A stretch of 32,747 nt of DNA. Source: Gammaproteobacteria bacterium (GTDB lineage Bacteria; Pseudomonadota; Gammaproteobacteria; Arenicellales; Spongiicolonaceae). The DNA is taken from NCBI GenBank assembly GCA_028817275.1, contig JAPPPZ010000053.1, positions 1 to 32,747 of the forward strand, in the 5' to 3' direction. This document shows, piece by piece, positions 1 to 32,747 of this stretch. Every line of letters starts with the position of its first letter. Within the stretch, counting starts at the first letter, position 1. The position numbers and the translations under genes are program-made. The notes under the pieces were generated by a model. It was not told where the DNA came from, searched no databases, and saw nothing but the letters and a program-made list of their open reading frames with translations.

Positions 1-42
1 CCACCCAGAGTCCCGAAAGGCGTCACCTTGCCGCCCCCAAGG

Positions 43-83
43 AAAAAACCAAGCGGCGCCGGACAATAACCCCGGCGCCGCTT
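43..83 (-). terminator. Rho-independent terminator of the accBC/DUF3426 gene block
   Basis: On the minus strand, just beyond the stop of the DUF3426 gene, there is a perfect 12-bp inverted repeat (51-62 and 72-83, GC-rich, arm CCGGCGCCGCTT) with a 9-nt loop. It is followed after two bases by a run of six T residues (complement of 43-48). This is the classic intrinsic terminator layout and would end the leftward transcription unit. Confidence 0.85.
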
Positions 84-88
84 AGCGC

Positions 89-1261
89 TCACGGCCTCCC
101 CACCCCAACCTCAAACCTAACCCCCTCCACCGCCGGCGCCAGCAGTTCCAACTGCAGCGCGTACTCCTTCCCCGACAGCATTTTTGCATCGCCGGTTGGC
201 GCCGGCCAGGGGAGGGTGCGGCGGGACAGGAGTTGGCCGGATTCGGCGAACTGGCTCAGGCGGATGTTAGGCCAGGGCTGGTTGAACCAGGCGCCGTTTT
301 TTGCCTCGGCGCTGAGGGTGAGGGCGCCGGGGATGTGGGGGTGGGGGGCGACGCGCAGGTTGTAGATGTCAATGGCGCCCAGGTCCATGCGCGGCGGCAA
401 CTCACATTCGGCGGCGCGGCAGAACAGCGCCAGCGCCGGGCGCAGCGGGGCGAACTGCGACAGCGGCGCGAGGTAGCCGGCGCGCACCTGCCAGGCGGCG
501 CCGGCGAGCAGGGCGGTGGCGGCGGCCAGCCACAGCACGAAACGCGACAGCCGCCGGCCGGCGCTGCGCCGCTTGAAAATACTGCGTTTGCGCAGCGAGC
601 GGCTTTTGATGCCGCGCCGGCGGCGGTGCGGCAGGTCGGCCGGGTCGGTGAACTCGCGCAAATCCGGGTCGTCGTCCATGCGCATTTCATCCAGACTGCG
701 CGGTGCCGGTTGCGGTTTGATTTTCGGCGGCGGCGGGGGGGGGGGCGGTGAGGCCGGCGGCGGTGATGGCGGCGGTGGCGGTGAAAGCGGCGCCGCCGCC
801 GCCGTCACCGGCGTACCGGTTTCAGTGTTCGGCTCCAGCGCGATGCGCTCGGCCTCGGACTGCGACGGGTCGTTGTGCATGAATGCCCCGGGCATCTCGG
901 CCAAAATGGGCAGTGTGCCCGGCGGCGGTGCCGCGGCATGCGAAGTTGGCGGTGGCGGGGGCGGCGCCGGTGATGGCGGAGGCGGAGGTGACGGTGGCGG
1001 CGCTGCGGATGGTGCCGGCGGCGGCGGATCTGACGGTGGCGGCGCCGCAGGCGGTGGCGGCGGGGGTGCGGGTGATGGTTTGGGGTCTGCCGCCACCGGT
1101 TTGACCCGGGGGATTTCGTCCGGCAGACGGTCCATCAGCGTGGCGGCGGCGTTGAACACCGAGTCGCAGTGGCCGCAGCGCACCAGGCCTTTGTGCGCGC
1201 TGAGTTGCGACGCGGTGACCTGGAAAATCGCCTCGCACGAAGTGCATTGCGCGTAGAGCAT
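89..1261 (-). CDS. Zinc-ribbon (MJ0042-type) and DUF3426 domain membrane protein with a proline-rich linker
   Basis: The predicted protein has about 390 residues. The N-terminus has a CxxC...CxxC zinc ribbon (Cys6, Cys9, Cys29, Cys32), typical of proteins starting near M-Y-x-Q-C. Two very proline-rich stretches follow (roughly residues 60-110 and 150-185, with runs of up to eight prolines), then a basic Arg/Lys-rich segment, one membrane helix (about 238-260, RFVLWLAAATALLAGAAW) and a C-terminal DUF3426 domain. The ATG at 1261 places the zinc ribbon at the very N-terminus as in relatives; an upstream in-frame GTG at 1270 is possible. In many gammaproteobacteria a DUF3426 gene lies near accBC, usually after prmA; here prmA is absent and the gene directly follows accC with a 40-nt gap. 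The molecular role of the family is not known. An outer-domain or periplasmic sensing role is only a guess. Confidence 0.85.
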   Translation of the reverse strand: MLYAQCTSCEAIFQVTASQLSAHKGLVRCGHCDSVFNAAATLMDRLPDEIPRVKPVAADPKPSPAPPPPPPAAPPPSDPPPPAPSAAPPPSPPPPPSPAPPPPPPTSHAAAPPPGTLPILAEMPGAFMHNDPSQSEAERIALEPNTETGTPVTAAAAPLSPPPPPSPPPASPPPPPPPPKIKPQPAPRSLDEMRMDDDPDLREFTDPADLPHRRRRGIKSRSLRKRSIFKRRSAGRRLSRFVLWLAAATALLAGAAWQVRAGYLAPLSQFAPLRPALALFCRAAECELPPRMDLGAIDIYNLRVAPHPHIPGALTLSAEAKNGAWFNQPWPNIRLSQFAESGQLLSRRTLPWPAPTGDAKMLSGKEYALQLELLAPAVEGVRFEVGVGRP

Positions 1262-1301
1262 CACCCTCACCGGTGCTTTGTGTTCAGCGGGCGATTAAAC
1301 A

Positions 1302-2666
1302 TCAGCCCGCGCCCGCGGTCAATTTCCCGCGCGCCAGTTTGTTTTCCAGATAAAAAATATTCGCCCCGCCGCGCGCAAAAGCGGCGTCCTCAAGAATGGA
1401 CAGGTGCAGCGGAATGTTGGTGGCGATGCCCTCCACCACCATCTCGGCGAGGGCGCCGCGCATGCGCAAAATCGCCTCCTCGCGGCTGACGCCGTGGCTG
1501 ATGATTTTGCCGATCATGGAATCGTAAAACGGCGGCACCTGGTAGTCGCTGAACACATGCGAGTCCACGCGCACGCCGGGGCCGCCGGGCGGATGGTAGC
1601 GGGTGATGCGCCCCGGCGACGGCGCGAAAGTGGCCGGGTCCTCGGCGTTGATGCGGCATTCCAGCGCATGGCCGCGCAGCCGGGCGTTTTTTGCAGCAGC
1701 CGGCAGCCCGCCGCCGTCGGCGATGCGCAGTTGCAACTTGACCAGGTCAAGGCCGGTGACCATTTCGGTGACGGTGTGCTCCACCTGCAGGCGGGTGTTC
1801 ATTTCAATGAAATAGAACTCGCCGTCCTGGTATAAAAATTCAAACGTGCCGGCGCCGCGGTAGTTGATTTCCCGGCACGCTTTAATGCATCTGCCGGCAA
1901 TGTCGCGGCGCTGCGCATCGGCGATGCCGGGCGCCGGCGCTTCCTCAATCACTTTCTGGTGGCGGCGCTGCATGGAGCAGTCGCGGTCGCCGAGGCACAC
2001 GCTGTTGCCGCCGCCGTCGGACATCACTTGCACCTCCACATGGCGCGGCTGCTCCAGGTATTTTTCCATGTAGACATCGGCGCTGCCGAAAGCGGCCGCC
2101 GCCTCGGAGCGGGTGAGGGCGGCGGCCTCGGCCAACTTCTGTTCTTCATGCACCACGCGCATGCCGCGCCCGCCACCGCCGGCCGCGGCCTTGATAATCA
2201 CCGGGTAGCCGATGCGCGCGGCGATTTTTGCAGCAGAGCCCGGCGCTTCCGGCAGCAAGCCGCCGGAGTTCGGCAGGCACGGGACGCCGGCCGCGGTCAT
2301 GGCCTTGAGTGCCGAGACCTTGTCGCCCATGAGGCGCACGGTGTCGGGGCGCGGACCGACGAAAATGAATCCGCTGGCCTCCACATGCTCGGCGAAGTCG
2401 GCGTTTTCGGAGAGGAAACCGTAGCCCGGATGAATGGCGTTGGCGCCGGTGACTTCGGCGGCGCTGAGCACCGCCGGAATGTTGAGGTAACTCTGCGCGG
2501 CCTTGGGCGGGCCGATGCACACCGACTCATCGGCAAGGCGGACATAAATGGTGTCGCGGTCGGCCTCGGAATACAGCGCCACCGTCTTGATGCCGAGTTC
2601 GCGGCAGGCGCGCAAAACGCGCAGCGCGATTTCCCCGCGGTTGGCAATCACCAGTTTGTCAAACAT
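1302..2666 (-). CDS. accC: Acetyl-CoA carboxylase, biotin carboxylase subunit
   Basis: This subunit carboxylates the biotin on AccB with ATP and bicarbonate, the first step of fatty-acid synthesis in the cytoplasm. The protein begins [16 protein letters not shown], the conserved N-terminus of the biotin-carboxylase fold. It carries the ATP-grasp glycine loop ([12 protein letters not shown]) and the catalytic [12 protein letters not shown] motif. Its length, about 454 residues, matches the family (about 450). The ATG at 2666 fits the conserved N-terminus; an in-frame TTG at 2678 overlaps the accB stop codon and would add four residues. It is directly downstream of accB, so the two subunits are made together. 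Identity is secure. Confidence 0.97.
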
Positions 2667-2674
2667 CGCGACCG

Positions 2675-3106
2675 TCAATCAATGACAAACAGCAACTCTC
2701 CGTACTCCACCGGGTCGCCGGATTCCTTGAGCACCGCCGTGACGGTGCCCGCCTTCTCGGCCTCAATCTGGTTGAAAATTTTCATTGCCTCAATGATGCA
2801 CAAAGTGTCGCCCGCCTTCACCTTGCCGCCGACTTGCACAAAAGGCGCGGCATCGGCGTTGGGCGCGGCGTAGAACGTGCCCACCATGGGCGCCTTGACG
2901 GCAAAGCCGCTGACTTCGGTTTCCGGTTTTTGTTCGCCCGCCGGCCGTGGTTCCGCCGGCGCCGGCGCGGCAAACGGTGCCGCCGTCACCGCCGCCGGCA
3001 CGGCGCGGCTCAGGCGGATGGAGTCCTCACCCTCGCGGATTTCCATTTCCACCAGCCCGGACTGTTCCAGCATGTCCATCAGTTTTTTAATTTTGCGCAC
3101 GTCCAT
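2675..3106 (-). CDS. accB: Acetyl-CoA carboxylase, biotin carboxyl carrier protein (BCCP)
   Basis: This is the 143-residue biotin carrier of acetyl-CoA carboxylase. The N-terminal 35 residues form the usual charged helix region ([18 protein letters not shown]). An Ala/Pro-rich flexible linker follows (about 36-65), then the biotinyl domain with [12 protein letters not shown] around the biotin-accepting Lys109. The residue after Lys is Ile rather than the commoner Met, which is within the range seen in biotin domains. The start ATG overlaps the aroQ stop by one base (TAATG), and its own TGA overlaps a possible TTG start of accC, so aroQ-accB-accC looks translationally coupled. Confidence 0.96.
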
Positions 3107-3555
3107 TACGATGACTCCGGCGGCAGCGCATCACGGGCGGCGAGCAGCGCGAGTTCGTAGCCGCGCGCGCCCAGCCCGCAGATGGTGCCGCGGGCGATGT
3201 CGGAAAAATAGGAATGGCGGCGGAACGCCTCGCGGCGGTGAATGTTGGACAGGTGCACCTCAATAAAAGGCACGCCCACCGCCAGCAGCGCATCGCGCAA
3301 CGCGACGCTGGTGTGGGTGAAGCCGCCGGGGTTGATTAAAATAAAATCGGCGCCGCCATGCCCGGCGCGGTGCACCGCCTCCACCAGTTCATGCTCGGCG
3401 TTGCTCTGCAAAGTTTCCAGCGCAAGTTGCAATTCGGCGGCGCGCTTTTTCAGTTGCCGGTCAATCTCGGCCAGCGTCACCCGCCCGTACTGCTCCGGCT
3501 CGCGCTCGCCGAGCAGGTTGAGGTTGGGGCCGTGGAGGACAAGGATTTTTTTCAT
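3106..3555 (-). CDS. aroQ: Type II 3-dehydroquinate dehydratase
   Basis: This enzyme converts 3-dehydroquinate to 3-dehydroshikimate, the third step of the shikimate pathway. The N-terminus [19 protein letters not shown] is diagnostic of the type II, dodecameric enzyme. Catalytic Tyr23 (EQYG), the [10 protein letters not shown] loop and the [11 protein letters not shown] motif are present. The product has 149 residues, the usual length. The ATG at 3555 is chosen because the family motif starts there; the frame stays open upstream but without similarity. A near-consensus promoter ends only about 7 nt before this ATG, so the transcript may be leaderless. It is followed by accB with a one-base overlap. 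Confidence 0.96.
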
Positions 3556-3562
3556 GCCGGGC

Positions 3563-3591
3563 ACTATACCAGCGCGGCGGCGGCTTGTCCA
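3563..3591 (-). promoter_or_regulatory. Sigma70-type promoter for aroQ-accB-accC
   Basis: On the minus strand, TGGACA (3591-3586, five of six to the -35 consensus) is separated by exactly 17 bp from TATAGT (3568-3563, five of six to the -10 consensus). The aroQ ATG lies only 7 nt after the -10 box, which predicts transcription starting at or next to the start codon. Confidence 0.6.
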
Positions 3592-3642
3592 CAAATGCCG
3601 ATTTCGCCGCAAATCGCCGCACAATCGGCGGAGTTTGCCGAA

Positions 3643-4152
3643 TCACCGCAGTTCCGCCCGCAGCACTTCCTGCAACTCGCCGGCCGCGTAGGCGCCGCTT
3701 TTGCGGTGGCGGATGCGCCCGGCGCGGTCGATTAAAACGCTGAACGGAATCGCGCCGCCCGACTGCCAGGCGCCAAGCAGGCGCGAGCCGGCATCGGCGG
3801 CGGCGAGCAGCGGGTAGTTCACGCCGAACTCGTCGCGGAAGATGCGCGTGTTTTCCTCGCCGTCCAGGGAGATGCCGAGAATTTGCAAATCTTTTTCGCG
3901 GTGCTCCGCGCGTGCGCGCATCAGCAGCGGCACCTCCTCGCGGCACGGCGCGCACCACGGCGCCCAGAAGTTGACCAGCACAAAACGCCCGCGGTAGCCG
4001 CTGAGTTCGTGCATCCTGCCGTCAATGTCGGCCAGTTGAAAATTCTGCGCGGCGCCGCCGAAATGTGCGCGGCTTAAGTAGTAGCCGGCGGACAACGCCA
4101 CCGCCGCAACAGCGGCGAATGCGATTGCTTTAACCAGGCCGGACAGCGGCAT
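3643..4152 (-). CDS. TlpA/ResA-like membrane-anchored thioredoxin
   Basis: This 169-residue protein has one N-terminal membrane anchor (about residues 8-26) and a periplasmic AhpC/TSA-TlpA thioredoxin fold with the WCAPC active site (Cys67, Cys70) in the NFWAPWCAPCREEVP motif. TlpA-like proteins use reducing power from the periplasm, often to reduce apocytochromes or copper proteins, and commonly receive electrons from DsbD. Its start codon overlaps the dsbD stop by one base (TGATG), supporting a functional partnership with the DsbD electron hub. The exact client protein is unknown. Confidence 0.92.
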   Translation of the reverse strand: MPLSGLVKAIAFAAVAAVALSAGYYLSRAHFGGAAQNFQLADIDGRMHELSGYRGRFVLVNFWAPWCAPCREEVPLLMRARAEHREKDLQILGISLDGEENTRIFRDEFGVNYPLLAAADAGSRLLGAWQSGGAIPFSVLIDRAGRIRHRKSGAYAAGELQEVLRAELR

Positions 4153-5927
4153 CAGAGCGCGCGCAAAATTTCGCCAAACTCGGCGGCGCCGCGGTAGCCG
4201 TAAACGCGCCGCATCAGAACGCCGTCGGCGTTGAACAGAAGAACCGCCGGCGGCCCGAACACCGCAAACTGGCGGCGCAGCGCGCGGGTGCCGGGGTCGA
4301 AAGAATCGCTCAGGTCAACTTCGGCAAACACAAACTCGCTGCGCAATGTTTGCGCCACGGCGGCGTCGGTGAAGGTGCGCTCAAGGCGCGCGCAGTCCAC
4401 GCACCAGTCGGCGTGGTAATACACCGCAAGTTTTTTGCCGGACTCGGCGGCGGCGGCGATGACGTTTTCCAGGGCGGCGGTGTCGGTGATGATGAGGCTT
4501 TGGCCGGTGGTGACGGTTTTATCGGTGAACAAAACCGCCACCGGCTGCAGCGGGTTGCGGTTGCCGGCAAAACCGCCGGCGGTGGCGGCCGCGCCCCACA
4601 CCAAAAAGAAAACGCCGATGGATTTGGCCGCCACTTGCGCGCCCCCGGCGGCGGGGAAAATGCGGCCGCGCAATGCGGCCACGCCGATGGTGATGAACAG
4701 CGCGCCCCACAACAGTTGCACCGGCACCTCGGGAATCGCGCCGAGCAGGTAGACGGCGACGGCGAGCAGCGCGACGCCGAAACCGCGCTTGACGGTGTCA
4801 AGCCACGCGCCGAACCGGCGCACCGCAACGCCGACGCCGAAACCGGCGGCGATTAAAATCAAACCCATGCCGAGCGCCATGCTGGCCATCAGCGCGGCGC
4901 CCAGCAGCGGGTCGGCGGCGCGCAGCGCGACTCCCAGCACCGACACCAGCACCGGCGAAACGCAGGCGCCGACAATCAGCGCCGACAGCGCGCCGAGGAC
5001 AAAGACGCCGGCGAAAGTTCCGCCGCTGCGGCCGGCGGCGCTGAGGCGCGACTGCACCACGGCCGGCATCTGCAGGTGGAACACGCCGAACATGGCCAGC
5101 GCCATGGCGGCAAAGAACGCGGCCGCGGCGATGAGAAAAAATTCGTGCTGGAAGAAAGCCTGCAACTGGTCGCCGGTGGCGCCGGCCACCGCCCCGGCGG
5201 CGGCGTAGGCGGCGGCGGTGCCGAGCACATAAACCACGGCCAGCAAGCCGCCGCGCGCGCGGCCGCCGCCCTGCCCGGCCACCACCGCCGACACCACCGG
5301 CACCATGGGCAGCACGCAGGGGGTGAAGGTGAGCAGCACGCCGGCGCCGAAAGCGCTGAGCAGGTACAGGAAAAAGGAGCCGTCATTTTGGACGTCGGAG
5401 CCGTCACTGTAGACGTCCACACCGCCACTGTAGACGTTGGCACCGGCATTCCTGACCGCGACACCGTCCCCCGGCGCCAGCGTCCACCGTTCGGTGACCG
5501 GCACGTAACAGACGCCGTCCCGGGCGCAGCCCTGGTAGGTGAGTTCCAGCGGCAGGCTGTCGACGGTTGCATCCAGGGCGGCGGTGACGGTGACGTCGCG
5601 GTCGTAAATCCACACATCGCCGAAATACGGGTCGCCGATCTTGTCCGCCGGCGGCAGTTGCAGCGGCGCGAGTTGCACATCATCGCGCAAACTGCGCACG
5701 CGAATCTTGTCGCGGTAGAGGTAATAGTTTTCGGCAACCTTGAAACTCACCTGCAGCCGGCGCGGTGACGGCGCGGTGACGGCGGAGCGGAACGCTTCTT
5801 CCACCGGCAGAAATTGCTGTTCGCCGCCGAATTTGCCGAGGGCGCCCAGCACGTCGCCGGGGCCGCTGTCCTGGGCGGCGGCGGTGACGGCGAAAGCGGC
5901 GGCGATGGCGGCGAGGAGGTTTTTCAT
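4152..5927 (-). CDS. dsbD: Thiol:disulfide interchange protein DsbD
   Basis: DsbD carries electrons from cytoplasmic thioredoxin across the inner membrane to periplasmic thioredoxin-like proteins. The 591-residue product has a signal sequence (about 1-18), an N-terminal alpha domain with the redox pair Cys134/Cys140 (YQGCARDGVC), and an eight-helix membrane core with FTPCVLPM (Cys204) and the second membrane cysteine in VGACVSP. A C-terminal thioredoxin domain carries ADWCVDC. All six expected cysteines are present. Residues about 160-185, between the alpha domain and the first helix, are a Gly/Ser/Asp/Val-rich run of a seven-residue repeat encoded by 21-bp DNA units; this looks like a lineage-specific linker expansion. 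The gene heads dsbD-tlpA and is divergent from fxsA. Confidence 0.96.
   Translation of the reverse strand: MKNLLAAIAAAFAVTAAAQDSGPGDVLGALGKFGGEQQFLPVEEAFRSAVTAPSPRRLQVSFKVAENYYLYRDKIRVRSLRDDVQLAPLQLPPADKIGDPYFGDVWIYDRDVTVTAALDATVDSLPLELTYQGCARDGVCYVPVTERWTLAPGDGVAVRNAGANVYSGGVDVYSDGSDVQNDGSFFLYLLSAFGAGVLLTFTPCVLPMVPVVSAVVAGQGGGRARGGLLAVVYVLGTAAAYAAAGAVAGATGDQLQAFFQHEFFLIAAAAFFAAMALAMFGVFHLQMPAVVQSRLSAAGRSGGTFAGVFVLGALSALIVGACVSPVLVSVLGVALRAADPLLGAALMASMALGMGLILIAAGFGVGVAVRRFGAWLDTVKRGFGVALLAVAVYLLGAIPEVPVQLLWGALFITIGVAALRGRIFPAAGGAQVAAKSIGVFFLVWGAAATAGGFAGNRNPLQPVAVLFTDKTVTTGQSLIITDTAALENVIAAAAESGKKLAVYYHADWCVDCARLERTFTDAAVAQTLRSEFVFAEVDLSDSFDPGTRALRRQFAVFGPPAVLLFNADGVLMRRVYGYRGAAEFGEILRAL
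5380..5463. repeat. Four degenerate 21-bp tandem units inside dsbD
   Basis: Units start at 5380, 5401, 5422 and 5443, each beginning CCGNC on the plus strand; units two and three share the core ACTGTAGACGT. In the protein they give a seven-residue period of the type S-G/D-G-V/S-D-V-Y/Q. They lie exactly in the linker between the periplasmic alpha domain and the membrane domain, where length change is tolerated. Confidence 0.75.
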
Positions 5928-5940
5928 GGCGTAAGTCGCG

Positions 5941-5994
5941 CGGTTTGTTTTATGATGCGCCGCACGGTGAATAGTTCCACATCATAGCAAACCG
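5941..5994. promoter_or_regulatory. Divergent dsbD/fxsA promoter region with an imperfect inverted repeat
   Basis: The 69-bp spacer between dsbD and fxsA is bounded by CGGTTTGTTTTATGATG (5941-5957) and its near reverse complement CATCATAGCAAACCG (5980-5994). Each arm contains TATGAT, a good -10 box, one facing fxsA (5951-5956, plus) and one facing dsbD (5986-5981, minus). No clear -35 box was found on either side. The symmetry could be two back-to-back promoters or a regulator site. Confidence 0.45.
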
Positions 5995-5996
5995 CG

Positions 5997-6422
5997 ATGA
6001 ATCCGCTGCGCTTTTTGTTTCTGCTGTTCGTGCTGGTGCCGCTGGTGGAGATTGCAATTCTCATCCAGGCCGGCGGCGTGATTGGCGTCGGGTGGACGGT
6101 GTTCTGCGTCGTCCTCACCGCCGCGGCCGGCGCGCTGCTGGTGCGCGCCCAGGGGCTCAGCACGTTGCTGCGCGCCAACCGCAACATGCGCAGCGGCGTG
6201 GCGCCGGCGGTGGAAATGCTGGAGGGCGCGTGCCTGCTGGTGGCCGGCGCGCTGCTGCTGACGCCGGGTTTTGTTACCGACGCGGCCGGCTTTCTGCTGC
6301 TGACCCCGGCGTTGCGCCGCTGGGCCATCCGCCGCTTCATCGCCCGCGGCATCCCCGGCGCCCCGCCGCACTCCGCCCGTCCGCCGCTGGAGGGCGACTT
6401 CCGGCGGATGGACGACGACTAG
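5997..6422 (+). CDS. fxsA: FxsA family inner-membrane protein
   Basis: This 141-residue protein has the FxsA pattern: a hydrophobic N-terminus MNPLRFLFLLFVLVPLVEIA, a second helix around IGVGWTVFCVVLTAAAGALLVR, and the signature LLVAGALLLTPGFVTDAAG, followed by a polar tail. FxsA in E. coli is an integral membrane protein linked to phage T7 exclusion; its cellular role is unclear. In many gammaproteobacteria fxsA lies directly before groES-groEL. Here the following DNA is instead the sugar island, so this is probably one edge of an insertion or rearrangement. Confidence 0.92.
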   Translation: MNPLRFLFLLFVLVPLVEIAILIQAGGVIGVGWTVFCVVLTAAAGALLVRAQGLSTLLRANRNMRSGVAPAVEMLEGACLLVAGALLLTPGFVTDAAGFLLLTPALRRWAIRRFIARGIPGAPPHSARPPLEGDFRRMDDD

Positions 6423-6543
6423 AACACTCACTTGCCGCGCGCTGCGCCTGCGCCGCGCCCGGCAGCAGCAACGCCGCCGCCAGCAGGGCGGCTAATCAGG
6501 CGTTTTACATAATGCGCGGGGGCGCCTGTTTGGCCGCCGCAGG
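6423..6543. other. Left edge of the accessory island, no intact gene
   Basis: This 121-bp segment separates fxsA from the convergent kinase gene. On the minus strand, about 6430-6488 encodes a signal-peptide-like run (LAALLAAALLLPGAAQAQ) with a stop immediately upstream and no start codon. This suggests the tail of a broken gene, but the run is short and could be chance in GC-rich DNA. No terminator with a T-run was seen for either flanking gene. Confidence 0.35.
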
Positions 6544-8034
6544 TCACGGGATGCGAGCGGTTTGCGTTGCAGCCTCGGTGGAAAATAATGTGCGGGCCAC
6601 GGCTTCGTGCCATGCACACAGCAATTCTTCCCGCTGGTGCGGGCGCATGGCCGGTACAAATTCGGTGCTTTTTTGCGGCAAAGTTGCAGAAATATCCCGG
6701 TCCCGCCACAGCCCTGTGGCAACGCCGGCTGCAGCCGCAACGCCCAGCGCCGAAGCGTTGGGCATCTTGCGTGAGCGCACCGGCAAACCGAGGAAATTTG
6801 CCTGTAGTTGCATCAGCCATCTGTTATTGCTCGGTCCGCCGTCGGCATACAGTACTTCCAGTGGGGCAGGCGATATTTTTTTCATTGCCTCAAATACGTC
6901 ACAAACCTGAAAAGCGATGGATTCCATCACCGCGCGCGCCAGATGTTCCGGGCCGGTGTTAAAACTAAGTCCGCAAATTAACCCGCGGGCGCCGGCGTTC
7001 CAATGCGGCGCGCCCAGGCCCACCAACGCCGGAATGAAAAACACCCCCGCCGAATCCTCAGCCGTCTGCGCCAGCGCGGCGAGTTTGGCCGGGTCTCCAT
7101 CCAGCCCCAGCCACTTTGCCGCCCACGGCAGGGCTGAGGCACAAACCGAGATGTTCCCCTCCAAAGCATATGCGCGCTGTCCGCCCAAATGCCACGCTAT
7201 TGTCGTCGTCATCCCGCTGTCCGGGGGGCGAAATTCCGGCAGTAACGTCATCAACGAAGAGCCGGTTCCATATGTGGCTTTGACCGCGCCCGGAGCAGTG
7301 ATGCGGTGCCCCAGGAGTGCCGCGTGCGAATCGCCCATCATTGCCCGCACCGGCGCATCGGGGAATGGCGGTGCGTTTGATACTGTGCCGAACTCTGCAT
7401 CCGAGGGTAAAACATGCGGCAGCGCCGCGCGCGGCACGTGGTATAAGGCGCACAATTCATCATCCCATTGCCCTTCACGAATGTTGAACAACTGCGTGCG
7501 CGAGGCGTTGGATTCGTCGCAGGCGTGGACGCGCCCGCCGGTCAATTTCCACAGCAGCCAACTGTCCACCGTGCCCATCCGGAGGTCGGCGGATGCGCAA
7601 GACGCGCGCTCTGACAGCCAGCGCGCTTTGCCGGCGGAGAATAACGGGTCCACCGGAAGGCCGGTTTTCGCGCGCACCATCGGCTCGGCGCCGTTGCTCC
7701 GAATTTGCGCGCAGAAGTCGGCGCTGCGCCGGCATTGCCAGGTAATGCAGGGGGCAACAGCCCGGCCGTCACGGGCGCTCCATGCCAGAAAAGACTCGCG
7801 CTGGTTGCTGATGCCGATGGCTGATACCCGCGCCGGCCGTTCTTGCAGGCAGGCGGCAACCGCGGTGCACGCGCTTTGCCAAATGTCCTCGGGATTCTGC
7901 TCCACCCACCCCGGCTTGGGGTAGTAAATCGGCACCGGCGCCTCGCCGCGGGCAACCACCCGGCCTGTGGCATCTACCAGGGCGGCTTTTGTGTTTGTCG
8001 TTCCCTGGTCCACAACAAGGATGGCGCTTTCCAT
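6544..8034 (-). CDS. FGGY-family carbohydrate kinase (glycerol kinase-like; ketose or polyol kinase)
   Basis: The 496-residue protein has the two-lobed FGGY kinase layout. The N-terminal phosphate loop reads VVDQGTTNTKAALVD, the conserved PGWVEQNPEDIW follows, and ATP-site segments include YGTGSSLMT, VGLGAPHWNAGARGLICGL and a C-terminal ADGGPSNNRWLMQLQANFLG. It is glycerol-kinase-like overall, but family members phosphorylate many sugars and the substrate cannot be read directly. It is the third gene of a unit with the split transketolase (10-nt spacing from the C subunit), so it most likely makes the sugar phosphate that the transketolase uses; a ketopentose or apulose-type substrate fits best. 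Codon choice is less G/C-biased than in the flanking core genes. Confidence 0.88.
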   Translation of the reverse strand: MESAILVVDQGTTNTKAALVDATGRVVARGEAPVPIYYPKPGWVEQNPEDIWQSACTAVAACLQERPARVSAIGISNQRESFLAWSARDGRAVAPCITWQCRRSADFCAQIRSNGAEPMVRAKTGLPVDPLFSAGKARWLSERASCASADLRMGTVDSWLLWKLTGGRVHACDESNASRTQLFNIREGQWDDELCALYHVPRAALPHVLPSDAEFGTVSNAPPFPDAPVRAMMGDSHAALLGHRITAPGAVKATYGTGSSLMTLLPEFRPPDSGMTTTIAWHLGGQRAYALEGNISVCASALPWAAKWLGLDGDPAKLAALAQTAEDSAGVFFIPALVGLGAPHWNAGARGLICGLSFNTGPEHLARAVMESIAFQVCDVFEAMKKISPAPLEVLYADGGPSNNRWLMQLQANFLGLPVRSRKMPNASALGVAAAAGVATGLWRDRDISATLPQKSTEFVPAMRPHQREELLCAWHEAVARTLFSTEAATQTARIP

Positions 8035-8044
8035 GGCTTTTGCT

Positions 8045-8986
8045 TCAGCGCGAGTGTATCAACTCACGCCCGGCTGCGGCGATGTTTGCCGGGGACAGGC
8101 CGAAATGATCCAATAGCCAGGACGCTGACCCGGTTGGGGCAAAGCGGCCTGGAACCCCCATCATGCGCATCTTGCAAGGGCGGCTTGTGGCCGCCGCCTC
8201 CGCCACTGCGCCGCCGAGGCCGCCGTATATCGAGTGCTCCTCGCAAGTTACGATGCCATGCGTTTCTGATGCCGCCTTCTCCACCGCCTCCCGGTCCAAA
8301 GGACGCACCGTGGACATGTTCAAAACGCGGCAGCTCAGGCCTTCCTGCTCCAGAATATCGGCAGCCTCCAGCGCACGGCAAACCAACGTGCCATTGGCGA
8401 TAAAAGTCACTGCGGTGCCTTCCCGCAATTGCACCGCCCGGCCGGGTTTGAACCCATAGTCCGGCGGCAAAATATCAGGCACGCCCATCCGACTCAGCCG
8501 CAAAAAAACCGGCCCCGCATATTGTGCCGCCCAGCGTACGGCCTGGGTTGTTTCGGTGCGGTCAGCCGGGGCGGTGACGGTGAGATTGGATATCACCCGA
8601 GTCCACGCAAAATCCTCAATGGAATGATGAGTGGGGCCCAACTCGCCATATGCCATGCCGGAGCTCATTCCGCACAATTTCACATTGGCGTTGGAGTAGG
8701 CGATGTCCACCTTGATTTGTTCCAGCGCCCGCCCGGTCAGAAAACACGAGGCTGCGCAAACGAATGGAATTTTGCCGCCGTTGGCCAATCCGGCCGCCAC
8801 GCCAACCATGTTTTGCTCGGCGATGCCTATATTAACCAGCCGCTCAGGCCAGCGTTTTTGAAACTCGCCCAGTTTGCTGGAACCCACGGAATCATTGCAT
8901 ATGGCAACGATGCCGGGATTCTCGTCCGCAAGGCGCATCAGTTCGGCGGCGAAAGCATCGCGGCAATCGTGCAGTTCGGCGTTCAT
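8045..8986 (-). CDS. Split transketolase, C-terminal subunit (pyrimidine-binding and C-terminal domains)
   Basis: The 313-residue protein matches the second half of transketolase. It begins with the pyrimidine-binding domain, where the catalytic Glu lies in NIGIAEQNMVGVAAGLANGG, and ends with the transketolase C-terminal domain (GTAVTFIANGTLVCRALEAADIL). The start ATG overlaps the stop of the N-terminal subunit by four bases (ATGA), so both halves are made in step and should form one enzyme. Split transketolases of this type serve specialised sugar pathways, in contrast to the full-length housekeeping enzyme encoded at 27621-29645. Two-carbon transfer from a phosphorylated ketose to an aldose phosphate is the expected chemistry. 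Confidence 0.92.
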   Translation of the reverse strand: MNAELHDCRDAFAAELMRLADENPGIVAICNDSVGSSKLGEFQKRWPERLVNIGIAEQNMVGVAAGLANGGKIPFVCAASCFLTGRALEQIKVDIAYSNANVKLCGMSSGMAYGELGPTHHSIEDFAWTRVISNLTVTAPADRTETTQAVRWAAQYAGPVFLRLSRMGVPDILPPDYGFKPGRAVQLREGTAVTFIANGTLVCRALEAADILEQEGLSCRVLNMSTVRPLDREAVEKAASETHGIVTCEEHSIYGGLGGAVAEAAATSRPCKMRMMGVPGRFAPTGSASWLLDHFGLSPANIAAAGRELIHSR

Positions 8987-9840
8987 GATGTTTTTGCCCT
9001 TTCCAATTCCAGCGCGGCGCGTGCACGCTCGTCCTGGTTCGGCACTTTATGGTGCCATTCCACTTTATTTTGCATGAAAGACACGCCGCGCCCTTTCACA
9101 GTGCGCGCAATAATGCAACTCGGGTGCCCGGCCTTTAATGGCAGGCCGTCAAAGACGCCCATCATTTGATCGATGTCATGGCCATCTGTTTCCGTTGTTT
9201 CCCAGCCGAAAGCACGCCATTTGTTTGCCAGCGGCTCCAGGGTGTTTGTAGTCTCGGTGGGGGCCCCCTGTTGCAAACCGTTCCGGTCAACGATAACGGT
9301 AAGCCTATCAAGCTTAAAATGCGCGGCCGCCATTGCCGCTTCCCAGTTGCTTCCCTCTTGCAACTCGCCGTCACCGAGCAGCGCGAAAGTTCGCCAGGCG
9401 GCGTTTTCCATTTTCGCCGCCATTGCCGCGCCTACCGCCACCGGCAAGCCATGGCCTAAGGGGCCGGTGCTTGTTTCCACACCCGGCATTTTGATTCGGC
9501 TGGGATGGCCATTCAGACGTGACTCCGGCGCCATAAAAGTAGACAACTCGTCTGCGTCAATGAATCCGGCCTCCGCCAGTACCGCGTACAGCGCGCCGGC
9601 GCAATGCCCCTTGCTCATCACGAAGCGGTCCCGATCTGGATTTTCGGGATGCTCCGGTGTGTAGTGCAGAACATGAAAATACAGTGTTGCGAGAATATCC
9701 GCACAGGACAGGTCTCCGCCGATATGGCCGGTGCCGGCATCGCAAATCATTTCCAAATCGCGGGCCCGAACTCGCCGCGCGATTTCACGTATTTGCGCCG
9801 CCCCGCGCAGGTGCTGCTTTTTGTTATTTGCCCGTGGCAT
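8983..9840 (-). CDS. Split transketolase, N-terminal subunit (thiamine diphosphate-binding)
   Basis: The 285-residue protein has the pyrophosphate-binding half of transketolase. The thiamine diphosphate motif is GDGELQEGSNWEAAMAAAH...VDRN. Conserved early motifs AGTGHIGGDLSCADILATLYF and SKGHCAGALYAVLAEAG are present, as is TSTGPLGHGLPVAVGAAMA. It is the first gene of the minus-strand unit N-subunit, C-subunit, FGGY kinase, and has a promoter-like sequence about 40 nt upstream. A GGAGA ribosome-binding site sits 11 nt before the ATG, slightly far. Length matches other split N subunits (about 270-290). Confidence 0.92.
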   Translation of the reverse strand: MPRANNKKQHLRGAAQIREIARRVRARDLEMICDAGTGHIGGDLSCADILATLYFHVLHYTPEHPENPDRDRFVMSKGHCAGALYAVLAEAGFIDADELSTFMAPESRLNGHPSRIKMPGVETSTGPLGHGLPVAVGAAMAAKMENAAWRTFALLGDGELQEGSNWEAAMAAAHFKLDRLTVIVDRNGLQQGAPTETTNTLEPLANKWRAFGWETTETDGHDIDQMMGVFDGLPLKAGHPSCIIARTVKGRGVSFMQNKVEWHHKVPNQDERARAALELERAKTS

Positions 9841-9879
9841 TATTGTTTCTGTCTCCGAAGAATGAAATCACCTGCAGGC

Positions 9880-9908
9880 AATATACTACGAAAGCATGCC
9901 GGTGTGAC
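9880..9908 (-). promoter_or_regulatory. Promoter of the split transketolase-kinase unit
   Basis: On the minus strand, GTCACA (9908-9903, four of six to -35) and TATATT (9885-9880, five of six to -10) are separated by 17 bp. Predicted transcription starts near 9873, giving a leader of about 33 nt. The -35 overlaps the short palindrome TGTGACACA, a possible operator half. Confidence 0.45.
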
Positions 9909-10016
9909 ACATCATTTAATATCAGGCCGGCGGTAAAATAGCGCTTGTCTGCCGTTGTTCACCGCCCGCTCGGCCGGGTATGCGCCGGGGGTGATGGACA
10001 CCGCCGCTTTCAAGGC

Positions 10017-10060
10017 GCCGGCGGCTTAATGCCTGTCATAAAGCCGGTGGCATGTGTTTT
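10017..10060 (+). terminator. Orphan terminator-like hairpin
   Basis: GCCGGCGGCTTAATG (10017-10031) and CATAAAGCCGGTGGC (10037-10051) can pair at 13 of 15 positions, counting one G-T pair, around a 5-nt loop. A run of five T residues follows at 10056-10060. No intact plus-strand gene ends here, so it may be left from a deleted gene, or shield the ABC promoter from read-through. Confidence 0.45.
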
Positions 10061-10123
10061 TCTCTCACCAAATCATTGGCGCATGGCGCCTTGTCTTGTC
10101 CTCATGGATGTGTAAATATTTGC

Positions 10124-10153
10124 TTGACACTGGTATCGCTGTAGTTGCATTAT
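10124..10153 (+). promoter_or_regulatory. Promoter of the ABC importer unit
   Basis: A perfect -35 box TTGACA (10124-10129) is followed, after 18 bp, by CATTAT (10148-10153, four of six). TATACT three bases further downstream is an alternative -10 with a long 21-bp spacer. Either would give a leader of about 200 nt before the permease gene, long enough for regulation by leader structure or a leader peptide. Confidence 0.5.
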
Positions 10154-10213
10154 ACTTCCCGCTTTGCCTGTTCTGCATCGGTGGAGCAGGTGAGGAGAGA
10201 TGAGGAATCAAAG

Positions 10214-10342
10214 ATGACCAGCCGCAATTTCAGGAAATCTTTTTTGCATTTCCCACGTATTGCTCGCGGGGATGCCAGGGGTGCTTCGGTCTCGGGGGCG
10301 GGCGTTGGCAGAGTATTGTATCTGCCTGCTCTGACTGTGTGA
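10214..10342 (+). CDS. Possible 42-residue leader peptide
   Basis: In the long leader of the ABC unit, an ATG at 10214 has a GAGG ribosome-binding site at 10202-10205 (8-nt spacing). It opens a 42-codon frame that begins MTSRNFRKSFLHFPRIARG and ends at the TGA at 10340-10342, 23 nt before the permease start. The product would be basic and has no recognised domain. The ribosome-binding site is the only positive evidence; it may be a regulatory leader ORF, a remnant, or not translated. Confidence 0.25.
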   Translation: MTSRNFRKSFLHFPRIARGDARGASVSGAGVGRVLYLPALTV

Positions 10343-10365
10343 CCGGGCAATAACACGGCAAGGCG

Positions 10366-11322
10366 ATGTATCCACATATGAAGCGCTTTTTTCAGTTTGG
10401 CGAGGCCGGTGGTCCATTCATCGGTCTGATTTTGTTGTGCGTGGTTTTTTCGCTCGCGTCCGAGCATTTTCTCTCGGCGCGCAACGCTCTTAACATTCTG
10501 GACCAGGTCACGGTGCTGGGTATCCTTGCCATCGGCATGACGGCGGTCATCATAATCGGAGGCATTGATTTGTCGGTGGGGTCAGTGCTGGCTTTTGCCA
10601 CGATGACCCTCGGTTGGCTTATGCGGGATGGCGGATTTCCGTTGCCGGTTGCGATTGTCCTTGCAATTCTGGCGGGGGGCGGATGCGGTGTGATTTGCGG
10701 GCTGTTTATCACTATCGGGAGACTCCCTCCGTTTGTGGCCACCTTGGCGATGTTGTCCGGCGCGCGCGGCCTGGCAAACATTCTTACTGACGGGAGGCAA
10801 ATTATCGGCTATCCGGAATGGTTCAGTGAATTGGCAACGGTGCGCCACTTTGGCTTTTTGTCAGTCACGATGAGTGTTTTTATTGTGCTGGCGATTCTGG
10901 GCTGGGTGTACCTGCGTTTTCGTGCGGGAGGCCGCAACCTCTATGCAATTGGCGGCAATGCAGAGGTGGCGCGGCTGGCGGGGATTCGAGTGCGGCTGGC
11001 CAACATCTGGGTGTATGCTTTTTCCGGGCTGCTGGCCGGGGTGGCCGGAGTAGCATTGGCGGCAAGGCTGGATTCTTCGCAGCCCAGCGCGGGCTTCACC
11101 TACGAACTGGACACCATTGCCGCCGTGGTTATCGGTGGTGCGAGTTTGAGCGGGGGCAAAGGCAGTGTAGGCGGCACTATTGTTGGCGTGTTTATTATCG
11201 GCGTATTGCGCAACGGCCTTAATTTGCTCGCCGTTTCACCTTTTGTACAGCAGATTGTTATCGGTGCAGTCATCGCCATTGCAGTGATGATGGATACGCT
11301 CGGGCGCCGCCAGCGCGGTTGA
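10366..11322 (+). CDS. Ribose/xylose-type ABC transporter permease
   Basis: This 318-residue, very hydrophobic protein of the RbsC/BPD_transp_2 family has about eight to ten membrane helices. The family signature GGIDLSVGSVLAFATM is clear, as are GRLPPFVATLAMLSGARGL and the C-terminal IAAVVIGGASLSGGKGSVGG. It would form the homodimeric membrane channel for the binding protein and ATPase encoded next. A second ATG at 10378 is possible. The order permease, binding protein, ATPase is unusual; in most such operons the binding protein or ATPase comes first. Confidence 0.93.
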   Translation: MYPHMKRFFQFGEAGGPFIGLILLCVVFSLASEHFLSARNALNILDQVTVLGILAIGMTAVIIIGGIDLSVGSVLAFATMTLGWLMRDGGFPLPVAIVLAILAGGGCGVICGLFITIGRLPPFVATLAMLSGARGLANILTDGRQIIGYPEWFSELATVRHFGFLSVTMSVFIVLAILGWVYLRFRAGGRNLYAIGGNAEVARLAGIRVRLANIWVYAFSGLLAGVAGVALAARLDSSQPSAGFTYELDTIAAVVIGGASLSGGKGSVGGTIVGVFIIGVLRNGLNLLAVSPFVQQIVIGAVIAIAVMMDTLGRRQRG

Positions 11323-11410
11323 ACTCTCCGCGCTTCAGGTGTGCTATGCTTCCCCGTCAGGTGTTCATTGGGCGCCTGGTTCGTTAACCACATAAAATAC
11401 GGAGGAAACC

Positions 11411-12340
11411 ATGTTTAAAAAACTCATTATGGCCGCAACTGTGGCCTCGCTGTCGCTCGCTTCGTCTGTACAAGCGCACGACCAAAAATACACCATTGGT
11501 TTGGCGGTGGCCAATCTGCAGGCTGATTTCTTCAATTTCATCAAGGAGTCGGCGGAGGAGGAAAGCAGCCGGCTTGGCTACGAAATTATCACCGTTGATG
11601 CCGGTGGCGACTCTGCGAAACAGGTCAGCCAGATTCAAGATCTCATCACGCGGAGGGTGGATGCATTGATTTACATTCCGGCCGGCGCAACTGCAGCAGA
11701 TGTGCCGGTACGCGCGGCGAAGAAAGCGGGCATTCCCGTGGTCAATGTGGACCGCAACACCCAGTCTCCCCCCGGCGACACTTTTATCGCTACTGACAGC
11801 GAGGAAGCTGCGCGTATCCTGGGGGAATACGTTGCCGAAGTTACCGGTGGAAAAGGCGTCGTAGGGGTTGTGCAAGGCCAGTTGGGGACCACTCCCGAAA
11901 TTGCCCGTGACACCGGCTTTGAAAAAGCGCTGGCGAACTACCCCGGGTTGAATACGGTGGAGAAGCAGGCCAGCAAAGGCTGGCACCACGATGAGGGCGT
12001 CTCCATTGGGCAGGATCTTTTGCAGCGCAATCCCAGCATCAACGTCATATTCGGGCGCGCTGATGCCCTGGCCATGGGGGCGGCACAGGCTGTCAGGCTT
12101 GCAAATTTGAGCCACGATGTGCTGGTTGTTGGTTTTGACGGCGACCGGGAAGGGCTTATCGCAGTCAAACAAGGTCGTTTGGCCGCGACAATGACTCAGC
12201 AAACCAAATTGATGGGCAGACTTGCGGTGCGGTTTGCGGTGGATTTGGTTGAAAATCGCTTCGTCCCGGCTGAAATGCTGCTGGATGCGACTTTGACCAC
12301 CAAAGAAAATGTGGACCGCTTTATTGAGGTCCATCCCTAG
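11411..12340 (+). CDS. Periplasmic sugar-binding protein (RbsB-like, Peripla_BP_4 family)
   Basis: The 309-residue product begins with a clear Sec signal peptide (MFKKLIMAATVASLSLASSVQAH, cut after SVQA). The ribose-binding fold follows: IGLAVANLQADFFNFIKESAEEE, DAGGDSAKQVSQIQDLI, NVDRNTQSP and VLVVGFDGDREGL. It would capture the imported sugar or polyol and deliver it to the permease. It has a strong GGAGG ribosome-binding site, and an 88-nt spacer after the permease gene may hold an extra weak promoter, which would help make the binding protein in excess. The ligand is not predictable from sequence alone. Confidence 0.93.
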   Translation: MFKKLIMAATVASLSLASSVQAHDQKYTIGLAVANLQADFFNFIKESAEEESSRLGYEIITVDAGGDSAKQVSQIQDLITRRVDALIYIPAGATAADVPVRAAKKAGIPVVNVDRNTQSPPGDTFIATDSEEAARILGEYVAEVTGGKGVVGVVQGQLGTTPEIARDTGFEKALANYPGLNTVEKQASKGWHHDEGVSIGQDLLQRNPSINVIFGRADALAMGAAQAVRLANLSHDVLVVGFDGDREGLIAVKQGRLAATMTQQTKLMGRLAVRFAVDLVENRFVPAEMLLDATLTTKENVDRFIEVHP

Positions 12341-12355
12341 GCAAGTTGCAAGCTC

Positions 12356-13849
12356 GTGGACACGGAAAGCGCAAACCGCGGCCTTTCCGCGCGCGGCCTG
12401 GGTAAACGCTATGTCCAGACCGAGGTCCTGGTGGACTTTGGTCTGGACGTGCGCCCCGGTGAAATTGTAGCCCTCCTGGGTGAGAACGGCGCCGGCAAGT
12501 CCACGGTTTCATCTATCATTGCCGGCGTTATACAACCGGATTCCGGGCACATGACATGGTGCGGGCGTCCATATGCTCCGGCCACGCCGGGTGATGCTAT
12601 TGCGGCGGGCATCGGGCTTATCCATCAGGAGATTCGGCTGCTGCCGGACTTGTCCATCGCGGAGAATGTATTTGTTGGCCGGTTGCCTGCCCGTAATGGT
12701 GTGGTGGATCGTGAAAAAATTAATAGTGCCGCCAAAAAGCAATTACGCCGCCTGGGCTTGGATGCGCCGCCATCGTGCCTGGTGCGGATGCTGCGGGTTG
12801 CGGCACAGCAGCAAGTGGAAATTGCCAAGGCGCTGTGCCTGCAGTCGAAGCTGCTGATACTGGATGAGCCCACTGCGGCATTAGGCGCCGATGAAACCGA
12901 CCGCTTGTTTTCTCAGATTCGGCGGTTGCGCGAGGATGGCGTTTCTTTCATATATATCAGCCACCGCCTCGATGAAATCCCCCTGATCGCTGATCGAGTG
13001 TTAGTGTTGCGCGATGGGCGGTTGGTCTCGCAGCACGACAATGCGCAGACGCCGATCCATGTTTTAGTCAGGGAAATGGTTGGGCGTAACGTGGACAGAA
13101 TTTTCCCTGAGAGGGACGCCCCGCAAAACGATGAGGCGCTGTCGGTAAAAAATCTGACTGCGGCTGACGGTACCTTTAAAAACATCAGTTTCAATGTGCG
13201 CCGGGGGGAGATTATCGGTATCGCCGGCATCGTTGGAGCCGGGCGAACCGAATTAATGCGCGCTATCAGTGGCGCTGACCCAATCACAGCCGGGACAATC
13301 AAGGTGGATGGCAAAATCGTCCGCATGGCGGGGCCGCGTGATGCTGTTCGCGCCGGTATTGTTCTGGTGCCCGAGGATAGAAAATTGCAAGGGCTGATTT
13401 TGGATCACACTCTCGCTAATAACATCGCCGCCGGAAATTCCGATATCTTTGCTAAAAACGGCTGGGCCTGGCCGGGAAAAATCCACGATTTTGCCCATAG
13501 TGCAATTCTGCGCGTGGGAGTCAAAGGCGATCCTGACCAGCGGGTTGGCGAATTATCCGGAGGCAACCAGCAGAAAACTGTTATCGCCAAGTGGGTTTCC
13601 CGGTCCCCGCGAGTGTTTATTCTGGATGAGCCTACGCGTGGAATTGACGTAGGTGCACGCGCGGCAATTTATGATATGATTGCCAACTTGGCACGGGCCG
13701 GCGCCGCCATCGTCTTGGTTAGTTCTGACTTGGATGAAGTTTTGGGCATGTCGCATCGAACATTGGTGCTCAGCCGTGGCCGGCAGCGGGCCATTCTGGA
13801 AGGGGCGGAAGCAAACCACGAAACGGTTATTAACCTGGCAACGACCTGA
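12356..13849 (+). CDS. Sugar ABC transporter ATPase with two fused ATP-binding domains (RbsA/XylG-like)
   Basis: The 497-residue protein contains two ABC domains. The first has Walker A GENGAGKST (42-50), a degenerate signature (VAAQQQVEIAKAL) and Walker B LLILDEPTAALG. The second has the usual weakened Walker A (GIVGAGRTEL), signature LSGGNQQKTVIAKW and Walker B FILDEPTRGIDVGAR. Length and layout match RbsA-family ATPases (about 500 residues). Translation starts at GTG 12356, 15 nt after the binding-protein stop. The last 16 nt of the gene lie in a perfect 22-bp tandem duplication. Confidence 0.94.
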   Translation: MDTESANRGLSARGLGKRYVQTEVLVDFGLDVRPGEIVALLGENGAGKSTVSSIIAGVIQPDSGHMTWCGRPYAPATPGDAIAAGIGLIHQEIRLLPDLSIAENVFVGRLPARNGVVDREKINSAAKKQLRRLGLDAPPSCLVRMLRVAAQQQVEIAKALCLQSKLLILDEPTAALGADETDRLFSQIRRLREDGVSFIYISHRLDEIPLIADRVLVLRDGRLVSQHDNAQTPIHVLVREMVGRNVDRIFPERDAPQNDEALSVKNLTAADGTFKNISFNVRRGEIIGIAGIVGAGRTELMRAISGADPITAGTIKVDGKIVRMAGPRDAVRAGIVLVPEDRKLQGLILDHTLANNIAAGNSDIFAKNGWAWPGKIHDFAHSAILRVGVKGDPDQRVGELSGGNQQKTVIAKWVSRSPRVFILDEPTRGIDVGARAAIYDMIANLARAGAAIVLVSSDLDEVLGMSHRTLVLSRGRQRAILEGAEANHETVINLATT

Positions 13850-13877
13850 ATCTGACCTGGCAACGACCTGAATCTGA
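13834..13877 (+). repeat. Perfect 22-bp tandem duplication over the ATPase stop codon
   Basis: Bases 13834-13855 are repeated exactly at 13856-13877 (unit begins CCTGGCAACGACCTGAATCT). The first copy contains the ATPase stop TGA (13847-13849), so the protein is unchanged and the duplication only lengthens the spacer to the next gene. The second copy abuts the GAGGAGG ribosome-binding region of the SDR gene. Exact identity points to a recent slippage or duplication event. Confidence 0.95.
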
Positions 13878-13888
13878 GGAGGCGCAGG

Positions 13889-14653
13889 GTGGATATTTTT
13901 CGTCTGGATAGTCAATGTGCTTTTGTCACCGGCGCTGGCAGCGGGATTGGCCAGCGCATCGCCATCGCCCTGGCGGAGGCCGGCGCGGATGTGGGCTGTT
14001 TCGATTTGCCCGGCAGTGATGGAATCGAAAATACGGCCGCCGAGATTAACAAATTGGGGCGTCAATCGATTGTGCTGAAAGGAGACGTGACTTGTGCCGC
14101 TGATTTGGCGGTTGCCGTTGATAAAACCGAGCGTGAGATTGGCCCGGTGTCGGTTGCCGTCAACAGCGCCGGCATCGCTAACGCGGCTCCGGCTGAAAAT
14201 ATGGAAGAAAACCAATGGAAGCAGATGTTGGAGGTGAATTTGACCGGGATTTTTCTTTCTTGCCAGGCCGAGGCCCGGGTAATGCTGCCGCGCGGTGCCG
14301 GGTCCGTGATCAATATTGCGTCCATGTCCGGGACGATTGTCAACCGAGGGTTGTCCCAAGCCCACTATAATGCGTCCAAGGCAGGTGTGGTTCACTTGTC
14401 AAAAAGCCTGGCAATGGAATGGCGTGAGCGCGGTGTTCGCGTCAACTCCGTGAGTCCCGGTTACACCGCCACCCCGATGAATTTGCGTCCTGAAGTGGCC
14501 ACGCAAGTTCAGCGCTTCGAGGCCGATACGCCGTTGGGCAGGATGGCCACCACGGAAGAAATCGCCTGGCCAGTGGTTTTTCTTGCCTCTCCCGCCGCCT
14601 CTTTCTGCACCGGTTTGGATTTAATTATAGATGGCGGCTTTAGCTGCTGGTGA
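13889..14653 (+). CDS. Short-chain dehydrogenase/reductase, probable polyol or sugar dehydrogenase
   Basis: The 254-residue classical SDR has the NAD(P)-binding motif TGAGSGIGQ, an NSAG motif, catalytic Ser in NIASMSG and YNASK as the catalytic Tyr/Lys pair. An Asp at the end of the second strand (CFDLPG) suggests NAD preference. It starts at GTG 13889 after a strong GAGGAGG ribosome-binding site and is the last gene of the ABC unit, so it probably acts on the imported compound, for example oxidising a polyol to a ketose. Fold and cofactor use are secure; the substrate is inferred from context. Confidence 0.9.
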   Translation: MDIFRLDSQCAFVTGAGSGIGQRIAIALAEAGADVGCFDLPGSDGIENTAAEINKLGRQSIVLKGDVTCAADLAVAVDKTEREIGPVSVAVNSAGIANAAPAENMEENQWKQMLEVNLTGIFLSCQAEARVMLPRGAGSVINIASMSGTIVNRGLSQAHYNASKAGVVHLSKSLAMEWRERGVRVNSVSPGYTATPMNLRPEVATQVQRFEADTPLGRMATTEEIAWPVVFLASPAASFCTGLDLIIDGGFSCW

Positions 14654-14663
14654 AGCCGCGGGG

Positions 14664-15452
14664 CTAGGACATGATTAAGCCGCCGTCTACATTGATGGTT
14701 TGGCCGGTGATATAGGCCGCATCATCGGAGGCGAGAAATGCAACCAAGCCGGCCACATCCTCGCCGGTTCCGGCGCGCATCATCGGAATGTTTTTAACCC
14801 ACGACGCCATTAACTCGCCGGGCTGGTAGTTGCCCAGCAAAGCGCCCCATGCCTTGTCGTTGTACGCCCACATCTCGGTGTCAATAATGCCGGGGCAAAA
14901 GGCATTAACGGTGATATTGTCCGATGCCAGCTCTTTTGCCAAACTCTGGGTGATTCCAATCACGCCGAATTTGCTGGCGGCATAGTGAGGAGTGTAAATA
15001 AACCCCTGGCGCGCCTGCCCCGAGGCGGTGTTAATCAGGCGCCCCCCGCGGCCGCGTTTCTTCATGCGGGCGGCGGCCGCCTGGCAGCAGAGAAACACCC
15101 CCTTGGTATTGACCTCCATAATCATGTCCCACTCCGCCACAGTCATGTCTTCCAATTTGGCGATAGTGATGACCCCGGCGTTTTGCACTGACACATGGAC
15201 GGCGCCAAAGTTGCGCTCGGCTTCGTCATAGATTTTATGCACTTGCGCCGCGTCTTTTACATCCGCGACCACGGCGATGGCCTCGCCGCCGTTGGCGCGA
15301 ATTTCAGACGCAACTTCTTCGGCCCGTTCCTCGTTGGCACTCACCACAACCCGAGCGCCTTCGGCGGCAAACCGCAAAGCAATTGCGCGGCCAATGCCGC
15401 GGCTGCCACCCGTGACAACCACAATTTTTTCTTCAAAACGGCGCATGTTCAT
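14664..15452 (-). CDS. Short-chain dehydrogenase/reductase, second island SDR
   Basis: The 262-residue classical SDR has TGGSRGIGRA, a QNAG in place of the usual NNAG, catalytic Ser in NTASGQ, and YAASK. The C-terminal GQTINVDGG is typical of the sorbitol/diacetyl reductase-like SDR group. It is convergent with the first SDR gene (10 nt between stop codons) and has its own promoter. It may perform a second redox step on the same compound, or interconvert stereoisomers. A GAGGTGG ribosome-binding site lies 4 nt before ATG 15452; ATG 15446 is also possible. Confidence 0.9.
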   Translation of the reverse strand: MNMRRFEEKIVVVTGGSRGIGRAIALRFAAEGARVVVSANEERAEEVASEIRANGGEAIAVVADVKDAAQVHKIYDEAERNFGAVHVSVQNAGVITIAKLEDMTVAEWDMIMEVNTKGVFLCCQAAAARMKKRGRGGRLINTASGQARQGFIYTPHYAASKFGVIGITQSLAKELASDNITVNAFCPGIIDTEMWAYNDKAWGALLGNYQPGELMASWVKNIPMMRAGTGEDVAGLVAFLASDDAAYITGQTINVDGGLIMS

Positions 15453-15497
15453 TTTTCCACCTCGGCCACTGTTCTATTTTTCGAATCGGCGGCCGCA

Positions 15498-15526
15498 CTA
15501 TACACCGGCTTATGAAAACCTGCCAT
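15498..15526 (-). promoter_or_regulatory. Promoter of the second island SDR gene
   Basis: On the minus strand, ATGGCA (15526-15521, four of six to -35) and TATAGT (15503-15498, five of six to -10) are 17 bp apart. The leader would be about 40 nt. This implies that island DNA extends at least to about 15526. Confidence 0.5.
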
Positions 15527-15682
15527 AGCTTATTTTTGGCCGCCTCATTCTGAATTCCCGGGGCGTGGCGGTGCCGCCAGTCCTGCCGTTGTGCGGAAAC
15601 GTCAAAAAGACGCCGGCGAACTCGCTGCCATTGCTGGTGAATGTTTGGCCGATGGGGGCGGGGAACACGGTTTTTCCACCGC
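15527..15682. other. Right edge of the island: unassigned sequence next to broken polB
   Basis: No intact gene is seen here. On the minus strand, a frame open through about 15530-15695 encodes a coding-like run including PIGQTFTSNGSEFAGVFLTF, and the opposite strand is also open. The polB frame departs from the polymerase pattern at about 15740, so the foreign sequence probably extends from there into this segment. It may be a fragment of a mobile or repeated element, but no transposase or terminal repeat can be assigned. Confidence 0.4.
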
Positions 15683-17095
15683 TCAGGAATCCATGAGGTT
15701 TCCGACCTTAGGCGTGCCACCGCCGTCCCCGTCCCCGCCAAGTTGCATGCCCAGAGGGTCGACTTTGAAGGTGCGGATGATGCTGGGGTAGAGGCTTTTG
15801 AAATCCAGCAGGAGGACGTTGCGGTAGAGGCCGGGGCGGGAATCGAGGACGTAGCCGCCGGGGCTGGATTCGGCGTTGGCGGCGCGGGACGGGTCCAGGT
15901 CGGGGGCGACGTAGCCGGCGCGGTGGAGGCGGGGGAGGTAGAGGTTGTCAAAAGCGGCCACCGAGCCGCCGTGGCGGCCGAGGGCGAGGCCGGTGAGGGC
16001 GGTGCGGGTGGCGGTGAAGTTCACCAAATCGGTGTGGGCGAAAATTTCGCGCACCAGCCGGCAGTCTTCCAGGTTGTAATGCGCCAGTTCAAACTGCGCG
16101 TCGCGGTACAGGCGTTCAATTTCGCCCATCTTGTCCCCGCTGTCCGCCAGCGCCTTGCCGCGGTCCAGCAATTGGCGGGCGACGAACTCCAGACGGAAAC
16201 TTTCAAAATTCCAGAACGCGGCGCGCAATGTTTCAATGCCGTCCAGCACCACCCGGCCGGGCAGGCGCGCGATGTTGGTTTGAGTCTGGTTTTCCCGCCG
16301 GACAACCGCCGCGCGCTCGCCGCCGCGCGCGATGTCAAAAGGAACGTTGAGCCGCGCGCATGCGCGCTGGAGAACGTCGAGGTCAAAGTTAACCACGTTC
16401 CAGCCAATCAGAACGTCGGGGTCGCGGCGCCGCAGCCAGCGGAAAAATTCGGTGAGCAATTGTGTTTCGTCGCGCACAAAAACCACCGGCAGGCCGCCGT
16501 GGGTGACGCCCCCTTTTTTTTGCGTGCCGTCGTTGACCACGAAAACTTTTTCGGCGCCATCGTCAGCGGCGGCGGCGGAATAGAGGCGGCCGTCGCGGCC
16601 GGTTTCAATGTCCAGGGACAAGACGCGAAACGCCGGCTTGTGCGATGCGCGGCGCAGGCGCGGGTTGGTGAAGACGGTGAAGCCGTCCTGGTGCCGCGCC
16701 TCGCCGTGCACGGTGAACGCGCCGGTGATGAAACGTTCCATCAGAAAACGGTCGGCCGGTTTGACGTCGGATTCGTACAACGCGATGCCGTGGTGCTGCG
16801 CGCGGCGGCGGAACTCCAGCAAATCGGACTGGCGCGAAAAATACACAGCGTCGGCGTCACCGCCGTCCAGTGTTTTAAGTTTCAGCCGGCGGCGCTGGTA
16901 GTTTTGCGCGAGGGCGGCGATTTTTTCATCGGTGATGGCGCGGGGAATAAAGCACACCGCCTGCTGGCCGCGCAGGTGAATGCGCGCCGGCCGGCCCTCG
17001 CCGCCGCCGGCCCACAGCACCACCTCAAGCCCGGCGGCGGTGTCGCGCCAGTGGCGGGTGAGCAGGAACAGCGGCGCGGCGGATTTTTGTGGCAT
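15683..17095 (-). pseudogene. polB: DNA polymerase II gene, truncated at the 3' end (about 470 of about 780 residues)
   Basis: Full-length polymerase II is a family B DNA polymerase with proofreading, used in translesion synthesis and replication restart. The N-terminus (FLLTRHWRDT) and the whole 3'-5' exonuclease domain are intact: DIET (Asp162), NVVNFD (233-238) and YNLED (340-344). Polymerase motif A is present (LLLDFKSLYPSIIRTF, Asp431 in DFKSLYPS). The frame stops about 30 residues later after an unrelated Gly/Asp-rich tail. Motif B (KxxxNSxYG) and motif C (YGDTDS), which hold the rest of the active site, are missing and not found in the following DNA. ATG 17095 is preferred (AAGGA 8 nt upstream, family-like N-terminus) over ATG 17119. 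The product cannot polymerise; an exonuclease-only protein is possible. Confidence 0.88.
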
Positions 17096-17145
17096 AATGC
17101 GAGTCCTTGAAGAACACATTTTACCGGTAGCGGGGAGGCGCTGTG

Positions 17146-18546
17146 ATGAACGTCAAAACCATGCAGAGCAAGAAAGAAAAAAAATCAACCGCGGGTGAAG
17201 CCGGGCGCCGGCACTACTTCACCTTGCACGACAACATGACCGGCAAGTCCTACGAACTGCCGCTGCTGGAAGGCACCGAAGGGCCGCGGGTGGTCGACAT
17301 CCGCAAACTGTACGCCGAGGCCGGGGTGTTCACCTACGACCCCGGCTACACCTCCACCGCCTCGTGCACTTCCGAGATCACTTTCATCGACGGCGACAAG
17401 GGCATTCTGCGCCACCGCGGCTACGCCATTGAGGAACTGGCGGAAAACACCGACTACCTGGATGTGTGCTACCTGCTGCTCTATGGCGACCTGCCGTCGC
17501 CGGCGCAGAAGGCCGAGTTTGACCACACCATCACCCGCCACACCATGTTGCACGAGCAACTCATGGCGTTGTTCAAGGGCTTCCGCCGCGGCGCCCATCC
17601 CATGGCCATCATGGTCGGCGTGGTGGGCGCGCTGTCGTCGTTCTACCACGACGGCTCCGACATCAGCGATCCCATGCAGCGCATGGTGGCCTGCCACCGG
17701 ATGATTGCAAAAATGCCGACCATCGGCGCCTGCGCATACAAGTATTCCATGGGCCAGCCTTTCGTGTATCCCAGCAACGACCTGGACTACGCCGCCAACC
17801 TGCTGAAGATGCTGTTCGGCGTGCCCACCGAGGAGTACGTGGTGAACCCGGTGCTGGCCAAGGCGATGAACCGCATCTTAATTCTGCACGCCGACCACGA
17901 GCAGAACGCCTCCACCTCCACCGTGCGCCTGGCCGGCTCCTCCGGCGCCAACCCGTTTGCGTGCATTGCGGCCGGCATCGCATCGCTGTGGGGGCCGGCG
18001 CACGGCGGCGCCAACGAGGCGGTGCTCAGAATGCTGACCGAAATCGGCGAGCGGAAAAACATTCCGAAATTTATCGCCCGCGCCAAGGACTCCAGGGACA
18101 GTTACCGCCTGATGGGCTTCGGCCACCGGGTGTATAAAAACTATGACCCGCGCGCCAAAGTGATGCGCGAGAGTTGCCACGAGGTGCTGGGCGAGCTCGG
18201 CATTGAAGACCCGCTGCTGGAAGTGGCGATGGAATTGGAGAAAATCGCCCTGGAAGACGAATACTTCATCAAGAAAAAACTCTACCCCAACGTGGATTTT
18301 TATTCCGGCATCGTGCTGCGGGCGATGGGTTTTCCGCCGAGCATGTTCACGGTGGTTTTTGCCATCGGCCGCACGGTCGGCTGGATTGCCCACTGGAAGG
18401 AAATGATCAGCGACCCGGAAAACAAAATCGGCCGCCCGCGCCAGCGCTACAACGGCAAAAAAGAGCGCAAGTTCATCGCCGTGGACACCCGCGAGCAGGA
18501 CAAAGAGGGCGCGCTCAGCGGGCTGAGCTGGCTGTGGCGCGGATGA
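17146..18546 (+). CDS. gltA: Citrate synthase (type II, GltA)
   Basis: This enzyme condenses oxaloacetate and acetyl-CoA to citrate, the entry to the TCA cycle. The 466-residue product is longer than E. coli GltA (about 427 residues), mainly through a charged N-terminal extension of about 25 residues and a longer C-terminal tail. Active-site regions are intact: [21 protein letters not shown] (catalytic His), [15 protein letters not shown] (second His) and VDFYSG (catalytic Asp). The ATG at 17146 is favoured by GGGGAGG 7 nt upstream; a GTG at 17143 is too close to it. It is divergent from polB and convergent with the DUF3179 gene (5 nt between them). Confidence 0.97.
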
Positions 18547-18551
18547 AAAAC

Positions 18552-19646
18552 TCAGCGGTAAATTTTTGACTCGGGATAAAACGCAAGCCAGGCAAAAGCA
18601 AAGTGCACGCCGCTGTCCACCGGCGCCAGGGATTTTCCCTTAAGCGGCCCGGCGGTGGCCTGGCCCAGCAGGTTCCACGCCGACTGCGTTGCGCGGTCCA
18701 CAATTTTTCCGTCGCGCAGCACAAAAAACAATTCCCGCCCGTCCACCACGCGGCTGAATGCGCTGGCCGAAAGTATTTTTCTTGAGGCGGCGATCTCGGA
18801 TTCATCCAGCGCCGACAGGGTGCCGAACTTGCTGAGGGCGACGATTTTCTCGGCGCCGACGGTGTCGTTGATGACTTTTTTCTCGCGCAGCACAGAAAAT
18901 GGATACAGCGTTCTTTGCCCGGCGCTGTGCACGCTCAGCACCCGCGCAACCGGCGGCAGGCGCGGGTCGGCCGGCTGGTCCAGCAGAAATGGCTGGCCGG
19001 CGGTGGTGTCGTAGCCGCGGTAGGGGTTGCGCCCGTAGGGGCGGGTGAAGCCGGTGTCGCGCGAGAGAACCTCACCCCCGGGGTAGGCGGCGCGAAAGTC
19101 GGCGTAGGAAACAATGTTGGAATGCACGCGGCGCAACTGTGCGCCGGCGTAACGGCCGACGATGGCGCCGCCGGTGAACTGCTGCCACCAACTTTCACTC
19201 TGGCGGTCGTACATCACCAGGTCGCTGTGGCGCAATTTTCCGGTGGTGCCGAAGTCCAGCGGCGCGCCGTCCACGCGGCGGTCAAACACGATGGAGGCGT
19301 TGCACAGCGGGCAGAACGTCACCGCCAGCGGGCGGCCGTCGAAGTTGTCGTTGACAATTTCGTGGAAGATTAAAATTTGCAGCGGATAGGCGCGGGCTTT
19401 TTTCCCGCTGCGCAGCACAATCACCGGCTCGGCGTCACCCAGCCACTCGGCCTCGGCGTGGCCGATAAAGCGCGGCCGGTCAATGGCCGGAATGCCGTCC
19501 TTGGGCGGGCCGCCGGAAAGGATCTCCGACAAATCCACCGTCGCCTTGCCAAAATCGGTTTTCCATTCCGCGCCTGCAGCCGCGGCGGCGCATGCCAGCA
19601 GCGCAAACACAAATCCGGCGCCCCATGTTTTTCGCATTGCGTTCAT
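18552..19646 (-). CDS. DUF3179 domain-containing secreted protein
   Basis: The 364-residue protein has a signal sequence (about 1-25, ending AAAAGA) and the hallmarks of DUF3179: AYPLQILIFHEIVND, VTFCPLCNASIVFDRRV with the CPLC cysteines, and DTGFTRPYGRNPYRGYD. The family is exported in many bacteria, but its biochemical function is not known; the CxxC-like motif and conserved His suggest metal or redox chemistry, which is inference. The start may be ATG 19646 or 19637; neither has a clear ribosome-binding site. It stands alone on the minus strand with its own promoter region. Confidence 0.88.
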   Translation of the reverse strand: MNAMRKTWGAGFVFALLACAAAAAGAEWKTDFGKATVDLSEILSGGPPKDGIPAIDRPRFIGHAEAEWLGDAEPVIVLRSGKKARAYPLQILIFHEIVNDNFDGRPLAVTFCPLCNASIVFDRRVDGAPLDFGTTGKLRHSDLVMYDRQSESWWQQFTGGAIVGRYAGAQLRRVHSNIVSYADFRAAYPGGEVLSRDTGFTRPYGRNPYRGYDTTAGQPFLLDQPADPRLPPVARVLSVHSAGQRTLYPFSVLREKKVINDTVGAEKIVALSKFGTLSALDESEIAASRKILSASAFSRVVDGRELFFVLRDGKIVDRATQSAWNLLGQATAGPLKGKSLAPVDSGVHFAFAWLAFYPESKIYR

Positions 19647-19651
19647 CCGGT

Positions 19652-19678
19652 TATAATCCGACTTTCCGCGCGATTATG
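19652..19678. promoter_or_regulatory. Divergent promoter region: DUF3179 gene / small membrane protein
   Basis: A perfect TATAAT (19652-19657, plus) faces the small membrane-protein gene, and CATAAT (19678-19673, minus) faces the DUF3179 gene. No convincing -35 box accompanies the plus-strand box. The whole spacer is only 46 bp. Confidence 0.45.
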
Positions 19679-19692
19679 TAACCTCCGGCGCC

Positions 19693-19881
19693 ATGCTTGC
19701 AAAAATTCTTTTCACCGCGGTGGTGGTTGTCGCGGTTCTGCTGCTGCTGCGGATGAAAAACATTCGCGGCGCGCAGGAAGATGAAAAACAAAACCGCCCC
19801 GGCGCGATGCTTGCGGTGTGGGTTTGCGCCGCCGTTATTGTCGCGCTGGCCGGGCTGTTTTACGCGCTTTACCACGGTTGA
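19693..19881 (+). CDS. Small two-helix membrane protein, unknown function
   Basis: The 62-residue product starts MLAKILFTAVVVVAVLLLLR. It has two hydrophobic helices (about 3-20 and 38-59) joined by a short charged, polar loop (MKNIRGAQEDEKQNRPG). Its stop is 1 nt before the rhomboid ATG, so the two genes appear translationally coupled. A perfect TATAAT lies 35 nt upstream. I do not recognise the family. The hydrophobic pattern and tight coupling support a real gene. Confidence 0.7.
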   Translation: MLAKILFTAVVVVAVLLLLRMKNIRGAQEDEKQNRPGAMLAVWVCAAVIVALAGLFYALYHG

Positions 19882-19882
19882 A

Positions 19883-20470
19883 ATGCACCATTTCCCGCGC
19901 CTCACCCTCACCCTCATCGGCGCCTGCGTTGTGGTGGAACTGGCGGCGCGCTCGCAGTTTGCCGTGGACTTGCGGCCGTGGCTTTTCATCAGCCAGGGGC
20001 CGGCCGGCCTGCCGGAGATTGCCGATGGTGAAGTGTGGCGGCTGCTGACGCCGATTTTTCTGCACTTCGGCCTGCCGCACCTGGTGATTAACCTCGCCTG
20101 GTTGTGGGCCCTCGGCGAGATGGCTGAGCGCGTGTTCGGCGCCGCCGCCCTTGCGCTGCTGGTCACCGCGGTCGGCGTGTTTTCCAACCTGTGCCAGTTC
20201 GCCGCCGGCGGCCCGGCATTCGGCGGCATGTCCGGCGTACTTTACGGCCTGCTCGGATTTCTGTGGATGCAAAGCCGCTTCAACCCCGGTAGCGGCGCGC
20301 GACTCGGCAACCCCATCGTGGTTATGATGCTGGCGTGGCTCGTGCTATGCTGGAGCGGTGTGCTGGAAATTTTCGGCATTCGCGTCGCCAACACCGCCCA
20401 CGCAACCGGCCTCGCCACCGGCCTGTTGCTGGGGTTTTTCAGCGCAAAACTCAGCCGGCGCGGCGCCTGA
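19883..20470 (+). CDS. Rhomboid family intramembrane serine protease (GlpG-like core)
   Basis: This is a six-helix, 195-residue rhomboid without the N-terminal cytoplasmic domain of E. coli GlpG. The catalytic Ser117 lies in FGGMSGVLYG (GxSG) and the catalytic His173 in NTAHATGLATGLLLGF. The HFGLPHLVINLAWLW segment matches the conserved helix-two region and WRLLTPIFLHF the entry loop. Rhomboids cleave membrane helices within the lipid bilayer; the substrates here are unknown. ATG 19883 is chosen because the reading frame before it is the small membrane-protein gene in another phase. Both catalytic residues are present, so activity is expected. Confidence 0.92.
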   Translation: MHHFPRLTLTLIGACVVVELAARSQFAVDLRPWLFISQGPAGLPEIADGEVWRLLTPIFLHFGLPHLVINLAWLWALGEMAERVFGAAALALLVTAVGVFSNLCQFAAGGPAFGGMSGVLYGLLGFLWMQSRFNPGSGARLGNPIVVMMLAWLVLCWSGVLEIFGIRVANTAHATGLATGLLLGFFSAKLSRRGA

Positions 20471-20488
20471 CCAGACATGGGACAAGAC

Positions 20489-21019
20489 ATGAAACTTTTC
20501 GCCTCCCAACTGCTGCTGCTCCTCGCCCTGGCGGCGCCGCAGTTCGCCCACGCCGACATCGGCCGTTTTGTCGGCGTCTACCACGGTTCCCTCAGCGCCC
20601 AGGACAGCCCCGACGGAAAAGAATTGCGCCTGCGGGTGGAGATCAACGAAATCGATGAAGGTTTCAACGTGGAATGGAACACCACCGCGGTGCGCGCCGA
20701 CGGCAAAGCCAAATCCAAAACCTACGCCATTGATTTCATCACCAGCCAGCGCGAAAATGTTTTCTCCTCGGCGATGAAGGCAAACCTGTTCGGCAAACGC
20801 GCCGCCCTCGACCCGATGCGCGGCGACCCCTACTTCTGGGGCCGCATCACCGGCGACACCCTCACCGTCTTCGCCCTCTTAATCAGCGACGACGGCGGCT
20901 ACGAAATCCAGCGCTACGACCGCACCCTGGTCCCCCAGGGCCTGCAGCTCCACTTCACCCGCAGCAGCGCGGGGAAAATCATCAAGACGGTGGAGTCACT
21001 GCTGGTGCGGGAGGAGTGA
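20489..21019 (+). CDS. Exported protein of unknown function
   Basis: The product of about 176 residues has a clear signal peptide (MKLFASQLLLLLALAAPQFAHA) and a mature part rich in alternating polar and hydrophobic residues, typical of a beta-sheet protein (FVGVYHGSLSAQ, ELRLRVEINEIDEGFNVEW, WGRITGDTLTVFALLISDDG). There are no cysteines in the mature part and no known catalytic motif. A calycin-like barrel is a guess. ATG 20489 gives a normal-length signal peptide; ATG 20477, four codons upstream, is possible. It follows the rhomboid gene closely and may share its transcript. Confidence 0.75.
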   Translation: MKLFASQLLLLLALAAPQFAHADIGRFVGVYHGSLSAQDSPDGKELRLRVEINEIDEGFNVEWNTTAVRADGKAKSKTYAIDFITSQRENVFSSAMKANLFGKRAALDPMRGDPYFWGRITGDTLTVFALLISDDGGYEIQRYDRTLVPQGLQLHFTRSSAGKIIKTVESLLVREE

Positions 21020-21042
21020 TGCCGCTGTGGACGCCGGGAGGA

Positions 21043-21330
21043 TTACCGATGATGGCGGCGGCGAAAACGGATATACACATTACGACGGTGACCGACCATC
21101 AAAATGCTCACCGTCAATGTATCATCGTCAATTTGGTAAATAATCCGATAATCCCCCTGACGAATGCGGTAGTAGCATTCTGCATACCCTTGCAACGACT
21201 GACAGCCCCCGGGCCGGGGATTGTCTTCCAGATTATCAATATGGTCGCTTATTTGTCGGCGAATTTTTGCAGATTGTATACCCTGCAATTCCCGCATTGC
21301 GCGATCGTTGATGTTGATGTTATATGGCAC
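21043..21330 (-). CDS. RelE/ParE-type toxin
   Basis: The 95-residue protein has the RelE/ParE fold pattern: a central LQGIQSAKIRRQISDHIDNLEDNPRPGGCQSLQGY, then YYRIRQGDYRIIYQIDDDTLTVSILMVGHRRNVY. The conserved R-x-G-D-Y-R-I-I-Y and H-R-x-x-V-Y elements are as in RelE-group mRNA interferases. It starts at GTG 21330, 6 nt after the antitoxin stop, with a short AAGGA ribosome-binding site. A weak GTG start after the antitoxin would keep toxin below antitoxin level. The target (ribosome-bound mRNA or gyrase) cannot be decided; RelE-like mRNA cleavage is more likely. Confidence 0.9.
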   Translation of the reverse strand: MPYNININDRAMRELQGIQSAKIRRQISDHIDNLEDNPRPGGCQSLQGYAECYYRIRQGDYRIIYQIDDDTLTVSILMVGHRRNVYIRFRRRHHR

Positions 21331-21336
21331 GGTCCT

Positions 21337-21693
21337 TCACCCTCTGATGAATTTTTTCAATTTTTTCCACGGAATGTTCGGCCCGTTCATCCGCTTTTGG
21401 CACAGGGCAATATCCTCCTCCTCCTCTTTGCGCACGAACCCCTCCGCCGTCGCCGCCGGCAAGTGCAGCGGGTTGGTTTTGTCGTGTGCGATGGTTTGCA
21501 TGCCGTGTTTTGCAACCTCATGCACCACCTCGGACAGCGTCCACCCGGACATTTTTGCAATCAGGTTCAACTGGTAAAGCAGTTCCGGGTCAAAGGACAC
21601 CATCTTACGCTCGCCGCCGGGGGGCAGGGAGCGCATGTATGGCTGCTGTGAATATTTTTCGGTGATTTTTCTTGTCGCACCGGTTCTGTTCAT
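21337..21693 (-). CDS. Ribbon-helix-helix antitoxin of the RelE-type toxin
   Basis: The 118-residue protein has a ribbon-helix-helix DNA-binding region at about residues 30-68 (KMVSFDPELLYQLNLIAK, then SGWTLSEVVHEVAKHG). An acidic stretch and a C-terminal tail (EEEEDIALCQKRMNGPNIPW) of the type that wraps the toxin follow. The ATG at 21693 lies 6 nt after a GGAGG; ATG 21699 would touch the ribosome-binding site. It should neutralise the toxin and repress its own promoter. It is somewhat longer than a usual RelB, and the residues before the RHH domain have no assigned role. Confidence 0.85.
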   Translation of the reverse strand: MNRTGATRKITEKYSQQPYMRSLPPGGERKMVSFDPELLYQLNLIAKMSGWTLSEVVHEVAKHGMQTIAHDKTNPLHLPAATAEGFVRKEEEEDIALCQKRMNGPNIPWKKLKKFIRG

Positions 21694-21722
21694 GGTCATC
21701 CTCCAAGGTGTGCCAAGCCGTA

Positions 21723-21752
21723 ACAATACCACCATCCTCACCTCGCTGTCAA
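21723..21752 (-). promoter_or_regulatory. Promoter of the toxin-antitoxin operon
   Basis: On the minus strand, a perfect TTGACA (21752-21747) and TATTGT (21728-21723, four of six) are 18 bp apart. The -35 lies inside the last codons of the LOG-family gene and the -10 just beyond its stop. The leader would be about 23 nt, so the toxin-antitoxin unit is expressed independently of the cluster upstream. Confidence 0.6.
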
Positions 21753-22277
21753 TACCTTCTCCAGCAACTCCCCCGGCTCCCCCGCCACCAGCAGCAAATC
21801 GCGGTGCTCCCTGCGGATGAATCCGCTTTGGTTTGCGCCGGCGATGTGCTGCAGGAGGGTGTCGTAGAATCCGGCCACGTTGAGCAGGCCGCAGGGTTTG
21901 CGGTGGAAGCCGAGTTGGCGCCAGGTCCACACTTCAAATAATTCCTCCAGCGTGCCGAGGCCGCCGGGCAGGACGATGAAGGCGTCGGACAGTTCGCCCA
22001 TCAGCGCCTTGCGCTCGTGCATGTTGTTGACCACGCGCAGGTCGGCGGCTGGGTTGGCCTGTTCCTTGGCAATCAGCCGTTGCGGGATAACGCCGATGGC
22101 GCGGCCGTCGGCGGTGCGCACGGCATCGGCGACCGCGCCCATCATGCCTTCGCCGCCGCCGCCGTAGACCAGGCCGATGCCGCGCGCCGCCATCAGCCGC
22201 CCCAACTGCCCGGCCGCGGCCAGGTATTCGCCGCGCGCGCCGGGTTGCGCGCCGCAGAAGACGCAGATGGAGTTCAC
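21738..22277 (-). CDS. LOG family protein (cytokinin riboside 5'-monophosphate phosphoribohydrolase-like)
   Basis: The 179-residue Rossmann-like protein begins VNSICVFCGAQPGARGEYL (GTG start) and carries GLVYGGGGEGMMGAVADA, NNMHERKALMGELSDAFIVLPGGLGTLEELFE, including the PGGxGT nucleotide-binding motif and catalytic Arg/Glu. The family splits ribose-5-phosphate from nucleoside monophosphates and was earlier annotated as lysine decarboxylase. In bacteria its role may be nucleotide salvage or clean-up. The start immediately follows the SDR stop (TAG then GTG, no spacer), so it depends on the upstream cluster for translation. Confidence 0.92.
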   Translation of the reverse strand: MNSICVFCGAQPGARGEYLAAAGQLGRLMAARGIGLVYGGGGEGMMGAVADAVRTADGRAIGVIPQRLIAKEQANPAADLRVVNNMHERKALMGELSDAFIVLPGGLGTLEELFEVWTWRQLGFHRKPCGLLNVAGFYDTLLQHIAGANQSGFIRREHRDLLLVAGEPGELLEKVLTAR

Positions 22278-23054
22278 CTACAGCGTCCGCGTTTCAGTGT
22301 TGCCGTCCACGCACAGCACCTGGCCGCTGACCAGGCGCGCGCGGTCGGAAATTAAAAACGACACCGCGTTTGCAATGTCGCCGGCGTCCACAAAAGTGCG
22401 CATGGACGCCTGCCGTTCATATGCGCGGCGGAGGTCCTGCTCGGCGATGCCGCGCGCCGCCGACTCGGCGGCAATCACCCGCGCCATGCGCGCGCCGTCC
22501 ACCGATCCAGGGCACACGGCGTTGACGCGGATGCGGCGCTCGCCGAGCTCCATGGCCAGGGTTTGAGTCAGGCCCACCACCGCCCACTTGGACGCCGCAT
22601 ATGGCGCGCGCAGCGGGTAGCCCATGACGCCGGCGGTGCTGGAGATGTTGACGATGCTGCCGCCGGACTTCATGGCCGGTACCGCGCGCCGCGTACACAA
22701 AAAATGCGCGCCGATGTTCACCCGCATTACCCGCTCCCAGTCCTCCGCCGTCACCTCCTCTACCGGCGCGGTGGGGCCGGCGATGCCGACGTTGTTTACC
22801 AGCGCGTCGACCCCGCCCCACTCGCCGAGCAGTTCGTCAAACACCGCGTCCACATCGGAAACGTCGGCCACATCGGCGCGGCGGCAAATCATGCCGGGGA
22901 ATTGCGCCTGGCATTCGCCGAGTTGTTGTTCGTTGACGTCGGCGATGCACACCGAGGCGCCCTCTTCGTGCAGCAGCGCGGCGATGCTTTTGCCGATGCC
23001 GTCGGCGCCGGCCGTCACCACCACGCGCCGGCCGTGGTGCGCGCCGCCGGTCAC
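22278..23054 (-). CDS. Short-chain dehydrogenase/reductase (canonical YxxxK)
   Basis: The 258-residue SDR has TAGADGIGKS (glycine motif), VNNVG, catalytic Ser in NISSTAG and YAASK with the catalytic Tyr/Lys. It starts at GTG 23054, overlapping the stop of the previous SDR by four bases (GTGA). The product ends with the unusual VDGNTETRTL. Acting with the neighbouring SDR after pyk is likely from the coupling, but the substrate is not known. Confidence 0.88.
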   Translation of the reverse strand: MTGGAHHGRRVVVTAGADGIGKSIAALLHEEGASVCIADVNEQQLGECQAQFPGMICRRADVADVSDVDAVFDELLGEWGGVDALVNNVGIAGPTAPVEEVTAEDWERVMRVNIGAHFLCTRRAVPAMKSGGSIVNISSTAGVMGYPLRAPYAASKWAVVGLTQTLAMELGERRIRVNAVCPGSVDGARMARVIAAESAARGIAEQDLRRAYERQASMRTFVDAGDIANAVSFLISDRARLVSGQVLCVDGNTETRTL

Positions 23055-23839
23055 AGCGTCCCCGGAAACGCGCCGCCGTCCACGACGATGTTCTGGCCGT
23101 TGATGAAGCCGGCATGGACGCTGCACAGGAACGCGCACAACCGGCCGAACTCCGGCGGCTCGCCGAAGCGCCGGGCCGGGTTGGCGCGGCGGCCGGCGGC
23201 CATCAGCGCCTCGGCGTCGCCGCCGCTTTGCTCGGCGTTGTAGCGGAAGTTGGCGCGCAGGCGGTCGGTGTCAAACGGGCCGGGCAGAATGTTGTTGATG
23301 GTGACGCCGTGCGCGGCCACTTCGCGCGCCACTCCGGCGACGAAGCCGGTGAGGCCGGCGCGCGCGCCGTTGGACAGGCCGAGGGCCGGAATGGGCGCCT
23401 TCACCGCGGCCGAGGTGATGTTGACGATGCGCCCGAAGTTGCGCTCCATCATGCCGTCCACCACCGACTGGATGAGGGCGATGGGCGCCAGCATGTTGTT
23501 GTTCAGCGCGGCGTGCCAGTCGCTTTCTTTAATGCCGCGGAAATGCGCGGGCGGCGGACCGCCGGCGTTGTTCACCAGAATGTCGGGCGCCGGGCAGGCG
23601 GCCAGCAATGCATCGCGGCCGGCGGCGGTGGTGACGTCGCAGGCGATGCCGGTGACGTCGGCGCCGCCGGCGCCGGCTGCAGCGCGCACTTCGTCCACTG
23701 CAGCCTTCAACGTGCCGGCGTCGCGCCCGTTCATGACCACCGCCACGCCCTCGGCGGCCAGTGACATTGCACAGGCTTTGCCCAGCCCGCGGCTGGAGGC
23801 GCAAACGATGGCGCGGCGGCCGTTGATGCCGAGGTCCAC
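23051..23839 (-). CDS. SDR-fold protein with a non-standard active site (SNGAR in place of YxxxK)
   Basis: The 262-residue protein has the SDR glycine motif (CASSRGLGKA), VNNAGGPPP and catalytic-type Ser in NITSAAVK. Counting 13 and 17 residues on from that Ser, where SDRs have Tyr and Lys, the protein has Ser and Arg (LGLSNGARAGLTGFV). The surrounding segment is otherwise conserved and the C-terminus (NGQNIVVDGG) is normal, so this is a subfamily trait rather than decay. Translation starts at GTG 23839, 5 nt after the pyk stop. Dehydrogenase activity is uncertain. Confidence 0.85.
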   Translation of the reverse strand: MDLGINGRRAIVCASSRGLGKACAMSLAAEGVAVVMNGRDAGTLKAAVDEVRAAAGAGGADVTGIACDVTTAAGRDALLAACPAPDILVNNAGGPPPAHFRGIKESDWHAALNNNMLAPIALIQSVVDGMMERNFGRIVNITSAAVKAPIPALGLSNGARAGLTGFVAGVAREVAAHGVTINNILPGPFDTDRLRANFRYNAEQSGGDAEALMAAGRRANPARRFGEPPEFGRLCAFLCSVHAGFINGQNIVVDGGAFPGTL

Positions 23840-23844
23840 AGTGC

Positions 23845-25332
23845 CTACTCCACGCGCAGAATCTTCATGGTGTTGGTGCCGCCGCTGACGCCGGTGAGGT
23901 CGCCGCGGGTGACGGCGATGCGGTCGCCTTTGCGCACCGACTTGCGGCGCAGCAACTCGGTGACGATCTGGCGGTCGATGCGGTGGTCGCTGCGCGCGTT
24001 GACGTCGTGCGCCACCGGGTAGACGCCCTTGTACAACGTGACGCGCCGCTGGGTCGCCACATGGCGGGTGATGGCGTAGATGGGAATGCCGCTGTTGATG
24101 CGCGACATCCACCGCGCGGTGGCGCCGGACTCGGTGAGGGCGATGATGGCGGCGAGGTCGTGGTGGTGGGCGGTGAACATGGTGGCGATGGCGATGGCCT
24201 GGTCGGTGCCGGTGATGCGGTCGGCGGCGGCGTCCACCTCGGCGCCGTCGGTGGTGGTGCTGATGCGGTGGCTCTCGGCGCCCCGGCAGATGTGGTGCAT
24301 GGCGCTCACCACCTTCACCGGGTGGCGGCCGGTGGCGGTCTCGGCGGACAGCATCACCGCGTCGGTGCCGTCCAGCACGGCGTTGGCCACATCCAGAACC
24401 TCGGCGCGGGTGGGCTGCGGGTTGACCACCATGGACTGCATCATCTGCGTGGCGACGATGACGATGCTGTTGTGGTCGCGCGCGGCGGCAATGATTCGCT
24501 TCTGCACGCCGGGCAGTTCGGCGTTGCCGATCTCCACGCCCAGGTCGCCGCGCGCAATCATCACCGCATCGGCGGTGGCGATGATTTCCTCAATGTTGGC
24601 CAGCGCTTCGGCGCGCTCAATTTTGGCCACGATGCCGCCGCTGCCGCCGGCCGCAGTGAACAGGCGGCGCGCGCGGCGGACATCATCGGCGTTGCGCGCG
24701 AAAGAGAGTCCCAGGTAGTCGGCCTGCAACTTGCCGGCGAGTTTAATGTCGGCGCGGTCTTTGGCGGTGAGGGCCGGCGATGACAATCCGCCGCCGGCGA
24801 GGTTGATGCCCTTGCTGTTGGACAGGACGCCGCCGGCGGCCACGCGGGTGTGCACTTTGCCGCCGCGCACCCGCATGACGCGCAGCGCGATGTTGCCGTC
24901 GTCCAGCATCAGCAAATCGCCGGCCTTGACGTCGCGCGGCAATGCTTTGTAGGTGACGCCGACCGCCGCGCCGTCACCGTCGTTGCCGCCGAGTTGCGCA
25001 TCCAGGGTGAAGGCCGCGCCGTCGCGGAGTTGCACCGCGCCGTCGCGAAAGTTGGCAATGCGGATTTTCGGCCCCTGCAAATCGGCGAGGAGTCCCACCG
25101 CGCGGTTGCAGGCGGCGGCGCGCTCGCGCATCAATTTTGCGCGGCGCATGTGGTCGGCGGCGGTGCCGTGGGAGAAGTTCACCCGCGCCACGTCCAGCCC
25201 GGCGCGGATCATGCCCTCCATCACCGCCGGCTCATCGGTGGCCGGGCCGAGGGAGGCGACGATTTTGGTGTGGCGGTGGCTGGCGGCGCGCGGCGGCGGC
25301 GGCGCGGGTTTTTTCGTGTTCTTTTTCATCAT
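23845..25332 (-). CDS. pyk: Pyruvate kinase
   Basis: Pyruvate kinase converts phosphoenolpyruvate and ADP to pyruvate and ATP. The 495-residue protein has TKIVASLGPAT at its N-terminus after a Pro/Lys-rich extension of about 20 residues, RVNFSHGTAADH, the signature IARGDLGVEIG, VATQMMQSMVVNPQPTRAEV and GTDAVMLSAETA. The start ATG at 25332 shares one base with the pgk stop (TGATG); a second ATG follows directly at 25329. It is translationally coupled to pgk in a glycolytic cluster. Confidence 0.96.
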   Translation of the reverse strand: MMKKNTKKPAPPPPRAASHRHTKIVASLGPATDEPAVMEGMIRAGLDVARVNFSHGTAADHMRRAKLMRERAAACNRAVGLLADLQGPKIRIANFRDGAVQLRDGAAFTLDAQLGGNDGDGAAVGVTYKALPRDVKAGDLLMLDDGNIALRVMRVRGGKVHTRVAAGGVLSNSKGINLAGGGLSSPALTAKDRADIKLAGKLQADYLGLSFARNADDVRRARRLFTAAGGSGGIVAKIERAEALANIEEIIATADAVMIARGDLGVEIGNAELPGVQKRIIAAARDHNSIVIVATQMMQSMVVNPQPTRAEVLDVANAVLDGTDAVMLSAETATGRHPVKVVSAMHHICRGAESHRISTTTDGAEVDAAADRITGTDQAIAIATMFTAHHHDLAAIIALTESGATARWMSRINSGIPIYAITRHVATQRRVTLYKGVYPVAHDVNARSDHRIDRQIVTELLRRKSVRKGDRIAVTRGDLTGVSGGTNTMKILRVE

Positions 25333-26522
25333 CAAGCGGCGGCGGCGGCGCGTTCTTCCAGCGCGGCCACCGCCGGCAAAGTCTGCCCGGCGAGGAACGC
25401 GAGAAACGCGCCGCCGCCGGTGGAAATATACGAGAAGCCGGCGGCGCCGCCAAATTTTTCCAGCGCGGCGATGGTGTCGCCGCCGCCGGCGATGGAGGTG
25501 GCGGATGCGTTGGTGACGGCGTCTACAACGGTGCGCGTGCCTTCGGCGGCCGCGGGGTTTTCGAAAACGCCCATGGGGCCGCTCCACACAACGGTGCCGG
25601 CACCCCCGATGGTGGACGCGATTCTGGCGCGGGTGCCGGGGCCGACGTCCACAATGGCGGATGCGGAGTCCACATTGGCTGCGTCGCACACCGTGATGCC
25701 GGCGGCGGAGTCGGCGGCCGGCGCGGTGACCACGTCAGTCGGCAGAATAATGGCGGCGGCGCGGGTGGACATGCGGGCGATGATGGTGCGCGCCTGGTCC
25801 AGCATGGAGTCTTCCGCCAGCGATTTGCCGATGGCGGCGCCGGTGGCCGCAAGGAAGGTGTTGGCGATGCCGCCGCCGGGGATGAGCACCTCGGCGCGGC
25901 CGGCGAGGGCGTTCAGCACGCCGAGTTTGGTGGACACTTTGGCGCCGCCAATGACGGCCACCAGCGGCGGTTTCGGCGCGCGCATCGCATCGCCGAGCGC
26001 GCGCAACTCGGCGGCCAGCAGCGGCCCGGCACAGGCGACGTTTGCAGCGCGCGCAATGCCGACGGTGGAGGCGTGGGCGCGGTGGGCGGTGGCGAAAGCG
26101 TCCATCACAAACACATCGCACAACCCGGCCAGGCCGGCGGCAAAGCCGGCATCGTTGGCGGCCTCGCCGGGATGAAAGCGCAGATTTTCCAGCAGCGCGA
26201 CTTCACCCTCACCGGCAGCATCACCGCCGCCGCCGCGCCAGGTTTTAATCAGCCGCACCGGCCGGCCCAGCGCATTGCCAAGCGCGCTTGCCACCGGCGC
26301 AAGGGAGAAATCGCCGCCGGCACCGCCACCGGCAACCGGCCGGCCCAGGTGCGACATCAGCGTCACCGAATGCGCGCCGCCGGCCAGCGCCTCTTGCACG
26401 GTGGGAACGGCGGCGCGAATGCGCGCGTCGCTGCGGATGCGGCCGCCGCTGAGCGGCACGTTTAAATCTTCACGAATTAAAACGCGGCGGCCGCGAAGGT
26501 CCACATCGCGCATCAGCAGCAT
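25332..26522 (-). CDS. pgk: Phosphoglycerate kinase
   Basis: Phosphoglycerate kinase makes ATP from 1,3-bisphosphoglycerate in glycolysis, or runs in reverse. The 396-residue protein shows VLIREDLNVPL (substrate Arg/Asp/Asn), TLMSHLGRP, the LLENLRFHPGE motif, GGAKVSTKLGVLN and the ATP-site GGGDTIAALEKFG. Length matches the family (about 390-400). The ATG at 26522 shares one base with the gap stop; another ATG at 26513 is close. The domain is slightly Ala-rich, in keeping with the G+C content. Confidence 0.96.
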   Translation of the reverse strand: MLLMRDVDLRGRRVLIREDLNVPLSGGRIRSDARIRAAVPTVQEALAGGAHSVTLMSHLGRPVAGGGAGGDFSLAPVASALGNALGRPVRLIKTWRGGGGDAAGEGEVALLENLRFHPGEAANDAGFAAGLAGLCDVFVMDAFATAHRAHASTVGIARAANVACAGPLLAAELRALGDAMRAPKPPLVAVIGGAKVSTKLGVLNALAGRAEVLIPGGGIANTFLAATGAAIGKSLAEDSMLDQARTIIARMSTRAAAIILPTDVVTAPAADSAAGITVCDAANVDSASAIVDVGPGTRARIASTIGGAGTVVWSGPMGVFENPAAAEGTRTVVDAVTNASATSIAGGGDTIAALEKFGGAAGFSYISTGGGAFLAFLAGQTLPAVAALEERAAAAA

Positions 26523-27538
26523 CACGAGGGCGCGTTGTAAAACGCGGCGGCGGTGTCCAGCATGCGGTTGGAAAATCCCCACTCGTTGTCATACCACGCG
26601 CAAACCTTCACCAGGTCGCCGTCCAGCACGCGGGTCATGGATTCGTCAAACACCGCCGAAGCCGGGTTGTGGTTGAAGTCAACCGACACCAGCGGCGCGG
26701 CGTTGTACTCCAGCACGCCGTCCAGCGCGCCCTCGGCAGCATCGCGCATGGCGGCGTTGACTTCGTCCACGGTGGTTTTGCGCGCGGCTTTGAAGGTCAG
26801 GTCCACCAGCGACACATTCAGCGTCGGCACGCGAATGGCGAAGCCGTCCAGTTTGCCGTTCAACTCCGGCAGCACCAGCCCCACCGCTTTGGCCGCGCCG
26901 GTGGCGGTGGGAATCATGGAATGGGCGGCGGCGCGCGCGCGGCGCAGGTCGGAATGGTACACATCGGCCAGCACCTGGTCGTTGGTGTAGGCGTGCACGG
27001 TGTTCATGATGCCGCTGACAATGCCGACCGCGTCGTGCAAGGTTTTTGCCATGGGCGCGAGGCAGTTGGTGGTGCACGAGGCGTTGGAAATGACCGTGTG
27101 CGATGCGCGCAGAATGCCGTGGTTCACGCCGTAAACAACGGTCGCGTCCACGTCCGCGCCGCCCGGCGCCGAGATGACCACCTTGCCGGCGCCGGCTTTA
27201 AGATGCGCGCCGGCTTTTTCCTTGCTGGCGAACAGGCCGGTGCATTCCAGCACCATGTCGATGCCGAGTTTTTGCCACGGCAATTTTTGCGGGTCGCGCT
27301 CGGCGATGACTTTGATGGCGTGGTCGTTCACCGTGATCGCATCGCCGTCAGCGCGCACCGAAAAAGGGAAATGGCCGTGGGTGCTGTCGAACTGCAAAAG
27401 ATGGGCGTTGACTTTGGCGTCGCCGAGGTCGTTGATGGCGGCAATTTGCAACTCCTCATCGCGCCCCGACTCAAACAAGGCCCGGCAGATGTTGCGGCCG
27501 ATGCGGCCGAATCCGTTGATGGCGATTTTAATGGGCAT
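26522..27538 (-). CDS. gap: Glyceraldehyde-3-phosphate dehydrogenase, type I
   Basis: The enzyme oxidises glyceraldehyde-3-phosphate to 1,3-bisphosphoglycerate with NAD. The 338-residue protein has [10 protein letters not shown] at the N-terminus, the catalytic SNASCTTNC (Cys155), TVHAYTNDQ with the catalytic His, and the C-terminal [12 protein letters not shown]. The strand-2 region AAINDLGD keeps the Asn-Asp pair typical of NAD-using enzymes. GGAG lies upstream of the ATG, and the 82-nt gap after tkt may contain its own promoter. It is followed by pgk with a one-base overlap. Confidence 0.97.
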
Positions 27539-27580
27539 GACGGAGTCTCCGGTGGTGGGGGTGGGAGTGAGGTTGCGGGT

Positions 27581-27611
27581 ATTTTACACCGTCGCCGGCG
27601 CGGCGGTGCAA
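27581..27611 (-). promoter_or_regulatory. Weak promoter candidate for gap-pgk-pyk
   Basis: On the minus strand, TAAAAT (27586-27581, five of six to -10) lies in the tkt-gap spacer with TTGCAC (27611-27606) 19 bp upstream as a poor -35. The leader would be about 36 nt. It may add gap-pgk-pyk transcription beyond the tkt promoter. Confidence 0.35.
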
Positions 27612-27620
27612 CGGCGGTTT

Positions 27621-29645
27621 TTATTCCAGCATCGCCCCCACCATCGCCGACAAATTGTCCACGGTGAATCCAAAGTGCCGGAACACATCCGCGGCCGGGG
27701 CCGAGGCGCCGAAAGAATCGAGGCCAAGCACGGCGCCGTCCAGTCCGACGTATTTGCGCCAGATGTCGGTGACGCCGGCCTCCACGGCGATGCGGTTGCG
27801 CACTGCCGGCGGCAGGACGGCGTTGCGGTAGGCTGAGTCCTGCGCCTCAAAAACATCGGTGCTCGGCATGGAAACCACGCGCACCCGGCGGCCTTTTTTT
27901 GCGCACCCGGCGGCCGTTTCCACGGCCAGGGAAACTTCGGAGCCGGTGGCGATTAGAATCACTTCCGGCGCGCCGTCGCAGTCGCGCAGCACATAACCGC
28001 CGCGCGCGATGTTGGCGACGTGCGCGCTGTCGCGTTCCTGGTGCGCAAGATTCTGGCGCGACAGCAGCAGGCTGGTGGGGCCGTTTTTTCTTTCAATGGC
28101 GGCGCGCCACGCCACCGCCGTTTCCACCGCATCGCACGGCCGCCACAGCGACATGTTCGGCATCAGGCGCAAAGTGGCGGCCTGCTCCACCGCCTGGTGC
28201 GTCGGGCCGTCCTCGCCGAGGCCGATGGAGTCGTGGGTGAAAACAAACACCGCGCGCGCGCCCATCAGCGCAGCCATGCGCAGCGCGTTGCGCGCGTATT
28301 CGGAAAACATCAGAAAAGTTCCGCCGTAGGGAATGAAGCCGCCGTGCAGCGCGATGCCGTTCATCACCGCGCACATGGCGAACTCGCGCACGCCGTAGTA
28401 AATGTAGTTGGCGCCGCCGTCCCCTTCGTCCTCGCCGCCTTGCGCGCTGAGCGGCCGCGAGCCGGACCATTGGGTTAAATTGGAACCGGTTAAATCCGCC
28501 GAGCCGCCGAGCAACTCCGGCAGGTGCGGCGCGCAGGCTTCCAAAGTATTCTGCGATGCTTTGCGGCTGGCAACGGTCTCGCCCTGCTGCACCGTCTGTG
28601 CAAGAAACTTTTCCGCCGCGCCGGCCCACCCGGCCGGCAGCGCGCCGCTGGTGCGCCGTTCAAACTCGGCGGCGTCCTCCGGAAACTCGGCGCGGAACTG
28701 GGCAAACTTTGCGCGCCATTCCTCCTGCAACTTTGCGCCGCGCTCACGCGCATCCCATCCGCGGTAAACCTCGCCGGGGATTTCAAACGGCGCCTCGTTC
28801 CAGTTCAGGTTTTCCCGCGCCAGCGCGACCTCCTCCTCGCCGAGGGGCGCGCCGTGGCTGGATTCGGTGCCGGCTTTGTTCGGCGCGCCGAAACCGATCA
28901 CCGTCCTGCACACAATTAAACTCGGCGCGTCTTTTTCCGCGCGCGCTTTTTTAATCGCGGCGGTAACGGCGGCGGCGTCATGGCCGTCCACCGCGTCCAC
29001 CACGTGCCAGCCGTAGGCGCGGAAGCGCGCAGCGGTGTCGTCGCTGAACCAGTGGCGCACTTCGCCGTCAATGGAAATGTTGTTGTCGTCGTAAAACGCG
29101 ATGAGTTTGCCGAGGCGCAAATGGCCGGCGAGGCTGCAGGCCTCGTGGGAGACGCCCTCCATCAGGCAGCCGTCGCCGGCAAACACGTACGTATGGTGGT
29201 CAACAATGCGGTGGCCGCCGCGGTTAAAGCGCGCGCCGAGAATTTTTTCGCTGAGCGCCATGCCCACGGCGTTGGCCAGGCCCTGGCCGAGGGGGCCGGT
29301 GGTGGTTTCCACGCCGGGCGTGTCGCCGAATTCCGGGTGGCCGGGGGTTTGCGAGTGCAGTTGGCGGAAGTTGTGCAACTGGTCCAGCGCCAGGCCGTAG
29401 CCGCTCAGGTGCAGCAGCGCATACAGCAGCATGGAACCGTGGCCGTTGGACAGCACAAAGCGGTCGCGGTCCACAAAACCCGGGTCGGCCGGGTTGTGGC
29501 GCAAAAAATCGTTCCACAACACCTCGGCAATGTCGGCCATGCCCATGGGCATTCCCGGATGCCCTGACTTCGCCGCCTGCACCGCATCCATCGCCAGCGC
29601 CCGCACCGCGTTGGCCAGCCGCCGCCGCTGGTCGGCGGGACTCAT
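27621..29645 (-). CDS. tkt: Transketolase, full-length
   Basis: The 674-residue housekeeping transketolase of the pentose-phosphate pathway moves two-carbon units between ketose and aldose phosphates, with thiamine diphosphate. It shows [53 protein letters not shown], the cofactor motif [19 protein letters not shown], and [16 protein letters not shown] in the pyrimidine domain. It is distinct from the split transketolase of the island, and has an intact single-chain layout. It opens the tkt-gap-pgk-pyk cluster. Confidence 0.96.
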
Positions 29646-29701
29646 AAAAAAATCTCGTCTGAAATTTCCACGGCGGCGGGATGATACAACATCCTGCAGA
29701 G

Positions 29702-30304
29702 TTAAAACTCCACCCCCCGCTGCGCCTTCACGCCCTGTTCTTTGTAGGGGTGCTTCAGCGGGGTGATTTCGCTCACCAGGTCGGCGGCGGCGATGAGTTC
29801 GGCTCTGGCGTGGCGGCCGGTGACGATGATGTGCTGCATGGGCGGACGTTTTTGCAGCGCGCCGAGCACGGTGTCGAAATCCAGATAACCGTATTTAAGA
29901 ATCACATTCAACTCATCCAGCAGCACCATGTCGTAGGCCGCATCGCCGGCCATTTTTTCCGCCACCGCCCATGCTTTTTGCGCCGTGGCGATGTCCTGTT
30001 CGCGGTTTTGCGTGTGCCAGGTGAAGCCGTCGCCGATGGTGTGAAACTCCACCTGCGCAAATTTTTGCAGCACATCGCGCTCGGCGGTGTGCATCGCGCC
30101 CTTGATGAACTGCACCACGCCGACGCGCATGCCATGCCCCACCGCGCGCAACGCCATGCCGAAAGCGGCGGTGGACTTGCCCTTGCCGGTGCCGGTGTTG
30201 ACGATGAGCAGGCCTTTCTCGCGGGTCGCCCGCGCCTGTTTTTTTTCATAACCGGCGTTGCGCTTTTGCGCCATTTTTTTGTGGCGGTCGTTTTTGCTGT
30301 TCAT
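29702..30304 (-). CDS. cobO: Cob(I)yrinic acid a,c-diamide adenosyltransferase
   Basis: The enzyme transfers the adenosyl group of ATP to cobalt(I) corrinoids, a step in making or rescuing adenosylcobalamin. The 200-residue protein has an N-terminal basic helix, the modified P-loop [10 protein letters not shown] (36-45), the VVQFIKGA segment, [15 protein letters not shown] and [10 protein letters not shown], all typical of the CobO/BtuR family. Its ATG overlaps the stop of the upstream chelatase gene by four bases (ATGA), linking it to cobalt insertion. Confidence 0.96.
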
Positions 30305-31992
30305 CGCGTGGCGGAGGAAAATTGGTCAATGTGCACCAGCCGCGCCCCCAGTTCGCGCGCGATGCGGCGGCAGCGGCCGAGGCGCACCGGGCCGTTTTCA
30401 ATGTCCACCACGGTGGCGGCGGCGGCGGTGAGGGTGAGGCCGCGGAGGCGGTCGCGGCTGCGGCCGTCGGTGATAAGAAAAAATTCCCGCCGCTCGCCGG
30501 GCCGGCGGCCGGCTTCGGCGCGCAGTTGGCCGGCGGCGCGGAGCAGGGCGCGGCGCAGCGGAGTGCCGCCGCCGCCGGTGATGCGCGCGAGGTCCGGGGC
30601 AATTTCGTTGCGGCCCACTTTGCGGCAGGCGCGCAGCAGTTGTACGCCGTCACTGCCGCCGCCGAAACGCAAAATCCCGGCGCGCTCGCGGCGGCGGCGC
30701 GCTTGTTCCAGCAGCGCGGCGACCAGGCCTTTGGCGCGCCGCAGGGCGCCGCCGCGCAGGGTGCTGGCGGAAGCGTCGACCAAAATCAGTTTCATTCGCC
30801 CGGGTTTTTCCATCCGGCGGCGGTAATGCAAATCCTCCCGCCGCCGCGGCCGGCCGGCGGCCAACGTGCGCGGCCAGTTGACCAGTCCGCGGCGGTGTTC
30901 ACCGGCCGCGCGGCCGGCGGCGTCACTGTGACCGTCATTTTTAACACCGTCACCGCCATCTCCGAGGTCCACTGCAACAGCCGCAACAGTGACACCGTCA
31001 CTGTCACCGCTGTCGCCGCCGTCCCCGGCGCCGCTGTCACCGTTATCAACACTGTCACCACCATTCCCGGCACCGCCGCCGCCATTGTTGGCGCCGGCAG
31101 CGCCGCCGCCAAGGTCCACACCACCGCCATCCGCCTTGCGCCGGTGGCGCAGCGCCAACTCGGCGACGGTTTCCACGTCTGCAACCGTCACCTCCGCCGC
31201 GCCGCGCAGGGCGGCGTGGGCGCAGGCGGCTTTGTGCAGGACCAGGTCGGCGCGCAGGCCGTCGCACTTTTCATTTATGCAGCGGCGCGCAATGGTTTGG
31301 GCCACCGAGTCGCTGACGGTGACGCCGTCGAGCAACTTGCGCGCATTAGAACAACGTTGCGCCAACTTTTTTTGCTCACCGTCAAAAGACGCGCAAAATT
31401 CCCCGGCGTTTTTTTCAAACGCGCACCGCCGCGCCACCACCTCGGCGCGCAACTCCGGCGCCTGCACTGTCTCCGTCACCACCGACAGGCCGAAGCGGTC
31501 CAGAAGTTGCGGCCGCAACTCGCCCTCGTCCGGGTTCATCGTGCCAATCAAAACAAAACGCGCCGGGTGGCGGTGGGAAACGCCGTCGCGTTCCACAAAG
31601 TTGACGCCGCTGGCGGCCGCATCGAGAAGAATGTCCACCAGATGGTCGGCGAGAAGGTTGACTTCGTCCACGTACAGTACCCCGCCATCAGCGCGCGCCA
31701 GAAGGCCGGGGGCGAAGGCAACAGTGCCGTCGGCCAGCGCGCTACCGAGGTCCAGGGTGCCGGTCACCATTTCCTCGGTGGCGCCCAGGGGCAGGTTGAC
31801 GAAAGCGCCGCCGCCCATCACCGCCGCCAGGCCGCGCGCCGCCGTGGATTTGGCGCTGCCGCGCTCGCCCTCCACCAGCACGCCGCCGATGGCCGGGTCC
31901 ACCCAGGCCAGTTGCAGCGCGAGCATCAGTTGCTCCTGGCCGACAATGGCGGCGAGGGGGTATTGCGGCGGCGGCGTTTGCGTTGTTGACAT
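30301..31992 (-). CDS. Fused AAA+ / VWA metal-chelatase subunit (ChlI-ChlD type; probable cobaltochelatase partner)
   Basis: The 563-residue protein joins both small chelatase subunits. The N-terminal AAA+ (ChlI-like) domain has Walker A GERGSAKST (42-50), Walker B GGVLYVDEVNLL and sensor GTMNPDEGELRPQLLDRFGL. A Gly/Asp/Ser-rich acidic linker of about 80 residues follows, then a VWA domain with the metal-ion motif DASAS and GGGTPL. Magnesium and cobalt chelatases share this architecture. Overlap with cobO, and absence of bacteriochlorophyll genes here, favours partnership with a large CobN-type subunit encoded elsewhere. ATG 31992 begins MSTTQTPPPQYPLAAIVGQ, the conserved domain edge; the open frame before it is not family-like. 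Confidence 0.9.
   Translation of the reverse strand: MSTTQTPPPQYPLAAIVGQEQLMLALQLAWVDPAIGGVLVEGERGSAKSTAARGLAAVMGGGAFVNLPLGATEEMVTGTLDLGSALADGTVAFAPGLLARADGGVLYVDEVNLLADHLVDILLDAAASGVNFVERDGVSHRHPARFVLIGTMNPDEGELRPQLLDRFGLSVVTETVQAPELRAEVVARRCAFEKNAGEFCASFDGEQKKLAQRCSNARKLLDGVTVSDSVAQTIARRCINEKCDGLRADLVLHKAACAHAALRGAAEVTVADVETVAELALRHRRKADGGGVDLGGGAAGANNGGGGAGNGGDSVDNGDSGAGDGGDSGDSDGVTVAAVAVDLGDGGDGVKNDGHSDAAGRAAGEHRRGLVNWPRTLAAGRPRRREDLHYRRRMEKPGRMKLILVDASASTLRGGALRRAKGLVAALLEQARRRRERAGILRFGGGSDGVQLLRACRKVGRNEIAPDLARITGGGGTPLRRALLRAAGQLRAEAGRRPGERREFFLITDGRSRDRLRGLTLTAAAATVVDIENGPVRLGRCRRIARELGARLVHIDQFSSATR
30900..31140. repeat. Low-complexity linker DNA inside the chelatase gene
   Basis: Short, degenerate repeats of ACCGTCAC / GTCACTGTCACC type encode a linker of Gly, Asp, Asn, Ser and Val between the AAA+ and VWA domains. 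The pattern CCGTCATTTT also occurs in the dsbD repeat at 5380, again encoding an Asn-Asp-Gly linker on the minus strand. No fixed period was found here. Confidence 0.55.
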
Positions 31993-32046
31993 GCGGCGCG
32001 AAAACAGGACAATAGTGCGCAAGGCGAACCGACCCGGGAAAATACC

Positions 32047-32742
32047 ATGCGCGTTTCTGATTTTGCCACAGTTCTTGTTGTCGCGGCGACCGCCGCCGCC
32101 GTTGCCGCCGTTGCGCCGGCGGCCCATGCGCAGGATGCCGAGCCGCTGAAAAATTACCGCAAGGCCGAGGAGGCGCTGTGGCGCCACATCTACCCGCTGC
32201 AGGACTGGACCTACCAGACGCTCTACTGCGCCACGCCCATCGGCAAAGGCACCAGCATCACCCACAGCCGTGCGCGCACCAAGCACGGCTACACCATTTA
32301 CATCCAGCACGTGTTCCCCATGAGTTGGGTGACCCGCGCCCTCGGCTGCGGCAGCCGCAAAAGATGCCGCAAAGAGTCGCAGGTGTTCAACCAGATTGAG
32401 GCCGACCTGCACAATATTTTCCCCATCCTGAGCGTGGTCAGCGATGCGCGCAACGGCCGGGTCTACGGTGAAGTCGCCGGCGAGAACCACGTCATGCCCG
32501 GCTGCGACCTGGAAACCGCCAGGGGCGTACTGGAACCCGGCCCCGCCGCCCGCGGCCCCATCGCCCGCGCCATGCTCTACATGGCCGAGCGTTACAAATA
32601 CTACGGCCTCACCCTCACCCCGCAGCAGAAAAAACGCATGCACGAATGGAATCGAATTTACCGGCCTTCGGCCAAGGAATTGCACCGCAACCGGGCGATT
32701 GCGCGGGTGCAGGGGAATGGGAATTTGTTTGTGGGGAGGTGA
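32047..32742 (+). CDS. Secreted endonuclease I family protein with atypical metal-site residues
   Basis: The 231-residue protein has a signal peptide (about 1-28, ending AAHA) and the endonuclease I (EndA/Dns/Vvn) pattern: IQHVFPMSW with the catalytic His88, EADLHNIFP (118-126), RGPIARAMLYMAERY, and a C-terminal QGNGNLFVG. Cysteines at 61, 101, 107 and 153 could form disulfides. In Vvn/EndA the residue before the catalytic His is a Glu metal ligand, here Gln87; the Asn metal ligand of the V-N-S/G element is Ser132 here. Nuclease activity is therefore uncertain: it may use metal differently, be weak or be inactive. It is divergent from the chelatase gene with a 54-nt spacer. Confidence 0.82.
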   Translation: MRVSDFATVLVVAATAAAVAAVAPAAHAQDAEPLKNYRKAEEALWRHIYPLQDWTYQTLYCATPIGKGTSITHSRARTKHGYTIYIQHVFPMSWVTRALGCGSRKRCRKESQVFNQIEADLHNIFPILSVVSDARNGRVYGEVAGENHVMPGCDLETARGVLEPGPAARGPIARAMLYMAERYKYYGLTLTPQQKKRMHEWNRIYRPSAKELHRNRAIARVQGNGNLFVGR

Positions 32743-32747
32743 GAAAA

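What the first reader, a model, noticed from the sequence alone, without database searches (positions are those of the whole stretch)
15683..17095. DNA polymerase II truncated directly after motif A, keeping the exonuclease domain
All three exonuclease motifs and motif A are intact, while motifs B and C are lost and replaced by a short unrelated tail. The retained part has no visible frameshifts, so the truncation may be recent or the exonuclease-only product may be kept.
Basis: seen in the sequence. Interest (0 to 1): 0.5.

Follow-up and report, generated by a model that had tools for sequence, protein, structure and literature searches.

The report
DNA polymerase II split into two genes
In this small group of uncultured bacteria the gene for DNA repair polymerase II has been cut in two and its halves now sit at separate places in the genome, each kept intact by selection, so the enzyme is probably assembled from two separate proteins.

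Summary
Window 15683-17095 (-) encodes the N-terminal 470 residues of a bacterial DNA polymerase II (PolB), ending just after motif A. The missing half is not lost: it is a separate intact 337-residue gene in the same genome, contig C71:11424-12437, with motifs B and C and the clamp-binding end QLSIF. The only other held genome of the genus (and family), G001, has both halves cut at the same point, 93% and 92% identical, inside long syntenic blocks, so misassembly is very unlikely. Both halves evolve under purifying selection since the split (omega 0.31 and 0.20). In three other families the order is gltA-polB-abhydrolase; here gltA stays with the N-half and the abhydrolase with the C-half: a rearrangement cut polB in place, in a variable loop. 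Of 125 other genomes with a match, 121 have one unbroken frame; none is shown to be split. Most likely a two-subunit Pol II sharing its polymerase site between two chains; assembly and activity are inferred. Split family-B polymerases are known in archaea and phages.

The parts
15683..17095 (-). polB-N: N-terminal half of DNA polymerase II (470 aa): N-terminal domain, 3'-5' exonuclease domain and the first palm segment with motif A. Its partner polB-C lies outside the window on contig C71:11424-12437 (-), 337 aa.
   Evidence: E. coli Pol II chain residues 5-440; partner: (chain residues 452-783)
16601..16618 (-). Exonuclease motif I region (residues 160-165, LDIET; motif name recalled)
   Evidence: D162 and E164 invariant in 46 rows
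16379..16405 (-). Exonuclease motif II region (residues 231-239, GWNVVNFDL)
   Evidence: F237 and D238 invariant
16061..16078 (-). Exonuclease motif III region (residues 340-345, YNLEDC)
   Evidence: Y340 and D344 invariant
15779..15805 (-). Polymerase motif A (residues 431-439, DFKSLYPSI)
   Evidence: D431 and S434-S438 invariant
15683..15739 (-). Split point: Gly/Asp-rich linker, short tail and stop codon (residues 453-470), in the variable loop between motif A and the fingers
   Evidence: same length and stop in G001
17143..18546 (+). gltA (citrate synthase), the ancestral divergent neighbour of polB, still beside the N-half
   Evidence: Pfam; gltA-polB adjacency in relatives L166, L167, L172

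Best explanation
An intact ancestral polB (Pol II) gene, located between gltA and an alpha/beta-hydrolase gene, was cut by a chromosomal rearrangement inside the variable loop between motif A and the fingers, before two species of this genus diverged. Both pieces survived as independent genes. polB-N makes the N-terminal domain, the exonuclease and the palm strand with the motif-A aspartate. polB-C makes the fingers, the rest of the palm with motif C, the thumb and the clamp-binding tail. The two proteins most likely associate non-covalently into a working Pol II whose two-metal polymerase site takes its aspartates from both chains, while the clamp tether (on C) and proofreading (on N) come from different chains. 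Shown: both halves exist, the split is shared by two species, the ancestral gene order, post-split purifying selection, and retention of nearly all conserved residues. Inferred: expression, association, activity, and a role in repair or replication restart as for E. coli Pol II (recalled).
For: The own genome holds exactly two PF00136 places, and they are complementary: profile 20-76 on C162 and 118-423 on C71. Against E. coli Pol II (1q8i) the products cover residues 5-440 and 452-783. G001 has both halves full length at 93% and 92% identity, in syntenic blocks; C71 aligns over about 15.7 kb at 93.8%. There are no stops or frameshifts, and omega is 0.31 (p 1e-6 against neutrality) and 0.20 (p 1e-10); two control frames that are not genes (one out of frame, one antisense) give 1.25 and 1.30 with 15 and 3 stops. 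In L166, L167 and L171/L172 the order gltA-polB-abhydrolase is seen, and each half keeps its old neighbour. Of columns at least 98% invariant in 99 full-length sequences, 45 of 46 (N) and 45 of 46 (C) are kept in both species. QLSIF is kept. AlphaFold: polB-N alone folds its N-terminal and exonuclease parts well but not residues 401-470 (10-residue means 32-66), whereas the equivalent motif-A strand and helix of a full-length relative lie in blocks of 90-96, so motif A appears to need the other half. Precedent: phage 25 gp43A/43B co-purify and have polymerase activity (PMC2988022, passage read).
Against: No expression or interaction data exist. Omega is higher than in fused polB of other lineages (about 0.06-0.16 for the N part and 0.05-0.11 for the C part in the pairs), so some relaxation is possible, although genes in the same two genomes range from 0.06 to about 0.5. 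Only two genomes have the split and both are fragmented draft assemblies. polB-C has no obvious ribosome-binding site before its ATG (own reading). Trees of the two halves were poorly resolved and placed the lineage inconsistently. The low confidence of the isolated motif-A segment may partly reflect missing context in the prediction.
Confidence: 0.77

Rival explanations
1. Decaying pseudogene pair: the rearrangement destroyed Pol II and the two open frames simply have not yet accumulated stops.
For: Omega is about 2-3 times that of fused polB in other lineages; Pol II is patchily present: 29 of 109 order genomes match.
Against: All divergence between the two species post-dates the split, yet nonsynonymous changes are strongly depleted (p 1e-6 and 1e-10), no indel or stop is seen, and nearly all invariant residues are kept.
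Confidence: 0.12
2. The N-half is kept as a stand-alone exonuclease and the C-half serves another purpose or is passive.
For: The exonuclease domain is complete and predicted to fold alone with high confidence.
Against: The motif-A segment and polB-C, useless to an exonuclease, are both conserved; the clamp peptide on C is kept.
Confidence: 0.07
3. Assembly or binning artefact: polB is really continuous.
For: Both genomes are fragmented drafts (166 and about 240 contigs); a Gly/Asp-rich GC-rich stretch lies at the break.
Against: Two species with about 93% nucleotide identity show the same two junctions, each inside long colinear blocks, with their own stop and start codons. The halves are not at contig ends.
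Confidence: 0.02
4. The halves are ligated by split-intein trans-splicing, as in Nanoarchaeum equitans.
For: A known solution for split family-B polymerases (PMC4104785, passage).
Against: Only about 18 residues follow the last homologous residue of N and about 12 precede the first of C; no intein family matches. The IntN described in PMC10189870 is only 15 aa (passage), but its partner piece is far longer than the lead of polB-C.
Confidence: 0.01

Closest known systems
Bacterial DNA polymerase II (PolB, E. coli Pol II; PDB 1q8i, 3k57)
   Same: Both halves together align to residues 5-440 and 452-783, with all exonuclease and polymerase motifs and the clamp tail.
   Different: Two separate genes on different contigs instead of one polypeptide; the loop equivalent to 441-451 is replaced by two chain ends.
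Split PolB of Methanobacteriales (Kelman 1999, seen only as cited in PMC4104785) and of Nanoarchaeum equitans
   Same: A family-B polymerase encoded in two pieces; in N. equitans the pieces are non-adjacent.
   Different: Archaeal PolB3; linked by those authors to inteins. Here the polymerase is bacterial, no intein is seen, and the cut separates motif A from motifs B and C (the split position of the archaeal cases was not checked).
Gene 43A/43B of Aeromonas T4-like phages 25 and 44RR (PMC2988022)
   Same: A split family-B polymerase whose halves co-purify and are active; no splicing described in the passage.
   Different: Phage genes split by an inserted sequence or homing endonuclease; here a chromosomal rearrangement put the halves in unrelated neighbourhoods.
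Split family-B polymerase of RNAP-encoding (phiKZ-like) jumbo phages (PMC7598289, one passage)
   Same: Described there as a split family-B polymerase.
   Different: A phage core trait; here a derived state in one bacterial genus.

Membership tests
Bacterial DNA polymerase II (PolB) | Three exonuclease motifs | tested here: met
   Invariant catalytic columns present in polB-N
Bacterial DNA polymerase II (PolB) | DNApolII_N, exonuclease and DNA_pol_B domains | tested here: met
   Over the Pfam cut-offs, shared between the two products
Bacterial DNA polymerase II (PolB) | Polymerase motifs A, B and C | tested here: met
   A in polB-N (DFKSLYPSI); B (KIIMNSFYG) and C (YGDTDS) in polB-C; motif names recalled
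Bacterial DNA polymerase II (PolB) | C-terminal clamp-binding peptide | tested here: met
   QLSIF at the end of polB-C in both species; similar ends in most of 30 relatives printed; its role as clamp peptide is recalled
Bacterial DNA polymerase II (PolB) | Single polypeptide (the usual state, not strictly defining) | tested here: not met
   Two genes on two contigs in 2 of 2 genomes of the genus
Bacterial DNA polymerase II (PolB) | DNA polymerase and proofreading activity | not testable with these tools
   Needs purified proteins
Split-intein polymerases (N. equitans type) | Intein halves at the two chain ends | tested here: not met
   Short non-intein ends, no intein family match
Split family-B polymerases (archaeal and phage) | Two chains that assemble into an active enzyme | not testable with these tools
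   Inferred from joint conservation only

The most novel reading that the evidence does not exclude
A cellular bacterial DNA polymerase whose polymerase active site is built in trans from two unlinked genes without intein splicing, so that proofreading exonuclease (polB-N alone) and polymerase (polB-N plus clamp-bound polB-C) can be expressed in different ratios. Gene fission would thus have turned a repair polymerase into a switchable exonuclease/polymerase pair.
Probability: 0.15. Interest if true: 0.8.

Novelty: new variant of a known kind. Interest (0 to 1): 0.55.

Why it matters
Natural splits of DNA polymerases are rare and mark where a polymerase can be cut and still work. Here the cut passes between motif A and motifs B/C, so the metal-binding aspartates of one active site come from different genes. 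The ancestral locus can be read from relatives, and the split is old enough to have passed through a speciation with both halves conserved. It gives a testable case of how an enzyme survives sudden fission of its active site, and a natural template for split Pol II constructs. It also warns that annotation pipelines would probably call both halves partial genes or pseudogenes (not checked).

Tried and rejected
Misassembly was rejected because G001 has the same two junctions. A second complete polB in the genome was looked for: only the two half-gene places exist. An intein at the ends: none. Other split polB in the order, class and phylum samples: the short frames of G012 and G443 are contig edges where the N- and C-parts abut; G079 (621 aa, one TAG flagged) reaches the contig end; G302 (635 aa) matches next to a contig end and was not examined further. 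A reciprocal exchange with the argH neighbourhood: in six relatives examined no window gene lies near argH, so the partner of the rearrangement was not found; a large insertion between the halves (at least 15.7 + 5.0 kb by contig ends) cannot be excluded. A shared LexA box: no CTGT-N8-ACAG in the window or C71; L045 has one 1.5 kb upstream of its polB, not directly in front of it. Trees of the halves were inconclusive. A regex count of loop lengths returned nothing. Literature: eight searches listed no paper on a split bacterial chromosomal Pol II; the library is open-licence only, so this is weak evidence of absence.

Full report
Observation. Window 15683-17095 on the minus strand is an open frame of 470 residues with the Pol II N-terminal domain, the family-B exonuclease domain and only the first part of the polymerase domain. 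Exonuclease and motif-A residues are invariant in an alignment of 46 sequences. The frame ends about 18 residues after its last residue homologous to E. coli Pol II.

The missing half. A search of the window's own genome (G000, 2.02 Mb in 166 contigs) with PF00136 gave two places: the window's (profile 20-76) and C71:11535-12356 (profile 118-423). On C71 a 337-residue frame starts at ATG 12437 (-), divergent from argH (start 12496), and ends at 11424, 7 bases before an alpha/beta-hydrolase gene on the same strand. It aligns with E. coli Pol II 452-783. The two products together miss only the residues equivalent to 441-451, a loop of variable length in relatives. The C-half has motif B (KIIMNSFYG), motif C (YGDTDS) and the C-terminal QLSIF.

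Not an artefact. The held genomes of the family are two, both of one genus. G001 has polB-N at C125:12087-13499 (93% identity over residues 1-470) and polB-C at C83:17637-18650 (92%, residues 1-337). Around both halves the two species are colinear: window 10242-22505 in three main blocks and C71 1780-17449 in one block, at about 92-94% nucleotide identity. The stop of N, the start of C and the intergenic sequence before C are conserved. The halves are not at contig ends: 15.7 kb of C162 lies beyond the end of N and 5.0 kb of C71 beyond the start of C (own arithmetic).

How it arose. In L166 (G005), L167 (G006) and L171/L172 (G012), three different families of the order, polB lies between a divergent gltA and a co-directional alpha/beta-hydrolase (G012 spans two contigs, and other genes may lie between gltA and polB or between polB and the hydrolase in some of them). 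In the other relatives examined (L168, L169, L170, L173) neither neighbour was found beside polB. In the split genus gltA is beside polB-N and the hydrolase beside polB-C. The ancestral locus was therefore cut inside polB. argH is not near polB in the six relatives examined, so the junction argH/polB-C is new, as is the junction polB-N/SDR gene. Both ends carry Gly/Asp codon runs, a possible site of the break (inference).

Selection. Since the split is shared, all differences between the two species post-date it. polB-N: 39 synonymous and 37 nonsynonymous changes, omega 0.31; polB-C: 44.7 and 31.3, omega 0.20. A one-sided binomial test against neutrality gives 1e-6 and 1e-10. Other genes tested in the same two genomes range from 0.06 to about 0.5; the highest, 0.55, is an incomplete comparison of 75 codons. 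Two frames that are not genes give 1.25 and 1.30 with stops. Within polB-N residues 381-451 have omega 0.064, but on six changes only. Against my reading: fused polB in the pairs, mostly Caballeronia and Burkholderia, has lower values (about 0.06-0.16 and 0.05-0.11), so the split gene may be somewhat relaxed. Of alignment columns at least 98% invariant in 99 full-length rows, 45 of 46 in N and 45 of 46 in C are kept in both species; the two exceptions are G to A and S to A. Some of the 99 rows are the same gene from overlapping loci or close relatives.

Structure. AlphaFold of polB-N (46-row alignment) gives mean pLDDT 86.6, with most blocks of the N-terminal and exonuclease part above 90, but blocks from residue 401 on at 32-66 and the motif-A strand not formed. 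In the full-length relative L039 the equivalent strand (406-416) and helix (419-426) are formed in blocks of 90-96. This fits a palm that is completed only by the second chain. The two-chain complex could not be modelled here.

How unusual. Searches with polB-C matched 29 of 109 genomes of the order, 28 of 369 of the class sample and 77 of 398 of the phylum sample. Removing overlaps and the two split genomes leaves 125 genomes: 121 have one frame of 777-863 residues; G012 and G443 are cut by contig edges with the two parts abutting; G079 and G302 have frames of 621 and 635 residues at contig ends. Of 80 named loci kept by a separate scan (from 564 relatives), 75 have one frame of 766-985 residues and 5 are cut by contig ends. 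The split is known only from 2 of 2 genomes of this genus.

Comparison with what is known. Split family-B polymerases are known in Methanobacteriales and N. equitans, where intein events are invoked (PMC4104785, passage), in Aeromonas T4-like phages, where the halves co-purify and are active (PMC2988022, passage), and in jumbo phages that encode RNA polymerases (PMC7598289, passage). Family-B genes with split inteins are also known (PMC10189870, passages). No listed paper in eight searches reports a split bacterial chromosomal Pol II. So this probably works like those enzymes, by assembly of two chains, but by descent it is a bacterial Pol II; it is not a split-intein system.

Verdict. A genuine, inherited fission of a DNA polymerase II gene into two separately located, conserved genes (about 0.95 confident), most likely making a two-subunit enzyme (about 0.77). 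Surprising to a specialist but with precedents outside bacterial chromosomes: interest 0.55.

Noticed in passing
window 8000-15500: A stretch with G+C of about 54-60% against mostly 60-71% around it, holding a sugar ABC transporter (permease, binding protein, ATPase) and two short-chain dehydrogenases next to the break in polB; present in G001 at least from 10108.
   Followed up: partly
window 15535-15670: About 136 bases between polB-N and the next gene are absent in G001; a 62-base part has a 76% match at G000:C145:8525-8586.
   Followed up: partly
L045 3144-3159: A perfect CTGT-N8-ACAG (LexA-like) box about 1.5 kb upstream of the intact polB of the closest syntenic relative; none exists in the window or in C71.
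   Followed up: no
C71 (L003) 12438-12495: The 58-base intergenic region between argH and polB-C is almost unchanged between the two species although the first codons of polB-C vary, suggesting a conserved divergent control region.
   Followed up: no
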